Notes under the pieces: model-generated
Database searches by the model: none
Told to the model about the DNA's origin: nothing
Seen by the model: the letters and a program-made list of their open reading frames with translations, nothing else
From: Pseudacidovorax sp. RU35E
GTDB lineage: Bacteria; Pseudomonadota; Gammaproteobacteria; Burkholderiales; Burkholderiaceae_C
Assembly: GCF_900156165.1 (NCBI RefSeq)
Contig: NZ_FTMY01000001.1
Coordinates: 558,001-622,000, forward strand
DNA: 64,000 bases
Reading direction: 5' to 3'
Program-made: the position numbers and the translations under genes
Shown: positions 1-64,000 of the stretch, one piece after another
How the letters are laid out: every line of letters begins with the position of its first letter
Position numbering within the stretch: position 1 is the first letter of the stretch

Positions 1-1
1 G

Positions 2-373
2 CCCATCTATGAGCTGTGGCTCGAAGAAGCCATCAATTCCGGCCTGGTCGAAGCCCCGGACTTCTACGCGAAGCGCTATGCCTTCTCGCGTTGCCGCTTC
101 ATCTTTGGCGGCCGTGGCTGGGTGGACCCGGTCAAGGAAGCCAACGCGGCGCAGATCCGCATGGCCGCCGGCATCTCCACCCTGGAGCAGGAATGCGCAG
201 AACAGGGCTGGGACTACGAAGAAATCATGGACCAGCTCGCGCTGGAGCGCCGCATGCGCGCCGCGCGTGGCATTCCTGAGCCGGCCGCGCCCGCTGCTGC
301 ATCGCCGGCCGCAGAGCCAGACGACACCGAGGCGCTGCCCGAGGACGCCGAAGCGGAGGGCCTCCCCCAATGA
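2..373 (+). CDS. Phage portal protein, lambda gpB family (C-terminal part)
   Basis: The frame is open from base 2 and enters the window mid-gene, so the start is missing. The visible 123 residues contain the conserved C-terminal part of lambda-type portals, a Trp-Val-Asp-Pro stretch followed by KEANAAQIRMAAGISTLEQE, then an acidic Ala/Pro-rich tail. Portals form the dodecameric ring at the capsid vertex through which DNA is packaged and ejected. The stop overlaps the next start as ATGA, the usual coupling with the prohead protease. Family assignment rests on the motif and on synteny with the protease, decoration and capsid genes. Confidence 0.88.
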   Translation, partial: PIYELWLEEAINSGLVEAPDFYAKRYAFSRCRFIFGGRGWVDPVKEANAAQIRMAAGISTLEQECAEQGWDYEEIMDQLALERRMRAARGIPEPAAPAAASPAAEPDDTEALPEDAEAEGLPQ

Positions 374-1752
374 ACCACTACCCCCATCTCGCTTCGCGCG
401 TGTTCAACACGCCGTTGCTGATTCATCCGCAGAAGCTGGACGCCATCGTCTCGGGCCTGGGCCAGCGCCTGCTGGGTTCGCCGCTCGCGCCAGTCGCTGC
501 CGCGGCCGTCGCGAGCGCCGAGGCCCCGGCGCCTGCCATGTTCAGCACCCGCAAGGGTGCCCGCGCGGAGCGCGGCTACATGGTCACCGATGGCGTTGCC
601 GTCCTGGGCGTGCAGGGTGCCCTCGTGCACCGCTCGCAGTTCGTCATGGCCGACAGCTCTTTCCTGCTGGGCTACAACCAGATTGCGGCCGATCTCGAAG
701 ACGCCATGGGCAATGCCGACGTCCACGCCGTGCTGCTGGCCTTCGACTCGCCCGGCGGCGAAGTGGCCGGCGCCTTCGAGCTGGCCGAGCGCATGCAGGA
801 CATGAGCGGTCGCAAGCCCATGCGCGCCATCGCCGACAACCTCGCCGCGAGCGCCGCCTACCTGGCCGCCAGTGCCGCCGACGAAGTCGCCATCACGTCC
901 ACGGCCTATGCAGGCTCCATCGGCGTCGTCATGCGCCATGTGGACTTCTCCCGCGCGCTGCAAAACGACGGTGTGGCCGTCACGCACATCTTCGCGGGGG
1001 ACCACAAGGTTGACGGCAACCCCTATGAGCCGCTGCCCAAGGAAGTGCGCGCCGCACTGCAGGCCGACGTCGAGGGCCTCTACACGATGTTCGTCGACGC
1101 CGTGGCCAAGCACCGCGGCATCGAGGCCGAGCAGGTGCGCGGCACCCGCGCCGCCGTCTTCCGCGGCGCTGCCGCCGTGGACGCGCGCTTGGCAGACCGC
1201 GTCGCCACGGCCGATCAGCTCCTCACCGAATTGGCCGCCCTGCGTGGGCGGTCGTATCCCGCCGGGCCTGGTGCCCGCGTCGCAACCGCCCTCACCACAG
1301 GAGCTTCCATGAGCGGCAATTCCCAAGAGCAGGGCGGCGCCCCGTCCGCCCATTCCAACAACCCGGCGGCCAGCTCGGTCAGCGCTGCGGACATCGAGCG
1401 CGCCCGTGCCGAAGGCGCACAGGGCGAGCGTGCCCGCGTCACGGCCATCCTGGGCCATGCCTTGGCCGCAGCGCATATGCCGCTCGCGCTGCAGTGCATC
1501 GCGACGGGGCTGAGCGCCGACCAGTCGACGGCCATCCTCGGCGCAGCGGGTCCGGCCGCTTCGGCGGTGCCCGCAGCCATCCCGGCCGCAGCCGCGGCGG
1601 CTGCAGGCGGGGGTGAGTTCGCCCGCGCCATGGCCGCCATCGGCAATCCCGCCGTCAGCGGTGTCGAAGGTGCTGCACCGCAGGCCGAGCAGCCCGGCGC
1701 CGTGTCCGCCACCTGGGACCGCGCCTTCCGCATCAGCCCGGCCGGCCGCTGA
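370..1752 (+). CDS. Prohead protease, S49/ClpP-like (lambda gpC type)
   Basis: This 460-residue protein has the S49 (SppA-like) core: the FDSPGGEVAGAFELAERM turn, the nucleophile serine region LAASAAYLAASAAD at about residues 158-171, and FAGDHKVDGNPYEPL with the likely catalytic lysine near residue 214. In lambda-like phages such a protease processes the portal and scaffold during prohead maturation. The C-terminal third, from about residue 314, is low-complexity and Ala/Gln-rich and behaves as the scaffold domain. The start overlaps the portal stop by 4 bases. Decoration and capsid genes follow. Confidence 0.9.
   Translation: MNHYPHLASRVFNTPLLIHPQKLDAIVSGLGQRLLGSPLAPVAAAAVASAEAPAPAMFSTRKGARAERGYMVTDGVAVLGVQGALVHRSQFVMADSSFLLGYNQIAADLEDAMGNADVHAVLLAFDSPGGEVAGAFELAERMQDMSGRKPMRAIADNLAASAAYLAASAADEVAITSTAYAGSIGVVMRHVDFSRALQNDGVAVTHIFAGDHKVDGNPYEPLPKEVRAALQADVEGLYTMFVDAVAKHRGIEAEQVRGTRAAVFRGAAAVDARLADRVATADQLLTELAALRGRSYPAGPGARVATALTTGASMSGNSQEQGGAPSAHSNNPAASSVSAADIERARAEGAQGERARVTAILGHALAAAHMPLALQCIATGLSADQSTAILGAAGPAASAVPAAIPAAAAAAAGGGEFARAMAAIGNPAVSGVEGAAPQAEQPGAVSATWDRAFRISPAGR
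1309..1752 (+). CDS. Nested scaffold protein (Nu3-like) from internal start
   Basis: An in-frame ATG at 1309 lies 313 codons into the protease gene and has its own AGGAG Shine-Dalgarno sequence at 1299-1303, five bases upstream. Translation from here gives a 147-residue Ala-rich protein equal to the protease C-terminus. In lambda the scaffold Nu3 is made in the same way from within gene C. The arrangement and ribosome site are visible. Production of a separate scaffold is inferred. Confidence 0.6.
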   Translation: MSGNSQEQGGAPSAHSNNPAASSVSAADIERARAEGAQGERARVTAILGHALAAAHMPLALQCIATGLSADQSTAILGAAGPAASAVPAAIPAAAAAAAGGGEFARAMAAIGNPAVSGVEGAAPQAEQPGAVSATWDRAFRISPAGR

Positions 1753-1792
1753 TTCGGCCCCCGTCTTCATTCCCCTTCTGGAGTCATTTCCC

Positions 1793-2158
1793 ATGACCGT
1801 TTTCGTTGAAGGCCGCCACGCGGCCGAGCACCTTGTCAGCGAGGCCAACGGCACTCGCTCGCGCGACACCGTCACCCTCGTGGCCAGCGCCGTCTATCCG
1901 GCTGGCGCCGTGCTGGGCAAGGTCACCGCCTCGGGCAAGTTCACCGTCCTTGACCCGGCCGCCCATGACGGTAGCGAGACCGCTGCTGCCGTCCTCTTCG
2001 ACGCCGTCGACGCCACCGCGGGCGACCGTCCGGGCGTCGTGAACAGCCGCGACACCGAGGTCCACGGCGCCGCCCTGGCCTGGCCCGATGGCATCGGCGC
2101 TCCCGAGAAGGCCGCCGCCCTGGCCCAACTCGCCGCCCTCGGCATCGTCGCGCGCTGA
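1793..2158 (+). CDS. Head decoration protein, lambda gpD family
   Basis: A 121-residue protein (lambda gpD is 110) starting MTVFVEGRHAAEHLVSEANG and containing SRDTVTLVASAVYPAGAVLGKVT, the beta-rich core of gpD-type capsid stabilisers. It would sit as trimers on the expanded capsid surface. The chosen ATG has a CTGGAG ribosome site about ten bases upstream, although the frame is open further back. Position between protease/scaffold and major capsid matches lambda C-Nu3-D-E order. Confidence 0.87.
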   Translation: MTVFVEGRHAAEHLVSEANGTRSRDTVTLVASAVYPAGAVLGKVTASGKFTVLDPAAHDGSETAAAVLFDAVDATAGDRPGVVNSRDTEVHGAALAWPDGIGAPEKAAALAQLAALGIVAR

Positions 2159-2198
2159 TCCCGCGCGGCTTCTCTCTTCCATCACAAAAGGAACCCAG

Positions 2199-3236
2199 AT
2201 GGCCCACATGGACGTCTTCCGTCAGCGCGCATTCCACATGGTCGAGATGTCGGCCGCGGTGCAGCGCGCTCCCTACAAACCCAACTTCCTCGGCTCGCTG
2301 AACCTGTTCACGACCAAGCGCGTGCGCACGCCCACGGTGTCGGTCGAGGACAAGGGCGGCGTGCTGTCGCTGATCCAGACCAGCGAGCGCGGAGCCCCGA
2401 TTAGCGAAGGCGAGCGCGAGAAGCGCAACCTTCGCGACTTCCGCACCGTCCGCATCGCCCGCGGGCACACGCTCTACGCGCACGAAATCGACGGCATCCG
2501 GGCCTTCGGCACGGACAGCGAGCTGCAGATGGTGCAGAACGAGGTGGCCGAGATCATGAGCGGCGAGACGGGCCTGCGCGCCGCCGTCGACCTCACGCAC
2601 GAGAACATGCGCTTGGGCGCGATCCAGGGCGTGGTGGTCGACGCTGACGGCTCCACGCTCTGGAACTGGTTCGACGCCTTCGGCATTCAGCAGCCGGGCG
2701 AGATCGATTTCGACCTCGACGCCGCCAACCCGCAATCCGGCGCCGTGCGCACGAAGTGCAATCAGGTGGTGCGCAGCATGCAGCGGGCCGCGCAGGGTGC
2801 GTGGAATCCGCAGACGTCCGTGGTGGGCCTGTGCGGCGATGCGTTCTTCGACCAGCTCACCAGCCACGCCGAGGTCCGCAGTACCTACTTGAACCAGCAG
2901 GAGGCCGCCGACCTGCGCGGCGCCGTGGGTCGGGTGTTCAGTTCGTTCACCTATGGCGACATCACCTGGATCAACTACCGCGGCACCGACGACAACGCCA
3001 CGGTGGCCATCGGCACCGACAAATGCAAGTTCTTCCCCGTGAACGCCCCGGGCGCCTTCGTGCAGGCGTTCTCGCCGGCCGAGTTCCTGCCGTTCGTGAA
3101 CACGCCCGGCCAGGATGTCTATGCCATCGTGGTCGAGGACAAGGAACGCCAAGCCTGGGTGCGGCCCGAGATCTACAGCTATCCCCTGTTCATGTGCACT
3201 CGCCCGGGCATGCTGCTGCGCGCGAAGCGGACCTGA
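2199..3236 (+). CDS. Major capsid protein, lambda gpE family
   Basis: The 345-residue product is close to the 341 residues of lambda gpE. It carries the family pattern near the N-terminus (FLGSLNLF followed by a basic stretch and VSVEDKGG) and ends with QAWVRPEIYSYPLFMCTRPG, typical of the C-terminal part of these capsid subunits. It would form the icosahedral shell with the decoration protein encoded just upstream. AAAAGGAA before the ATG is the likely ribosome site. No internal irregularity is seen. Confidence 0.93.
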   Translation: MAHMDVFRQRAFHMVEMSAAVQRAPYKPNFLGSLNLFTTKRVRTPTVSVEDKGGVLSLIQTSERGAPISEGEREKRNLRDFRTVRIARGHTLYAHEIDGIRAFGTDSELQMVQNEVAEIMSGETGLRAAVDLTHENMRLGAIQGVVVDADGSTLWNWFDAFGIQQPGEIDFDLDAANPQSGAVRTKCNQVVRSMQRAAQGAWNPQTSVVGLCGDAFFDQLTSHAEVRSTYLNQQEAADLRGAVGRVFSSFTYGDITWINYRGTDDNATVAIGTDKCKFFPVNAPGAFVQAFSPAEFLPFVNTPGQDVYAIVVEDKERQAWVRPEIYSYPLFMCTRPGMLLRAKRT

Positions 3237-3250
3237 GCGGACACGGCATC

Positions 3251-3571
3251 GTGAACATCGTTGCTCCCTTCGCGGGCATCGAACGCCTGGTAAATGGCGG
3301 CGCAGCGGCGCTGCTGGCGAACGCCGTCGCCCAGGTCGACGGCGGCGAGCCCTTCGGCGTCGTCTTCGAGCGCATGCCGGCTGTCTTCGACGGCATGGTC
3401 GAGTCCACCGGGCCCACGGCCTCTTTCGACCTGGCGAAGGCGCCGAGCCTCGCCATGGACTCGGCGCTCGTGATCGACGGCGTGACGTGGTACGTGGCCG
3501 GTGGCCTCACGCCCGATGCCTCGGGCTGGGTCACGGTCCGTCTATCTCAAGCCGCCGACCTGGGCCGCTGA
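3251..3571 (+). CDS. Head-tail joining protein, gpFII-like
   Basis: This 106-residue protein uses GTG at 3251 as its likely start, 14 bases after the capsid stop, although the frame is open upstream. It ends in a VIDGVTWYVAGGLTPDASGW segment, a beta-hairpin pattern common in small gpFII-type attachment proteins. Such a protein completes the head and forms the tail docking site. Assignment rests mainly on size, position directly after capsid and the hairpin pattern, so another head-completion role is possible. Confidence 0.65.
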   Translation: MNIVAPFAGIERLVNGGAAALLANAVAQVDGGEPFGVVFERMPAVFDGMVESTGPTASFDLAKAPSLAMDSALVIDGVTWYVAGGLTPDASGWVTVRLSQAADLGR

Positions 3572-3572
3572 C

Positions 3573-4016
3573 ATGCACGCACAGCAACAGATCCTCGAAG
3601 CGGTGCGGGCCGGCCTGGTCGGTGTCACCGATGCTGGCGACAACGTCTTTCTGGACCGAGCCCGCGCCCTCGGCGCGGGTCAGCTGCCCGCCGTCCTGAT
3701 CCGTGAGCACGAGCAGGGCGAAGAGGTGGACCCGCCGGTCGCTGGCCGGGCCGAGCAGCGGCGCTTCCGCGTGCTGCTGCGGGCCGTGGTCGCCGACGAC
3801 GCGGACGCACCCGCGAAGGCGCGGCAGCTGGGCCTGCAGCTGGAGCGGGTGCTCGGCTCGCCCCAGTTCAAGGCCGTCAAAGCCAACCGCATGCGGCTGC
3901 TCGCGAGCCGACACATGCCTTTCGACGGTGGCGAAACGCCCATGGCCGCGCGTGAGCAGCTGTGGACCGTCACCTACTTTCTTCTCCGGCGCGAGGCGCC
4001 GGATCAACCTTCCTGA
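3573..4016 (+). CDS. Tail terminator / minor tail protein (gpU or gpZ-like)
   Basis: A 147-residue protein beginning MHAQQQILEAVRAGLVGVTD, rich in helices, with a central strand region that ends in LWTVTYFLLRREAP. Proteins of this size between head-tail connector and tail tube are normally the tail terminator, which caps the tube, or a tail-completion protein. It starts one base after the preceding stop and 11 bases separate it from the tube gene. The family was recognised by position and general form, not by a decisive motif. Confidence 0.6.
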   Translation: MHAQQQILEAVRAGLVGVTDAGDNVFLDRARALGAGQLPAVLIREHEQGEEVDPPVAGRAEQRRFRVLLRAVVADDADAPAKARQLGLQLERVLGSPQFKAVKANRMRLLASRHMPFDGGETPMAAREQLWTVTYFLLRREAPDQPS

Positions 4017-4027
4017 TCGGAGCGCAC

Positions 4028-4687
4028 ATGGACGTGCAAATCTGGGCGGACGTCAGCGTCGCGGTGCAGACCGACCGCGGCGCCGCCAAGGCCATCACCG
4101 GCGTCACCAAGGGCGCCGCCACCCTCATTCAATGTGCCGGCCATGGCTTCGAGGCCGGCGCCGCGGTGTTCGTGCGCACGCGCGGCATCGGCGCGCTGGA
4201 CTACGCCGTGGGCCTGGTGGCCGACCCGAGCGCCGACGGCTTCACGCTGCATGGCGTCGATTCGACGGGCTTTCGCGGCTCAATCGCCGAAGGCTCGACG
4301 GTGCAATTGATCACCTTCGGCGCCGAGGCTGAGACGCTGCAGGAGATCACGCCCAGCGGCGGCGAGGCGCCCGATGTGGCGATCAACACCATTCACCCGC
4401 GCCCCGATCACTCGGTCCCGGGCAAGCCGGCGCCCATCGTGTATTCCTTCGGCTCGCTGTGGGTGCCCACCGATCCCGCGCTCGTCGCGCTCAAGGCCGC
4501 GGCCCGCGCGCGCAGCACCTGCGCCGTGCGCTTCACTTGGGCCGATGGCACGACGCTGCTTTTCGCGGGGATGCCGAGTGCCTCGATGGCCCCGGGCGGT
4601 GCGTCGGGTCAGCCCGTGACGACGCCGATCAAGGTCAACGTGCGTGGCCCGCTGGCGACCGTGGCCGGCGCCGACGGGGAGGACTGA
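4028..4687 (+). CDS. Major tail tube protein (gpV-like)
   Basis: The 219-residue product is beta-rich, with AGHGFEAGAAVFVRTRGIGALD and VQLITFGAEAETLQEITPSG segments, and ends in an acidic GADGED tail. Length and position just before the tail assembly chaperone pair fit a siphophage tail tube subunit, which polymerises as stacked hexamers around the tape measure. Lambda gpV is 246 residues. No separate immunoglobulin-like C-terminal domain is obvious here. Start ATG was chosen because it follows the previous stop closely. Confidence 0.72.
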   Translation: MDVQIWADVSVAVQTDRGAAKAITGVTKGAATLIQCAGHGFEAGAAVFVRTRGIGALDYAVGLVADPSADGFTLHGVDSTGFRGSIAEGSTVQLITFGAEAETLQEITPSGGEAPDVAINTIHPRPDHSVPGKPAPIVYSFGSLWVPTDPALVALKAAARARSTCAVRFTWADGTTLLFAGMPSASMAPGGASGQPVTTPIKVNVRGPLATVAGADGED

Positions 4688-4691
4688 CGCA

Positions 4692-5132
4692 ATGACGAAG
4701 TCAATAAGGGTCCGCGATGCGGTCGCGGAGGAAGCCGACGCGCGGACGGCGGCAATGGGCGTGGTCGGTGCAGCGGGAGCCGTGTCGTTACCCGGCGTGC
4801 CGGATGGCGTTCCGGCCGAAGAGGTCGCTTCGGCCACCCTCGGCCCAGTCATCGTGCGCGGCGCGCTCTTCACCGAGGTTCTGGCCGACGACGTCCTGGC
4901 CTCGCGCGAGAAGCCCCGCGCGGGCGAAGACGAGCAGGTCGCCGCTGTCCGCGCGGCCGTCGAAAAGACCGTGCGCACGCTCGCCCGCCAGGTGCTGGAT
5001 GCGGACGGCCAGCCCCTCAAGACCTATGCCGAATGGAACGTCTTCGGCGTGCGGCACCGGGACGAGGTGCTGCACCTGTTCAACGTCGCGCGCCGGCTCA
5101 ATGGCTCGGCGGAGGACGCAGAAAAAAACTGA
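4692..5132 (+). CDS. Tail assembly chaperone gpG-like, short form
   Basis: This 146-residue protein lies between tail tube and tape measure, the invariant position of the G/T chaperones. It is acidic and helical and ends in the run ...EDAEKN just before TGA. The last codons GAA-AAA-AAC form a slippery heptamer, so part of the translation is expected to shift into the -1 frame and make the longer fusion described separately. Chaperones of this type coat the tape measure during tail assembly and are absent from the virion. Confidence 0.8.
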   Translation: MTKSIRVRDAVAEEADARTAAMGVVGAAGAVSLPGVPDGVPAEEVASATLGPVIVRGALFTEVLADDVLASREKPRAGEDEQVAAVRAAVEKTVRTLARQVLDADGQPLKTYAEWNVFGVRHRDEVLHLFNVARRLNGSAEDAEKN

Positions 5133-5503
5133 GGGAGCACCCCGCACTGCGCGACGCGTACACGCTCGCGCAGTTGCTGGGGTGCACGGTGGCCGCCCTG
5201 GTGGGCCGCAATCTGAGTGCGCAGGAGTTCGAGCATTGGCGAGTCATCATGAAAGCGGAGCAGCTGCATCCCCGTGTGGCGCAGCTGCGGCATGCCCAGC
5301 TGCTGGCGGCGGTCTATCAGGGCCCGTCCACCCGCAAGGGTGTGCGCCGGCCATGGCTCGCGTCGGACTTCATAGCGCCCGATCCGTGGGCGGATTCGCC
5401 CGTGCCTGGTGCAGTGAGCGGCGGGGGCTCGGTGCGCCGCGTCACGAAGGGGCGGGACGTGCTCGCACTCGCGCGGGCCAGCCAGGCCAACAGACGCCGA
5501 TGA
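4692..5503 (+). CDS. Tail assembly chaperone G-T fusion by -1 frameshift
   Basis: Shifting -1 at the heptamer 5123-5129 moves the ribosome from the G frame into an open frame that continues with LREHPALRDAYTLAQLLG and runs to the stop at 5501-5503, giving about 270 residues. The downstream part has no good start of its own but has a coherent helical sequence including EFEHWRVIMKAEQLHPRVAQ, a pattern usual for the T domain. In lambda the same -1 shift sets the G to G-T ratio. The frames and heptamer are seen directly. The shift itself is inferred from the family. Confidence 0.8.
5123..5129 (+). promoter_or_regulatory. A_AAA_AAC slippery heptamer for -1 frameshift
   Basis: Seven bases of the form X_XXY_YYZ are in register with the G reading frame (gaA AAA AAC) and are followed immediately by the G stop codon TGA. 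After slippage the next codon is CTG at 5129. The stop directly behind the heptamer and the open -1 frame beyond it are the expected arrangement. No strong downstream pseudoknot was identified by eye. Confidence 0.8.
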
Positions 5504-5534
5504 CTGCCCAGGTGAGCACGGGAAGGGCGGCGCG

Positions 5535-7787
5535 ATGACCGCTGAAATCTCCATCCTGCTGACGGCCAAGAACGCGACGAAGGGGGCTTTCGACTCCCTC
5601 AGTCGCGACGTCGACAGCGTGATTTCCGGCATCGGCTCGCTGCAGGCCGTGTTCGCCGGTGCGCTCGCGGGCCTGTCCGTCTCCACCGTCATGACGAAGT
5701 TTCTGAACGAAACCCGTGATGCCGAGCAGGAGCAGGCGCAGCTCGCCGCCGTGCTGCGCTCCACGGGCGAGGCCGCCGGCTGGTCGCTCGATCAGCTCAA
5801 CGACATGGCGTCGGAGCTGCAGAAGAACAGTGTTTTCAGTGACGGCGATATCAACAAGGCGCAGACGCGCCTCCTGAGTTACACGGGCGTGGTCGGCGAG
5901 CAGGTGCCGCGCGCGATGCAGGCCGTCATCGACATGTCGGCCCGGCTGGGGATGGACCTCAACCAGTCCGCCGAGACCATCGGCAAGGCGCTGGACGTCC
6001 CGAGCCAGGGGCTGACCGCCCTGTCGAAACAGGGTTTCCGCTTCACAGACGACCAGAAGGAACTGGTCAAGCAGCTGGAGGCCACGGGCAAGACGGCCGA
6101 GGCGCAGGGGATCATCCTGCAGGCGCTGGAGTCCAGCTATGGCGGCGCCGCCAAGGCCGCCCGCGACACGTTCGGCGGCGCGATTGCCGCGCTGCGCAAC
6201 AACATCGACAGCCTCATGACCGGCGACAGCGGGTCCATGAAGCAGCTCAAGGACACCGTCGAGGGCCTCAATAGGACCCTGGAGTCCGACGAGACGAAAG
6301 CCGCATTCCAGACGCTCACGGGCTGGCTTACCGCGGCTTCCACGGCCGCGATCCGCGGTGCCGCCAACCTCATCACCTTCGCCAACGCGAAGAGCCGCAT
6401 TGCCCTGGTGCTGGGCACGGACGACTTCGGCAAGATGAAGGCCGAGGCCGACGGCGCCGCCGCGCACGTGTCGCGCCTGGTGGAGATGGCCGAGCGTTAC
6501 CAGACCGCCATTTCCCGCGGCGAGAACGTGGCGCAGAACCAGCGCAACCTCGACAAGCTGCGCCCGCGAATCGCGGAGGCGCAGGCCCGCGCCGCGCAGG
6601 CGTCCGGTGCACTCAAGGGCTTCGCCGACGAGGTCGCCCCGCTGCCGTCGAAGGCCGAGGCGCCGGCCATCAAGGGCCCGGGCGCGGGTGGCGGCGCCAA
6701 GGCCGGCAAGGACGAGAAGACGAAAGACCCCGAGGCCGCCGCAAAGCGCTACCTCGAAACGCTCACGAAGCAGGTCGAGAAGGCCCAGCAGCTGAGCCAG
6801 GTCGAGCAGACGCTCGCCGAAATCCAGCGCATCCGCAATGACGGCGGCACCGTCACCGAGGCGGCCAAGCAGCAGCTACTCCGCGCCGCCGCCGAGCTGG
6901 ATGCGGCCGAGGAACGCAAGGACCGCACGAAGCGCGAAGAGAAGGAACGCACCGAGCGCGAAAGCGCCTGGCAGAAACAGCTCGAAGAGGGCCGCCGCAT
7001 CATGGATCAGGTGCGCACGCCCCTGGAGTCCTACGCGGCCGAGGTCGAGAAGCTCAATGGCCTGTTGGCCTCGGGCGCCCTGGATCAGGAGACGTACACG
7101 CGCGCCGTCGCCGGTGCATGGGGTGCCTATCAGGAGGGCGAGAAGGCGCTCAAGAGTCTCGGCACCGAGGCCGACGAGTTCGCCAAGCGCGCGGCCGGCA
7201 ACATTCAGGACCAGATCGGCCAGGGCCTGTATGACGCCGTCACGGGCCAATTCGACAACATCGGCAAAGCCTGGCTGCAGCTGCTGCTACGCATGGCCGC
7301 AGAGGCCGCCGCGGCTTCGCTGTCCCGCGCGATGTTCGGCGACCTCGTGCAGGGCGGATCGGGCTCGGGCATGTTCGGCTCCACGCTCAAGGCCCTCGGT
7401 GGCGTGCTCGGGCTGGTGAGCGGTGGAGGCTACAGCGCCGCCACGCAGGCGGGACTCGATGGCGCCGTGGCTGGCCTGGGCGCAGCGAAGGGTTTCGACG
7501 TGAGCGCCCTCATGAACGCCCCGCGCATGGACACGGGCACCAACTACGTGCCGCAGGACATGCTCGCGGTGGTCCACAAGGGCGAGAAGATCACCCCGGC
7601 CCGCTACAACCGCGCCGCCGATCCCGATGCCCAGAGCGCTGGCCTCACGTTCGCGCCGGTCCTGAACAACCACATTGATTCGCGCTCGGACAAGGCGTCG
7701 ATCATCGCGACGACGCAGTCCATCGTGAATGCCTCGCTGCGCCAGTTCGCCGAGCAGCTCAAGCGCGGGGGAGTGATCCCCACATGA
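5535..7787 (+). CDS. Tail tape measure protein
   Basis: The 750-residue protein has the hallmarks of a tape measure: long helical stretches, SVISGIGSLQAVFAGALAGL hydrophobic segment near residues 30-55, the QNSVF/MDLNQSAETIGKALDVPSQGLTALSKQGFRF type repeat found in many phage tape measures (about residues 135-175), a charged coiled-coil around 400-480, and a Gly-rich region before a C-terminal MDTGTNYVPQDMLAVVHKGEKI motif. It sets tail length and is ejected during infection. It follows the chaperone pair and overlaps the next gene by four bases. Confidence 0.92.
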   Translation: MTAEISILLTAKNATKGAFDSLSRDVDSVISGIGSLQAVFAGALAGLSVSTVMTKFLNETRDAEQEQAQLAAVLRSTGEAAGWSLDQLNDMASELQKNSVFSDGDINKAQTRLLSYTGVVGEQVPRAMQAVIDMSARLGMDLNQSAETIGKALDVPSQGLTALSKQGFRFTDDQKELVKQLEATGKTAEAQGIILQALESSYGGAAKAARDTFGGAIAALRNNIDSLMTGDSGSMKQLKDTVEGLNRTLESDETKAAFQTLTGWLTAASTAAIRGAANLITFANAKSRIALVLGTDDFGKMKAEADGAAAHVSRLVEMAERYQTAISRGENVAQNQRNLDKLRPRIAEAQARAAQASGALKGFADEVAPLPSKAEAPAIKGPGAGGGAKAGKDEKTKDPEAAAKRYLETLTKQVEKAQQLSQVEQTLAEIQRIRNDGGTVTEAAKQQLLRAAAELDAAEERKDRTKREEKERTERESAWQKQLEEGRRIMDQVRTPLESYAAEVEKLNGLLASGALDQETYTRAVAGAWGAYQEGEKALKSLGTEADEFAKRAAGNIQDQIGQGLYDAVTGQFDNIGKAWLQLLLRMAAEAAAASLSRAMFGDLVQGGSGSGMFGSTLKALGGVLGLVSGGGYSAATQAGLDGAVAGLGAAKGFDVSALMNAPRMDTGTNYVPQDMLAVVHKGEKITPARYNRAADPDAQSAGLTFAPVLNNHIDSRSDKASIIATTQSIVNASLRQFAEQLKRGGVIPT

Positions 7788-8428
7788 GCCGCATCGTTCA
7801 ACTGAGCGACCTGGTGAACATTGCCGCGATCACCTGGGGCATCCGGTCCTTCGACCTGTCGCGCAGCAACCCCGACACCGGGTCGACGCAGGTGGCGGTG
7901 CTGGGTCCGATGCGCCGTACGTGCGCCATCGTGAGCAACGAGCGCGAGGAAGACCCCGAGGTGATCGCGCAATGGCGCGCCCTGCAGCATGCCCTCGCCG
8001 GCCAGGTCAACCGCCTGGCCGTGTGGGACTTCGGCAACCCCGAGCCCCGCGGTACCGCCCGCGGCGAGTGGCGGGCCGCTGCCCGCGCACCTGCTGGTGC
8101 CTCGTCCATGGTGCTCGATGTCAGCGCCGGCCAGAACGGCCGCACGCTGCTGATCGGGGATTGGATCGGGGTCGGCCAGGACAGCGAGGGCCCGGCCCGC
8201 CAGCTGCTGCACGTGCAGTCGAGCGCAACGGTCGCAGCCAATCAGCTGACCGTTGAGTTCGCGCCGCCCCTGCGCGCGTCCGTGCCTGCCGGTGCGCCCG
8301 TGCTGTGGGACCGTCCGACCTGTCTCATGCGCCGCAGCAGCGGCGATGCCAGCTGGAAGGCCACGCCCGGCGAGTGGAACCCCTTCGAGGGTGGGCACAG
8401 CCTGGACCTCATGGAGAGCTGGGAATGA
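7784..8428 (+). CDS. Tail tip protein following tape measure (gpM-position)
   Basis: A 214-residue protein coupled to the tape measure stop by ATGA. It has a short N-terminal beta segment (SRIVQLSDLVNIAAITWGIRSFDL) and a C-terminal MRRSSGDASWKATPGEWNPF motif. In lambda-like tails the gene in this place encodes a distal-tail/tip baseplate subunit. The sequence is not close to a family I can name with certainty. The role in tail-tip assembly is inferred from position. Confidence 0.6.
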   Translation: MSRIVQLSDLVNIAAITWGIRSFDLSRSNPDTGSTQVAVLGPMRRTCAIVSNEREEDPEVIAQWRALQHALAGQVNRLAVWDFGNPEPRGTARGEWRAAARAPAGASSMVLDVSAGQNGRTLLIGDWIGVGQDSEGPARQLLHVQSSATVAANQLTVEFAPPLRASVPAGAPVLWDRPTCLMRRSSGDASWKATPGEWNPFEGGHSLDLMESWE

Positions 8429-9066
8429 CCGTCGGCATTGACGCCAGCTTTGCCGCGCTCGCCGGGGCTGCTGCCTATGGCGAGCTGGCCCTCGTCGAGC
8501 TGCGGCCCACCACGGGCGTCCTGCGCCTGACAACGTGGCCGATGGACGTCGAGGTCATGGGCTACACGTGGAAGGGCCTTGGCAACCTGGGCCAGGTGGG
8601 CGAGATCCACGAGAGCGACGACGGCGGCGCGGAAAAACTGCAGCTGAGCCTGTCGCCTGTGCCGCTGGATATGCGCGCCTTCGCGCTGAGGGACCCGCAC
8701 GAATACCGCGACCGGCCCGTCCGGGTGTGGGTCGCCATGGTCGATGCGCACACGCTGCAGATCAATGGCGCGCCGGTGCTGCGCTTCGCGGGCGTGATGG
8801 ACCAGATGCGCATTGACCGTCAGGACTCGGGCGATGGGTCCTCCGGCGGGTCCTCAGGCGTCATCGGCATGACGTGCCGGACCCTGAGCTACGACGTGCG
8901 CAGCAACCCATCGAGCCTGCGCATGAACCACACGCAGCACGCTCGCCGCTTCCCCGGTGAGCGTGGCTTCGAGTACCTGCAGGGCCTCATCGGCAACCCG
9001 ACGGTCTACGCGAGCCGGGCCTATCAGGCCTATATGTACATCCGCAACATGCTGGGCTACCGGTGA
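8425..9066 (+). CDS. Tail tip protein, DUF2163/gpL-like
   Basis: The 213-residue product contains LVELRPTTGVLRLTTWPMDV and a central LQLSLSPVPLDMRAFALRDP stretch followed by a strand-rich DRPVRVWVAMVD region, a layout shared with gpL/DUF2163 tail-tip proteins. It ends with an HTQHARRFPGERGFEY segment. No obvious iron-sulfur cysteine set like that of lambda gpL is present. Its start overlaps the preceding gene by four bases and its end overlaps the next by four, indicating translational coupling. Confidence 0.6.
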   Translation: MTVGIDASFAALAGAAAYGELALVELRPTTGVLRLTTWPMDVEVMGYTWKGLGNLGQVGEIHESDDGGAEKLQLSLSPVPLDMRAFALRDPHEYRDRPVRVWVAMVDAHTLQINGAPVLRFAGVMDQMRIDRQDSGDGSSGGSSGVIGMTCRTLSYDVRSNPSSLRMNHTQHARRFPGERGFEYLQGLIGNPTVYASRAYQAYMYIRNMLGYR

Positions 9067-9497
9067 CAGAGTTAGACGATTTCGTGAACGCGCGGCGCGC
9101 GATTCCCTTCGAGTATTTCCAGCACGATTGCGCCCACGTGGCGGCCGACTGGGTCAAGGCCCGCACCGGTCACGATGCCCTGGCCCCGCTGCGCGGGGAG
9201 GGCGCGCCGCTGGATGGCGGCAGCCTGCTGCGCGCGCTGCGCTTTGTGCGCCAGGCCGGCGGCGGCGCCGATGCCCGCGCCTCGTTCATTGCGGCGGGCG
9301 AGTTCCTGCTCGGGCCCGCGCGACCTGGCCTGACCGCGCGCCGCGGCGACGTAGTGCTGGCCCGCAGTGGCGCCAAGGTGGGCCGGGTGTCCGGCTATAG
9401 CTTCGGCATCTGCACCGGCGCCCATGTGGTGGCCCCGGGCACGGATCGCCTGGAGTTCCTGCCGATCACCAGCGCGGAGGCCGCATGGTCGCTGTGA
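9063..9497 (+). CDS. Tail assembly protein, NlpC/P60-like fold (gpK position)
   Basis: A 144-residue protein with GTG start overlapping the previous stop. The motif FQHDCAHVAADWVKARTG places a cysteine before a helix, as in papain-like NlpC/P60 and DUF6950-type phage proteins, and a later CTGAHVVAPGT gives a candidate catalytic histidine. Such proteins may open peptidoglycan or process tail-tip proteins. Catalysis is inferred. Overlaps the start of the J-like gene by 13 bases. Confidence 0.65.
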   Translation: MTELDDFVNARRAIPFEYFQHDCAHVAADWVKARTGHDALAPLRGEGAPLDGGSLLRALRFVRQAGGGADARASFIAAGEFLLGPARPGLTARRGDVVLARSGAKVGRVSGYSFGICTGAHVVAPGTDRLEFLPITSAEAAWSL

Positions 9498-12400
9498 TGC
9501 GCGCGCTGCTCCTGCTGTGCCTTGCCCTTGCGAGCGTCTCGGCACACGCGGAGCCTGTCTCCACGTTCATCGGCGGCATCTATACCTGGCTTGGCACGGC
9601 CGCGGTCGGGACGATGACATGGGGGAGCGTCATCACGGCCGCGCTGACGGTGGTCAGCGTCGCCAGCACGATGCACGCCACCAGCCAGCAGAAGCGCCGG
9701 GCCCGGCAGGAGGCCGCGCACAAGCTGCAGCAGGACATCGCGAACCTCGCGGATCGGCGCCTGACGCTCCTGCAGAGCGATTCGCCCCATGCGGTGGTCT
9801 ACGGCTCGCCCGCGCGTGTGGGTGGTGCCATCGTGGGCATGGTCACCACGGGCGCCGGTGCCCAGTGGACGCACATCGTCATGATCTTCGCGGCCCACCC
9901 CTGCGAGGCCATCGAAGAGCTCTACATCGACGATGACCCGATTCAGGCCGGGCCCGATGGCTGGACCACGAACGAAACGTTCTTCAAGCAGCCCGGCGGC
10001 TTCATGGACTACGACCACGGGCCCATGGTGCACGTGGGCGTGCACCTGTCGCCCGGTGGCGTGGACGTGGCCGATCAGTGGCTGATCGACCAATGCAATA
10101 GCGCCATCGGCGGCGCCCCGGGCATGTGGACGGCTGATCACAAGCTGTCCGGCTTCACCTATGCCGTGGTGTCGGTCAACAAGATCATGGACCGCTTCCA
10201 AGGCGGCCCGCCCAACGTCACCGCCAAGCTGCGCGGGAAGGCGTCGATCCTCGATGTGCGCACCGGGGAGCGCGGCTACTCGCGCAATCCCGCGCTGTGC
10301 CTCGCGGACTTCATCACGTCGGAGCAGGGCTACGGCGCGAGCTGGGACCAGATCGACACGGCCGCGCTGATCGCCGCGGCGAATGCCTGCGATGAAGAGG
10401 TCTACGGCGCAGATGCGGACGACGGATCGGAAGGCGCCGCCGTGAACTTCGGCGGCAGCCGCGCCCTGTACGTGTGCGACGGCATGTTCCGCAGCGATCA
10501 GGACCGCGACAGCACCCGCCAGCAGCTCGAAGAGGCCATGGCCGGATTCAGCATGCAAAGCGGCGGCGTGTGGCGGATTCAGGCCGGCGCCTGGAGCACC
10601 CCGGTTCTGGTGCTGGGCGATGCCGACATGCTGCAGCCCTCGGTGGTGGTGCAGACCGGCAACCCAGGAGAGCGGGTCTACAACACGGCCCGCGGCACCT
10701 ATGTGAACGCGGCGCAGAACGGCGTCAGCTCGGATTTCGCGCAGTACCAGAACGAGACATTCCTCGCGCTCGATCCGCACGCCAAGATTCTGGACATGGC
10801 GCTGCCCTTCACGGGCGCCCATGTGCGTTGCCACCAGCTCGCGCGCGTGGCCGTGGAACGCAGCCGCGGCGGCCTGGTGCTGCAGATCTTCCCCAAGATG
10901 CTGGCTTGGCACCTGCAGCCCGGGGACCGCGTGCTCCTGTCCTCTGCCTTCCTCGGCTTCGAGGATAAGGCCTTCATCGTGACGGACTGGCGCTACAGCC
11001 GCACGGCGCCGCTGACGCTGGAGGTGCAGGAAGACGTCCCGGCCTTCTACGACACGGCCGACGAGGTGCTGGCCGATGCCGCGCCGAATTCCAACCTTCC
11101 CAATCCCTACGCGCCGCCTGCACCGCCGCAGAACCTGCGCGTCGAGAGTGGTCCCGAGCAGATCGTGCAGCAGGTGGCGGGGGCCATGGTGCGCGCGCGC
11201 GTCAGCTGGGCCCCTTCGACCAGCTCCTACGTGATCCATGGCGGCCGGGTGCGGGTGCAGTGGCGCGCAGGCGCGACCGACCCGGGCCAGGTTGACGGCC
11301 TGGACGTTGCGGCCTGGAACGACGTCGAGCTGCCCGGCGACGCGGTCGAAACCTTTCTGCTCGGGCTGGATGTAGGCAGCGTCTACTCGGTGCGCGCGCG
11401 CTTTGAAACGACCTTCACGGCGTCGGCCTGGGTCTATGCGGGCCACACGCTCGAAGGCAACACGGGCAACCCGGCCGAGGTGCAGGGCCTGGCCCTGTGG
11501 GTGGCAGAGGACGGCATCCGCGCGCGCTGGGGTGCCCCGGTGGGCCTCGATCAGCTGGAGTGGGACGGCACACAGGTGCGCCGCGGCGACACCTGGCCGG
11601 CTGCTGCCGCTGACGTGCGCTTTGACGGCCGCGCCCTGACCGCATCGCTTGGGTGGTTCCCTGCAGGCGCGCAGAACGTGTGGGCGGCCCATCGGTCCAT
11701 GACCGGCCGGTGGTCCTCGCCGATTTCCGCCGGCATCGCCATCCTCCCGCCTGCGACAGTGGTTCCGCAGTTCGAGCTGACCATGCAGTTTGTGCAGCTG
11801 CGGTGGGCAGACTGCCGCACCACGCAGCCGATTTCGCGCTACGTGGTGCGCAAGGGAGAAGCATGGGAGACGGCCGATCCGGTCGGCCAGGCCGTGGGCA
11901 CGTCCTTCTCCCTGCAGGGCCAGGTGGGCGCGGCGCGCTACTGGGTGGCGGCCGTGGACGTCGCCGGCAACCTGGGTGTGCCGGGCGCAGTGGACGTGAC
12001 GGTCGATCAGCTGATCGAGAGCGCCCTCGACGTGCTGGACAAGCAGCTCGGGGATGCCTTCGAGCTGCTGCAGCAGGACCTGACGGACACGAACCGCAGC
12101 TGGGCCCAGGCGGTCGCCGCCGAGGCGCAGAACCGCGCGCAGGCCATCATTGCCGCGGCCCAGCAGAGCGCGGCCGACCTTGCGGCCGAGGCGCAGGCTC
12201 AGGCCGCCGCGATCACGGCTGCGGTCGCTGCCGAGGCGCAGCGCAACACGCAGGCGCTCGCCGCGGAAGCCGCGCAGCGCGCGCAGGCGCTGGCCGCCGA
12301 GGCGGCCGCCCGTGCCGGCGACGTCGGCGCCGCTGCCGCGGCCGAGGCGCAGGCCCGCGCCGCTGCCATCGCGCAGGAGGCGCAAAGCCGCGCCGCCGCG

Positions 12401-15400
12401 CTCGGGGCCGAGGCCGTGGCGCGCAACGCGGCCATCCAGCAGTCCGCCGCCGCGCTGCAGGCGTCCATTGACTCGGTGCATGCCCAGCTCGGCGACATCC
12501 TGGGCGTGGGCGACTACGACCCCGCCCACGCTTACGCGGTGGGCGAGATGGCCAAGGCCGAGGGCAAGCTCTACCGGTCCACGGCCGCAACGCAGGGCAA
12601 TCCGCCCCCGGACGCCGCGTTCTGGCAGCTCGTGGGTAACTACGCCTCTATCGGCGAGGCCGTGGCGGGGATCGCTGCCCAGGTACAGGATCACTCCACC
12701 CGAATCCAGCAGACGGAAGACGCGTTTACCGCGCAGGCCGCGCAGTTGTCGGGCGTCGCGTCAAGGCTCGGCGCAGCCGAAGGCGTGGGCGCCGCGAACG
12801 CGGGCGCTGTCTCGGGCCTGCAGTCGGACGTGAGCAGCATTAACGGCGCGCTGACGGCGCAGGCCCAGCGCCTGGACCGGCAGCAGGCCGCGCTCGACGG
12901 CAAGGCGTCGGCCTCGGCGCTCGCCGCCACCGATGCCAAGGTGACGCAGGCCGAAGGCGCGATCAGCAGTCACAGCGGCCAGCTGGCAAGCCTGGGTAGC
13001 CGCATTGGCGCCGCCGAGGGCGTGGGCTCGGCCAATGCCGGCGCTATCTCCGGCCTGCAGTCCGATGTGAGCAGCATCAACGGCACGCTGACCAGCCAGA
13101 GCCGCAGCATCGTGTCGCTCACCAGCGAGCTGCAGACGGGGCTCGCCCAGCTCGACACAGATGGCGGCGTGCCGGTGTTCCGCCAGGCCATGCAGCCGGT
13201 TGTCACTGGCGTCAAACGCAACCTGTTCGACTACAACTCATCGGGCCGCGGGGGCTTGTGGTACGGGTTCAATGGGCTGACCTGGCTCGACCCCAACGAG
13301 CTGGCTCCCGATGGAAGCTCGGGCGGCGTCATGAAGGTGACGGTGGCTCAGGAGCAGATCCTGCGCGTTGCCAAAGACGGTCACGAGGGCGGCGCGCCCG
13401 GTATGGCCTACGCCTACGGGCTGTGGATCCGAACGGCGGATGGCTCGTCGAAGCAACTCGTGATCGACGTCAACGATCGGTATCTCGGCGCTGATGGTGT
13501 GGTGACGGTCGATGGGACATATCGGCGCATCACAGCAGCGATGACGACGGAGGCGGACACCTTCCGCTTCATGGACGTCAACCTGACGCCGGGCAGCTAC
13601 TACGTGTTCGGAGCGCAGATCGAGGTGGGCAGCCAGGCCACGGCCTATCAGGCAGTCGAGACGCCGACGAACTTCGCTGGCTCGGGGCTGCCGGTGGGCT
13701 CGCTATGGGTCGACACGGCCAACAACAACCGGCTGAGCCGCTACAACGGTGCAGGCTGGGACGAGGTGACGGACGCGCGCATCGGGCCCACCGCCAGCGC
13801 GGTGCAGTCGCTCGAAGCCAAGACGCAGCAGCAGGACGGCCAGATCAGCAGCCACAGCGGTCAGCTAGTGAGCCTGGGCAACCGCATCGGCGCGGCCGAG
13901 GGCGTGGGCGCCGCGAACGCGGGCGCTGTCTTGGGCCTGCAGTCGGACGTGAGCAGCATCAACGGCGCGTTGACAGCGCAGGCCCAGCGCCAGGACCAGC
14001 AACAGGCCGCGCTCGATGGCAAGGCGTCGGCCTCCGCGCTCGCTGCCACCGATGCCAAGGTGACGCAGGCCGAAGGCACGATCAGCAGTCACAGCGGGCA
14101 GTTGGTGAGCCTGGGCAATCGCATCGGTGCAGCCGAAGGCGTGGGCGCCGCGAACGCGGGCGCTGTCTCGGGCCTGCAGTCGGACGTGAGCAGCATCAAC
14201 GGCGCGCTGACCGCGCAGGCCCAGCGCCTGGACCAGCAGCAGGCCGCGCTCGACGGCAAGGCGTCGGCCTCCGTGCTTGCCGCCACCGATGCCAAGGTGA
14301 CGCAGGCCGAAGGCGCGATCAGCAGTCACAGCGGCCAGCTGGCAAGCCTGGGCAGCCGCATCGGCGCCGCCGAGGGCGTGGGCTCGGCCAATGCCGGCGC
14401 TATCTCCGGCCTGCAGTCCGATGTGAGCAGCATCAACGGCGCGCTGAGCAGCCAGAGCCGCAGCATCGTGTCGCTGTCCAGCGAGCTACAGACGGGGCTC
14501 GCCCAGCTCGATGCGGATGGCGGGGTGCCCGTGTTCCGGCAGTCCTCACAGCCTGCTATCACTGGCATCAAGCGCAATCTGCTGAACGGAAATTCCTCGG
14601 GTCGCGCCCACCCATGGGATTACTTCGTGGGCGACTGGACGATTGATCCGAGCGAGAGCGCCCCCGATGGCAGCGGCCTCGGCGTCATGAAGGTCACGAC
14701 CTCCTCCAAGACAGAGTTTCGCGTCTCCGCCGGCTTCTACTACGAAGGCACCCCGGGAGAGACTTACACCTATTCGGTGTTCATCCGTTCTGCGGATGGC
14801 TTGCCGAAGCCGCTGCTGCTCGACCTCAACGACGCAGACTGGTCGGATGGCGGCGTGCCGGTGATCGATGGTGGTTACCGCCGAGTCGTCGCCACCGGTG
14901 TGACGTCTGCGAATGGCTACCGCTTCATGGATTTGCAGCTGCCCGCGGGCAGTTACTACCTCTTTGGCGCGCAGATCGAGGTGGGCAGCCAGGCCACGGC
15001 CTATCAGGATGTCGTTTCGCCGACGAACTTCGCGGGCTCTGGGCTGCCGGTGGGTTCGCTGTGGGTGGACACCGCCAACAACAACCGGCTGAGCCGCTAC
15101 AACGGTGCAGGCTGGGACGAGGTGACGGACGCGCGCATCGGCCCCACGGCCACCGCGGTGCAGTCGCTCGAAGCCAAGACGCAGCAGCAGGACGGCCAGA
15201 TCAGCAGCCACAGCGGGCAGCTGGTGAGCCTGGGCAACCGCATCGGCGCCGCCGAGGGCGTGGGCTCGGCCAACGCGGGCGCTGTCTCGGGCCTGCAGTC
15301 GGACGTGGGCAGCATCAACGGCGCGCTGACCGCGCAGGCCCAGCGTCTGGACCATCAGCAGGCCGCGCTCGATGGCAAGGCGTCGGCCTCGGCGCTCGCT

Positions 15401-18400
15401 GCCACCGATGCCAAGGTGACGCAGGCCGAAGGCGCGATCAGCAGCCACAGCGGCCAGCTGGCAAGCCTGGGCAGCCGCATCGGCGCCGCCGAGGGTGTGG
15501 GCTCGGCCAACGCGGGCGCTGTGTCGGGCCTGCAGTCGGACGTGGGCAGCATCAACGGCGCGCTGACCGCGCAGGCCCAGCGCCTGGACCAGCAGCAGGC
15601 CGCGCTCGACGGCAAGGCATCGGCCTCCGCGCTCGCCGCCACCGATGCCAAGGTGACGCAGGCCGAAGGCACGATCAGCAGCCACAGCGGGCAGTTGGTG
15701 AGCCTGGGCAATCGCATCGGTGCCGCCGAGGGCGTGGGTGCCGCGAATGCGGGCGCTGTCTCGGGCCTGCAGTCGGACGTGGGCAGCATCAACGGCGCGC
15801 TGACGGCGCAGGCCCAGCGCCTGGACCAGCAGCAGGCTGCCATCGACGGCAAGGCGTCCGCCTCCGCGCTCGCCGCCACCGATGCCAAGGTGACGCAGGC
15901 CGAAGGCGCGATCAGCAGCCACAGCGGCCAGCTGGCAAGCCTGGGCAGCCGCATCGGCGCGGCCGAGGGCGTGGGCTCGGTCAATGCCGGCGCTATCTCC
16001 GGCCTGCAGTCGGACGTGGGCAACATCAACGGCGCGCTGTCCAGCCAGAGCCGCAGCATCGTGTTGCTCACCAGCGAGCTGCGGACGGGGCTCGCCCAGG
16101 TGGGTGCCGATGGCGGCGTGCCGGTGTTCCGCCAGGGCAGGCAGCCCACTGTCACGGGCGTCAAGCGCAACCTGTTCGACGTGAACTCCTCGGGGCGTGC
16201 GGGGCCTTGGCACTCGGTGGGTGCGGCCTCGTGGGTGGTCGACGCGAACGAGCAAGCGCCGGACGGCAGCGGCCCGGGAGTGCTCAAGGTCACGATGGCC
16301 GTCGCTGACGTGGTGCGGGTTGCCGTCGGTCGATATGACGACGGTGTGCCTGATGTCTCGTACAGCTACAGCCTGTGGATTCGGACGGCTGATGGTTCGC
16401 AGAAGGCGCTCGCCGTCGACGTCAACGATGTGTTCTTCGGTGACGACGGCGTGCATCAGCTCGGCCCCGCTTATCAGCGTATTTCCGCGACGCTCGCAAC
16501 GAACTGGAACTATTACCGCTTCCTCGACTTGAATCTGCCTGCGGGCAGCTACTACCTCTTCGGAGCGCAGATCGAGGTGGGCAGCCAGGCGACGGCCTAT
16601 CAGGATGTCGTGTCGCCGACGAACTTCGCTGGCTCGGGGCTGCCGGTGGGTTCGCTGTGGGTGGACACGGCCAACAACAACCGGCTGAGCCGCTACAACG
16701 GCGCTGGCTGGGACGAGGTGACGGACGCGCGCATCGGGCCCACCGCCAGCGCGGTGCAGTCGCTCGAAGCCAAGACGCAGCAGCAGGACGGCCAGATCAG
16801 CAGCCACAGCGGCCAGCTGGTGAGCCTGGGCAACCGCATCGGCGCGGCCGAGGGCGTGGGCTCGGCCAACGCAGGCGCTGTCTCGGGCCTGCAGTCGGAC
16901 GTGAGCAGTATCAACGGCGCGCTGACCGCGCAGGCCCAGCGCCTGGACCAGCAGCAGGCCGCGCTCGATGGCAAGGCGTCGGCCTCCGCGCTCGCCGCCA
17001 CCGATGCGAAGGTGACGCAGGCCGAAGGCACGATCAGCAGCCACAGCGGCCAGCTGGCAAGCCTGGGCAGCCGCATCGGCTCGGCCGAGGGCGTAGGCTC
17101 GGCCAATGCCGGCGCTATCTCCGGCCTGCAGTCGGACGTCAGCAGCATCAACGGCACGCTGACCAGTCAGAGCCGCAGTCTCGTGTCGCTCACCAGCGAG
17201 CTGCAGACGGGGCTCGCCCAGCTCGACACAGATGGCGGCGTGCCGGTGTTCCGCCAGGCGACGCAACCCGCCATGCGGGGCGTCAAGCGCAACCTGTTCG
17301 ACTACAACTCATCGGGCCGCGGCGGCATGTGGTACGGCTTCGGCGGGGCGACTTGGCTTGACCCCAATGAGCGCGCACCGGACGGCAGTGCAGGCGGCGT
17401 CATGAAGGTGACGGCGGATCAGGAGAGGATTCTGCGGGTCGCCAAGGACGGCCACGATGGCGGAACCCCGGGCCTGAGCTACGCCTACGGGCTGTGGATT
17501 CGCACGGCGGATGGAACGTCGAAGCAGCTGGTGATCGACGTCAACGACCGGTATCTCGGCGCCGATGGCGTGGTGACGGTCGATGGGACATATCGGCGGA
17601 TCACGGCAGCGATGACGACGGAGGCGGACACCTTCCGCTTCATGGACGTCAACCTGACGCCGGGCAGCTACTACGTGTTCGGAGCGCAGATCGAGGTGGG
17701 CAGCCAGGCCACGGCCTATCAGGCAGTCGAGACGCCGACGAACTTCGCTGGCTCGGGGCTGCCGGTGGGCGCGCTGTGGGTCGACACGGCCAACAACAAC
17801 CGGCTGAGCCGCTACAACGGCGCGGGCTGGGACGAGGTGACGGATGCGCGCATCGGGCCCACCGCCAGCGCGGTGCAGTCGCTCGAAGCCAAGACCCAGC
17901 AGCACGACGGCCAGCTGAGCGCACAAGCCGCCAGCGTCACGGCGCTGCAGGCGCGTGCGGATGGCGTCGATGGCAAGACTGCCTCCATCGAACAGAGCCT
18001 GTCGGTAACTGCCGACACGGCAGGCAAAGCGCTCGCGCGGTACACGTTCCGCCTCGACGTCGGCGGCCGCATCAGCGGCATGTTGAACGACAACGACGGC
18101 CAGACCAGCCGCATGGCATTTTTGACCGACGTGTTTTCCATCACGTCTCCGGGCTACGCCGATAAACCGGTGTTCACCATCGGCACGGTGGGCGGTACGG
18201 GCGCATTGGGATTCCGCGGGGACATGTACCTCGATGGCTCGATCCTGGCCCGCTCCATCAGCGTGCAGCAGCTGGCGGCGCTCACGGCCAACCTGGGCCA
18301 GGTCTACACGGGCCGCCTCGACGTCATGGGCGGCATCAACGGCGAGGGCGGCGAGAACTGGGGCTATGCCCGCAGCTACGGGAAATGGTACGGGGACGGG

Positions 18401-18946
18401 CAATGGGGCTGGTTGCTCGCACGTCGCGGCTCCGATGGGCAGGTGATGGCCGAAATCAACGGCCCCAACATGGGCTTGCAGATGCACGGCCCCTCCGGCT
18501 GGATGCGCCTTTGGGGCCCCGGCTTCAACCTCGACACGGGCGGCCTGACCATCAATCAGGTGGACGTGATCGACACGCTGAACGTGCGTGGTGGTGCCAT
18601 CAACACATCGTTGGCGGCCGTGGGCGCCGATTACGTGCAGGTGAATTTCGCAGTGCCCGCCGGGCAGAACTGGCGAGTCGCCTGCCACGCCACGAATCAG
18701 CACGCAGGCCCCGTCTTCTCGCTGCTGCGCACGCACAGCGGCAACTACGCCATGGCGGCCGACAGCGGCTCACAGAACCTGCTGCGCATGTGGGACCTCG
18801 GCCCGGGCTCCTACGGCGTGCAGATTTCCGCGCAGGACCTTTGGCGGGGTGGCTATGCAAACGGCGGCTCCGACTGGGGCCCGCCCCCCTATTCGCCCAA
18901 TGGCCAGGTCGTGAACCTCGTTCTCCACATCTGCAAGAAAGCCTGA
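9485..18946 (+). CDS. Giant tail tip/host specificity protein (J-like) with internal repeats
   Basis: At 3153 residues this is nearly three times lambda J (1132). Order: a hydrophobic signal-like N-terminus (RALLLLCLALASVSAHAEP) and a second hydrophobic segment near 35-60; a J-type tip domain (about 90-520); two or three Fn3-like domains (540-830); an Ala/Glu/Gln coiled coil (840-1000); a short CBM5/12-like module (AYAVGEMAKAEGKLYRSTAA, near 1012-1052); a large repeat region (about 1085-2810) of coiled-coil units and four jelly-roll modules; a DUF1983 segment (ARYTFRLDVGGRISGML, near 2850); and a unique C-terminal region. It should form the trimeric central tip that binds the host surface. 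The stop overlaps the next ATG by one base (TGATG). Confidence 0.9.
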   Translation: MVAVMRALLLLCLALASVSAHAEPVSTFIGGIYTWLGTAAVGTMTWGSVITAALTVVSVASTMHATSQQKRRARQEAAHKLQQDIANLADRRLTLLQSDSPHAVVYGSPARVGGAIVGMVTTGAGAQWTHIVMIFAAHPCEAIEELYIDDDPIQAGPDGWTTNETFFKQPGGFMDYDHGPMVHVGVHLSPGGVDVADQWLIDQCNSAIGGAPGMWTADHKLSGFTYAVVSVNKIMDRFQGGPPNVTAKLRGKASILDVRTGERGYSRNPALCLADFITSEQGYGASWDQIDTAALIAAANACDEEVYGADADDGSEGAAVNFGGSRALYVCDGMFRSDQDRDSTRQQLEEAMAGFSMQSGGVWRIQAGAWSTPVLVLGDADMLQPSVVVQTGNPGERVYNTARGTYVNAAQNGVSSDFAQYQNETFLALDPHAKILDMALPFTGAHVRCHQLARVAVERSRGGLVLQIFPKMLAWHLQPGDRVLLSSAFLGFEDKAFIVTDWRYSRTAPLTLEVQEDVPAFYDTADEVLADAAPNSNLPNPYAPPAPPQNLRVESGPEQIVQQVAGAMVRARVSWAPSTSSYVIHGGRVRVQWRAGATDPGQVDGLDVAAWNDVELPGDAVETFLLGLDVGSVYSVRARFETTFTASAWVYAGHTLEGNTGNPAEVQGLALWVAEDGIRARWGAPVGLDQLEWDGTQVRRGDTWPAAAADVRFDGRALTASLGWFPAGAQNVWAAHRSMTGRWSSPISAGIAILPPATVVPQFELTMQFVQLRWADCRTTQPISRYVVRKGEAWETADPVGQAVGTSFSLQGQVGAARYWVAAVDVAGNLGVPGAVDVTVDQLIESALDVLDKQLGDAFELLQQDLTDTNRSWAQAVAAEAQNRAQAIIAAAQQSAADLAAEAQAQAAAITAAVAAEAQRNTQALAAEAAQRAQALAAEAAARAGDVGAAAAAEAQARAAAIAQEAQSRAAALGAEAVARNAAIQQSAAALQASIDSVHAQLGDILGVGDYDPAHAYAVGEMAKAEGKLYRSTAATQGNPPPDAAFWQLVGNYASIGEAVAGIAAQVQDHSTRIQQTEDAFTAQAAQLSGVASRLGAAEGVGAANAGAVSGLQSDVSSINGALTAQAQRLDRQQAALDGKASASALAATDAKVTQAEGAISSHSGQLASLGSRIGAAEGVGSANAGAISGLQSDVSSINGTLTSQSRSIVSLTSELQTGLAQLDTDGGVPVFRQAMQPVVTGVKRNLFDYNSSGRGGLWYGFNGLTWLDPNELAPDGSSGGVMKVTVAQEQILRVAKDGHEGGAPGMAYAYGLWIRTADGSSKQLVIDVNDRYLGADGVVTVDGTYRRITAAMTTEADTFRFMDVNLTPGSYYVFGAQIEVGSQATAYQAVETPTNFAGSGLPVGSLWVDTANNNRLSRYNGAGWDEVTDARIGPTASAVQSLEAKTQQQDGQISSHSGQLVSLGNRIGAAEGVGAANAGAVLGLQSDVSSINGALTAQAQRQDQQQAALDGKASASALAATDAKVTQAEGTISSHSGQLVSLGNRIGAAEGVGAANAGAVSGLQSDVSSINGALTAQAQRLDQQQAALDGKASASVLAATDAKVTQAEGAISSHSGQLASLGSRIGAAEGVGSANAGAISGLQSDVSSINGALSSQSRSIVSLSSELQTGLAQLDADGGVPVFRQSSQPAITGIKRNLLNGNSSGRAHPWDYFVGDWTIDPSESAPDGSGLGVMKVTTSSKTEFRVSAGFYYEGTPGETYTYSVFIRSADGLPKPLLLDLNDADWSDGGVPVIDGGYRRVVATGVTSANGYRFMDLQLPAGSYYLFGAQIEVGSQATAYQDVVSPTNFAGSGLPVGSLWVDTANNNRLSRYNGAGWDEVTDARIGPTATAVQSLEAKTQQQDGQISSHSGQLVSLGNRIGAAEGVGSANAGAVSGLQSDVGSINGALTAQAQRLDHQQAALDGKASASALAATDAKVTQAEGAISSHSGQLASLGSRIGAAEGVGSANAGAVSGLQSDVGSINGALTAQAQRLDQQQAALDGKASASALAATDAKVTQAEGTISSHSGQLVSLGNRIGAAEGVGAANAGAVSGLQSDVGSINGALTAQAQRLDQQQAAIDGKASASALAATDAKVTQAEGAISSHSGQLASLGSRIGAAEGVGSVNAGAISGLQSDVGNINGALSSQSRSIVLLTSELRTGLAQVGADGGVPVFRQGRQPTVTGVKRNLFDVNSSGRAGPWHSVGAASWVVDANEQAPDGSGPGVLKVTMAVADVVRVAVGRYDDGVPDVSYSYSLWIRTADGSQKALAVDVNDVFFGDDGVHQLGPAYQRISATLATNWNYYRFLDLNLPAGSYYLFGAQIEVGSQATAYQDVVSPTNFAGSGLPVGSLWVDTANNNRLSRYNGAGWDEVTDARIGPTASAVQSLEAKTQQQDGQISSHSGQLVSLGNRIGAAEGVGSANAGAVSGLQSDVSSINGALTAQAQRLDQQQAALDGKASASALAATDAKVTQAEGTISSHSGQLASLGSRIGSAEGVGSANAGAISGLQSDVSSINGTLTSQSRSLVSLTSELQTGLAQLDTDGGVPVFRQATQPAMRGVKRNLFDYNSSGRGGMWYGFGGATWLDPNERAPDGSAGGVMKVTADQERILRVAKDGHDGGTPGLSYAYGLWIRTADGTSKQLVIDVNDRYLGADGVVTVDGTYRRITAAMTTEADTFRFMDVNLTPGSYYVFGAQIEVGSQATAYQAVETPTNFAGSGLPVGALWVDTANNNRLSRYNGAGWDEVTDARIGPTASAVQSLEAKTQQHDGQLSAQAASVTALQARADGVDGKTASIEQSLSVTADTAGKALARYTFRLDVGGRISGMLNDNDGQTSRMAFLTDVFSITSPGYADKPVFTIGTVGGTGALGFRGDMYLDGSILARSISVQQLAALTANLGQVYTGRLDVMGGINGEGGENWGYARSYGKWYGDGQWGWLLARRGSDGQVMAEINGPNMGLQMHGPSGWMRLWGPGFNLDTGGLTINQVDVIDTLNVRGGAINTSLAAVGADYVQVNFAVPAGQNWRVACHATNQHAGPVFSLLRTHSGNYAMAADSGSQNLLRMWDLGPGSYGVQISAQDLWRGGYANGGSDWGPPPYSPNGQVVNLVLHICKKA
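12740..17175 (+). repeat. Four arrays of a 237-bp (79-residue) in-frame repeat
   Basis: Within the tail tip gene a 237-bp unit encodes a coiled-coil segment with the pattern RIGAAEGVGSANAGAxSGLQ then QSDVSSINGALTAQAQR and ALDGKASASALAATDAKV. Full units start at 12740; 13859 and 14096; 15225, 15462 and 15699; and 16811. Each array ends with a shortened unit (starting 12977, 14333, 15936, 17048) that changes to LxSQSRSxVxLxSEL. Full copies per array are therefore 1, 2, 3 and 1. Spacing of exactly 237 bp was counted from matching codons. The units are nearly identical, which points to recent unequal recombination. Confidence 0.9.
13156..17760 (+). repeat. Four jelly-roll (GAQIE-type) modules, one per array
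   Basis: Four copies of a module of about 175 residues lie at roughly 13156-13690, 14510-15045, 16106-16640 and 17230-17765. Each begins GGVPVFRQ, continues through KRNLxxxNSSGR, and ends SYYxFGAQIEVGSQATAYQ, the pattern of beta-sandwich carbohydrate-binding-like domains in phage tail proteins. Copies 1 and 4 are almost the same; 2 and 3 differ strongly in the first two thirds but return to near identity at the end, sharing YYLFGAQ and DVVSPT against YYVFGAQ and AVETPT in 1 and 4. The pattern looks mosaic. Confidence 0.85.
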
Positions 18947-19539
18947 TGGACGTCATCAATTACACCGTGGTGGACGAGCACGGCCTCGTGCGCTCCTATG
19001 GGCAGACGGCCGAGCCTCAGCTGCTGTCCCCGCCAGCGGGCGGCCGTGTGCTGGCCGGCGTCGCGCCGCTCACGGTCAATGCCTGGTGGGCGGCGGACAG
19101 CCAGACCTTCCAGCTGATCCCGCCCGCGCCGTCGCCGCGTCACACGTTCGACCCGGTCGCCAAGGTGTGGGCCCTGGTGCTCACCCTGGCCGATCTACGC
19201 GCCGAGCAGCTCGACGCCGTCAATGCTGCCTTCGAGCGCGCGAGCCAGGCGCTCACGGAAGGCTATCCGGCCTCCGAGCGGCTGACCTGGCCCATCCAGC
19301 AGAGCGAGGCGCTCGCGTGGGCAGCCGACCCGGCAGCGCCGACCCCGTACCTCGACGGCCTGGCCGCAGCGCGCGGGATCGAGCCCGCCGAGCTGCGGCA
19401 GAAAACGCTCGAGAACGTGCAAGCCTGGATGGCGGCCAGTCAGCAGCTGATCGGGCGCCGGCAGGCGCTGCGCGATGCCATCGCCGCCGCGGCCACGGTG
19501 GACGCCATCCGGGCCATCACCTGGGAAGGAGACGCCTAG
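18946..19539 (+). CDS. DUF4376-like tail fibre-associated protein
   Basis: A 197-residue protein starting MDVINYTVVDEHGLVRSYGQ. The first half has short strands and the sequence WALVLTLADLRAEQLDAVNAAFERASQ; the second half is helical with WPIQQSEALAWAADP, the Trp-Gln-Glu-Ala pattern of DUF4376-type proteins that follow phage tail fibre genes. It could be a fibre cap or assembly factor. Start overlaps the tip gene stop by one base. Function is inferred from position and partial pattern. Confidence 0.6.
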   Translation: MDVINYTVVDEHGLVRSYGQTAEPQLLSPPAGGRVLAGVAPLTVNAWWAADSQTFQLIPPAPSPRHTFDPVAKVWALVLTLADLRAEQLDAVNAAFERASQALTEGYPASERLTWPIQQSEALAWAADPAAPTPYLDGLAAARGIEPAELRQKTLENVQAWMAASQQLIGRRQALRDAIAAAATVDAIRAITWEGDA

Positions 19540-19593
19540 CGACACCGACCCATTCCCCTTCCTCCTGCTTCCTTTCCTTCATCCGAGAACACC

Positions 19594-19896
19594 ATGCCTC
19601 AAAAAATCATCGCGCTGCACAAACCCCTCATCGACGAGGGCACCGGCGCACCTGTCACGCATTTCGTCATCAGCCAATACACCATCGTGGTGGACGGCAC
19701 CAAGAGCCAGGCCGTCCTGCAGGGCTTCGTGAGCGCTGACGCGCGCGCCGCCGGCCGCAAGCCGCTGGCCCATCGCGCCGTCGACCTCGTGGGCACGCCC
19801 GAGGGCGACACGCTGCAATGGCTGTACACGGCGCTGATCGCCAAGCCCGACGGCGAGCTGGCCGGCGCCGCGGCGGTCTTCGAGGAAGCGACCTAA
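19594..19896 (+). CDS. Unknown small phage protein
   Basis: A 100-residue protein, MPQKIIALHKPLIDEGTGAP at the N-terminus, predicted to be mostly strands with no membrane segment, signal peptide or cysteine. It lies between the fibre-associated gene and the holin genes, in the same orientation and with only five bases to the next start. I do not recognise a family. GC content and codon use match the surrounding late genes, so it is very likely translated with them. Confidence 0.7.
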   Translation: MPQKIIALHKPLIDEGTGAPVTHFVISQYTIVVDGTKSQAVLQGFVSADARAAGRKPLAHRAVDLVGTPEGDTLQWLYTALIAKPDGELAGAAAVFEEAT

Positions 19897-19900
19897 ACGC

Positions 19901-20251
19901 ATGCCTCCCGAACCGACCTCGAACGTGGTCGCCAGCATCGCCGCGAGCGCTTCGACGCTCGCCATGGCGATGCTCGGTGTGGATTACTACGCCCTCATTT
20001 GGGGGCTCATTGGTGCGCTGCTGGCCCTGTATCAGGCCGAGCGCATGGGCCGTATTCGGTCGCTGGTCTTCGTGGCCCTGTCGACCCTCGTGGGCGCCGC
20101 CTGCGGCACAGCCGCTACCGAGTTCATCGGCAGCTCGCGGCCGGTGCTCATCGTGCTGTCGCTGATCGCCGGCTTCGGTGCGCAGGTGCTGGTGACCACG
20201 CTTTTGCGTGCGTTGCTGAGTCACGTCGGCAAGCTGGAGAGCAAGACGTGA
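19901..20251 (+). CDS. Putative holin (three to four membrane segments)
   Basis: The 116-residue product has hydrophobic stretches near residues 8-45 (with VDYYALIWGLIGALLALYQAE), 53-75 and 80-103, a short polar N-terminus and a basic tail. It lies immediately before a second small membrane protein, the lysozyme and the spanins, which is a complete lysis cassette. A holin would release or activate the endolysin by forming inner-membrane lesions. Family identity is inferred from topology and position. Confidence 0.7.
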   Translation: MPPEPTSNVVASIAASASTLAMAMLGVDYYALIWGLIGALLALYQAERMGRIRSLVFVALSTLVGAACGTAATEFIGSSRPVLIVLSLIAGFGAQVLVTTLLRALLSHVGKLESKT

Positions 20252-20559
20252 AAACAGCCATCGAACTGGGCGGCATCATTGCCGCGTGTGCAGTCCTGAT
20301 CGGCTGCGTGGTGCGTGTGGACCTTCTGCGCGCCGGGGAGCACCGGGTGAGCGTCTTCGGTGTCTATCTGCTGTGGGCGGTGTTCGCCTTCGGCGTGGTG
20401 CTGGGCCTGCTGCGCGGCGAGGAACTCGACTGGTACGACGTGGCAGCGCTCGCCGGCATGCTCATGCACCTGGCTCTGTCTCGCAAGAGCTGGCGGGGCT
20501 GCGCGCCGCGGGATGCACAGGTCAAGCAGGTGCGCGATATTGGGGGGCAACATGGATAG
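20248..20559 (+). CDS. Second small membrane protein of the lysis cassette
   Basis: A 103-residue protein with GTG start overlapping the holin-like gene by four bases. Hydrophobic segments lie near residues 5-22 (ELGGIIAACAVLIGCVV), 36-54 (SVFGVYLLWAVFAFGVVLG) and 63-78, with a basic C-terminus. It could be a second holin, an antiholin, or a holin partner; the sequence does not decide. It overlaps the lysozyme start by eight bases. Confidence 0.65.
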   Translation: MKTAIELGGIIAACAVLIGCVVRVDLLRAGEHRVSVFGVYLLWAVFAFGVVLGLLRGEELDWYDVAALAGMLMHLALSRKSWRGCAPRDAQVKQVRDIGGQHG

Positions 20560-21166
20560 CGCCGTGGAAGTGATGCGCGCGGGCCCGGCCTGCCACGCGC
20601 TGAATCACCACTATGAAGCCTGCAAGCTGCTGGCCTACCCGGACCTGGCTTCGCCGCTCTTTGCGGCGCTGCGCCGGGCGGGCTTCGACCCCTACAACAT
20701 GCCGGCGATCCCGACGCCGTTCGCGAGGCTGAGCGGAGCGCCCTGGACCATTGGATGGGGCGACACGCTGGACGTGCGCGTCGGCCAGGTCATCACGCAG
20801 GCCGAGGCGGACGTGCGCTATGCGCGGCGCCTCGCCCGCGACTTCGAGCCGCCCGCGCGCGAGGCCGTGCAGGTGCCGGTGTCGCAGTGCCAGTGGGACG
20901 CCATCGTTTCGACGGTCTACAACACCGGGCCCGGCGGGCGAGGGCGGGACGGCATCCTCTACCTGGCCGATGGCCGGCCGAGCACCTTTCTGCGAAAGCT
21001 CAATGCCGGCGACTACGCGGGCGCCGCGGACGAGCTGCCGAAGTGGGTGAGGGCGGGCGGGCAGGTGCTCAAGGGGCTGCAGCGGCGCCGGCATGCGACG
21101 CGGCTTGTGTTCCTGGGCTGGCCCGTTCGCAGGGCCATTGAGGCCGGCGGGGCGGCGTTTCCATGA
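20552..21166 (+). CDS. Endolysin, T4-type lysozyme (GH24)
   Basis: A 204-residue muramidase. The GH24 signature is visible as HHYEACKLLAYPD followed by WTIGWGDTLDV, with the catalytic Glu in YEACK and the Asp/Thr pair in WGDT. Further downstream are the conserved QWDAIVSTVYNTGPGG and FLRKLNAGDYAGAADELPKWV. No N-terminal signal or SAR segment is seen, so export would depend on the holin. A GGGGGG run before the ATG is the ribosome site. The gene overlaps both neighbours. Confidence 0.9.
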   Translation: MDSAVEVMRAGPACHALNHHYEACKLLAYPDLASPLFAALRRAGFDPYNMPAIPTPFARLSGAPWTIGWGDTLDVRVGQVITQAEADVRYARRLARDFEPPAREAVQVPVSQCQWDAIVSTVYNTGPGGRGRDGILYLADGRPSTFLRKLNAGDYAGAADELPKWVRAGGQVLKGLQRRRHATRLVFLGWPVRRAIEAGGAAFP

Positions 21167-21516
21167 CCCCGGCCATGCAGGCGCTCGCTCCGGCGTTGGT
21201 GCTGAGCCTGGGCTGCAATGCCGGGCTCGGCTGGGCCTGGCTGCATGCGCGGGATGCCGCGACGCGCACGCTGGGCGAGCGCGACAGCGCGCGGGCGGAC
21301 GCCTCGGCCTGCAGCGACGGCGTCGCCGATCTTCGCGACCTGGCAGACGAGCGCCATCGGGTCGCGAAGGCTGCGCAGGCAGCAGCAGCAGAGCGGCGGC
21401 GGCAACAGGAGGCTATGGCGCAGCTTATCCTCTCGACGCCCGCGGTGCCCGGTGACGTCTGCGCGAGCGCTCAGGCGCGCGTCGACAGCTGGATACGGGG
21501 AAGGGTGGCACCATGA
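21163..21516 (+). CDS. Rz-like inner-membrane spanin
   Basis: The 117-residue protein has an N-terminal hydrophobic segment (MQALAPALVLSLGCNAGLGW) and a long charged helix rich in Ala, Arg and Glu (residues 30-90), the usual form of Rz i-spanins. It starts inside the lysozyme stop (ATGA) and ends overlapping the small lipoprotein gene by four bases. With the o-spanin it should span the periplasm and disrupt the outer membrane in the last step of lysis. Confidence 0.78.
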   Translation: MTPAMQALAPALVLSLGCNAGLGWAWLHARDAATRTLGERDSARADASACSDGVADLRDLADERHRVAKAAQAAAAERRRQQEAMAQLILSTPAVPGDVCASAQARVDSWIRGRVAP

Positions 21517-21767
21517 GGAGAGCCGCGCTCCTGGGCGTGTCTGCGGCTTTGCTGGCGGGTTGCGTGCTCGGCCCGCCCGCGCGCGTCAATGTGCCTGTGC
21601 CGGTCGAGTGCCACGCGAAAGAGCCGAAGCTGCCTCCCATGCCCACAGACCATCTGCCGTGGGGCGTGGACGTCGACCGCTGGGTAGCGGCGGCTCAGGC
21701 GGAGTTGCTGTTACGGGACGGCTATGAAGGCGAATTGAGGGCCGCCCTTCGCGAGTGCACTGGTTGA
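21513..21767 (+). CDS. Rz1-like outer-membrane lipoprotein spanin
   Basis: An 84-residue lipoprotein: basic MRRAALLGVSAALLAGC with lipobox LLAGC (Cys 17), followed by a proline-rich segment (GPPARVNVPVPVECHAKEPK) typical of Rz1. Residues 50-80 form a helix likely to pair with Rz. Its start overlaps the Rz stop as ATGA instead of being nested inside Rz as in lambda. Last gene of the phage late operon on this strand. Confidence 0.8.
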   Translation: MRRAALLGVSAALLAGCVLGPPARVNVPVPVECHAKEPKLPPMPTDHLPWGVDVDRWVAAAQAELLLRDGYEGELRAALRECTG

Positions 21768-22005
21768 GGCCCTGCGATTCGAGTGGAAACCAGGTTCGCT
21801 GTGAACGACCACAGTCGGGGATCGGCATGCGCATTTGAATGACTGTTTGGGAGTCGCTTCTCTGAGGATTCGAGACATCGCCGGAGCCGTGAGCGTGCAC
21901 CAAGGCTGCATACAGCCCACCTCTACCCTGCAGACTCTGTGTGGTCCCCCTGCAGCTGGAATCTCGGTAGACTCAAAAAATTATGCGAATCATCGCGGAG
22001 GTGAG

Positions 22006-23970
22006 ATGAAGCTCGTCAAGGCGCATGTGACCAACTTTCGGTCGGCGGAGGATAGCGGCGAATTCGAAATCGGGCAGGTCGTTTGCCTCGTCGGAAAGAA
22101 CGAAGCCGGCAAGAGCGCTCTTCTCCAGGCGCTCGCAGCCTTGAATCCGCACCCATCGACTCCGCAAGTTTTCGACAAGGAGCGCGACTATCCCCGCCGG
22201 CACCTTGCGTCGTATGCCGAGCGACATCCTACAGACGGTGCAGTTGGAATTGTGACGGAGTGGGATTTTGAGGATAAAGAATTGGCTGAGCTTGACGGCA
22301 TGTTGGGCGAGGGTGCTGTCGAACGTCGGGTACAAGTTCAGCGCATCTATGGTGGTAACTTCACATCTACCCCCAGAATTGACTTCAAAAAAGCTGTCAG
22401 TCATCTGTTAGAGAGATTCGAGGTAACTGGGGATGATCTCGTTCCCCTGAGTGCCGCCACGACAACCGATGAACTGTTAAAAGCGCTCAAGGCCGTCGAG
22501 GCGCGCACTGACGCACAGTCCAAATTGCAGGCTCACTTGGAGAGCGAAGGTAATGCGACTAAGCAGGTCAACAACTTTATCTCAAGAAACCTGCCAAAAT
22601 TCATGTACGTTTCCTCCTATGACAGGATGGACGGGACGGTGCAGTTCCAACTCATTCAGTCGCTGCAAAGCCAGAACCTGCTCAATCGGGACGAGCACAG
22701 AGGCAAGAAACTGTTTCTAGAGTTTCTTCAGTATGCAGGTATCTCTTTAAATGAATTATTAAAGCAGAACACATACGAAACATACAATGCGTTATTGCAG
22801 GCCGCATCAAATAAAATCACTGACCAAATTCTTGAATATTGGACTCAGAATCCGGACTTAACTGTTGAGGTGAAGGTATCGACGGGTATGCAAGGTGATC
22901 CGCCCCCCTTCAATGAAGGAACGGTCGCTCGCGCCCGCATCTACAACACACTTCATCGCGTAGACACCCCCTTCTCGGAGCGCAGCGCTGGGTTTGTTTG
23001 GTTCTTCTCGTTCTTGGTTAAGTTCGCCCAGATCAAGAACGAGGCGACGCCTGTTATCTTGTTGTTGGACGAGCCTGGGCTCACACTGCACGGAAAGGCT
23101 CAAGCCGACCTTCTGCGCTTTTTCAACGAAAGACTCGCACCACACCACCAAGTCATCTTTTCGACGCACTCACCGTTCATGGTGCCAGTCGGAAATTTCG
23201 CTTCGGTGCGCATAGTTCAGGACGTGATCGAGTTAAAAGGGAGCCGGCGGGTTCCGCTTGGCACTAAGGTCCGCGACGACGTACTGACACAAGATCCAGA
23301 CACACTTTTTCCGTTGCAGGCAGCTCTTGGTTATGAAGTGACCCAATCGCTGTTTGTTGGAAAGAATACTCTTTTGGTGGAGGGTCCCGGCGATATCCTT
23401 TACATACAGGCACTCAGCGATGCGCTCCGTAGGCGCAAGCGGCAAGCGCTCGATCGGCGCTGGACTATTTGCCCCGCTGGCGGCATCGACAAGATCCGCC
23501 CATTCGCGTCCTTGTTTTCTGGCAACGCGCTGAATATCGCCGTTCTCTCGGACCAAGCTGCAGGCGACAAACGCAAAATCGAAGATCTGCGAAAATCTCA
23601 GATTCTAAAAGCAGGTCAATTCCACACCATCGCCGATCTACTTGGGCGTCCTGAGGCAGACATCGAGGATCTTTTGGCTCCCGGTCTGCTGGTCGAGATC
23701 TTGAACGCCGCATATCAACTAACGGGCCCGCACGCACTAACGGTGAAGAAACTTGATGAAGCCGACAAGGCCACTTCCCGACTCATTAAGAAGGCCGAGG
23801 CCTTTTTCAGGCTGCTGCCCCAGACGATTGACATGCTAGATCACTTCGCGCCCGCCGCCTGGCTTGTACGACATGGCGAGATTCTCGATGCAACGTCGGC
23901 TGAGGTGAATGAAACATTAGACCGGGCTCAGGCGGTTTTCGAGACTTTCAACGAGCTCCTCAAGGATTGA
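22006..23970 (+). CDS. OLD-family ATPase/TOPRIM nuclease
   Basis: A 654-residue protein. The ABC-type ATPase has Walker A GKNEAGKS (residues 30-37), a signature-like FSERSAGFVWFFSFL (near 322-336), Walker B VILLLDEPGLTLH (about 348-360) and the His switch FSTHSPFM (near 383-390). A TOPRIM domain follows with the Glu motif LLVEGPGD (near 457-464) and Asp motif VLSDQAAGD (near 513-521). OLD proteins are ATP-regulated nucleases, several with anti-phage action. The ATG at 22006 has a CGGAGGTGAG ribosome site; the frame is open further up. No UvrD-type helicase is adjacent, so this is a stand-alone type. GC is lower than the phage late genes, a sign of separate acquisition. Confidence 0.87.
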   Translation: MKLVKAHVTNFRSAEDSGEFEIGQVVCLVGKNEAGKSALLQALAALNPHPSTPQVFDKERDYPRRHLASYAERHPTDGAVGIVTEWDFEDKELAELDGMLGEGAVERRVQVQRIYGGNFTSTPRIDFKKAVSHLLERFEVTGDDLVPLSAATTTDELLKALKAVEARTDAQSKLQAHLESEGNATKQVNNFISRNLPKFMYVSSYDRMDGTVQFQLIQSLQSQNLLNRDEHRGKKLFLEFLQYAGISLNELLKQNTYETYNALLQAASNKITDQILEYWTQNPDLTVEVKVSTGMQGDPPPFNEGTVARARIYNTLHRVDTPFSERSAGFVWFFSFLVKFAQIKNEATPVILLLDEPGLTLHGKAQADLLRFFNERLAPHHQVIFSTHSPFMVPVGNFASVRIVQDVIELKGSRRVPLGTKVRDDVLTQDPDTLFPLQAALGYEVTQSLFVGKNTLLVEGPGDILYIQALSDALRRRKRQALDRRWTICPAGGIDKIRPFASLFSGNALNIAVLSDQAAGDKRKIEDLRKSQILKAGQFHTIADLLGRPEADIEDLLAPGLLVEILNAAYQLTGPHALTVKKLDEADKATSRLIKKAEAFFRLLPQTIDMLDHFAPAAWLVRHGEILDATSAEVNETLDRAQAVFETFNELLKD

Positions 23971-24364
23971 GGGTCAGGCACCGCATACGAAGCGTTGACG
24001 CACTGTAGTTGGACGGGGCTTGCCCCACTTTGGGCTACCTTGGGCGATTTCCCTTAACTCCTACGTTGAACGTCCGCTCCCTAATATCTAGATGGCTGAA
24101 GTTTGGGCCCACAGCGGGCTTGGAGCGATCGTACTCAATCATTGGCGCGGTGGCTGCTCCAGACCCGTTACCGACGCCCGATTGGATTTTCACCGTCCGT
24201 GACATTTGGACTTCGTTGGTCGAACGTTATGCAAGGGCCAGAATGCACACACAGAAGCCAACTGAAGTCAGATTTTATTCCGGAGTGTTGTTCCTAGGGC
24301 AAGCCTACGGATGAGGATCCCTCTGCAGTGGATGCGCGGGGTCTCAAGCGCTGCTGCCTGCGCA
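23971..24364. other. Non-coding gap between convergent OLD and HEPN genes
   Basis: About 390 bases separate the two convergent genes. A rightward open frame of 101 codons (24009-24314) has a non-ATG start, no ribosome site and no recognisable pattern. No clear intrinsic terminator with a U-tract was found; GGGGCTTGCCCC near 24016 is a weak hairpin only. Nothing else is supported. Confidence 0.5.
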
Positions 24365-25387
24365 TTAGAATTGCACGCCTGCGTCCTGGGCCATCCCGCG
24401 TGCGAGATTTTCTGTCAATTCAAGGCATCGCAGCACAGAATCTTGCCGAAGCACTATCCTCTGACCGACCAGATATCGAGTATCCCCACTTTTTTCGATG
24501 TATTTTTGGTCGATTATTCCCTCAAGATGCGCCAAAAGATGTCTCTGTTGAAAGAAAATATTCAAGGCAGACAAGTCGATTTCTGAAAGATGCACGTCAT
24601 ATTTGGTTCCGAACGCCTCTTTCCACAAGTCACTGCCTTCGTCGAGATTTTGAAACGCGTTCCTCCGCGGTTTTTTGTGCGTCCTAGAGTGCCGTTCATA
24701 CAGGGCTTCCGCGAACCTTTGGAATGCCATGACCACATTTTGTAAGCCAGCTTCCAGAATAAGTCGGCAAAGGTTCTCTGCTGTGTCCGCGTCCGAAACG
24801 CTTGCGCGAACTGCCGGCAGAGACGCAACGCTCGCCCTGACCGCCGACAGCGACTGGCGAAACACATGTTCAGCTGCGCTCGTCCCGCAGGCTGGGCAGA
24901 AGAACGCAGAGCCGACCACAGCATACTGACATGCGCATTTCTCGCAGGAAATTTTCAGCCGCATCGGGTCTGCCGCACTAACAGGCAGTATCACTTCTCT
25001 TGGCGCTTTGGATACGTTCATTGTAATCTTGATGAACGCATTGCGACGCTGGCGCTGGTTCCATTCGGACGCGTCGGCTTCCATCGCCTCGTCAATAATA
25101 TTAGTTAGTACGCCCATTGCTTTAGCCTTCTGGTACTCGACCTGCTCGGTAGTAAACCATGATCGAGCGGGAGCCTCATGGCCGCAAAAAGGGCAGTATG
25201 CTGCCTCATCCTTTACTTTGTCGCTCCACCAGTCGGCCGCAAGAACCTTGAACGTGAATAGGCAATCTGACGCCGGACATTCGCGGTCGATATAGCCTTC
25301 CAAGTCAATGGGAACTGAATCTGTAACGTCTACCTTAAGCTGATTGCGTTCCAGCTGTTCCAGCTCACGAATAAGTTTCTCGAACAT
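24365..25387 (-). CDS. Zinc-ribbon protein with C-terminal HEPN-like domain
   Basis: A 340-residue protein that I cannot assign to a named gene. Two zinc-ribbon halves are visible: C37/C42 with C65/C68 (CPFCGHE), and C148/C151 with C164/C167 (CEKC ... CPACG). A helical region follows and ends in FFQQRHLLAHLEGIIDQKYI, where R282 and H287 form R-x4-H, the motif of HEPN-superfamily RNases and toxins. The start has GAGGA at a good distance. It lies convergent to the OLD nuclease gene and its GC is well below that of the late genes. An RNase or abortive-infection role is inferred, not shown. Confidence 0.75.
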   Translation of the reverse strand: MFEKLIRELEQLERNQLKVDVTDSVPIDLEGYIDRECPASDCLFTFKVLAADWWSDKVKDEAAYCPFCGHEAPARSWFTTEQVEYQKAKAMGVLTNIIDEAMEADASEWNQRQRRNAFIKITMNVSKAPREVILPVSAADPMRLKISCEKCACQYAVVGSAFFCPACGTSAAEHVFRQSLSAVRASVASLPAVRASVSDADTAENLCRLILEAGLQNVVMAFQRFAEALYERHSRTHKKPRRNAFQNLDEGSDLWKEAFGTKYDVHLSEIDLSALNIFFQQRHLLAHLEGIIDQKYIEKSGDTRYLVGQRIVLRQDSVLRCLELTENLARGMAQDAGVQF

Positions 25388-25575
25388 GCTCAGTCCTCTT
25401 CTTTAAGACGCGAGAGCAGTAGCCCTTGGCTCTTTATGCGTTGCGTAATCGTTGCTGCGTCCGAGGTGGCCAAGCAGCAGACGCGATCTCAGATTTAGTG
25501 ATGGACGCACCTCTTTTCGAATCCATATTGGGTTGAGGCCGCGCCCTACTAAGCCCACTGCGCAAATAATGAAGG

Positions 25576-25794
25576 CTACTTCGCGCTCGCGCCAGCCAAG
25601 CACTCTAGCGCAAACTGAACGCAGTAAGGAGCAGCCGAATGGGTGGATACGTCCATTGGCGCGCAGTAGGAGCGCATCATCCGCTCGCTCACCCCAATCT
25701 GGCGGGCAGCGCCACGTTGGGAGAGCCCCGCCCGTTCGATCAGGGTGCGGATGTAGGCGGGGTCCGGGTTGTGCTTACTTGCGTCGGGCAGCAT
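25576..25794 (-). CDS. Small helix-turn-helix regulator
   Basis: A 72-residue protein beginning MLPDASKHNPDPAYIRTLIE and containing LIERAGLSQRGAARQIGVSERMMRSY, a clear helix-turn-helix of the phage/XRE kind (residues 18-42). The rest is a short helix with cysteines. Its start lies 20 bases inside the end of the upstream gene 25775-26440, so translation is probably coupled. It may bind the palindrome at 26497-26513 ahead of its own operon; that link is inference. Confidence 0.7.
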   Translation of the reverse strand: MLPDASKHNPDPAYIRTLIERAGLSQRGAARQIGVSERMMRSYCAPMDVSTHSAAPYCVQFALECLAGASAK

Positions 25795-26440
25795 TGGAAA
25801 TGGCGCGCTTGCGCGCGGCTTGGTACAGGGGATGGCCCTCGAACAGCACCACGCGTCCGCGGTCGAAGTAGTCGACCATCGAATCCGTGTTGTTCTCGTA
25901 GCCGGTGGGGATGATGCCGTGCAGATCGTTGCCGTAGTCGCGGTCATAGATGGTGACGCAGGCGCGGCCGTCAACACGGTTGTCCAGGCTGTAATGGACG
26001 CGGGCCTTGAGCTTGCCCTTCGTGACGGCGAAGACACCGAAGCGCACGCCGACGAACTGCTCCGCAGCGGCTTGCATGCGCGCGGCGTAGGTGGCGACTT
26101 CGGCCGTCTTTGCTGCGGTCGCCAGGATGTCGCGCGTGGTGGCGATGGCCAGCAGCTCGTCGAGGTAGGGGCGCCCGTGCATCTTGCCGTTGATGAGGAA
26201 CATTGCGCGCAGGCCGCCGAAGGCGCGGGATAGGCGGTTGTCCCGGATCACCCGGCCATCTTCTAGGTACACGACAAACGACACGTCGCCGGCAACGGCA
26301 TCGGCGCCGGTGATGGCGCCGGAACCGGAGCCGCTGCCGTAGAAGCCTTGGCAGTAGACGCCGAGGCCGACGAGGCGCTCCGGCTGGGTTGCAAGGGGGC
26401 GGACTTCGTCGGCGGTGAGGATCAGTTGCGTCGGGTGCAT
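25775..26440 (-). CDS. Unknown phage-type protein, 221 residues
   Basis: Starts MHPTQLILTADEVRPLATQP. The first half has a Gly/Ser-rich turn (CQGFYGSGSGSGAITGADA) and strands, the second half a helix followed by strand-rich HYSLDNRVDGRACVTIYDRDYGN. The C-terminus is basic. I do not recognise the family. High-GC codon use matches the phage late genes and differs from the low-GC neighbours on either side. It is the first gene after the operator-like palindrome and overlaps the small regulator downstream. Confidence 0.65.
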   Translation of the reverse strand: MHPTQLILTADEVRPLATQPERLVGLGVYCQGFYGSGSGSGAITGADAVAGDVSFVVYLEDGRVIRDNRLSRAFGGLRAMFLINGKMHGRPYLDELLAIATTRDILATAAKTAEVATYAARMQAAAEQFVGVRFGVFAVTKGKLKARVHYSLDNRVDGRACVTIYDRDYGNDLHGIIPTGYENNTDSMVDYFDRGRVVLFEGHPLYQAARKRAISNAARRK

Positions 26441-26496
26441 GGTGGCTCCGGTAGGGTTCGCCGCGCCGGGAATCGGCTGGCATGGGCTGAATCATA

Positions 26497-26513
26497 TAGG
26501 CGAAAATCGCCTA
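26497..26513. promoter_or_regulatory. Perfect 7-bp palindrome, likely repressor operator
   Basis: TAGGCGA-AAA-TCGCCTA is a perfect inverted repeat with a 3-base centre, located 57 bases upstream of the leftward ATG at 26440 in a 140-base gap. Its form suits a dimeric helix-turn-helix repressor. The small regulator encoded two genes downstream is the obvious candidate ligand. Confidence 0.55.
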
Positions 26514-26579
26514 ATTCAACGATGACCCTCGAACGCGATCAACCATCCTCGGCGCGGACGCCCCTGCCGATGCCGCTCG

Positions 26580-26870
26580 TCAGGTGTCGAGCTGAACCGA
26601 GAAGTACGCCTCCCCCACGTCGCCCAGCTCGCGCATGCCTGCAAGGCGCGCCTTGTCGAAGGCTGCAGCCCATAGGCTCGCCTCGCGTATCTCGTCCTTG
26701 CTGAGGTCTTCCGCGCTGCTGTCCTGGACGGCCTCAAAGGCGCGCAGGGTGTGCGCCAAGTCGTCCCCGAGCAGGCGATTCAACTCGCGAAGAAAGCGGG
26801 CTTCAGCGCTGCGCAGAAGGTCCGCCGGTGTGTCGGCGGGGGTGTCGATGAGGCGGGCAGAGACGGACAT
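26580..26870 (-). CDS. Unknown small phage-type protein
   Basis: A 96-residue, largely helical and acidic protein starting MSVSARLIDTPADTPADLLR, with FLRELNRLLGDDLAHTLRAFEAVQ in the middle. No membrane segment or metal motif. It starts 11 bases after the stop of the amber-interrupted gene upstream and belongs to the same leftward run of small genes. Family not recognised. Confidence 0.65.
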   Translation of the reverse strand: MSVSARLIDTPADTPADLLRSAEARFLRELNRLLGDDLAHTLRAFEAVQDSSAEDLSKDEIREASLWAAAFDKARLAGMRELGDVGEAYFSVQLDT

Positions 26871-26881
26871 GGAACCTCCGA

Positions 26882-27097
26882 TCAGAACGGGGCAGGGGAG
26901 CGGACGACGTCGACGGGGCCGATGCCGTCATAGACCACGGCGCCGCTGGAGCTGGTGACGATCCATCGGCCATTGATGCCTTCGGCGGGCGCGACGTCGT
27001 AATCCTCGGGCGGGAGAGGCAGGACGATCTCGTCCCGGACGGTGTCGCTGTACTAGGCGGGCACGCGGAGCAGGGTGGGGTGGCCGAACAGGCTCAT
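26882..27097 (-). pseudogene. Small gene interrupted by in-frame amber codon
   Basis: A leftward frame of 72 codons from ATG at 27097 to TGA at 26882 reads MSLFGHPTLLRVPA, then TAG (27053-27055), then YSDTVRDEIVLPLPPEDYDV and GRWIVTSSSGAVVYDG to the end. The part after the stop is protein-like and has no nearby ATG of its own. The ATG starts three bases after the upstream gene stop and the frame ends 11 bases before the next start, so the reading frame fits an operon gene. It is either broken by one base change (for example CAG or TGG to TAG), misread in sequencing, or read through. Confidence 0.6.
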
Positions 27098-27100
27098 GGC

Positions 27101-27436
27101 TTACGGGGTTGGGATGAACTTCGACAGGAGCCCCCAGTGCACTGGCGGCAACTCTTTTTCCTTGCTGCATGGACGGACAAGCCACAGCTGCGAGAACTCG
27201 TGAATGCGGTCATCGATGACCTGCGCTTCGGTGCCGGCCAAAAGCCAGCCAAGGTCAGCGGGGCAGGGCAACAACACGGGGTCCGCCATGAACAAGGCTG
27301 TCCGATGGCTTGCGACGCCTGAGCGCACAGTCACCTCGATCCGTCGGATGAACCGCTGAAAGTTGTTGTGCGGCCAGACAGACACCTCCACACGGCCGAC
27401 CACGGGCGCCGGGTACTCGGCCCGGCGCAGACGCAT
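27101..27436 (-). CDS. Unknown phage-type protein at head of leftward operon
   Basis: 111 residues from ATG at 27436 (MRLRRAEYPAPVVGRVEVSV). A longer version with GTG at 27472 is possible but would start inside the LexA box. The sequence is strand-rich with basic patches and contains FMADPVLLPCPADLGWLLAG. Family not recognised. It is the first gene of a leftward run reaching 25576 and faces the SRAP cassette across the LexA box. Confidence 0.6.
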   Translation of the reverse strand: MRLRRAEYPAPVVGRVEVSVWPHNNFQRFIRRIEVTVRSGVASHRTALFMADPVLLPCPADLGWLLAGTEAQVIDDRIHEFSQLWLVRPCSKEKELPPVHWGLLSKFIPTP

Positions 27437-27471
27437 GCCTTTGGAACGGAGGGTGCGGACTTCACAGAACA

Positions 27472-27487
27472 CTGGGCAAATATACAG
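27472..27487 (+). promoter_or_regulatory. LexA (SOS) box before the SRAP cassette
   Basis: CTGG-GCAAATAT-ACAG has the same half sites and 8-base spacing as both boxes in front of lexA in this window. It ends 20 bases before the ATG of the first cassette gene (27508), where it would cover the promoter. It also lies just ahead of the divergent leftward operon. SOS induction is inferred from the match. Confidence 0.72.
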
Positions 27488-27507
27488 TGTTTCTGTAGAC
27501 TGAATCC

Positions 27508-27705
27508 ATGGACAAACACGATGACGAAATCTGGATAGCAGCCTGCGCGCACCGCCTGCAGCAGCACTGGCGCACGGTCGAATCTAGCGAGCTGGCGGCC
27601 ACGGCGCGGCAGATTGCGCATGACCCCGAGCTTCGCGCCTTGGCGCCCAGCACTGCCGCGGCTCGTTGGCTTGCCCCGGTCAAGGCGCCTGCGCGTGGGG
27701 ATTGA
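27508..27705 (+). CDS. Small protein of SRAP cassette
   Basis: A 65-residue protein, MDKHDDEIWIAACAHRLQQH at the start and AAARWLAPVKAP near the end. Short proteins with the WIAACAHRLQxxW pattern accompany phage and mobile-element gene sets in related bacteria; their function is unknown to me. It starts 20 bases after the LexA box and overlaps the next gene, so it is the first gene of the likely SOS-controlled unit. Confidence 0.65.
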   Translation: MDKHDDEIWIAACAHRLQQHWRTVESSELAATARQIAHDPELRALAPSTAAARWLAPVKAPARGD

Positions 27706-27940
27706 CCAAGGGCTGATCCTTGTTTGCGGCGCGCTGGCTGCCTGGCTATCGCAGGACCTTAGCAAGGCGCGGGCGCGGTGGGCCTGTGTGTTCGGCTTGG
27801 CCTCGCAGCCGTTCTTCCTGGCTGCGACCCGGCAGGCCGGCCAGCTCGGTATGTTCGCGCTGGCGATGCTGTACACGGTCGCCTGGGCACGTGGAGCATG
27901 GTCCTACTGGCTGCGGCCGGCGCTGCGCCGCAGAATGTGA
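27695..27940 (+). CDS. Small two-segment membrane protein
   Basis: From GTG at 27695 the product is 81 residues with hydrophobic segments around residues 5-19 (GLILVCGALAAWLS) and 52-68 (GMFALAMLYTVAWARG). The frame is open further upstream but GTG overlaps the end of the preceding gene by 11 bases, which fits translational coupling. Only three bases separate it from the SRAP start. Function unknown. Confidence 0.6.
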   Translation: MGIDQGLILVCGALAAWLSQDLSKARARWACVFGLASQPFFLAATRQAGQLGMFALAMLYTVAWARGAWSYWLRPALRRRM

Positions 27941-27943
27941 AGG

Positions 27944-28612
27944 ATGTGCAATCGTTACGTCGCCCCCAATGAGCTGGAGATGGAACGGCTGTTCCACATT
28001 GGCCGCGCCAATCCCGTTCCTTGGCCGCGGACGATCTTCCCGCGAAGCCCCGGCCCTTTCATTCGCCGTGCTCGCGACGACGCCGGCTACTCGCGCGAGC
28101 TGGCTGTAGGGCAGTGGGGCCTGATCCCCTGGTTTGCGAAAGAGCCGCGACTCAAGTTCTCGACCAACAACGCGCGTAGTGAAGAGCTGGAAGCCAAGGC
28201 GACGTTTCGCGATCCCTGGAGGCGCGGGCAGCGGTGCATCATCCCGGCCCTCACATTTGACGAACCGAATTGGGAGACGGGCAAAAACCAATGGTGGACC
28301 TTCCGCCGCACCGATGGTGAACCATGGGGCTTGGCCGGCCTGTGGAACATCTGGACGGACCGGTCCACGGGTGAGGTTCACGAGAGCTACACGATGCTGA
28401 CTATCAACGCGGACGAGCACCCGCTGATGAGCCGCATGCACAAGCCGGATCCAAAGCTGCCGCCCGACCAGCAGGACAAGCGCAGCGTTATCCCGCTGGA
28501 GCGCGGTGATTGGGATCAGTGGCTTGCGGGCACAACTGCAGATGCTAATGCCTTGCTCCGCTTGGCACCCGTCAATGTTTTTGATGCCCGGCCGGCGGGT
28601 GAAATAGCGTGA
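27944..28612 (+). CDS. SRAP-domain protein (HMCES/YedK family)
   Basis: A 222-residue protein opening with MCNRY, the SRAP hallmark in which Cys2 becomes the N-terminal residue that crosslinks to abasic sites in single-stranded DNA. The conserved GQWGLIPWF, STNNARSEEL (Asn of the active site) and DEHPLMSRMH (His) segments are all present. The family protects abasic sites at stalled replication and is linked to the SOS response by genome context. Here it is the last gene of a three-gene unit behind a LexA box, which fits that link well. GAAGG precedes the ATG. Confidence 0.92.
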   Translation: MCNRYVAPNELEMERLFHIGRANPVPWPRTIFPRSPGPFIRRARDDAGYSRELAVGQWGLIPWFAKEPRLKFSTNNARSEELEAKATFRDPWRRGQRCIIPALTFDEPNWETGKNQWWTFRRTDGEPWGLAGLWNIWTDRSTGEVHESYTMLTINADEHPLMSRMHKPDPKLPPDQQDKRSVIPLERGDWDQWLAGTTADANALLRLAPVNVFDARPAGEIA

Positions 28613-28769
28613 GCGATGGTGTAACAGGGACGAACGATTTTCGAATTGCGAGAGGATGCAAAGAAGCGTCTGTAGATGGCGCGTTAGCTTACGATCAAGA
28701 GTCCAAGTTCCCTTACGCGCGTCTGCCTGCAGTTTCTCTATTTGGTTGGCTTACGTGCATTTGGCACAG

Positions 28770-29840
28770 TCATGTACAGGTGGAATCCTCAAATATTTGC
28801 CAGGGAAACCCCTGCTGATACTTCGTTTGAAAATTGCCTTTCGGATCGGCTACTATGTATGTCATGGGGCCAAATGAGGCCGGATCTAGGAATTGCTTCT
28901 GCTTGTTAGTGGCTCTATTCAGATAGGTCGCCGTTGTGTAAGCAATTACATCCGCTAGCTCAAGCCCAGTTTCGGAACCCGGTTGCACAAATTTCGGTTC
29001 TGGTACCGGAATTCCACGCGAAATAAATGAAAAAACGAGAGACTTGTGTAGTCCTAAAAATTCGTCTCTTGCCCATCCTTGGATCGCTTCCTCTCCACTA
29101 ACTGGCTTGTCAGCATCAAAAATGAAATGCGGTTGCACTTCCGAGGATCCAGCAAGTTCAGTCATCATTAGAATTAGATGATTGTATAGATCCCTTTTGC
29201 AGAACTCCTCTTGCGCTCGTCCCGCATCACCGCTCTTCCTGTGAACCATGGCCACCGCAGCTACCGGGTACAAATACATTCCAGGAATGCAAAAAAAATC
29301 AGCAATGTCTGATATTAAAGCTCTATAACCGTCTTCACTTAATTGTGATGGGTTTTTCTTTCTTCCCTCAGGTGATTTAAGCTCTGTCATGTGAATTCGC
29401 CACGAGTCCGGATGAATATGCGGCGCATGTTTTTGCTTGATTTCATCGATTTTGCTTTTTAGAAGTTCGTGGTCCTTCTCTTTGATTCCGACCATGCCAT
29501 AGCAGTAAATCTGTGGCGTAGTTGCCAATCGAAAGGCCTCGTCGCCGTAAAAAAAATTAATAGAGCCATAATTGCTCAGCGGCAGAGAAAAATCTACCGG
29601 CTTGTTGCAATTGGGGCAGGTGAGCACTATGCCCGCCCTGCGAAATAGCCGTCCATCATTCGTGAGCACTGGACCAAGCGGAGGGCGCTCTGCTAAATAG
29701 TCAACATCGAATTTAGTTTCGCATTCTAGGCAGTTCCCCTTTGGTAAATTTAGAAAATTAGGAATTGATCTGGCTGATGCAGAAATCTTGTTAAAAATCT
29801 TTGCGTCTGGGCGATGTAGCCGCGCGTGATGTTTTTTCAT
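28770..29840 (-). CDS. Zinc-ribbon DUF3800-like protein (RNase H-fold nuclease candidate)
   Basis: From ATG at 29840, with AGGA eight bases before it, the product has 356 residues; the frame extends upstream through a poly-G tract but that part is low-complexity and unlikely to be translated. Near the N-terminus are CLEC and CPNC, a zinc ribbon. The rest has the DUF3800 layout: a FFYGDEAFRL turn in place of the usual DESG, a helix and RIHMTELKS, then FIFDADKP and a C-terminal LELADVIAYTTATYLNR. DUF3800 proteins are often found in defence loci. GC is far below the host average. Enzymatic activity is not shown. Confidence 0.68.
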   Translation of the reverse strand: MKKHHARLHRPDAKIFNKISASARSIPNFLNLPKGNCLECETKFDVDYLAERPPLGPVLTNDGRLFRRAGIVLTCPNCNKPVDFSLPLSNYGSINFFYGDEAFRLATTPQIYCYGMVGIKEKDHELLKSKIDEIKQKHAPHIHPDSWRIHMTELKSPEGRKKNPSQLSEDGYRALISDIADFFCIPGMYLYPVAAVAMVHRKSGDAGRAQEEFCKRDLYNHLILMMTELAGSSEVQPHFIFDADKPVSGEEAIQGWARDEFLGLHKSLVFSFISRGIPVPEPKFVQPGSETGLELADVIAYTTATYLNRATNKQKQFLDPASFGPMTYIVADPKGNFQTKYQQGFPWQIFEDSTCT

Positions 29841-30433
29841 CGCATATGTCCTGAGTTTGGAGCAAACCGATTTCATCGGTGCACGAACTTTACTGGCGTA
29901 GCAGGCCGTTAGGCTACTCGCGAAGTGAAAAATGGACGAGCGTGCCCCCCGGCGAGGCCGCGGCGGGGGGGGGGGGCTAGGTGGCAACTGCGGCTCAACC
30001 AGTGCTGGGACATACACGTCTAAGCTACTTTTATGGGAAAGCAGCGCATGCCCAAAGGGTGGGTCGAACAATCGCTTTCACGTGGACGGCGCCTTCCGGT
30101 GAGTGGATGGCTGGCAAACATTGTTGGATGTGACGCCGCACTTCCTCAAGCCTGTGCACGCGCCGATCACTACCCGATCGCGAAGCAAGCCTAGGTCGCT
30201 ACCAGCAAAACGTGACTAGTGCGCTGCCACCAAGGCGGTGAGGATCGCATGTCCACTTAGGCTGTGCATCTGGGTCTTCAACAAAGAAAGTCTGCCGTGT
30301 AAGGTTAATGATGGCGTTCCGGGGGCGCACAATAGGCGAAAGTCTTGCAAGCGCACCGTCACTACTCGATTAATCGGTATTTGCTAGAAGCGTAGGATGA
30401 TGTAAATTCGTGCTTGCCGATACGGAGAAGAGC
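29841..30433. other. Divergent intergenic region with 12-G tract
   Basis: About 590 bases between divergent low-GC genes. It contains a run of twelve G at 29965-29976. A 53-codon rightward frame from ATG near 30032 is possible but has no support. Two loosely similar stretches around CACTACCCGATCG (near 30167) and CACTACTCGATTAATCG (near 30359) may be a decayed repeat. No confident gene or promoter was identified. Confidence 0.45.
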
Positions 30434-31132
30434 ATGAACCTCAACAACCCCGCTGCACGTCTCTACGAGTTCTTGATGAGAGCACGAGCGTACCCAAAGG
30501 ACCGTAAATCTCGTGAAGTGCTGTACGAGCTTTTAGATACGGAAAATGATGGCGATCTATTCGAACGCTTTGGTCAGTTACGCAAACTTGTAGATGAGAT
30601 CGCTGAAGAAAATAGTCGCCAGGGTTTTACCGGCAGGTTTACAACCTATTGGGTTGGCCCAGTACAACGAGCGTTTCAAAACGTCCATTTCTCTGGGACC
30701 TGGAACACCTTCATTGATTCGCTCGATGAAACGGCGATAATGTTTTTGGAGAGTACTGTCGACATCTTAAACGAACGCATTGTGAAGCTTGAAGAGGAAG
30801 ATTTAGAAAATTATCGCGCCAGGCTGAACGAAATACTAGAAAAGGTACTCGCTTCCAATGAATCCGAGGAATTTAAAATATACTTTAAGAATTCCGTTGG
30901 AAAAATAATAGATACTCTGGATAACTATAAAATTACGGGTGACAAAGCGCTATTTTCGGCATTTAACGAGGCTGTCGGTGGGATGGTAACAGACGAGAAC
31001 CTGAGAACGCAGGCGGACAGGTCGGATTTCATTAAAAAAGCCTTTGCTGTTTTAAAGTCTGGGCTTGACTTGGCCTCCAAGATGAAAGGGGCGAGCGAGG
31101 CTATAAGCTATTTTCAAGACAAGATTCAATAG
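30434..31132 (+). CDS. Unknown helical protein, 232 residues
   Basis: Starts at ATG 30434 with GGAG seven bases upstream (a GTG at 30410 is less likely). The sequence begins MNLNNPAARLYEFLMRARAY and is almost wholly helical and charged, with ILNERIVKLEEEDLENYRAR likely to form a coiled coil. The C-terminus (KKAFAVLKSGLDLASKMKGA) is amphipathic. No catalytic motif recognised. Base composition is the most AT-rich in the window, so it is almost certainly imported. It is divergent from the DUF3800-like gene. Confidence 0.65.
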   Translation: MNLNNPAARLYEFLMRARAYPKDRKSREVLYELLDTENDGDLFERFGQLRKLVDEIAEENSRQGFTGRFTTYWVGPVQRAFQNVHFSGTWNTFIDSLDETAIMFLESTVDILNERIVKLEEEDLENYRARLNEILEKVLASNESEEFKIYFKNSVGKIIDTLDNYKITGDKALFSAFNEAVGGMVTDENLRTQADRSDFIKKAFAVLKSGLDLASKMKGASEAISYFQDKIQ

Positions 31133-31624
31133 CGCGCGGTGCTCAGGGGCGAGGCGAAAAGAGGGAATCTCTGCCAGCGGGAGATAGCCCTTGTGCTGAC
31201 CGATAGCTGCGTTATCAGCCGCGAATTTTTCGAGACCATGAAGCCGCGGCCCACCGGCTGCCCGCACCTCTCATACTCGATGAGGTCTTCGGCGACACTG
31301 CCCTTAGCGCCTTGACTGCCGGTTGTGATGGGCTTGGTCGTCGTTCAGCAGTTGCACAAGCCTGCGGATGAATTCGGCCAGGCCTACCGAAAAGCTGCAC
31401 TAGGCGTGCCGCGTAGGGCGTCCATGATGCGCACGCCAAATGTCATAGCAATCCCAGGTCATCAAAATCGGTGTAGGTTCTGGTGTAGGTTACTCCAAGA
31501 ATCCGCACTTTTCCCTTGAGGCTGCAGTCATCGAGGATCACGATATTCATGGCCGCCCATTTTGCCTTCAGCATTGGCGGACTCTCGCGGCCTCTTCAAA
31601 GGGCACGCGCTGGCGGCGGGGACC
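31133..31624. other. Transition from accessory region to chromosome
   Basis: About 490 bases without a convincing gene. Leftward frames show short protein-like stretches broken by stops and frame changes (for example AEDLIEYERCGQPVGRGF near 31290-31240), which look like a decayed gene. The sequence GGTGTAGGTT is repeated directly at 31470-31479 and 31482-31491. Base composition rises to the host level from about 31.55 kb. Confidence 0.45.
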
Positions 31625-31978
31625 TCAGTGCAGCCTGCTGCCCGACGGGCGAACGGCATCGCGCATTTCCTTTTCGACCAAGCGGTCGAGTTCCGCACAC
31701 ACGTCGGCCATCCGCCCTGCAATCACAAGTCGCGAACCGTGTGCCGCACGCTCGCCGGGCTCAACGACACGCACGACCCGCAGCGCCGGGCGTGCCGCAG
31801 CATCGTGCCGGTGTGCAGCCGAAGGCTCGCGGGCAATCTTTCGCGAGAACGGGCGCACGTTGACGTAGTGCAGATCTGACGTGTTCAGAGCCGGCGTACT
31901 CCTGGCGCTGGATTGGCGGACCATCCACGACTGGATCGGGGCAAAAAGGGCGGACAAGGCGAGCAGAGCGGTTCCCAT
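31625..31978 (-). CDS. Unknown host protein downstream of lexA
   Basis: A 117-residue protein from ATG 31978, preceded by a strong AGGAGTT site. The N-terminus is hydrophobic (GTALLALSALFAPIQSW) and may anchor it in the membrane; the remainder is basic and His/Arg-rich with DLHYVNVRPFSRKIAREPSA. Family not recognised. It is in the same direction as lexA, 133 bases downstream of the lexA stop, and its GC matches the host chromosome, so it is probably the first chromosomal gene outside the mobile region. Confidence 0.65.
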   Translation of the reverse strand: MGTALLALSALFAPIQSWMVRQSSARSTPALNTSDLHYVNVRPFSRKIAREPSAAHRHDAAARPALRVVRVVEPGERAAHGSRLVIAGRMADVCAELDRLVEKEMRDAVRPSGSRLH

Positions 31979-32111
31979 GTTGAACTCCTGAGGATTGAAA
32001 GGGGTTTGGACACAGGCAGGATTGAGCAGCAAGGCCGACACGCCAGGGTGATGACCTTCCGGCCATACGCCCGCCACCTGGCGCGACAGCAGAGGAAAGA
32101 CTTGGCAGGCC

Positions 32112-32804
32112 CTACATCAGCATCGTGTTGCGGATCAGTCCGACCGCCAGACCTTCGATCTCGAATGGCTCGCCGGGCTGGACGATGATGGTGGGGTAGT
32201 CCGGGTTCTCGGCGTGCAGTTCGACCACGTCCTTGAGCCGCTTGAGTCGCTTCACGGTGACTTCGTCACCCAGCCGGGCCACCACGATCTGGCCATTGCG
32301 CGCCTCGCGTGTGCTTTGGACCGCCAGCAGATCGCCGTCCATGATGCCGGCATCGCGCATCGACATGCCTCGGACCTTCAGGAGGTAGTCGGGCCGATGC
32401 TGAAAGAGCGTGCTCTCGACGTAGTAGGTCTGGTCGACGTGCTCTTGCGCGAGGATGGGTGCACCCGCGGCAACGCGTCCGATGAGAGGCAGGGACAGTT
32501 GGGACAGGCCCGGGATGGGAAGCGAATACTGCGGCGTGCCGCCCTCGTGCAGATTGCGAAGGGCCTCGCTCTTGAGCCGGATGCCCCGCGACGTACCACT
32601 CACCAGCTCGATAACACCTTTGCGCGCCAGCGCCTGCAAATGCTCTTCGGCCGCGTTCGCCGACTTGAACCCCAGTTCCGCGGCGATCTCGGCACGCGTG
32701 GGGGGAGCACCCGTCCGTGCCATGGCTGCGCGGATCAGTTCGAGAATCTGTTGTTGCCGAGCGGTAAGCTTGACCGAAACGGTGGGAGTGGGCACTTTGA
32801 GCAT
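32112..32804 (-). CDS. lexA: LexA repressor of the SOS response
   Basis: 230 residues from ATG 32804 (the frame is open upstream through the operators and was trimmed). A winged-helix N-terminus contains [13 protein letters not shown] and [16 protein letters not shown]. The cleavage site is the Ala-Gly in VAAGAP (near residue 110), the nucleophile Ser lies in [11 protein letters not shown] and the general base Lys in [10 protein letters not shown]. RecA-stimulated self-cleavage would derepress the regulon. Two operators lie just upstream, so the gene is self-regulated. Asparaginase is encoded divergently from the same region. Confidence 0.97.
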
Positions 32805-32835
32805 GTGTCTGCGGCTCCAGCGGTTGATGCACATA

Positions 32836-32851
32836 CTGTGTGCATATCCAG
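32836..32851 (-). promoter_or_regulatory. LexA box 1 before lexA
   Basis: On the lexA strand the site reads CTGG-ATATGCAC-ACAG, 32 bases before the start codon. It differs by one base from the symmetric CTGT-N8-ACAG form. Confidence 0.8.
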
Positions 32852-32854
32852 TGT

Positions 32855-32870
32855 CTGTATTTTTAACCAG
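32855..32870 (-). promoter_or_regulatory. LexA box 2 before lexA
   Basis: On the lexA strand CTGG-TTAAAAAT-ACAG, centred 19 bp from box 1, so both sites lie nearly on one face of the helix. It ends 12 bases before the asparaginase start on the other strand and could affect that gene too. Confidence 0.8.
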
Positions 32871-32881
32871 TTTTCCACATC

Positions 32882-33862
32882 TTGACAAGTCTTGAGCATC
32901 CCCGCGCTGCACTCCCGCGCGTCGTGATCCTGGGTACCGGCGGCACCATCGCGGGTCGGGCAGCGCGCGCCGGTGACAACCTGGGCTACGTGGCGGGGCA
33001 AGTGAATGTTTCCGATCTGATTGCCGAGTTGCCGCTGCCAGCCGGCGCGATGGTGGACACGGAGCAGGTGTGCAATATCGATAGCAAGGACATGTCGGAC
33101 GGCCACTGGCGTGCCCTTGCCCGCCGGTGCCAACAGCTTCTGGACGACCCGGCGGTGCGGGGGCTTGTCATCACCCATGGGACCGACACCTTGGAGGAGA
33201 CAGCCTTTTTCCTCAGCCAGGTCCTCGTCGCAGCCAAGCCCGTCGTACTGACCTGCGCGATGCGCCCTGCCACCTCGCTGGAGCGGGACGGACCCAAGAA
33301 CGTGCAGGATGCCCTGGTCGTAGCCTCAGCAGAGGGAGCGTCCGGCGTGCTCGCGGTGTGTGCTGGCACGATCCATTGCGCCCGGCAGGTGCGCAAGGTC
33401 CATACCTACCGCTTGGACGCGTTTTCCTCAGGTGAGGCAGGGCCGGTCGGCTTCGTGGAAGAAGGGCATGTCCGCGGCGTCACCGCGTGGCCACAGGCGG
33501 AGGCGCCAAAGGTGCGGGCCGAGCGATTGCCCGCGGTCGACCAGTGGCCGTCGGTGGGAATCGTGATGAGCCACGCGGGTGCAGATGCATCGCTGATCGA
33601 CCTGCTCATTGGGGCGCAGTGCGTGGACGGCCTCGTGGTGGCCTCGACCGGCAATGGCACTGTGCACGCCCACCTCGAGGCGGCCATGGAGCGGGCGCGG
33701 TCAGCCGGCATCGCTGTACTGCGCGCGACCCGGTGTGCCGATGGAGCCGTCCTATCGAGCGGCGGCGGGGATCGTTGGCCCCATGCCTTCGACTTGTCGC
33801 CCGTCAAGGCGCGAATTTCGCTGATGCTCGATCTGCTTAAAGCGCGTGAGCTGGCCCCATGA
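32882..33862 (+). CDS. L-asparaginase
   Basis: A 326-residue enzyme hydrolysing asparagine to aspartate and ammonia. The first catalytic Thr is in [10 protein letters not shown] (residues 16-25), the second Thr-Asp pair in [14 protein letters not shown], and the catalytic Lys region would lie around [15 protein letters not shown]. No signal peptide is evident, suggesting a cytoplasmic form. The only reasonable in-frame start is TTG at 32882, without a clear ribosome site, so the exact start is uncertain and the message may be nearly leaderless. It is divergent from lexA and convergent with adk across a shared terminator. Confidence 0.88.
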
Positions 33863-33864
33863 AG

Positions 33865-33899
33865 CACAAAGGCCGGATCCTTGCGGTCCGGCCTTTGTG
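33865..33899. terminator. Bidirectional terminator, asparaginase/adk
   Basis: A perfect 13-bp stem CACAAAGGCCGGA / TCCGGCCTTTGTG with a 9-base loop lies between the convergent genes. The A/T-rich stem base can serve as terminator on either strand, though U-tracts are short. Confidence 0.75.
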
Positions 33900-33936
33900 G
33901 GATGAGCGGCCTCTTTGAGGGCCACTCGTTGTGATC

Positions 33937-34611
<675 letters not shown>

Positions 34612-34713
34612 TTATGGAAATCTTGTGGGCGAACTGCGCCGGCTCCACCGGAATGCCCCCCATTTCAGTGAGGATAGCATGCGACCCTTGTCGCGCCCGA
34701 CGTGCCGAAGCGC

Positions 34714-35460
34714 CTAGAAGTGCAGGCGGACGCGGGCCAGGTCCTCGGGGGTGTCAACACCCGTGCCGGGGGCTTGAGCCGTCACGTGCACGGCGATGCG
34801 ATGGCCGTGCCATAGCACGCGCAATTGCTCCAGCGATTCGATGCGTTCGAGCGGCGAAGCCTCAAGCGTCGGAAAGACACGCAGGAAGCCGGCGCGGCAC
34901 GCATAGATGCCAATGTGGCGCAGCGCTGGCGCTTCGATGGGCAATCCCGGGGGCAGGCCGCCGTCCCGCCAGAACGGCAGGGGAGAGCGGCTGAAATACA
35001 GCGCGCGACCGGCGGCGTCCAGGACGACCTTCACCACGTTGGGATTCAGGAAGTCGGTGACGTCATGAATCGCATGTGCCGCTGTGCTCATCGGCGTATC
35101 GGGCAGCGCGGCAAGCGTGTGCGCCACGGCGTCGATCAGTCCGGGATCGATGAGCGGCTCGTCACCCTGCACGTTGACCACGACGGTGTCATCAGCGAGG
35201 TTCAACAGACCGCATGCCTCGGCCAAACGGTCGCTGCCACTGGGATGATCTGGTCGTGTGAGCACGGCTTGCACGCCGTTCGCCTCACAGGCCTGCATGA
35301 TGCGGGCGTCGTCGCAGGCCACGCACACGATGCGGGCGCCCGACCTGGCAGCCTGCTTTGCCACCCGCACGACCATCGGCAAACCGCCGATGTCTGCGAG
35401 CGGCTTGTCGGGCAGGCGCGTCGACTTCATCCGCGCCGGAATCAGGACAACGAAGCTCAC
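34714..35460 (-). CDS. kdsB: 3-deoxy-manno-octulosonate cytidylyltransferase
   Basis: A 248-residue enzyme that makes CMP-KDO for lipopolysaccharide core synthesis. The signature [20 protein letters not shown] starts the nucleotide-binding fold; [13 protein letters not shown] and [13 protein letters not shown] are also characteristic. The start is GTG at 35460, which overlaps the TGA of the Trm112-like gene (GTGA); the open frame beyond is not used. The gene continues an operon-like run with lpxK, linking lipid A and KDO synthesis. Confidence 0.96.
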
Positions 35461-35639
35461 AGGCCGAGTTCTTCGTCTGTGAGCGGGCGTGCCTCGTTCT
35501 CGAGCATCACGGGGATGCCATCGCGAACGGGGTACGCCAGGCGTGCGCTGCGCGACCACAGTTCCTGACGCGCGGCGTCCCATTGCAACGGTCCTTTGGT
35601 GACCGGGCAGACCAGCAGTTCAAGCAGCTTCGGATCCAT
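35457..35639 (-). CDS. Trm112-like zinc-binding protein (YcaR family)
   Basis: A 60-residue protein starting [20 protein letters not shown] and ending [20 protein letters not shown], the standard Trm112-like form. Only one of the zinc-type cysteines (CPVTKG) is present, as is common in this proteobacterial group. The ATG lies inside the 3' end of lpxK (20-base overlap) and the stop overlaps the kdsB start, so three genes are coupled. The small protein is normally found between lpxK and kdsB; its exact partner is not established here. Confidence 0.92.
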
Positions 35640-36594
35640 CGAAGGATGATAGCCGCGCGTCGAGGGCCTCGAAGAAGGCGGGTTCGATGGAAAAGTCCAG
35701 CGGCACGGCCAGCGCAGTGGGTGCGCGGGCCCATAGTTTTGCCGCATCTTTTTCCGTGCACAGCAGCTGGGCGTTGTCAGGTGGCGTCCAGTGCGTGTAG
35801 TCGTGATGGTCGGGCAGGGCGATACAGCGCTGCAGACGCAAGCCATGTCCGCGCAGCATGTCGAAGAACCGTTGGGGCTGGGCGATGCCTGCCACGGCCA
35901 CCAGGTCGTCGCGGGTGGCCAGTTCGGTCAGCGCGATGGTGTGCCCGTCCCGGTCGATCGCCTTGGATGCGAGCGTCCGACGTCCCCGAAAGCCGGCAAA
36001 CGCCGGGCGCTCCCCCGTATGCAGCACCAGATCGCAGCGCCTCGGCCATGGCTCGCGAAGCGGACCCGCGGGCAGCAGCCATCCATTGCCGACGCCGCGG
36101 TCGTCGAACACGCAGATCTCCACGTCGCGAGCCAATCGAAGGTGCTGCAGGCCATCGTCCGCAATGATGAGTCGCGTGCCGGGATGCTCCGCGAGCAGGC
36201 GTCGGCCGGCGGCCACGCGGTCGGCATCGACCACGACCGGTGCACCGGTGGCGCGGTGGATCAGCAGGGGCTCGTCGCCCACGTCGCGCGGGTCGCTTTG
36301 CGCGGCGACGACTTGGCCGTCCTTGGTACGTCGTCCATGCCCGCGCGAGACGACTCCCACTGCCCAGCCCCTGGCCTGAGCGTGCCGCACCAACGCGATC
36401 ACGACGGGCGTCTTGCCTGCGCCGCCCGCGACCACGTTTCCCACCACGGCGACGGGGATCGGCAGTCGGTGCTGCTTGCGCCATCCGCGCGCGTAGGCTT
36501 GACGCCGGGCTCCGGCCACCAGCCCGAACAGCCCCGCGATGGGCCGAAGCAGCCATGCGCCCGCGCCTCGGCGCTGCCAGGCCTCGATCAGCAC
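35620..36594 (-). CDS. lpxK: Tetraacyldisaccharide 4'-kinase
   Basis: A 324-residue inner-membrane kinase of lipid A synthesis, adding the 4' phosphate. Near residue 50 is [20 protein letters not shown] with the P-loop; [26 protein letters not shown] and [15 protein letters not shown] follow, the last with the catalytic Asp pair. An N-terminal hydrophobic helix ([17 protein letters not shown]) would contact the membrane. It overlaps the Trm112-like gene downstream and starts one base after the exbD stop. Confidence 0.96.
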
Positions 36595-36595
36595 G

Positions 36596-37030
36596 TCAGC
36601 GGGCCGCCTTGCCCGAAGTCTGGGTGGCGAATGTGATCTGCATCAGCCCAGCGCGCCGCGCCGCCTCCATCACGGTAATGACCGACTGGTGCGCCGCGGC
36701 GGCGTCGGCGCTGATGATCAGGATCGGCGCAGGCGCACCGGCCTCCGCCTTGGCGAAGGGCGTCAGTGCCGTCGCCAACGCTTCCACACTGCGCTCGCCC
36801 AGCGGCTTCCGATCCACGGCATAGCGACCGTCTGCGGCCACAGCCACCACGATCTCGCGCGGACGGGTCGTGGCAGTCTCCGCGTCCGCCGTGGGCAACC
36901 GGACCTCCATCTCCGTGAACCGGCTGTAGGTGGTCGACAGCATCAGGAAGATCAGGATCACCAACAGCACATCGATGAACGGGATCAGGTTGATCTCGGG
37001 TTCGTCGCTGGCGGCACTGCGCAACTGCAT
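36596..37030 (-). CDS. exbD: ExbD/TolR-type proton-channel subunit
   Basis: 144 residues from ATG 37030 (MQLRSAASDEPEINLIPFID). The single transmembrane helix LIPFIDVLLVILIFLMLSTT contains the essential Asp, and the rest is a periplasmic domain. An alternative GTG at 37096, overlapping the exbB stop, would add a basic 22-residue tail; the ATG gives the usual family length. With ExbB it uses the proton gradient to drive a TonB-type or Tol-type system. No tonB is in the window. Confidence 0.92.
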   Translation of the reverse strand: MQLRSAASDEPEINLIPFIDVLLVILIFLMLSTTYSRFTEMEVRLPTADAETATTRPREIVVAVAADGRYAVDRKPLGERSVEALATALTPFAKAEAGAPAPILIISADAAAAHQSVITVMEAARRAGLMQITFATQTSGKAAR

Positions 37031-37092
37031 GCGTCTGCCACGGCTGCGATCTCCCGCGGAAGACGTGCGGGTACCGCCCGGCAGGGGCGCAC

Positions 37093-37731
37093 TCACGACT
37101 GGTTTTCCGGGCTCAGCCCGGCCAGATGCTGCGCAAAACGTTCCCCTGCCAATTCGAGGTGCAGCAGGTAGCCGTCGACGCGGCTTCGGAAGTAACGCCA
37201 GAAGATGAGCGTGGGCACTGCCACGATCAGTCCAAAGGCGGTGTTGTAGAGCGCGATGGAAATCCCGTGCGCCAGCTGTGCCGGATTGCCCGCCGCCCCT
37301 GAACCGGGCGCCTGCGAGCCGAAGATCTCGATCATGCCGATGACCGTGCCCAACAGACCCAGCAGCGGGGCGGCTGAAGCGATCGTGGCGAGTGCGGGCA
37401 GGTAACGCTCCAGACGGTGGGCGATGGCGCGACCCGAGGCCTCCATGGCCATCCGCAAGTCATCGACCGATCCAGTGGAGCCACCCTGCGCAGCACGAAA
37501 ACCGCTGGCGAGCATCTCGCCCAGTGCGGAGTTCTTTTCCAGTTTGGCGATGACGTCGGCTGAAGGAACGCCGTCGCGTGAGACGCCGATCGCCTCGTTC
37601 AGCAGTTGAGGCGGCATCACCTTGGCCGACTTGAGGCTGATGAAGCGCTCGATGACAAGCGCGGTGGCGATGATCGAGCACAAGAGCAGCGGCACGATGG
37701 GCCAGCCTGCGGCGACTAAGATCGAAAACAA
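37093..37731 (-). CDS. exbB: ExbB/MotA/TolQ-family proton-channel subunit
   Basis: 212 residues from TTG 37731, chosen because a strong AGGAGG site precedes it and the protein then begins FSILVAAGWPIVPLLLCSII, a normal ExbB N-terminus; the longer open frame contains no plausible leader. Three membrane segments are visible (near residues 5-27, 110-133 with ALATIASAAPLLGLLGTVIG, and 155-178 with IALYNTAFGLIVAVPTLIFW). Transcribed ahead of exbD with four overlapping bases if exbD uses GTG. Confidence 0.93.
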   Translation of the reverse strand: MFSILVAAGWPIVPLLLCSIIATALVIERFISLKSAKVMPPQLLNEAIGVSRDGVPSADVIAKLEKNSALGEMLASGFRAAQGGSTGSVDDLRMAMEASGRAIAHRLERYLPALATIASAAPLLGLLGTVIGMIEIFGSQAPGSGAAGNPAQLAHGISIALYNTAFGLIVAVPTLIFWRYFRSRVDGYLLHLELAGERFAQHLAGLSPENQS

Positions 37732-38035
37732 GTGTCCTCCTGCGTGGTCGCGAAGCGCTGCCCAGCGGTCGAAAATTATGACCGAATGTTTCTCGCCGTC
37801 CGCAGTGCCGGCGTTCTCGCCACCCACAATTTCTGTGGATAACTTTGTGGCTAACCCTGCGTGCAACCCGTGCAGGCCCACTGTCCATGGGCCTTGCGTC
37901 AAGACGATCAGATTTTGAGCAGCAGTTTTTTCTTATTTATCAACTACTTGCACCATAAGCTGCGGCTTTCCGGCGGCCCTCATGTCGCCACCTGCCGCGA
38001 TAGATCGGCTTGTGGACGACAGAGTGGAGCCGCTC
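37732..38035. other. Divergent exbB/xseA intergenic region
   Basis: About 300 bases holding the promoters of both genes. A possible rightward promoter is TTGAGC at 37915-37920 and TATCAA at 37938-37943 with 17-base spacing. A single perfect DnaA box (TTATCCACA on the - strand) is at 37834-37842. No gene is seen. Confidence 0.4.
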
Positions 38036-39349
38036 ATGTCTGATGCCCCCATCACGCAGCCACGGGTCTGGGCGGTGGGCGCCTTGTGCCGCGCCGTGGC
38101 GGATGCCTTGGACGCGCGCTTCAATCCGGTGGCCGTTCAAGGTGAGATCAGCGGGTTCTCGCGTGCGGCCAGCGGTCATTGCTACTTTTCTTTGAAGGAT
38201 GGCCAGGGGCAGGTCCGCTGCGCCATGTTCCGCCGGGCTGCATCGCTGGTGGACTTCAACGTGCGCGATGGCGACCTGGTGGAGGTGCGCGGCCGTCTGA
38301 CCGTGTACGAGGCACGCGGCGACCTGCAAATGGTCGTCGAGAGCCTGCGCAAGGCCGGGCAGGGCACACTGTTCGAACAGTTTCTGCAGCGCAAGGCCAA
38401 GTTGGAGGGCGAGGGTCTTTTTGCCCCCGCGCGCAAGCGGCCGCTGCCGGCGTTTCCGGCCAGGCTGGGGCTGGTCACTTCGCTTGGCGCGGCAGCCTTG
38501 CACGATGTAGTGACCGCACTGCGCCGGCGGGCGCCGCACGTGGAAGTGGTGCTTGCCCCTGCTTCGGTGCAGGGGCTCCAGGCGCCGGGCGAACTTGTCT
38601 CTGCCCTCGGTGCGCTACAGAAGATCGCGCCCAGGCCGGACGCGATCCTGCTCGTGCGGGGCGGCGGCTCGCTGGAGGACTTGTGGGCCTTCAACGATGA
38701 GCAACTCGCGCGCGCCATCGTGAGCAGCGCCATCCCCGTCGTCGTCGGCGTCGGGCACGAGACGGATTTCACCATCGCGGATTTCTGCGCCGACTTGCGT
38801 GCGCCCACACCGACGGCTGCCGCGGAGTTGGTGGCGCCGCCGCGCGACGGTTGGCTGCAAGGGCTTGAGGCTCTTGAAGATGACCTTCGCGACGCGCTGC
38901 AAGGGCGGCTGGATCGTCTGTCGCAACGGCTCGACCAGGCGGCGTCCCGCCTGGGCCGGCCCTCGGGCCTCGCTGCCCGGCAGCAGGCGGTACTGACGCA
39001 GTGGGAGCAGCGCCTGAACCGCGCGACCACCTCATGGCTGCATCAGACCCAGCGCCGACTCGACGCGGCAGAAGGACGATGGCCGGCGGCGGGGCGAGCG
39101 AACCTTCGCAGTCGGATCGACCGGCTGGAGCGTGCCGCGTTGCGTCTTCAGGCGCTCGACCCAGCAGTGGTGCTTCAGCGCGGCTACGCGTGGTTGGCCG
39201 ATGCCAAGGGGCGCACCGTGACCCGCGTGGCGCAACTGCATCCGGGCGAATCAGTGAATGCAACCCTGGCCGACGGCACCGCCAGCCTCCAGGTGATCAC
39301 CCTCCAGCAAGGGACGTCGTCCGACGCAGGCAGCGGCAATCCTTCCTAG
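38036..39349 (+). CDS. xseA: Exodeoxyribonuclease VII large subunit
   Basis: 437 residues from ATG 38036, with GGAG seven bases upstream; the open frame begins 18 codons earlier. An N-terminal OB-fold contains VQGEISGFSRAASGHCYFSLKD, the catalytic region has RLGLVTSLGAAALHDVVTAL, VRGGGSLEDLWAFNDEQLAR and VGVGHETDFTIADFCADLRA, and a long coiled coil follows. The enzyme degrades single-stranded DNA in repair. The small subunit xseB is not in the window. Confidence 0.96.
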   Translation: MSDAPITQPRVWAVGALCRAVADALDARFNPVAVQGEISGFSRAASGHCYFSLKDGQGQVRCAMFRRAASLVDFNVRDGDLVEVRGRLTVYEARGDLQMVVESLRKAGQGTLFEQFLQRKAKLEGEGLFAPARKRPLPAFPARLGLVTSLGAAALHDVVTALRRRAPHVEVVLAPASVQGLQAPGELVSALGALQKIAPRPDAILLVRGGGSLEDLWAFNDEQLARAIVSSAIPVVVGVGHETDFTIADFCADLRAPTPTAAAELVAPPRDGWLQGLEALEDDLRDALQGRLDRLSQRLDQAASRLGRPSGLAARQQAVLTQWEQRLNRATTSWLHQTQRRLDAAEGRWPAAGRANLRSRIDRLERAALRLQALDPAVVLQRGYAWLADAKGRTVTRVAQLHPGESVNATLADGTASLQVITLQQGTSSDAGSGNPS

Positions 39350-39391
39350 AATCCGACGGTCTCTGTCAACCAACCCACGAACGAGCTTCAC

Positions 39392-39973
39392 ATGGAACAT
39401 GTTCTGCCTCCCCTGCCGTACGCGATGGACGCGCTGGCCCCCGAGTACTCCAAGGAAACGATGGAGTACCACTACGGCAAGCACCACAACGCGTATGTGG
39501 TGAACCTGAACAACCTGCAGAAGGGCACCGAGTTCGAGAGCATGCCGCTCGAAGAAATCGTGAAGAAGTCCAGCGGCGGCATCTACAACAACGCCGCGCA
39601 GATCTGGAACCACACCTTCTTCTGGAACTGCATGAAGCCGCAAGGCGGGGGTGCTCCTTCCGGCACGCTGGCCAAGGCCATCGAGGCCAAGTGGGGCAGC
39701 TACGACGCCTTCAAGGAAGCCTTCGTCAAGTCCGCCGTCGGCAACTTTGGCTCGGGCTGGACCTGGCTGGTGAAAAAGGCCGACGGCTCGGTCGACATCG
39801 TCAACACCGGCGCCGCCGGCACGCCGCTGACCACGGAAGACAAGGCCTTGCTGACCGTCGACGTCTGGGAGCACGCCTACTACATCGACTACCGCAACCT
39901 GCGTCCCAAGTTCGTCGAGACCTTCCTGGCCAAGTTGGTCAACTGGGAATTCGCCGAGAAGAACTTCGCCTGA
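39392..39973 (+). CDS. sodB: Superoxide dismutase, iron type
   Basis: A 193-residue cytoplasmic enzyme. Metal ligands are His in [11 protein letters not shown], His in [12 protein letters not shown], and Asp/His in [20 protein letters not shown]; the QGGGAPSG and GSGWTWLV stretches fit Fe-SOD. Its promoter would lie in the 42 bases after xseA or it may be co-transcribed. A strong terminator follows, shared with the aminotransferase on the other strand. Confidence 0.96.
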
Positions 39974-40016
39974 TCGTCAGGTGAGACAGCCTGTCGGTGC
40001 TACGCCGGCAGGCTGC

Positions 40017-40058
40017 AAAGAAAAAGGCAGCACGGATGACCGTGCTGCCTTTTTCTTT
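40017..40058. terminator. Bidirectional terminator, sodB/aminotransferase
   Basis: A 19-bp perfect stem (AAAGAAAAAGGCAGCACGG and its complement) with an ATGA loop; the A-run and T-run at the stem ends give a U-tract on both strands. A second weaker hairpin (CAGCCTG ... CAGGCTG) lies just before it. Confidence 0.9.
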
Positions 40059-40100
40059 GGTGCATGGCCACCTCCGCAAGGAGGCAGCCACCGCAATGCC

Positions 40101-41297
40101 TCAGACCACCTTGGCGATGCTGGCGCAGACGTGGTCGATGTTCTTGCTGTTGAGCGCGGCGACGCACATGCGGCCGGTGTCGGTGCCATAGACGCCAAAC
40201 TCGTTGCGCAGGCGCACCATCTGGTCCTTAGTGAGGCCCGAGTAGCTGAACATGCCAATCTGGCTGGTGATGAACCCCATGTCCTGCTTCACGCCGGCTG
40301 CCTTCAGACCGTCCACCAGCTTCTGGCGCATGGCCTTGATGCGCACGCGCATTTCGCCCAGCTCCTTCTCCCACAGGGCGCGCAACTCGGGGTTGCCCAG
40401 CACAGCCGCCACGACGGCGCCGCCGTGCGTCGGCGGGTTGCTGTAGTTGGTGCGGATCATGATCTTCAGCTGCGACAGCACGCGCGCCGCTTCTTCCTTG
40501 TTCTCACACAGCACCGACAGGGCGCCCACGCGCTCACCGTACAGGCTGAAGCTCTTGGAGAAGGAGGTCGAGACGAAGAAGGTCAGGCCGGCGGCGACGA
40601 ACTTGCCGATCACCGCGCCGTCCTCTGCAATGCCGTAGCCAAAGCCCTGGTAGGCCATGTCCAGGAAAGGCGTCAGCTGGCGAACCTTGACCACCTCGAC
40701 CACCTGGTCCCACTGCGCGGGCGTGAGGTCGTAGCCGGTCGGGTTGTGGCAGCACGCATGCAGCACGACGATGGTGCCGGCAGCAGCGCCCTGCAACGCG
40801 GCCAGCATGCCGTCGAAGTCGATGCCGCGCTTGGCGGCGTCGTAGTAGGCATAGGTGCCGACCTCGAAGCCGGCCTGGGTGAACAAGGCGCGGTGGTTCT
40901 CCCAGCTCGGGTCGCTGATCAGCACTTTGGCCGAGGGCGAGAGCTTCTTGAGGAAGTCCGCGCCGACCTTCAGTCCGCCCGTGCCGCCCAGGGCCTGGAT
41001 GGTGGCCACGCGGCCGGACTTGACCGGCTCGCTGTCGGCGCCGAACACCAGGGCCTTGACGGCGTTGTCGTACGCAGCGATGCCGTCGATGGGCAGGTAG
41101 CCGCGGGCCGAGGGGGCCTTCATCATGTCGGCCTCGGCCTTCTTGACGCATTCCAGCAGCGGCAGCTTGCCGTTGTCGTCGTAGTACACGCCCACGCCCA
41201 GGTTGACCTTGTTGGGGTTGGTGTCGGCGGCGAATTGTTCGTTCAGACCCAGGATGGGGTCGCGCGGCGCCATCTCGACGGCGGAGAAGAGAGACAT
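40101..41297 (-). CDS. Aspartate/aromatic-amino-acid aminotransferase
   Basis: 398 residues from ATG 41297, preceded by AAAGGA; the open frame extends 22 codons further. A class I fold-type I PLP enzyme: QALGGTGGLKVGADFL, HACCHNPTGYDLTPAQWD, FLDMAYQGFGYG, and the PLP lysine in VSTSFSKSFSLYGERVGAL. The sequence is of the AspC/TyrB group and substrate choice cannot be fixed by eye. It would transaminate aspartate, tyrosine or phenylalanine with 2-oxoglutarate. Confidence 0.93.
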   Translation of the reverse strand: MSLFSAVEMAPRDPILGLNEQFAADTNPNKVNLGVGVYYDDNGKLPLLECVKKAEADMMKAPSARGYLPIDGIAAYDNAVKALVFGADSEPVKSGRVATIQALGGTGGLKVGADFLKKLSPSAKVLISDPSWENHRALFTQAGFEVGTYAYYDAAKRGIDFDGMLAALQGAAAGTIVVLHACCHNPTGYDLTPAQWDQVVEVVKVRQLTPFLDMAYQGFGYGIAEDGAVIGKFVAAGLTFFVSTSFSKSFSLYGERVGALSVLCENKEEAARVLSQLKIMIRTNYSNPPTHGGAVVAAVLGNPELRALWEKELGEMRVRIKAMRQKLVDGLKAAGVKQDMGFITSQIGMFSYSGLTKDQMVRLRNEFGVYGTDTGRMCVAALNSKNIDHVCASIAKVV

Positions 41298-41446
41298 GGA
41301 GAAAGTCCTTTGGATGCTGGGGCGAGCCTCGCGGCCGGCGAGGCTGGGTGCAGAACCGGTCATCGCCTTTGGGTTAGCCTTGCCGGTTCGCTTGGAATTT
41401 TACCGGCCGCCCCACAGTTGGACTGCTGCCCCGGAGCCTCACCACC

Positions 41447-43558
41447 ATGACCGCAGACCTTCAGACCGCCGACGATGCCGCCGCGCCCGCCAAAGGCGAG
41501 TTCGTCCGCTATCCCGATTCGCCCTTCGAGCTGTTCCAGCCCTATCCGCCCGCTGGCGATCAGCCCAAGGCCATCGAGCAATTGGTCGAGGGTGTGCAGG
41601 ACGGCGAGGTCTTCCAGACGCTGCTGGGTGTGACGGGCTCGGGCAAGACTTACACCATGGCCAACGTCATCGCACGACTGGGCCGGCCGGCCATCGTGTT
41701 CGCGCCCAACAAGACGCTCGCGGCGCAGCTGTACAGCGAGTTCCGCGAGTTCTTCCCGAAGAACGCGGTGGAGTACTTCGTCAGCTACTACGACTACTAC
41801 CAGCCCGAGGCCTATGTGCCCCAGCGCGACCTGTTCATCGAAAAGGACTCGTCGATCAACGAGCACATCGAGCAGATGCGCCTGTCGGCCACCAAGAGCG
41901 TGCTGGAGCGGCGGGACGTGGTGATCGTGGCGACGGTGAGTGCCATCTACGGCATCGGCGCCCCGGAGGACTACACCGAGATGCGCTTCATCATGCGCGT
42001 GGGCGACAAGATCGGCCAGCGCGACGTGATCGGCCGGCTGATCCGCATGCAGTACACGCGCAACGAGCAGGACTTCTCGCGCGGCGCCTTCCGGGTGCGG
42101 GGCGACACCATCGACGTGTTCCCGGCCGAGCACAGCGAGCTGGCGATCCGCATTGAGCTGTTCGACGACGAGATCGAAAGCCTTTCGCTGTTCGACCCGC
42201 TCACGGGCCGCGTGCGACAGAAGATTCCGCGCTTCACCATCTACCCGTCCAGCCATTACGTCACGCCGCGCGACAAGACGCTGCGCGCCGTGGACACCAT
42301 CAAGCTGGAGTTGGCCGACCGGGTGAAGGAACTCGTCGGCGGCGGCAAGCTGGTAGAGGCCCAGCGGCTAGAGCAGCGCACCCGCTTCGACCTGGAGATG
42401 CTGGCCGAGATCGGCCACTGCAAGGGCATCGAGAACTACACGCGCCATCTGTCTGGCGCCGCACCGGGCGACCCGCCGGCCACGTTGACGGACTACCTGC
42501 CCAAGGACGCGCTGATGTTCCTGGACGAGAGCCACCAGATGATCGGCCAGCTCGCCGCCATGTACAACGGCGACCGGGCGCGCAAGACCACGCTGGTGGA
42601 GTACGGTTTCCGGCTGCCGTCGGCGCTGGACAACCGGCCGCTCAAGTTCGAGGAGTTCGAGCGCCGGATGCGACAGTGCATCTTCGTCTCGGCCACGCCG
42701 GCCGCCTACGAGCAGGAGCATGCGGGCCAGGTGGTCGAGCAGCTGGTGCGGCCCACGGGCCTGATCGACCCCGAGGTCGAGGTGCGGCCGGCCACCCACC
42801 AGGTGGACGACGTGCTCGGCGAGATACGCATCCGTGTCGAGAAAAACGAGCGCGTGCTGATTACCACGCTGACCAAGCGCATGGCCGAACAGCTCACCGA
42901 ATACCTGAGCGACAACGGCGTGAAGGTGCGCTACCTGCACAGCGACGTGGACACGGTGGAGCGGGTGGAGATCATCCGCGACCTGCGCTTGGGCAGCTTC
43001 GACGTGCTGGTGGGCATCAACCTGCTGCGCGAGGGCCTGGACATTCCCGAGGTGTCGCTGGTCGCCATCCTTGATGCGGACAAGGAAGGCTTCCTGCGTG
43101 CCGAGCGCAGCCTGATCCAGACCATCGGCCGCGCGGCGCGCAACCTGCACGGCAAGGCCATCCTTTACGCCGACACCATCACCGCGTCGATGAACAAGGC
43201 CATCGGCGAGACGCAGCGCCGCCGCGAACGGCAGATCGCCTTCAACGAGGCCAACGGCATCGTGCCGCGCAGCATCGTCAAGCAGGTGCGCGAGTTGATC
43301 GACGGCGTGTACGGCGAGAAGTCCGCCAAGGAGGCCGGCAAGCGCGAGGTCGAGCGCGCCCGCGTCGAGGACATGAGCGAGCGCGACGTGGCCAAGGAAA
43401 TCAAGCGGCTGGAAAAGCAGATGCTGGAGCACGCCCGCAACCTCGAATTCGAGAAGGCGGCCCGCGTGCGCGACCAGCTGGCGCTGCTGCGCGAACAGGC
43501 CTTCGGGGCCGCGGGCGGCGACAACATCGCCGTGCTCCCGGTGGGCGGGCGCAAGTGA
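41447..43558 (+). CDS. uvrB: Excinuclease ABC subunit B
   Basis: A 703-residue helicase-like subunit that verifies damage in nucleotide excision repair. Walker [17 protein letters not shown] is near residues 60-75; the beta-hairpin region [20 protein letters not shown] follows; DEH-like [10 protein letters not shown], then motif V/VI ([17 protein letters not shown] and [15 protein letters not shown]), and a C-terminal UVR domain binding UvrC. The upstream 80 bases show no LexA box of the type found before lexA. Confidence 0.98.
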
Positions 43559-43577
43559 GAGGAAAAACCCGCGCTAT

Positions 43578-43599
43578 CCCGAGCAAGGCTCGGGGTTTC
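43578..43599 (+). terminator. Terminator after uvrB
   Basis: CCCGAGC-AAG-GCTCGGG forms a 7-bp stem with a 3-base loop and is followed by GTTTCTGTT. The U-tract is imperfect. Confidence 0.6.
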
Positions 43600-43602
43600 T
43601 GT

Positions 43603-43624
43603 TATACTTGAGCGAAACACTCAA
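43603..43624 (+). promoter_or_regulatory. iscR promoter -10 and IscR-like dyad
   Basis: TATACT (43603-43608) is a good -10 element and no good -35 is seen. It runs directly into TTGAG-N7-CTCAA (43608-43624), an inverted repeat resembling an IscR site and placed to block transcription. iscR would then be self-repressed, as known in other proteobacteria. The match to the full IscR consensus is partial. Confidence 0.45.
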
Positions 43625-43760
43625 CAAAAAAGAACTTCGCGATGAAGGGCCGGCTCCTACCTTTCGATGGGTGGGATGCCGGGCAGGGCGGAGACGGGCG
43701 CCACCGGATCCTGTGGATCCCAGGTGTTGTTTAACGGTAAGCCAACTGAAGGAGCTTGCG

Positions 43761-44297
43761 ATGCGTCTCACTACCAAAGGCCGTTTTGCGGTCACCGCCA
43801 TGATCGACCTGGCACTGCGCCAGAACTCCGGTCCGGTCACGCTGGCCGCGATCAGCCAGCGGCAGCAGATTTCGCTGTCCTACCTGGAACAGCTGTTCGG
43901 CAAGCTCCGTCGGCATGAACTGGTGGAATCCACCCGTGGCCCGGGCGGTGGCTATTCGCTGGGCCGCAAGGCGGCCGACATCACCGTCGCAGACATCATC
44001 GTGTCGGTGGACGAGCCGATCGACGCCACCCACTGCGCCGGCAAGGAAAACTGTATGGGCGAAGCCGGACGCTGCATGACGCACGAGCTCTGGGCCTCGC
44101 TCAACCAGAAGATGGTCGAGTTCCTGGATTCCGTCACGCTGCAGAAGCTGGTGGACGACCAGATTGCCAAGGGCGTGCAGGTCGAGAACAAGCCGGCCGT
44201 CAAGCGGGCGATCTCGAGCCAGCCGGTGGTCAAGCCGATCCGGGTGAATGCGCCCAACTCGGTGTTCGCCCTCGGCAACGCCTTCGCCAAGTCTTGA
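43761..44297 (+). CDS. iscR: Iron-sulfur cluster regulator IscR
   Basis: A 178-residue Rrf2-family regulator beginning MRLTTKGRFAVTAMIDLALR. The winged helix contains LAAISQRQQISLSYLEQLFG; three cluster cysteines lie in HCAGKENCMGEAGRCMTH (Cys 92, 98, 105). Holo-IscR senses cluster supply and represses the isc operon. GGAG precedes the ATG. A proline/valine-rich tail after residue 140 is longer than in E. coli IscR. It heads iscS-iscU-iscA. Confidence 0.97.
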   Translation: MRLTTKGRFAVTAMIDLALRQNSGPVTLAAISQRQQISLSYLEQLFGKLRRHELVESTRGPGGGYSLGRKAADITVADIIVSVDEPIDATHCAGKENCMGEAGRCMTHELWASLNQKMVEFLDSVTLQKLVDDQIAKGVQVENKPAVKRAISSQPVVKPIRVNAPNSVFALGNAFAKS

Positions 44298-44384
44298 TGC
44301 ACGGCGGGCGAGCCGCGGCGGCCTGTCGCTGCCGGCTCCTCCGTTCGTGATCGTTTTCCGTATCCACGCCAGCACGAGCGAGCC

Positions 44385-45605
<1,221 letters not shown>

Positions 45606-45630
45606 ATCCACCAAGAAAGAAGAGGACCCC

Positions 45631-46044
45631 ATGGCTTATTCGGACAAGGTCATCGACCACTACGAAAACCCCCGCAACGTCGGCTCCTTCGACAAGGGCG
45701 ACGATACCGTTGGCACCGGCATGGTGGGTGCGCCCGCCTGTGGCGACGTGATGAAGCTGCAGATCAAGGTGAATCCGCAGACCGGCGTCATCGAGGACGC
45801 GCGCTTTAAGACCTATGGCTGCGGCTCTGCGATCGCATCATCGTCGCTCGTCACGGAGTGGGTGAAGGGTAAGACGCTCGACGAGGCCGCCTCGCTCAAG
45901 AACGCGCAGATCGCCGAAGAGCTGGCGTTGCCGCCTGTGAAGATCCACTGCTCGATCCTGGCCGAGGACGCCATCAAGGCCGCCGTCGATGACTATCGCG
46001 CAAAGGCGGGCGCGAAGACCGGCGCCGAAGCCCTCGCCTCGTGA
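45631..46044 (+). CDS. iscU: Iron-sulfur scaffold IscU
   Basis: A 137-residue scaffold on which [2Fe-2S] and [4Fe-4S] clusters are built. Cysteines are in [30 protein letters not shown] and [18 protein letters not shown], with the Asp of ACGD stabilising the cluster. LPPVK, recognised by the HscA chaperone, is present. Starts 25 bases after iscS with AAGAAGAGGA upstream. Confidence 0.98.
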
Positions 46045-46061
46045 CCGGAGCTTCGACTGCG

Positions 46062-46385
46062 ATGGCGATCACGCTGACCGAAGCTGCGGCGCGCCACGTG
46101 TCCCGCTATCTGAGCAAGCGTGGCAAGGGCATTGGCGTGCGATTGGGAGTCAAGACCACGGGCTGCTCTGGCCTTGCCTACAAGCTGGAGTATGTGGACG
46201 AGTCGGCGCCCGAGGATGTCATCTTCGAGGAGCATGGCGTCAAGGTGCTTGTCGATCCCAAGAGCCTCGCCTACATCGAAGGTACGGAGCTTGATTTCGT
46301 GCGCGAGGGGCTGAACGAAGGCTTCCGCTTCAACAACCCGAACGAGCGCGACCGTTGTGGTTGCGGTGAGAGCTTCCGCGTCTGA
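46062..46385 (+). CDS. iscA: Iron-sulfur assembly protein IscA
   Basis: 107 residues from ATG 46062 ([17 protein letters not shown]), identical in length to E. coli IscA; a GTG at 46041 overlapping iscU is possible but would add an unusual leader. Metal-binding cysteines are in [17 protein letters not shown] and RCGCGESF. It carries clusters or iron from IscU to targets. A terminator-like hairpin follows before hscB. Confidence 0.96.
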
Positions 46386-46405
46386 TTGGGACTCGGAAGG
46401 AGCGG

Positions 46406-46436
46406 GCCGCCACCCGAAAGGGCCTGGCGGCTTTTT
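46406..46436 (+). terminator. Terminator/attenuator between iscA and hscB
   Basis: GCCGCCA pairs with TGGCGGC, with an inner CCC-GAAA-GGG hairpin, and TTTTT follows directly. This is a good intrinsic terminator inside the isc operon, 24 bases before the hscB start. Confidence 0.75.
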
Positions 46437-46459
46437 CTTGGCGGCACGAGGAATGGCCC

Positions 46460-46978
46460 ATGCAGTTGACCGACGATGACTTCACGCTGTTCGCGGTGCC
46501 GCCCACGTTCAGGCAGGACCGGGGTGCGCTGGATGCACGCTGGAAGGAACTGCAGCGCGAGGCGCATCCAGACCGTTTCGCGGCGCAGGGTCCAGCGGCG
46601 CAGCGACTGGCCATGCAATGGTCGGTGCGCATCAACGAGGCCTATCAGCGACTGAAGGATCCGTTGAGCCGTGCGGCCTACCTGTGCGAGATGAATGGCG
46701 CGCCCGTGCAGGCCGAGAACAACACGGCCATGCCGGCCGACTTCCTCATGCAGCAGATGAGCTGGCGCGAGGAGTTGGAAGAAGCCGGCGACGCTTTGGC
46801 GCTCGATGCCTTGCAGCAGCAGGTGCAGTCCGCCCGCGCTCGCGCCCTCTCCAGCCTGGACTGGCTGATCGACGAGAAGGGCGATTACCCTGCCGCGGCG
46901 CAACAGGTCAGAGCCCTCATGTTCATCGAACGCTTTTCGAACGAGCTCGATGAGCGACTCGACCGGCTGGGACAATAG
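46460..46978 (+). CDS. hscB: Co-chaperone HscB
   Basis: A 172-residue J-domain protein: [17 protein letters not shown] carries the HPD motif, followed by [20 protein letters not shown]. The C-terminal helical part binds IscU. It delivers IscU to HscA and stimulates its ATPase. It is 8 bases upstream of hscA. Confidence 0.96.
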
Positions 46979-46986
46979 TTTTCTCC

Positions 46987-48843
46987 ATGGCACTTCTTCA
47001 GATCTCCGAACCCGGCCAGGCGCCGGACCCGCACCAGCGGCGCATCGCGGTCGGCATCGACCTCGGCACCACCCATTCGCTCGTGGCTTCGGTGCGCAAC
47101 GGCGTTGCCGAATGCCTGCCCGACGAGCAGGGCAGGGTGATCCTTCCTTCCGCCGTGCGCTACCTGGATGCCCAACGGCGGCAGATCGGCTTCGCGGCGC
47201 TGGATGCGCGCGCTGCGGATCCGGCCAATACCGTCACATCGGCCAAGCGGCTCATGGGCCGGGGGTTGAACGACATCGTCAACCGCGCTGCCATGCCCTA
47301 CACGCTGCTGGATGAGGGCGGCATGGTCAAGGTGCAGACTGTTGCCGGCCCCAAGTCTCCCGTGGAGGTGAGCGCGGAGATCCTGGCCACGCTGCGCTAC
47401 CGCGCCGAGGACACTTTCGACGGCGACCTGTATGGCGCCGTCATCACCGTGCCGGCCTATTTCGACGAAGGCCAGCGGCAGGCCACCAAGGATGCTGCGC
47501 AACTGGCTGGGCTGAACGTCCTGCGCCTGATCAGCGAGCCCACCGCCGCTGCCATCGCCTATGGCCTCGACAACGGCAGCGAGGGTGTCTATGCCGTCTA
47601 CGACCTGGGAGGTGGCACCTTCGACATCTCGGTGCTGCGACTGACGCAAGGCGTGTTCGAGGTCATCGCCACCGGCGGCGACTCTGCGCTTGGCGGCGAC
47701 GACTACGACCATGCGCTGGCAGACCTGGTGAGTCAGCGCCTGGGACGGGTTCCGGCCAACGACGAGGAGCGGGCACGCATGCTGGTTGCCGCGCGTCGTT
47801 GCAAGGAGGCGTTGACCGATGCGGACACGGCGCCGCTCAAGGTGGAACTGGCCGGCACGACGCATGAGCTGACCATTGCGCGCTCCGACTTCGACGCCGC
47901 AACGCAGGCCCTGACGCAGCGCACCCTGGTGGCCGTGCGCAAGGCGCTGCGTGATGCACGGCTGACGCCGAGCGAATTGCAGGGCATCGTGTTGGTGGGT
48001 GGCGCCACGCGCATGCCGCAGATCCGGCAGGCTGTGGGCGATTTCTTTGGGCGTCCGCCGCTCACCAACCTCAATCCTGACGAGGTCGTGGCGCTCGGCG
48101 CGGCAATCCAGGCCAATCAACTGGCGGGCAACGACGGCGCAGGCAACCTGCTGCTGCTGGACGTGATCCCGCTGTCGCTGGGCCTCGAGACCGTGGGCGG
48201 ACTGGTCGAACGCATCGTGCCGCGCAACACCACGATCCCCACCGCAATGGCGCAGGACTTCACCACCTACCAGGACGGCCAGACCGCTCTGGCATTGCAT
48301 GTGGTGCAGGGCGAGCGCGATCTGGTCGCCGACTGCCGCAGCCTGGCGCGCTTCACGCTGCGTGGCATTCCGCCGATGGCGGCCGGCGCGGCGCGCATCC
48401 GTGTGACCTTCACCGTGGATGCCGACGGCCTGCTTTCTGTTTCCGCCAAGGAGCAGAGCAGCGGCGTCGAGGCCAGCGTCACCGTCAAGCCTTCCTATGG
48501 TCTGTCGGACGATCAGATTGCGACGATGCTCCAGGAAGGCTTTGCCACAGCCCAAGCCGACATGCAGCAGCGCGCGCTGATCGAGGCGCGTGTGGAGGCG
48601 GACCGCATGCTGCAGGCGACCCGCGCGGCGCTCGCAGCCGACGGTGAACTGCTGAGCAGTTCGGAGCGCGAGGCCATCGACCAGCTTCTGAATGCCCTGG
48701 CCGCCGTGCGTGACGGCAACGACAAGTCGGCCATCACCGAGGCGACCGAGGCACTGGCCCATGGCACCGAAGCCTTCGCCGCGCAGCGCATGAACAAGGG
48801 CATCGCCCAGGCGCTGGCGGGCCGCAGCATCGAATCCGTTTGA
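46987..48843 (+). CDS. hscA: Hsp70-type chaperone HscA
   Basis: A 618-residue Hsp70 specialised for IscU. Nucleotide-domain motifs: [51 protein letters not shown], and [20 protein letters not shown]; the substrate domain starts after [14 protein letters not shown]. The C-terminus ([14 protein letters not shown]) is of the short HscA form and not DnaK-like. Located between hscB and ferredoxin. Confidence 0.97.
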
Positions 48844-48848
48844 GACCC

Positions 48849-49187
48849 ATGCCCACCATCAAGATCCTTCCCCACGCTGAGTACTGTCCAGAGGGCACCG
48901 AGATCCAGGCGCCGGCCGGCACCTCGATCTGCGAGGCGCTACTGGAGAACGGCATTCCCATCGAGCACGCCTGCGAGATGAGCTGTGCCTGCACGACCTG
49001 CCATGTGGTCGTGCGCGAGGGACTCGCATCGTTGAATGAAGCGGAGGAGGCCGAGGAAGACCTGCTCGACCGGGCGTGGGGCCTGACGCCGCAGTCCCGG
49101 TTGTCCTGCCAGGCCATCCTGGCGCAGAAAGATCTGGTGGTGGAGATTCCCAAGTACACCATCAACCACGCCAAGGAAAACCACTGA
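48849..49187 (+). CDS. fdx: ISC-type [2Fe-2S] ferredoxin
   Basis: 112 residues from ATG 48849 (an upstream in-frame TTG is less likely). Cluster cysteines are in EHACEMSCACTTCHVVV and RLSCQAILAQKDLVV. It gives electrons to IscS/IscU cluster assembly. Last gene of the isc operon; no iscX follows. Confidence 0.97.
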   Translation: MPTIKILPHAEYCPEGTEIQAPAGTSICEALLENGIPIEHACEMSCACTTCHVVVREGLASLNEAEEAEEDLLDRAWGLTPQSRLSCQAILAQKDLVVEIPKYTINHAKENH

Positions 49188-49236
49188 ACATGCCTGCCGC
49201 GTTCTTCTCGTCGTCTGCGTCTTTGCTGGAGGCCGC

Positions 49237-49959
49237 ATGTCGCGCCTGATCGTGCTGGACACCGAGACCACGGGCCTGTCTGCCGAGAACGGTGACCGGG
49301 TGATCGAACTGGGTTGCGTCGAACTGGTGAACCGCAAGCTGACCGGCAACGATCTGCACCTGTACTTCAATCCCGAGCGGGAAAGCCACGAAGACGCTTT
49401 GCGGGTGCACGGCCTGACCACGGAGTTTCTCCGTGACAAGCCCAAGTTCGGCACCATGGCGCAGGACGTGATCGAGTACCTGCGTGGCGCCGAGTTGATC
49501 ATCCACAACGCAGCCTTTGACGTCGGCTTTCTCAACAAGGAATTCGAGCGGGTTGGACTCGCGCCCTTGCGCGAGTATGTGGCCGAGGTCACAGACACGC
49601 TGGTCATGGCCAAGCAGCTGTTCCCAGGCAAACGCAACTCGCTTGACGCGTTGTGCGACCGTTTTGGTGTCGACCGATCCAATCGCACCTTTCACGGCGC
49701 CAAGCTGGATGCGCAACTCCTGGCGGATGTCTATATCAACCTCACGCGGGGCCAGGACGCGCTGTTGATCGACATCGACACCGGCGAACGGGAGGAGCTC
49801 GGCGCGATGGTCGACGTGGACCTGCGGCAGTTCACCTTGCCCGTGATCATGGCCACAGGCGAGGAGCTGTCTGCCCATGAGCACGCGCTGTCGGACCTCG
49901 ACAAGGCGAGCGGTGGAAAAACCATTTTTCGGTTGCAAGATCAAAAAAGCATGGCATAA
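49237..49959 (+). CDS. dnaQ: DNA polymerase III epsilon subunit (3'-5' proofreading)
   Basis: A 240-residue DEDDh exonuclease. ExoI: IVLDTETTGLSAENGDRVIE; ExoII: IIHNAAFDVGFLNKEF; ExoIII: FHGAKLDAQLLADVYINL with the catalytic His. The C-terminal segment (about 180-240) includes residues that in E. coli bind the alpha subunit. The gene is 49 bases after fdx and just before tRNA-Val. Confidence 0.96.
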   Translation: MSRLIVLDTETTGLSAENGDRVIELGCVELVNRKLTGNDLHLYFNPERESHEDALRVHGLTTEFLRDKPKFGTMAQDVIEYLRGAELIIHNAAFDVGFLNKEFERVGLAPLREYVAEVTDTLVMAKQLFPGKRNSLDALCDRFGVDRSNRTFHGAKLDAQLLADVYINLTRGQDALLIDIDTGEREELGAMVDVDLRQFTLPVIMATGEELSAHEHALSDLDKASGGKTIFRLQDQKSMA

Positions 49960-50019
49960 TCTAAGGCTTCGCGCAGCACTGCACGAAGACGCAGGTGCCA
50001 ACCAAAATTGGTGTCTGAC

Positions 50020-50094
50020 GGGCGGTTAGCTCAGGGGTAGAGCACAGCATTCACACTGCTGGGGTCGGGGGTTCAAAGCCCTCACCGCCCACCA
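50020..50094 (+). tRNA. tRNA-Val(CAC)
   Basis: A 75-base cloverleaf: acceptor GGGCGGT pairs with ACCGCCC, discriminator A and encoded CCA end; D-arm TTAGCTCAGGGGTAGAGC; anticodon stem CAGCA/TGCTG with loop TTCACAC, anticodon CAC; T-arm GGGGGTTCAAAGCCCTC. CAC reads GUG valine codons. No prophage is inserted at this gene. Confidence 0.95.
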
Positions 50095-50103
50095 CAATTT
50101 CAG

Positions 50104-50137
50104 AAAAACGCCACCGGCTTCGGTGGCGTTTTTTTTT
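50104..50137 (+). terminator. Terminator after tRNA-Val
   Basis: AAAAACGCCACCG-GCTT-CGGTGGCGTTTTT with T-run to 50137 is a strong intrinsic terminator. Confidence 0.92.
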
Positions 50138-50260
50138 GCCTGCGGAAGTTCTTGAACGTGGCGAAGTGCGCTGCAACGCCGGGTCGGGCGTTTCTCTTGC
50201 AAGCAATTTGTTAAAGAGAACGCACAATAGTTAACGGCGGCAACGCGCCGTCGTTCGTCC

Positions 50261-51613
50261 ATGCGCAAACTCGTTTCCGACAATTTCCTGGACCTGTTGC
50301 TCGATGCGGTCTGTGCCGTATCGGCCACGGGAGAGTTCGTCTTCGTGAATGCCGCCTTCGAGCGCATCTTTGGCTATCCAGTCGACGAGGTGATCGGGCG
50401 GAACATGCTGGAGTTCATCCACCCTGACGATCGGGCCGCCACCGTGGCAGCCGCGCAGCGCGTGATGGAAGGGCACCTGCAACTGCACTTCGAGAACCGC
50501 TACGTTCGCAAGGACGGACGCATCGTGCACATCCGGTGGACAGCGCGTTGGGTGGAGCAGGCAAAGGTTCGCGTCGCCGTCGCGCACGACATCACCGAAC
50601 TCCAACGAAGCCGCGCGCTGCAGGCGGCTTTGCACGCCATCTCAGAAGCGGCCCACACGGCGGAAGACCTGATTTCCCTGTTCGAGGAAGTTCATCGGAC
50701 CATCGCAGGTCTCCTCGACGCTCGTCACTTCTCGGTGATGTTGTGCGACGAGGCAGGCCTCAGTCTCCATCCTGCGTACCACGCGGCGCCGGGCGGCTCG
50801 CCCGCGCAGTCCATCGACCTCGAACGAGCACCTGCGCTGGCCCGTTTGCTCCATGGAGAGCATGTGCAGCCGGCGCCGGGCGAAGGCGACCCCCATCAGC
50901 TGACAGTGCCTTTGCGCGCGGCAGGCGTGGCCATCGGCATGTTGATGCTGCGCAGCGAGGGCGGCTACACGCAGGAAGATGCGGAGCTGTTGCATTTCAT
51001 CGCCGGCCAGGTGGCTACTGCCATCGACCGCAAGCGGCTGCATGTCAGCCTCCAGGCACTGGCGGAGCGAGACCAGCTGACGCAGTTGCTCAACCGTCGC
51101 GCCTTCGTCGAGCGATTGGCCATGGCGGTTCGCAACGCCCAGGACAAGAGTTCGGAGCTGTCGGTTCTCTTCCTCGACCTCGATGCGTTCAAGCAGGTCA
51201 ACGACAACTTCGGACACGACGTGGGCGACCAACTGTTGCAGGCAGTGGCTGACCGGCTGATGGCCACGGTGCGCGGTGTGGACGTGGTAGCTCGACTCGG
51301 AGGCGACGAATTCGTGGTCTTGCTGGAGCAGGACCTGGGTGGCCGGGGCGCGCTCTTGTTGGGCGAGCGCATCGAGCAGTCGTTCAGCCTTCCCTTCGTA
51401 GTGGGAGAAGCCACGCTGCTGGTGCGCCCAAGCGTCGGCGCAGCACGGTTTCCCGTCGATGCACTCGACGCCCAGCAACTGCTGCGGCTGGCGGATGCAG
51501 CGATGTACGAGGCGAAAAGAAAAAAGGCGACGAAAGGTACATCCGTCGCCTCGCTGGCAATCAATGTCTTGCCTTCCGCTCAGTCCGCGGGCTCCGGGCC
51601 CGTTTTGAACTGA
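50261..51613 (+). CDS. PAS-GAF-GGDEF diguanylate cyclase
   Basis: A 450-residue c-di-GMP synthase. A PAS domain (about 8-120, with GEFVFVNAAFERIFGYPVDE and a PAC segment VRKDGRIVHIRW), a GAF domain (about 135-275, EDLISLFEEVHRTIAGLLDA), and GGDEF (about 285-435). The active site is ARLGGDEFVVLLE (GGDEF near residues 346-350), preceded by RGVD at the inhibitory I-site five residues before. No membrane segment, so it senses a cytoplasmic signal or redox state; ligand unknown. Confidence 0.94.
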   Translation: MRKLVSDNFLDLLLDAVCAVSATGEFVFVNAAFERIFGYPVDEVIGRNMLEFIHPDDRAATVAAAQRVMEGHLQLHFENRYVRKDGRIVHIRWTARWVEQAKVRVAVAHDITELQRSRALQAALHAISEAAHTAEDLISLFEEVHRTIAGLLDARHFSVMLCDEAGLSLHPAYHAAPGGSPAQSIDLERAPALARLLHGEHVQPAPGEGDPHQLTVPLRAAGVAIGMLMLRSEGGYTQEDAELLHFIAGQVATAIDRKRLHVSLQALAERDQLTQLLNRRAFVERLAMAVRNAQDKSSELSVLFLDLDAFKQVNDNFGHDVGDQLLQAVADRLMATVRGVDVVARLGGDEFVVLLEQDLGGRGALLLGERIEQSFSLPFVVGEATLLVRPSVGAARFPVDALDAQQLLRLADAAMYEAKRKKATKGTSVASLAINVLPSAQSAGSGPVLN

Positions 51614-51624
51614 GCGGGCTCACG

Positions 51625-51873
51625 TCACCGACGTGCGCAGATCATCCCGAGCAGGAAAGACACGGCTGCAACGCCACCGACCAAGCCGAGCGGGTGGCGC
51701 AGCGCCGTCTCACGGATCTCGTCCAGCGCTTGGCCATAGCTTTGCTGAAGTGTGCCCTGGGCCTCGCGGGCCTTGCCCTCGGCCTGCATGCTTTTGTCGC
51801 CGGTCACATCGCCAAGAGCGTCCTGAGCCTTGCCTGCCACGCGCTGAAATGCGCCTTGTGCTTGTTCGAACAT
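51625..51873 (-). CDS. CsbD-like stress protein with C-terminal membrane anchor
   Basis: An 82-residue protein. The start (MFEQAQGAFQRVAGKAQDALGDVTGDKSMQAEGKAREAQG) is the CsbD pattern, often general stress-induced; the end PLGLVGGVAAVSFLLGMICARR is a transmembrane anchor with basic terminus, like ElaB-type proteins. Convergent with the diguanylate cyclase. Confidence 0.82.
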   Translation of the reverse strand: MFEQAQGAFQRVAGKAQDALGDVTGDKSMQAEGKAREAQGTLQQSYGQALDEIRETALRHPLGLVGGVAAVSFLLGMICARR

Positions 51874-52049
51874 CGAATGGTCCTTTGAGAGTTTCAGGAA
51901 AGGCCAGCAGCACAGTGCTGCCGGCAGCTGACGCTAAGAATCGTTCACGCCCATTCAAGCCGCTGTAGGCGAGCCCAGACACACGGACGTAGTGAGAAAT
52001 CGCAGACGCCTGTCGGCCTCACACAGCCGCTTGCAGCAGTCAGTCGCGC

Positions 52050-52505
52050 TCAGCGCCCGACAAACGGCGCACCCGCGAGCTTGGCACCCTTGCGCAAGCC
52101 CTTCTTGGCAAACCAGCCCTGGTTCATCTCGAGGACGTAGCGCACTGGCGCTTCCGAACAATGGCTGTCGGTGGTCTGCGGCTGCATGTCCGCCAGATTG
52201 ACGATGCGTCCGTCGTCCGCCACGAACGCCGCGGTGAGCGGCACCAACGTGTTCTTCATCCAGAAACACTGGACGGCCGGCTGCTCGAACACGAAGAGCA
52301 TGCCCTCCTGCTGCGGGAGGTTCTCGCGGAACATCAAGCCCACTTGGCGCTGCTGGGGCGTGGAGGCTACCTGTGCGTCGATACGGTACATGCCAGCGGT
52401 GATGGGTACGCGGGGCAGATCGAGCTGCGGTTGCGCGGTTGCGGCCGTCACGGCGACCAGCAGTGTGGCGGCGGCCACCAGGGAGCGGAGGGGGGAGGGG
52501 AGCAT
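52050..52505 (-). CDS. DUF192 periplasmic protein
   Basis: 151 residues from ATG 52505; the longer frame gives no sensible leader. A signal peptide SLVAAATLLVAVTAATAQPQ is followed by the DUF192 core: STPQQRQVGLMFRENLPQQEGMLFVF, FWMKNTLVPLTAAFVADDG and EAPVRYVLEMNQGWFAKKGL. Function of the family is not established. It is divergent from the pseudouridine synthase gene. Confidence 0.9.
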   Translation of the reverse strand: MLPSPLRSLVAAATLLVAVTAATAQPQLDLPRVPITAGMYRIDAQVASTPQQRQVGLMFRENLPQQEGMLFVFEQPAVQCFWMKNTLVPLTAAFVADDGRIVNLADMQPQTTDSHCSEAPVRYVLEMNQGWFAKKGLRKGAKLAGAPFVGR

Positions 52506-52612
52506 GGCGCTTCGATGCAAGGGTGGGAGTGCGCGTTCCCGGAATGTCCGGATGCGCTGCGCCGGATTGTGACCAGCCTGCCAAGGGGCGTCGACTAACA
52601 TCCGCGGCCACC

Positions 52613-53377
52613 ATGCAATTGCAAGAACTGCTTTTCAGCCAGGGTTTCGGCACGCGGCGCGTGTGCGCGGGCCTGATTCAGCATGGCCATGTGACGGTCG
52701 ACGGACAAGCCGTCACTGACGCCGGTTGCGACATCGAGGCGCAGGAAGGCCTGCGCTACACGGTTCAGGGCAAGAACTGGGAATTCCACGCCAAGGCCTA
52801 CGTGCTGCTGAACAAGCCGGCGGGCACGGAGTGCTCGCAGAAGCCGTCCACCTGGCCGTCCGTGTACACCCTGCTTCCCGATCCGCTACGCCAGCGGCCC
52901 GTCAAGGGCGGGGTGGACGGCGTGCAGGCTGTCGGCCGGCTCGACCAGGACACTACGGGGCTGCTGCTGCTTTCGGACGACGGCAAGTTCCTGCATCGCA
53001 TGGCCTCGCCACGCCACCATGTGCCGAAGGTGTACGAGGCCGAGGTGAAGCATCCGCTGGATGAGGCGCAACTTGGCCGGTTGCGCGAAGGGGTCGTTCT
53101 CGACGACGACCCGCGACCCGTGCGCGCGTTGGCGGCCGACCGCCTGGACGAGCGCCGACTGCAATTGACGCTGGACGAAGGCAAATACCACCAGGTCAAG
53201 CGCATGGTGGCCGCCGCCGGAAACCGTGTCGAGGCGCTGTGCCGGACCCGCATCGGGGACCTTCAACTGCCCGTCGGGCTTGCTCCTGGCCAATGGCGCT
53301 GGCTGACGGCGGCGGAGGTCGAATCGCTGTTCCTGGTCAAGAAGGTGGCGCCGAAGTCATCCTCTGCTGGGGGCTGA
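52613..53377 (+). CDS. rsuA: 16S rRNA pseudouridine synthase, RsuA family
   Basis: 254 residues from ATG 52613. An N-terminal S4 domain (LQELLFSQGFGTRRVCAGLI) is followed by VLLNKPAGTECSQK and AVGRLDQDTTGLLLLSDDG, the latter with the catalytic Asp, then KVYEAEVKHPLDE and EGKYHQVKRMVAAAGNRVEA. The RsuA group modifies U516 of 16S rRNA; RluE/F-type specificity cannot be fully excluded. It is directly followed by the beta-propeller gene. Confidence 0.88.
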   Translation: MQLQELLFSQGFGTRRVCAGLIQHGHVTVDGQAVTDAGCDIEAQEGLRYTVQGKNWEFHAKAYVLLNKPAGTECSQKPSTWPSVYTLLPDPLRQRPVKGGVDGVQAVGRLDQDTTGLLLLSDDGKFLHRMASPRHHVPKVYEAEVKHPLDEAQLGRLREGVVLDDDPRPVRALAADRLDERRLQLTLDEGKYHQVKRMVAAAGNRVEALCRTRIGDLQLPVGLAPGQWRWLTAAEVESLFLVKKVAPKSSSAGG

Positions 53378-53385
53378 CCGTTAGC

Positions 53386-54408
53386 ATGGTTCGTCTCGCC
53401 TCCACAGGGTCCATCTTGCGCGCTCATTTCTCTCGTACCGGCCGCCTCGCGGCCGTTTTGCTGTCCTTGGCTTGCAGCGTCCTGCCAGGGGTGGCAGCAG
53501 CGGCCCCGCCACCCGTCTTCGTGCTCAACTCGCTGGATGCGACGGTGAGCCTGATCGACCCCACGTCGTGGACCGAAACGCGCCGGGTGCCGGTCGGCAA
53601 GGAGCCGCACCACATCTACCTGACGCCCGATCAGCGCTCGGTCATCGTCGCCAATTCCGCGGGGGATTCCCTCACCTTCTTCGATCCGAAGACCGGCGAA
53701 GTCCAGCGCACCGTCAACGGCATCATCGATCCCTATCAACTGCGCTTCTCGCCCGACATGAAATGGTTCGTGACGGCGGCGAACCGGCTGAACCACGTGG
53801 ACATCTACAAGTGGGACGGCAGCAACCTGCAGCTGGCCAAACGCATCGCCACGGGCAAGACACCCAGCCACATCTGGATCGATTCCAAGAGCACCATCGC
53901 CTACGTTTCGATGCAGGACAGCGACGAACTAATTGCGGTCGACATCGCCACGCAGACGGTCCGCTGGCGGATCCCGACCGGCCCCATGCCCGCCGATGTT
54001 TTCGGCGTCCACGACGACAAGACGCTTCTGGTCGGCCTGACGGGCGGCGAGGGCGTCCAGGTGTTCGACGTGAGCGGCCGTGAGCCGAAGGCCGTCGGCA
54101 TCCTGCCCACCGGCAAGGGTGCCCATGCGTTCAGGGCGGCGGGCGACGGCAAGACGGTCTTCGTCAGCAACCGGGTGGCCAACACCATCAGCCGCATCGA
54201 GTTCTCCACGCTCAAGGTGGTGGCCAACTACGCCGTTCCGGGCGGTCCGGACTGCATGGATGTGTCGGCCGACGGCAAACGCCTCTACGTGACGTCGCGC
54301 TGGGCCAAGAAGCTGAGCATCGTCGACCTCCAGAACGGGCAGTTGATGAAGCAGGTTCCGGTGGGCAAGTCGCCGCATGGCGTCTGGACGCTCGACCATG
54401 CGCGCTGA
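53386..54408 (+). CDS. Exported YVTN-type beta-propeller protein
   Basis: 340 residues from ATG 53386, eight bases after rsuA. A signal peptide (LAAVLLSLACSVLPGVAAAAPP) precedes repeated blades, e.g. YLTPDQRSVIVANSAGDSLT and GGPDCMDVSADGKRLYVTSR, typical of YVTN/NHL-like propellers. It is periplasmic and may bind a ligand or cofactor, but no catalytic residues are clear. The last 11 bases overlap the polysaccharide deacetylase gene. Confidence 0.85.
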   Translation: MVRLASTGSILRAHFSRTGRLAAVLLSLACSVLPGVAAAAPPPVFVLNSLDATVSLIDPTSWTETRRVPVGKEPHHIYLTPDQRSVIVANSAGDSLTFFDPKTGEVQRTVNGIIDPYQLRFSPDMKWFVTAANRLNHVDIYKWDGSNLQLAKRIATGKTPSHIWIDSKSTIAYVSMQDSDELIAVDIATQTVRWRIPTGPMPADVFGVHDDKTLLVGLTGGEGVQVFDVSGREPKAVGILPTGKGAHAFRAAGDGKTVFVSNRVANTISRIEFSTLKVVANYAVPGGPDCMDVSADGKRLYVTSRWAKKLSIVDLQNGQLMKQVPVGKSPHGVWTLDHAR

Positions 54409-55219
54409 TTCCCTGCGACGTGGCTTGCGACGCCTGGGCGTGGCGCTACTGGCCGCGGTGGGGGCAGGTTCGGTCCTGGCGGCTTCGGCGGCCGATTGCA
54501 GCAAGCCCGTCTACCTGACCCTGGACACCGGCCACATGGGCGTGGCGCCACTGGTGGCGGACGTGCTCAAGCGCCATGACGTGCGCGTCACGTTCTTCGC
54601 CGCCGCCGAGCGTACGAAGGACGGCGGCGACAGCCTCGACGCCCATTGGGCGCCCTGGTGGAAGGCGAGGGCGGCCGATGGGGACGAGTTCGCCTCGCAC
54701 ACCTACGACCATGCCTACTGGCGCGCCGATCTGCCTGACGAAAAGGGCCAGAAGCGCTTCACCATCCAGCCTTCGGCGGGGCCGGAGGCCGGCAAACGCC
54801 TGACCTGGACGGCGGCGCAGTACTGCGAAAACATCCGCAAGTCCAGCGACCGTCTGGCGCAGATCACGGGCAAGAAGCCACTGCCGCTGTACCGCGCCCC
54901 GGGCGGCAAGACGTCGCCCAAGTTGTTGGAGGCCGCGCGTGCCTGCGGTTATGTGCACGTGGGCTGGTCTCCCGCTGGCTTCCTGGGCGACGAACTGCCC
55001 AGCGACAAGTACCCCAACCAGAAGCTGTTGGCGCAGGCCCTGGAGCGGATCCGCCCGGGCGACATCCTGCTGGCGCACCTCGGCATCTGGTCGCGCCAGG
55101 ATCCGTGGGCGCCGGCGGTGCTCGAGCCACTCGTCACGGGCCTGCAGCAGCGCGGCTTCTGCTTTCGCACGCTGCGCGATCATCCCGACTACCGCGCCTG
55201 GATCGCGGCGCATCCCTGA
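54398..55219 (+). CDS. Polysaccharide deacetylase (NodB-type), exported
   Basis: 273 residues from ATG 54398, inside the end of the propeller gene. A signal peptide (RLGVALLAAVGAGSVLAASA) leads to a carbohydrate esterase 4-like fold: YLTLDTGHMG at the position of the usual TFDDG motif, FASHTYDHAYWR with the two metal His, and LYRAPGGKTSPKLLEAA. The first motif has TLDTG in place of TFDDG, retaining the metal-binding Asp but changing the second Asp. It should remove acetyl groups from a cell-wall or capsule glycan. Confidence 0.87.
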   Translation: MRADSLRRGLRRLGVALLAAVGAGSVLAASAADCSKPVYLTLDTGHMGVAPLVADVLKRHDVRVTFFAAAERTKDGGDSLDAHWAPWWKARAADGDEFASHTYDHAYWRADLPDEKGQKRFTIQPSAGPEAGKRLTWTAAQYCENIRKSSDRLAQITGKKPLPLYRAPGGKTSPKLLEAARACGYVHVGWSPAGFLGDELPSDKYPNQKLLAQALERIRPGDILLAHLGIWSRQDPWAPAVLEPLVTGLQQRGFCFRTLRDHPDYRAWIAAHP

Positions 55220-55247
55220 GTCGCGGGGCAAAGACGGAGGCTTTTCG

Positions 55248-56231
55248 ATGGACTGGCATGCCTGGCTGACCGACCCGTTCGGCCTGACGCAGCAATGGCT
55301 GTTCGAAGCGGTGGTGCAGCCCCTGATGTTTGCGGCCGGCATGGGCAACCTGCTCGAGGACGGCTTCGATGCGACCGGGTGGCTGCTGGTGGGTCTGATC
55401 GAGATCGCCGTCATGGTGGCGATCCTTGGCCCGCTGCAGCGCTGGCGACCGGTCGAGCCCATCGAGGACCGCCGCGCTGTGCGCGTGGATGTGATCTATA
55501 CGCTGGTCCACCGCCTGGGACTGTTCCGAGTCGGCATCTTCTTTCTGCTGCAGCCGTTGTTCGACCTGGCGCTCGGCCATGTGCGCGCGGCAGGCTGGGG
55601 CACGATGCAGCTCGATGCCCTGTGGCCCGGCGTGACCGACCGGCCATGGATCACCTTCCTGCTCTACCTGGTGGTGCTGGACTTCGTCGAGTACCTGATC
55701 CACCGCGGCCAGCACACCATCGACTGGTGGTGGCGGCTGCACTCCCTGCATCACTCGCAGCGGCAGATGACGATGTGGAGCGATGCGCGCAATCATCTGC
55801 TGGACGACATCGTCCATAGCACGATCGTCGTCGTGGTTGCGCAGCTGATCGGTGTTCCTCCGGGCCAGTTCATCGTGCTGGTCGCCCTCACCCAGCTCAG
55901 CCAGAGCCTCCAGCATGCCAATCTGCGCATGCACTTTGGCCGCGTCGGCGAGCGGCTGTGGGTCAGCCCGCGCTTCCACCGGCTGCACCATGCCATCGGT
56001 GTGGGGCATGAGGAGGTAGGCCGGCCGGGCGTCCTGGGCGGCTGCAACTTTGGTGTCCTGCTGCCGTGGTGGGACATATTGCTGGGCACGTCCAATTTCG
56101 ACCTCCGCTACCTGCCCACGGGGGTCCGCGACCAAGTGGAGCCTGACGCCGCGGGGCGGGTGCGCGACTACGGCCGCGGCTTCTGGTCGCAGCAGTGGCT
56201 CGGGTTGCGGCGGTTGGTGGGTCGCGCCTGA
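55248..56231 (+). CDS. Sterol desaturase/fatty acid hydroxylase-family membrane protein
   Basis: 327 residues. Three or four hydrophobic segments and the di-iron histidine clusters: DFVEYLIHRGQHTIDW (HxxxH), LHSLHHSQRQM (HxxHH) and RFHRLHHAIGVGHEE (HxxHH). This family hydroxylates or desaturates lipids; the substrate cannot be told. The gene starts 28 bases after the deacetylase, so the propeller, deacetylase and desaturase may form one cell-envelope operon. Confidence 0.9.
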   Translation: MDWHAWLTDPFGLTQQWLFEAVVQPLMFAAGMGNLLEDGFDATGWLLVGLIEIAVMVAILGPLQRWRPVEPIEDRRAVRVDVIYTLVHRLGLFRVGIFFLLQPLFDLALGHVRAAGWGTMQLDALWPGVTDRPWITFLLYLVVLDFVEYLIHRGQHTIDWWWRLHSLHHSQRQMTMWSDARNHLLDDIVHSTIVVVVAQLIGVPPGQFIVLVALTQLSQSLQHANLRMHFGRVGERLWVSPRFHRLHHAIGVGHEEVGRPGVLGGCNFGVLLPWWDILLGTSNFDLRYLPTGVRDQVEPDAAGRVRDYGRGFWSQQWLGLRRLVGRA

Positions 56232-56291
56232 GCGTGCTCCGGACGCCGAGCCGCACAAAGGGCCGACAGGCTGCGGTTATGCTGCGCGCCG

Positions 56292-57182
56292 ATGCGTCTT
56301 CTCGCTGATTCCTGCTGGCGCGCGGCCGCCTACTGCCTGCGTCCGCGGGTCATCCTTCTGTCGCTCCTGCCGCTGGCTCTGATGATGGCCGCCTCGGTGG
56401 GGCTGGCCTACTTCTACTGGGACGCGGCGGTGGCCTGGACGCACGGCGCGCTGGACGCCTGGCCGCTGCTCGCCGGTCTTTGGGACTGGCTGCAGAAGCT
56501 CTTCGTGGGCGACGTGCGCAACCTGCTCGCGCCATTGATCGTGCTGCTGGCCGTGACCCCCGTGCTGGCGATGGTGTCGCTGATCGTGGTGGCTGCCTTC
56601 ATGTCGCCCGCGCTGACGCGCATGGTGGCACAGCGGCGCTTTCCGGCCCTGGAGAAGAAGCGTGGGGCAGGCCTGGTGACCAGCATCGTGCGCTCTTTGG
56701 CGCTGACGGTCGCGGCTGTCCTCGCGTTGCTGGTATCGGTGCCACTGTGGCTCGTGCCGCCGCTCGTGCTCGTGTTGCCGCCTCTGATCTGGGGCTGGCT
56801 CACCTGCCAGGTGATGAGCTTCGATGCCCTGGCCGAGCATGCCAGCGCCGCGGAACGGCGGATCGTCATGCGCCGTCATCGCCTGCGGCTGCTGAGCATC
56901 GGCATCCTCTGCGGCTATCTGGGCGCGGCCCCGAGCATCGTCTGGGCCTCGGGCCTCGCGTTCGCGGCGGCGTTCTTTGTGCTGATCCCCATCGCGATCT
57001 GGATCTACACGCTGGTGTTTGCCTTTTCGGCGCTCTGGTTCGCCCATTACGCGCTCGACGCGCTCGCGCAACTGCGGCAGGAGTCCGCTTCGCCTGCGCC
57101 ATCCGAGGCCCTTCCGCTGGTGGCGCCTGCCCCGGGTGCGGCAGTGCCACCACCGCCTTCCCTCACTTCTCCTTCAGCATGA
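56292..57182 (+). CDS. EI24-domain membrane protein
   Basis: 296 residues with five or so membrane helices (near 20-43, 80-105, 130-150, 150-170 and 210-245) and the EI24/CysZ pattern around SFDALAEHASAAERRIVMRRHR. The C-terminal 30 residues are Pro/Ala-rich. The CysZ group imports sulfate, but this branch is distant and its role is unknown. ATGA overlap with the next gene indicates coupling. Confidence 0.85.
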   Translation: MRLLADSCWRAAAYCLRPRVILLSLLPLALMMAASVGLAYFYWDAAVAWTHGALDAWPLLAGLWDWLQKLFVGDVRNLLAPLIVLLAVTPVLAMVSLIVVAAFMSPALTRMVAQRRFPALEKKRGAGLVTSIVRSLALTVAAVLALLVSVPLWLVPPLVLVLPPLIWGWLTCQVMSFDALAEHASAAERRIVMRRHRLRLLSIGILCGYLGAAPSIVWASGLAFAAAFFVLIPIAIWIYTLVFAFSALWFAHYALDALAQLRQESASPAPSEALPLVAPAPGAAVPPPPSLTSPSA

Positions 57183-57991
57183 GCTCCACTGAAAGCCGGG
57201 CCTTTGGCCTGATCATCGTCGGCGACGAGATCCTCTCGGGCAAGCGTGCCGACAAGCACATGTCGCGCATCATCGAGTTGCTGGCTTCGCGCGGCCTCTC
57301 TCTGTCCTGGGCCGAATACGTCGGTGACGAGCCGGCGCGCATCACCGAGGCGCTGCGCCGTGCATTCGCGGGTCCGGACATCGTCTTCTCCACCGGGGGC
57401 ATCGGCGCGACGCCCGACGACCACACCCGTCAATGCGCGGCGGCGGCACTGGGCGTGCCCCTCGCTCTGCACCCGCAAGCCGCCGAACTGATCCGTGAGC
57501 GCATGCGGGACACGGCCCGGGAGCAGGGCACGCCCTATGAACCCGACCGTGCGGACAACGTCCATCGGCTCAACATGGGCGTGTTCCCCGAGGGCGCGTC
57601 GATCATTCCGAACCCGTACAACAAGATCCCTGGCTTCAGCGTCAGGGACGTCCACTTTGTGCCCGGTTTCCCGGTCATGGCGTGGCCCATGGTCGAATGG
57701 GTGCTGGACCAGCGCTATGCGCCTCTGCACCGTGAACTGGCCGTCGCCGAGCGCTCACTGATCGTTTTCGGTGCAATGGAGGCCAGCCTCACCCCGCTCA
57801 TGGAGGCGGTCGAAACCGACTTCCCCGGCATCAAGGTGTTCAGCCTGCCCAGCGTCGACCATCCGCAGTACGGGCGGCACATCGAGCTGGGCGTGAAAGG
57901 CGATGTGCGCCAGCTTGAGGCGGCCTATGCACGCCTTAAACAAGGCGTTTCTGATTTCGGTGCGTCCATTGGCCCCGAGTTGGTGCGATGA
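57179..57991 (+). CDS. Molybdopterin-binding (MoCF/CinA N-terminal) domain protein
   Basis: 270 residues from ATG 57179. IIVGDEILSGKRADKHMSRI at the start and FSTGGIGATPDDHTRQCAAA are the MoCF/CinA signatures; KIPGFSVRDVHFVPGFPVMA follows. There is no C-terminal amidohydrolase domain, so it is the short version. A role in nicotinamide or molybdopterin metabolism cannot be decided. The long upstream region of the same frame is the shadow of the EI24 gene. Confidence 0.88.
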   Translation: MSSTESRAFGLIIVGDEILSGKRADKHMSRIIELLASRGLSLSWAEYVGDEPARITEALRRAFAGPDIVFSTGGIGATPDDHTRQCAAAALGVPLALHPQAAELIRERMRDTAREQGTPYEPDRADNVHRLNMGVFPEGASIIPNPYNKIPGFSVRDVHFVPGFPVMAWPMVEWVLDQRYAPLHRELAVAERSLIVFGAMEASLTPLMEAVETDFPGIKVFSLPSVDHPQYGRHIELGVKGDVRQLEAAYARLKQGVSDFGASIGPELVR

Positions 57992-57999
57992 ACTGCTTC

Positions 58000-58014
58000 G
58001 CACTGTAATAGTGC
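58000..58014 (+). promoter_or_regulatory. NtrC-binding site upstream of glnA
   Basis: GCACTGTAATAGTGC is a perfect GCAC-N7-GTGC inverted repeat, the NtrC core, about 65-80 bases before the sigma-54 promoter. A further dyad GCGTGA-N6-TCACGC at 58033-58050 might be a second, weaker site. The activator NtrC is encoded just downstream. Confidence 0.75.
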
Positions 58015-58077
58015 ATGATTGGTCGTCTTGGTGCGTGAACAATCTCACGCGATCAACGCCGCGGACACAGTTGAAAA

Positions 58078-58093
58078 TGGCATAGAACCTGCG
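58078..58093 (+). promoter_or_regulatory. Sigma-54 promoter of glnA
   Basis: TGGCATAGAACCTGCG matches the TGGCAC-N5-TTGCA consensus with the required GG-N10-GC spacing. Transcription would start near 58104, about 43 bases before the ATG. Confidence 0.75.
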
Positions 58094-58146
58094 TTCGTTG
58101 CAAGCGCTACTTTCGTCAACCCTTCCCATTCCCCCAGGAGAAACTG

Positions 58147-59562
58147 ATGGCAAAGACCGTCGCCGACGTCATGAAACTCGTCAAGGAAAACGAGGTCAAG
58201 TTCGTCGACTTCCGATTCACCGACACCCGCGGCAAGGAACAGCACGTCACCGTGCCCGTTTCGGCCTTCGACGAAGACAAGTTCACCGCGGGTCATGCCT
58301 TTGACGGCTCCTCGATCGCGGGCTGGAAGGGTATCGAAGCTTCCGACATGCAGTTGATGCCCGACCCGAGCACGGCCAACATCGATCCCTTCTACGAAGA
58401 GACCACGCTGTTCCTGCAGTGCGACGTGCTGGAGCCGGCAGACGGCAAGCCCTACGACCGTGACCCGCGCTCGGTGGCCAAGAAGGCCGAGGCCTACCTG
58501 AAGTCCACCGGTCTGGGCGACACCGCCTACTTCGGTCCCGAGCCGGAGTTCTTCATCTTCGACAGCGTTCGCTGGAGCAACGAGCCCGGCCGCGTGTTCA
58601 GCGAGATCGACGAATACGAAGCGCCCTGGAACAGCGGCGCCAAGCTGGAAGGCGGCAACCGCGGCCACCGTCCCACGACCAAGGGCGGCTACTTCCCCGT
58701 GCCTCCCGTCGACAGCACGCAGGACATGCGCGCCGAGATGGTCCTGGTGCTGGAAAGCCTGGGCATCCCGGTCGAAGTGTTCCACCACGAAGTCGCCGGC
58801 GCTGGCCAGAACGAAATCGGCACCAAGTTCTCGACCCTGGTCGAGCGCGCCGACTGGACGCAGGTCCTGAAGTACGTGGTCTGGAACGTGGCCAACACCT
58901 ACGGCAAGACCGCCACCTTCATGCCCAAGCCCTACGCTGGCGACAACGGCTCCGGCATGCACGTGCACCAGTCGATCTGGAAGGACGGCAAGAACCTGTT
59001 CGCCGGTGACGGCTACGCTGGCCTGTCTGATACCGCCCTGTACTACATCGGCGGCATCATCAAGCATGCCCGCGCCTTGAACGCCATCACCAACCCCGGC
59101 ACCAACAGCTACAAGCGCCTGGTCCCCGGCTTCGAAGCCCCGGTGAAGCTGGCCTACTCGGCCAAGAACCGTTCGGCCTCGATCCGCATCCCCTTCGTTG
59201 CCAACCCGAAGGGCCGCCGCATCGAAGCGCGCTTCCCCGATCCCTCGGCCAACCCCTACCTGTGCTTCTCGGCCCTGCTGATGGCCGGTCTGGACGGCAT
59301 CGAGAACAAGATCCATCCCGGCGAAGCTGCCACGAAGGACCTGTACCATCTGCCGCCCGAAGAGGACGCGCTGGTCCCCACCGTGTGCCACAGCCTCGAC
59401 CAGGCTCTCGACTACCTCGACAAGGACCGTGCCTTCCTGACCAAGGGTGGCGTGTTCACCGACTCGATGATCGACGCCTACATCGACCTGAAGATGGGCG
59501 AAGTCACGCGCTTCCGCATGGCGCCGCACCCGGTCGAGTTCGACATGTACTACTCGCTGTGA
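58147..59562 (+). CDS. glnA: Glutamine synthetase, type I
   Basis: 471 residues forming the usual dodecamer. Motifs: [66 protein letters not shown] and the adenylylation region [16 protein letters not shown] with the target Tyr. Central reaction: ammonia assimilation. Control by NtrC and sigma-54 is indicated by the upstream sites. Followed by a terminator. Confidence 0.98.
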
Positions 59563-59599
59563 TGGCATGGGGCGCCTGGCGCCCCGGTGCATCGCATGC

Positions 59600-59625
59600 A
59601 AAGGACGGCCTCGGCCGTCCTTTTT
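59600..59625 (+). terminator. Terminator after glnA
   Basis: AAAGGACGGC-CTCG-GCCGTCCTTT followed by TT is a strong hairpin with a U-tract. Confidence 0.88.
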
Positions 59626-59729
59626 CGTTGAGGCGGGAACCGCCGTTCGGCGCTGTCTTCCAATTGCAAGACAATGTAGCGCTCTCTCGGCCTCCCTGTA
59701 GGAAGCCCTCTCTCTGCACCGTCCCGAAG

Positions 59730-60227
59730 ATGAAAACCTACCTCCCTGTTGTCCTGTTGCTTGGCCTGACCTGTTCCCTCGGCGCGCAGGCGCAGGAGCG
59801 TATCTGGCGCTGTGGGAACGAATACACCAACAACGCCGCCGACGCGCAGCGGCGGGGCTGCAAGGTGGTCGAGGGCGGGAATGTGACGGTGGTCCAAGGC
59901 ACACGGCCCGCGGGCGCTACCGCAGCGTCCGCGGCCACGCCGACGCGGCCCGCTGGTACGGGCCCGCGCGTCGATTCGCCAGAACAGAGGGTCCGTGACA
60001 GCGATGCGCGCCGCGTGCTCGAAGGCGAACTGCGCCGGTTGGAGACACGCCAGTCCGAATTGCTGAAGGACTACAACAATGGCGAGCCCGAGAAGCAGGG
60101 CAGCGAGGCCCGCAATTACCAGAAGTACCTGGATCGCGTCGCGGAAATGAAGGCCGAGATCGCGCGCAACGAAGCCGACCTGGCCAGCCTGCGCCGCGAA
60201 CTGGAGCGCCTGCCGGCGCAGCGCTGA
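59730..60227 (+). CDS. Exported DUF4124-like coiled-coil protein
   Basis: 165 residues. Signal peptide MKTYLPVVLLLGLTCSLGAQ then ERIWRCGNEYTNNAADAQRR, the DUF4124 pattern with two cysteines, followed by a Pro/Thr-rich linker and a charged coiled coil ending LRRELERLPAQR. Its stop overlaps the ntrB start by one base, so it is linked to nitrogen regulation by context only; its role is unknown. Confidence 0.8.
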   Translation: MKTYLPVVLLLGLTCSLGAQAQERIWRCGNEYTNNAADAQRRGCKVVEGGNVTVVQGTRPAGATAASAATPTRPAGTGPRVDSPEQRVRDSDARRVLEGELRRLETRQSELLKDYNNGEPEKQGSEARNYQKYLDRVAEMKAEIARNEADLASLRRELERLPAQR

Positions 60228-61303
60228 TGGCCTTCGGTACGGTCGCGCGCGCCAGCAAGCGCTTCCAGGCCTTCGATCTGCTCGCCACGCTGGTGGTGGT
60301 GCTGCGTCATGACGGCACCATCGTCTTCGCCAACTCGGCGCTGGAGGACGCGCTGGGTACCTCGCGCCGGACCCTCGAAGGGGCGGCGCTCGCCAATTTC
60401 TTCATTGACGCCGGGACCCTGCGCACTGCCATCGAGGGTGCGCGCAGCAACGACTTCGCAACCCTGCGCTACGAGGCGCAGTTGCGTCGCGGCACACAGG
60501 AGCCGCTGCCCGTGCTGGTCACGCTGGCACAGACCGACCGCAAGGCCGAATTGCTGCTCGAGATGTCTCCCCAGGAGCAGCAGGTGCGGCAGGACCGCGA
60601 GGTGCGCCTGCTCGACCAGGCGCAGGCGAACAAGGAACTGATCCGCAACCTTGCGCACGAGATCAAGAACCCGCTGGGCGGCATCCGCGGGGCCGCCCAG
60701 TTGCTGCAGATGGAGATCGAATCACGCGATCTCATCGAGTACACCCAGGTCATCATCCATGAGGCCGACCGCCTGCAATCGCTGGTCGACCGCCTGCTGG
60801 CGCCGCATCGCCGCCCGCATGTGGTGGGCGACGTGAATATCCACGAAGTCTGCGAGCGTGTGCGCTCGGTGCTGCTGGCGGAGTTTCCGCATGACCTGGA
60901 GGTCGAGCGCGACTTCGATCCTTCCATTCCGGAGTTCCGCGGCGACCGCGAGCAACTGATCCAGGCCACGCTCAACATCGCGCACAACGCGGCTCAAGCG
61001 CTGGCGGAGCGCCGTTCTGCCGGCGATGCACGGATCACTTTCCGGACGCGGATCGCTCGTCAGGTCATTCTCAACAAACAGTGGTGGCGACTGGCACTGG
61101 AATTGCATGTGATCGACAACGGCCCGGGTGTCCCGGACTCGATCAAGGACCGCATCTTCTATCCGCTCGTCTCGGGCCGTGAAGGCGGAACTGGATTGGG
61201 CCTGACACTGGCGCAGACCTTCGTGCAACAGCACCATGGGGTCATCGAATGCGACAGCGTGCCCGGCCGTACCGACTTCACGATATTGATACCGCTGCCG
61301 TAG
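60227..61303 (+). CDS. glnL: Nitrogen sensor histidine kinase NtrB
   Basis: 358 residues. N-terminal PAS domain (about 15-120), then the H-box IRNLAHEIKNPLGGIRGAAQ (His near 143), and ATPase N/G boxes NIAHNAAQALAE, IDNGPGVPD and GGTGLGLTLAQTF. Cytoplasmic, no membrane helix. Under nitrogen limitation it phosphorylates NtrC; PII protein inhibits it. 24 bases separate it from ntrC. Confidence 0.96.
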   Translation: MAFGTVARASKRFQAFDLLATLVVVLRHDGTIVFANSALEDALGTSRRTLEGAALANFFIDAGTLRTAIEGARSNDFATLRYEAQLRRGTQEPLPVLVTLAQTDRKAELLLEMSPQEQQVRQDREVRLLDQAQANKELIRNLAHEIKNPLGGIRGAAQLLQMEIESRDLIEYTQVIIHEADRLQSLVDRLLAPHRRPHVVGDVNIHEVCERVRSVLLAEFPHDLEVERDFDPSIPEFRGDREQLIQATLNIAHNAAQALAERRSAGDARITFRTRIARQVILNKQWWRLALELHVIDNGPGVPDSIKDRIFYPLVSGREGGTGLGLTLAQTFVQQHHGVIECDSVPGRTDFTILIPLP

Positions 61304-61327
61304 CAGGAAAGGACAACAAGGAGCTGC

Positions 61328-62917
61328 ATGAAGCCGATCTGGATAGTGGACGACGACCAATCGATACGCTTCGTGCTTGAAAAGGCGCTGTTGCGAGAGG
61401 ACCTGCCCACGCGCAGCTTCACCAATACCCGCGAAGTCCTGGCCGCCCTCGAGGCGGCCAACGACGACGAGATGCAGGGCCCGCAGGTGCTGGTCAGCGA
61501 CATCCGCATGCCGGGTGGGTCCGGCCTGGACCTGCTGGACAAGATCAAGCAGAAGCATCCAGGCCTGCCGGTCATCATCATGACCGCCTTCTCCGACCTG
61601 GACAGCGCCGTGTCGGCCTTCCAGGGCGGTGCCTTCGAGTACCTGCCCAAGCCCTTCGACCTGCCACGTGCAGTCGAACTCATCCGCCGCGCGGTGGACG
61701 AGAGCCAGCGCGAGGAGGTGGCCGAGGAGCGCATGCAGGCCACCCCCGAGATGCTGGGGCAGGCGCCTGCGATGCAGGACGTGTTCCGCGCCATCGGCCG
61801 CCTGTCGCAGAGCAATGTGACCGTGCTCATCACGGGTGAGTCCGGCTCAGGCAAGGAACTGGTGGCACGCGCGCTGCACAAGCATTCGCCGCGGTCCAAC
61901 GGGCCCTTCGTGGCGATCAACACCGCGGCCATTCCCAAGGACCTGCTGGAGAGCGAGCTCTTCGGCCATGAGCGCGGGGCCTTCACCGGCGCTCAGACCA
62001 TGCGCCGCGGCCGCTTCGAGCAGGCCGACGGCGGCACGCTCTTCCTCGACGAAATCGGCGACATGCCCTTCGACCTGCAGACGCGCCTGCTGCGCGTGCT
62101 GTCGGACGGGCACTTCTACCGGGTCGGCGGGCACAACGCGGTCAAGGCCAATGTGCGCGTGATCGCTGCCACGCACCAGGACCTGGAGCAACGGGTCAAG
62201 CAGGGCGTGTTTCGCGAGGATCTGTTCCACCGCCTCAACGTCATCCGGCTTCGGTTACCGGCCCTGCGTGAACGCAAGGAGGACGTGCCTTCGCTGACAC
62301 GCCACTTCCTGCAGCAGAGTGCAAAGCAACTGGGCGTGGAGCCCAAGCGCATTTCCGATGCGGCCCTGTCGCAGCTGTCCGCCTTCAACTTCCCGGGCAA
62401 CGTGCGGCAGTTGGAGAACATCTGCCACTGGCTCACGGTGATGGCGCCGGCCCAGCTGATCGAGCCCAAGGATCTGCCGCCGGAGGTGCTCTCGAACGCG
62501 CCGCTGGAGTCGGTGCCCAGCGCCGCCGCCCCTGCGTCAGGGGGTGTCGTAACATCCGCCTTTGCGACGGAGACGGCCCACTTCGAGCCGGCACCGGCAC
62601 CGGCAGCCGTCGTGGCTGGCACCATGCCCGTGGCTGCCACCGCACCGGTGCCGGCCGCGGTGCCCGCACCGGGCGGGGCCGCTGTGCCCATGGCCGGCTG
62701 GGAGCAGGGACTGGACGCCGAAGCCCAGGCCATGCTGGCGGCAGGTCAGCCGGACGTGTGGGACGCGCTGTCGCGACGCTTCGAGTCGCACCTGATCCTC
62801 ACCGCGCTGTCCTTCACACGCGGTCGACGGATCGAGGCCGCGCAAAAGCTCGGCATCGGCCGCAACACCATCACGAGGAAGATCGCCGAACTCGGGCTGG
62901 ATCAGGACGACGCCTGA
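61328..62917 (+). CDS. glnG: Nitrogen regulator NtrC
   Basis: 529 residues. Receiver domain (1-120) with the phosphoacceptor Asp58 in [12 protein letters not shown]+ domain (about 140-380) with Walker [16 protein letters not shown], the sigma-54 contact [10 protein letters not shown] and [14 protein letters not shown]; then an unusually long Ala/Pro-rich linker (about 390-460, with [20 protein letters not shown]) and a Fis-type helix-turn-helix ([17 protein letters not shown]). It activates sigma-54 promoters such as glnA. Confidence 0.97.
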
Positions 62918-62975
62918 TCTCCAGGCGCCTGCGCGAGGCGGTCCCCGGACCGCCGCGCGCTGGGCTGCCCTTGGC

Positions 62976-63755
62976 TCAGTCGGCCAGTTCCAGCACCACG
63001 GGCGCGTGGTCGCTGGGCTTTTCCCATTTCCGCGGCACGCGGTCGATGGTGCACGAGCGCACATCCGGCGCCACCGGTCGACTCACAAGGATGTGGTCGA
63101 TGCGCAGGCCGCGGTTCTTCTGGTAACCCAGCATGCGGTAGTCCCACCAGGAGAAGCTCTTCTCGGGCTGCTCGAACAGGCGGAAGCTGTCCACCAGACC
63201 CAGATCGAGCAGTGCCTGGAAGTGCTGACGCTCCTCGGTCGTGTGATGGATGGTTTCCTTCAGGCCCACAGGGTCGAAGCTGTCCCGATCCTCCGGGGTG
63301 ATGTTGAAGTCGCCCAGCAGCACCAGGCGTGGATGCGTGGCCATCTCGGCGCGCAGCCAGTCCCGCAGCGCGTCGAGCCAGCGCATCTTGTAGGCGAACT
63401 TGTCGGAGCCGGGTGCCTGGCCGTTGACGAAATAGCCGTTGACGACCCGCAGCGGTCCGGCGGGCGTGTCCACCGTTGCGGCGATCACGCGCGAATGCTC
63501 GTCTTCGAACCCGCCGATGTTGCGGTGCACATCCTTGAGCGGGCCCAGGCTCAGCAAGGCGACGCCGTTGTAGGTCTTCTGGCCGAAGACCGCCGCCTCG
63601 TAACCGGCAGATCGCAACACCTCGAGCGGGAATTTGTCTTCGGTCATCTTCAGTTCCTGGAGACACAGCAGGTCGACCGGATTGGCGATCAGCCAGTCCA
63701 GCACATGCTGAAGACGGGCGGTGAGGGAGTTGACGTTCCAGGTGGCGATTCGCAT
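62976..63755 (-). CDS. xthA: Exodeoxyribonuclease III
   Basis: A 259-residue AP endonuclease/3'-exonuclease. Metal and catalytic residues lie in WNVNSLTARLQHVLDWL, LCLQELKMTEDKFP, LVLLGDFNITPEDRDSFD and KPSDHAPVVLEL. It acts in base excision repair on abasic sites. Convergent with ntrC; nothing upstream of it inside the window is clear. Confidence 0.96.
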   Translation of the reverse strand: MRIATWNVNSLTARLQHVLDWLIANPVDLLCLQELKMTEDKFPLEVLRSAGYEAAVFGQKTYNGVALLSLGPLKDVHRNIGGFEDEHSRVIAATVDTPAGPLRVVNGYFVNGQAPGSDKFAYKMRWLDALRDWLRAEMATHPRLVLLGDFNITPEDRDSFDPVGLKETIHHTTEERQHFQALLDLGLVDSFRLFEQPEKSFSWWDYRMLGYQKNRGLRIDHILVSRPVAPDVRSCTIDRVPRKWEKPSDHAPVVLELAD

Positions 63756-64000
63756 GGCGGGGGCGCGTCACGGGCGCGGTGAGGAAGAGGAGATCGGCTC
63801 GCAGGTGAGGCGCGCAGACGCGGCAGACGCTGAGGTCGGGGCCGTGGGGCGAGAGCCGGATTGTCACCGGGACCACGCGCGCCTGTCCGCATGGCCATGA
63901 GGTGGCGGTGCGGATGGCTGCCGGAACGATCGTGCTGCCCGCGCCGCGGCGTCCACTGCACGCTGCTGCCCGCCGCCGAGTCAGCGGAAAGCGCAGCAGC
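63756..64000. other. Region upstream of exonuclease III
   Basis: The last 245 bases hold the promoter region of the exonuclease gene and no complete gene. A divergent gene may start beyond the window. Confidence 0.4.

Follow-up and report, generated by a model that had tools for sequence, protein, structure and literature searches.

The two genes under study lie in a prophage of Pseudacidovorax sp. RU35E, within a 64,000-nucleotide stretch of contig NZ_FTMY01000001.1 that was analyzed as a whole (the window). Both ORFs are intact and, as predicted, convergent and placed directly after the phage lysis genes; 394 bp separate them. The features of the region are listed below (window coordinates, strand, description).

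19901-20251, plus strand: holin-like gene (phrog_198 holin, E 1.4e-7), in the late operon to the left of the slot
20522-21166, plus strand: endolysin gene (phrog_7, E 7.9e-38)
21163-21516, plus strand: spanin-like gene (phrog_214, Rz-like, weak match, E 0.0074)
21513-21767, plus strand: small gene overlapping the end of the spanin-like gene (phrog_3580, unknown function, E 7.9e-12)
21768-25603, strand not applicable: variable moron slot of low GC (0.52-0.56), filled differently in three same-genus prophages that match the window again on its far side
22006-23970, plus strand: gene 1, OLD-like ABC ATPase with a C-terminal TOPRIM, 654 aa, intact ORF, stand-alone
24365-25387, minus strand: gene 2, two zinc ribbons and a C-terminal HEPN-like domain, 340 aa, intact ORF
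25775-26440, minus strand: prophage gene beyond the slot, within 25604-27502, which matches the same-genus prophage L063 at 81% identity
26580-26870, minus strand: prophage gene where L062 (from 26608) and L065 (from 26579) rejoin

The place after the lysis genes is a variable moron slot, and genes 1 and 2 are a foreign insertion in it. The spanin-like gene and the small gene behind it (21163-21767) are the final conserved late genes ahead of the slot. The lysis-gene block (19590-22000) was matched in further same-genus prophages, and the alignment to related prophage stretches stopped at 21646-21760 in five of six. Three of the six rejoined past the slot (L062 at 26608, L063 at 25604, and L065 at 26579), and the low-GC insert was absent from two (L064 and L066). 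At the same place, other prophages of the genus carried a HamB-like helicase, a PDC-S59 ATPase (the slot content of L062, E 6.6e-31), or no recognized defence gene. The genome contains another such prophage, 88% identical in the lysis genes and without a rejoining match, and there the helicase (PADLOC, E 1.9e-33) follows the lysis genes together with a 267-aa protein at a GC of ~0.5.

The predicted base composition unlike that of the late genes was recovered, in keeping with a foreign moron: GC was 0.516-0.564 in the 1-kb bins of 22001-26000, versus 0.683-0.697 at 19001-22000 and 0.669 at 26001-27000, and GC3 was 0.60 in gene 1 and 0.56 in gene 2, versus 0.77-0.88 in five same-strand ORFs selected just upstream. 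No promoters were found by consensus scan, terminators were fewer than in shuffles, and no Rfam family was matched in 21500-26000. That the two genes are decaying passengers, trapped at random in a tolerant post-lysis site and without present function, is improbable. Broken relatives of gene 2 do occur elsewhere (L024, L095, and L102), but both ORFs are intact here with conserved motifs, and in two other prophages of the genus this site is occupied by defence-like genes of other kinds.

Gene 1 matched AAA_15 in Pfam (E 1.3e-19) and, marginally, OLD-like_TOPRIM (24.8 bits, cut-off 23.2), both above cut-off, which agrees with its prediction as an OLD-like ABC/TOPRIM protein. A longer TTG start exists at 21835, and the aligned homologues start at M1 of 22006. 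The claim that all OLD motifs are intact held in part. The ABC motifs were invariant in eight sequences (Walker A, G30-K31...G35-K36; Walker B, D355-E356; H-loop, H388), and the TOPRIM residues E459, D463, D516, D552, and E554 were conserved in the homologue alignment, but in the D-x-D pair A518 takes the place of the second Asp, at a position that reads A/A/A/A/S/Q/F/D across the eight aligned homologues. E459 and D463 aligned with E377 and D381 of Thermus scotoductus OLD (TsOLD; phmmer alignment), for which six metal ligands are described (E377, D381, D431, D433, S478, and E480; PMC7049728). Gene 1 is without the full set, as A518 stands at the position read as D433. Since one of the six published ligands is missing, gene 1 is termed 'OLD-like' and not a full Class 1 member, and its nuclease activity is uncertain.

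Like Class 1 OLD proteins (P2 Old, TsOLD, and E. coli YbjD/OldB), gene 1 combines an ABC ATPase at the N-terminus, complete with Walker motifs and H-loop, with a C-terminal TOPRIM; it has no adjoining helicase gene, and it is prophage-borne as is P2 Old. Unlike them, it has 654 aa, versus 528 in the TsOLD PDB chain, and the position of TsOLD D433 is variable in its subfamily. No helicase was matched beside gene 1 in the scanned ORFs (five at 19594-21767, five at 25775-31132, and 27944-28612). Near gene 1 homologues, no UvrD-like gene was annotated in the 8 of 91 plasmid neighbourhoods that were viewed, and DEAD-type helicase genes were annotated in two of these eight. Membership of gene 1 in Gabija, PARIS, or a retron was rejected: a helicase was not matched among the scanned neighbours, matches to the models of GajA (best E 4e-13) and Old were only partial, the AriA match spans the ATPase part and the fused-AriAB match just 344-391, and the score for retron Eco8 fell far under the model's cut-off. 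The best reading of the sequence is a stand-alone, Class-1-like OLD lacking one metal-ligand aspartate, which would be independent of gene 2. P2 Old is reported to cleave DNA or tRNA, and gene 1 would, by analogy, probably detect infection and then make such a cut.

In gene 2, the first zinc ribbon (C37, C42, C65, and C68) is followed by a helical spacer, the second ribbon (C148, C151, C164, and C167), and a HEPN-like helical domain at approximately aa 172-340 with the motif R282-H-L-L-A-H287. The predicted pairing of zinc ribbons with an R-x4-H motif was upheld, and the model of the domain bearing the motif resembles HEPN toxins. No Pfam family scored above cut-off. The PADLOC phage-defence-candidate model PDC-M14A matched aa 20-170 (E 3.6e-15), so that the HEPN-like half falls outside it. 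Membership in a two-gene PDC-M14 system was rejected, as only component A was matched: PDC-M14B had no match in this genome (E <= 0.01) or in four records bearing gene 2 relatives. In the literature searched, no paper on PDC-M14 or ZnR-HEPN was found.

The C-terminal domain of gene 2 is probably HEPN, with no single score significant; this reading comes from an invariant motif, its position at the expected helix end, and the HEPN toxins leading the PDB matches listed for the model. R-H-x3-H, N-x-F-Q, and the following D were invariant in 19/19 aligned relatives. In a wider count, R-H-x3-H (R-x4-6-H type, polar residue after R) was present in 22/22; among four weaker relatives it was kept in all four, and N-x-F-Q was absent in three. 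The AF2 model (eight sequences) had a mean pLDDT of 79.6, with block means of 81-96 for residues 171-340, and C-terminal helices at 172-188, 190-196, 200-233, 248-259, 269-288, 294-300, and 315-335. R282-H287 sits near the end of helix 269-288, and HEPN motifs are described at a helix end (PMC3710099). The HEPN superfamily is defined by a fold of four helices in which the motif closes helix 3. The top probabilities among the 50 of 159 PDB matches listed were HEPN toxins (7ae8_D, 0.33, TM 0.54 on target; 7ae8_C, 0.28; 6m6u_I, 0.20), with Foldseek E > 2 for these matches. A profile alignment with HEPN_RiboL-PSP put the R-x4-H motifs in register (hhalign P 0.026-0.075, probability <2%), and a weak Pfam HEPN match was seen in 1/19 members (E 0.014), where one unrelated family had a better E. 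PDB sequence searches gave nothing credible, either for gene 2 itself or for a profile of its C-terminal part. The top BFVD match was an unnamed 311-aa phage protein (probability 1.00, E 6.9e-3); the other high probabilities were short alignments.

A role of gene 2 outside phage defence, as a nucleic-acid-binding moron (for example a regulator) with a helical C-terminal part that is no RNase, is unlikely. The HEPN score was significant in no search, and the single-sequence fold reached a pLDDT of only 35, which would suit that role; against it stand the motif at the expected helix end in all 19 aligned relatives, the PDC-M14A match, and the repeated placement of relatives behind immune genes.

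Gene 2 is one of a rare, mobile family whose members also form the last gene of several immune operons that are unrelated to one another. The original proposal of an anti-phage setting was supported, since the slot and many gene 2 relatives lie among defence genes. In raw count, 6/15 members of the supported clade directly follow a same-strand defence or nuclease gene. Gaps to the partner were 36 bp (GajB), 4 bp (HsdS, Type I R-M), 15 bp (Type ISP enzyme), 27 bp (PifA), 44 bp (PLD), and 44 or 62 bp, depending on the start (McrC). The other nine are not directly after a defence gene, five being without such a partner, and solitary relatives also occur in phages and plasmids. Sister relatives have unlike partners (for example, McrC vs Gabija and PifA vs a solitary copy, both 100/100). 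As three pairs are near-identical (L015/L016, L068/L070, and L087/L091), the 15 members represent ~12 independent contexts. Dropped before this count were L024 (fragment), L095 (two frames), L102 (broken), L025/L026 (ribbon-only), L029 (the L018 locus on another plasmid), L017/L090 (the window's own prophage), and L012-L014 (partial matches with an internal stop). In the tree, L021, L022, L023, L027, L080, and L103 fell outside the clade; L028, L081, L082, L084, and L104 were left out of it as distant or weak. Of 22 plasmid matches, 12 were inspected. Among the dropped rows, an HsdR gene precedes L102 and, some way off, an MmeI-type gene precedes L095; 420 bp upstream of L103 there is likewise an HsdR gene.

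The two genes could be one defence unit, with gene 1 as the sensor or DNA-cutting arm and gene 2 as the suicide arm, but this carries a low probability. They share low GC and the insertion and lie 394 bp apart, and a viral contig carries GajA (E 7.9e-288), GajB (E 1.1e-256), and then, 36 bp on, a gene 2 relative. On the other hand, the convergent orientation means that there is no operon, gene 2 relatives adjoin many other systems, and none was found in the 15 loci examined of gene 1's OLD-like subfamily, on which count a conserved OLD and zinc-ribbon/HEPN pair was rejected for this subfamily. Around gene 2 relatives, an OLD-superfamily gene of any kind was present in only two of 32 locus records (30 distinct), and neither is in the gene 1 subfamily (30 and 24 bits, vs at least 210). 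AAA_15 matched 5 of the 12 records behind 12 gene 2-relative loci; among those five, it was shown adjoining the relative only in the Gabija contig and in the prophage of the window itself. The suggested two-gene module was not supported by these counts. The original prediction was to be dropped if homologues were never linked and the domain was also not HEPN. This joint outcome was not observed, since the Gabija operon, with a gene 2 relative as its next gene, establishes that an OLD-family system linked to such a relative does exist elsewhere; the HEPN assignment is only probable.

We consider it moderately probable that the slot took up two independent anti-phage genes, gene 2 being a portable suicide-type RNase module, autonomous here. 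Its zinc-ribbon half may be the sensing or docking part, and its HEPN-like half a latent dimeric RNase that would halt translation once triggered. Such a suicide or back-up module would be able to act on its own in the lysogen; portability and self-sufficiency are suggested by the relatives behind Gabija, Type I, Type ISP, McrC, PifA, and PLD genes and by those alone in phages and plasmids.

PrrC is a known case in which DNA-targeting immunity is joined to a suicide RNase, and a 2012 paper put such coupling forward as general (PMC3506569). As in PrrC/RloC and the immunity-suicide coupling at R-M loci, an HEPN-type RNase would accompany a DNA-targeting system as its fallback (PMC3506569). PrrC contains an ABC NTPase domain; gene 2 carries zinc ribbons instead and matched no NTPase, and its relatives, unlike PrrC/RloC, accompany several unrelated systems or stand alone. 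The slot resembles the hotspot of P2-like phages (old/tin, between gpA and gpQ), described as a fixed exchange site for anti-phage genes in a temperate phage (PMC9122126), but it lies after the lysis genes and in prophages of another bacterial group, where it offers a simple site to seek more prophage-borne defence genes.

Possibly, and we put this forward only tentatively, gene 2 founds an unrecognized class of 'rider' RNases, portable zinc-ribbon/HEPN proteins able to join unrelated primary immune systems and supply a suicide step that halts translation. Late transcription through the OLD gene into the convergent gene 2 would then silence the rider on induction and so protect the phage against the suicide gene it carries, like the antisense organization for Tha. 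By description only, gene 2 is like Tha of S. aureus prophages, which is tail-activated: both are prophage-borne with a C-terminal HEPN-like domain and R-x4-H (PMC11087260). Tha is described as ~300 aa, with an N-terminal part of unknown kind and a C-terminal HEPN (R265-NSIM-H270 in Tha-1; PMC11087260). Unlike Tha, gene 2 has two zinc ribbons and sits after the lysis genes, not in a cI-controlled region; no gene like ith, the inhibitor partner of Tha, was identified at gene 2. With one small protein family behind such different partners and also solitary in phages, the same riders being movable between partners, the family could test whether a suicide arm is partner-specific or generic.

Under the tentative rider reading, the ribbon half would be the common sensor and the effector swappable, HEPN here and TIR in actinobacterial plasmids. 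Ribbon-only relatives were found in Rhodococcus and Arthrobacter plasmids right after a gene annotated as a nucleotide-binding protein, and in a scan that covered the Rhodococcus gene only, this partner was a TIR-type protein (CAP12/PycTIR, E 8.5e-27).

Two open reading frames (ORFs) at the end of the prophage late operon were confirmed in the window (G000:C17:558001-622000 of a 5.69 Mb source genome), convergent and beside phage lysis genes as originally predicted:

Left of gene 1: late operon, with holin, endolysin and spanin-like genes as its last genes
22006-23970, + strand: gene 1, OLD-like ABC ATPase/TOPRIM gene, ORF of 654 aa
24365-25387, - strand: gene 2, zinc-ribbon/HEPN-like gene, ORF of 340 aa

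The gap between them is 394 bp. Their base composition was likewise verified as unlike that of the phage late genes: GC was 0.52-0.56 over 22-26 kb, versus 0.68-0.70 before and 0.67 after, and GC3 was 0.60 for gene 1 and 0.56 for gene 2. The same pair, identical, was present on an IMG/VR record of 46,893 bases (L017, the window's own prophage). The observation behind the original prediction thus stood, and its interpretation was supported in part only.

The lysis-gene block was matched in 10 of 15 genomes of the genus that were searched; most matches were short, and long ones were found in two further places of the same genome and in genomes G302 and G307. Six related prophage stretches (L061-L066) were compared with the window around the low-GC slot after the lysis genes (21768-25603). 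The left match ended at 21646-21760 in five of the six, and three rejoined the window: L062 at 26608 (81%), L063 at 25604 (81%) and L065 at 26579 (74%). Between these flanks, L062 carried a 415-aa PDC-S59 ATPase, L063 a 223-aa ORF plus small ORFs, with GC like that of the host, and L065 two small ORFs (the contents of L063 and L065 being known as ORFs alone). Farther on in L065, past the next phage gene in common, lay an Mrr_cat-type gene (21.4 bits against a cut-off of 21). L061, a second prophage in this genome, lies on contig C8; its lysis genes were 88% identical to those of the window, and no match rejoined beyond them. Next came a helicase gene (HamB-like, 1096 aa) and a gene for a 267-aa protein (GC about 0.5). 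At E 0.001 the 267-aa protein had no match in Pfam or PADLOC, and the two genes are possibly a Hachiman variant with an unrecognised partner. No low-GC insert was visible in L064 and L066. From these differing contents, the slot is a variable site; the window and two of the six stretches carry defence-like genes there.

The proposal that genes 1 and 2 form one module was not borne out by counting neighbours. Homologues of gene 1 were found in 91 plasmid records and 7 other genomes; in the 15 distinct subfamily loci retrieved from these (each 3-16 kb long, four < 4 kb), no gene-2 relative was found at E ≤ 0.01. Conversely, 2 of 32 locus records (30 distinct) with gene-2 relatives held an OLD-superfamily gene, scoring 30 and 24 bits versus 210 or more in the 15 gene-1 loci. 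Therefore, the pair most likely represents two separate acquisitions in one slot. Among the 40 of 91 records listed for gene 1, the plasmid NZ_CP069307.1 had a homologue of gene 1 at about 14.5 kb and, well away from it, a ribbon-type match at about 135 kb. Although the subfamily pair was not linked in these 15 loci, the Gabija locus shows a gene-2 relative in one operon with an OLD-family system.

Relatives of gene 2 were placed in a tree of 21 rows (midpoint root), where the window belonged to a clade of 15 with support 99/96. In six of the 15, the gene immediately upstream, on the same strand, was of a defence or nuclease kind (a raw count).

Genes upstream of gene-2 relatives and their distances
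GajB of a complete Gabija pair (GajA E 7.9e-288, GajB E 1.1e-256): 36 bp
HsdS of a Type I set: 4 bp
Type ISP enzyme: 15 bp
PifA/KAP NTPase: 27 bp
PLD protein: 44 bp
McrC: 44 or 62 bp, depending on the start chosen

Two further members had an AbiEii-type gene about 0.45 kb before them (L068 by scan, L070 judged from a start nearly identical to that of L068), and an integrase preceded two more (L015 by scan, L016 judged in the same way). The other five (the window, L019, L101, L087 and L091) were without such a partner; we take L087 and L091 to be P2-like phage fragments. Sister sequences had different partners: McrC and Gabija (100/100), PifA and a solitary copy (100/100), PLD and phage copies (91/82). 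More distant members were near genes annotated SbcCD, WYL and AbiH (L027), near WYL and AAA_13 genes (L080), TIR and OLD-type genes (L028) or an HsdR gene (L103), and no defence gene was recognised in the neighbourhoods of L021, L022 and L023. Copies L024, L095 and L102 were decayed (fragment or broken frame), which points to gain and loss; one of them followed an HsdR gene. Ribbon-only relatives on a Rhodococcus (HMM E 2.5e-14) and an Arthrobacter plasmid (3.1e-17) directly followed a gene annotated as nucleotide-binding protein, overlapping it in Rhodococcus, where this protein matched CAP12-PCTIR_TIR (E 8.5e-27). From this placement, the ribbon half may be a regulatory module common to two kinds of effector.

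Gene 2 matched no Pfam family at or over cut-off, and its residues 20-170 were covered by PDC-M14A, component A of a PADLOC phage-defence candidate. Relatives (E ≤ 0.01) were found in none of the 50,697 phage records searched and in 22 plasmid records; six relatives came from viral contigs (one split over two frames) and two from named Novosphingobium genomes. In sampled genomes, relatives were counted in 6/299 at family level (PDC-M14A model; three were weak partial matches with an internal stop), 4/369 for the class, 3/398 for the phylum, 5/399 for the order and 1/18 for the family of genome G776, with the window's own genome counted in the first four; the five counts are not alike in sample, model or limit. 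Both predicted zinc ribbons were confirmed (C37, C42, C65, C68 and C148, C151, C164, C167), separated by a helical spacer; ribbon 2 was invariant in a 13-row alignment, whereas distant members have lost part of ribbon 1. Suicide proteins of the HEPN type linked to immune loci are already known, and zinc-ribbon fusions are listed in a HEPN survey (PMC3710099). Searches of open-access papers turned up no description of a family with this double ribbon, nor of its occurrence across unrelated systems.

The C-terminal domain kept N-x-F-Q, R-H-x3-H and D in 19/19 aligned relatives; four weaker relatives outside this alignment kept R-H-x3-H (4/4) and N-x-F-Q (1/4). In an AlphaFold2 model (eight sequences; mean pLDDT 79.6, block means 81-96 over residues 171-340), R282-H287 lay close to the end of helix 269-288; a short helix and helix 315-335 come after it. 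As described in the HEPN survey, helix 3 of HEPN proteins terminates in the motif, whose R is mostly followed by N, D or H (PMC3710099). Among the best 50 of 159 PDB matches to the model, the E-ranked top was noise and the highest probabilities belonged to HEPN toxins, all at E > 2 (7ae8_D 0.33, TM 0.54 on target; 7ae8_C 0.28; 6m6u_I 0.20). HEPN_RiboL-PSP was matched by one of the 19 members at E 0.014, and one member matched an unrelated family at 0.0033. Using hhalign against eight HEPN_RiboL-PSP domains, the R-x4-H motifs were in register at P 0.075 and 0.026 (two directions; probability < 2%). The predicted HEPN domain is probable, not proven: the motif and model helix fit, but the toxin matches do not reach significance. 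The top BFVD match of the model was A0A8S5NVI2, an unnamed 311-aa phage protein (E 6.9e-3, 11% identity), the sole match listed with Foldseek probability 1.00.

The ribbons may keep the HEPN-like half inactive until release by infection or by failure of a neighbouring system, upon which a HEPN dimer would cut RNA and growth would stop. PrrC follows the same logic (PMC3506569). The scheme also resembles Tha, described as prophage-borne, activated by phage tail proteins and turned off on induction by an antisense gene (PMC11087260). Gene 2 runs antisense to the late operon, no + strand terminator was found between 21400 and 25800 (weak scan; fewer sites than shuffles), and we hypothesise that gene 2 is silenced on prophage induction.

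Gene 1 matched AAA_15 and, barely over cut-off, OLD-like_TOPRIM in Pfam; in PADLOC it scored best with the AriA and Old models (E about 5e-22), and GajA models matched in part, from E 4e-13. The sole PDB chain at E < 0.01 was 6p74, Thermus scotoductus OLD (TsOLD; PMC10568477), whose metal ligands are given as E377, D381, D431, D433, S478 and E480 (PMC7049728). E459 and D463 of gene 1 aligned on E377 and D381 (phmmer), and by motif reading D516 and A518 may correspond to D431 and D433. The TOPRIM, predicted to be intact, was so in E459, D463, D516, D552, E554 and D555, invariant across eight aligned homologues, but had A518 where Asp is expected, a variable position (A, A, A, A, S, Q, F, D). 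One lost ligand does not by itself seem to leave gene 1 inert, because P2 Old is reported to cleave host tRNA and the YbjD phage phenotype does not need its TOPRIM (PMC13261556). Gene 1 matched 91 plasmid records and one phage record. In the eight plasmid neighbourhoods viewed, homologues were annotated 'AAA family ATPase' and stood amid conjugation genes, R-M genes, a TIR gene or other cargo; the homologue at L041 was annotated in two pieces. On an Acidovorax carolinensis plasmid (L039), DUF1156 and DUF499 genes and a small ORF were followed after 60 bp by a gene-1 homologue, which looks like a further defence operon ending in an OLD-like gene.

Elsewhere in the window, 9485-18946 encodes a 3153-aa protein, presumably a tail protein, with several near-identical internal repeat blocks. 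A second low-GC stretch near the right end of the prophage (28770-31132; GC 0.48 at 29001-31000) held two ORFs, neither matched in PADLOC: one of 433 aa, matching DUF3800 below threshold, and one of 240 aa, matching VWA7_N weakly. An SRAP (SOS-associated peptidase) gene lies at the prophage end (27944-28612), within the stretch common to L062.
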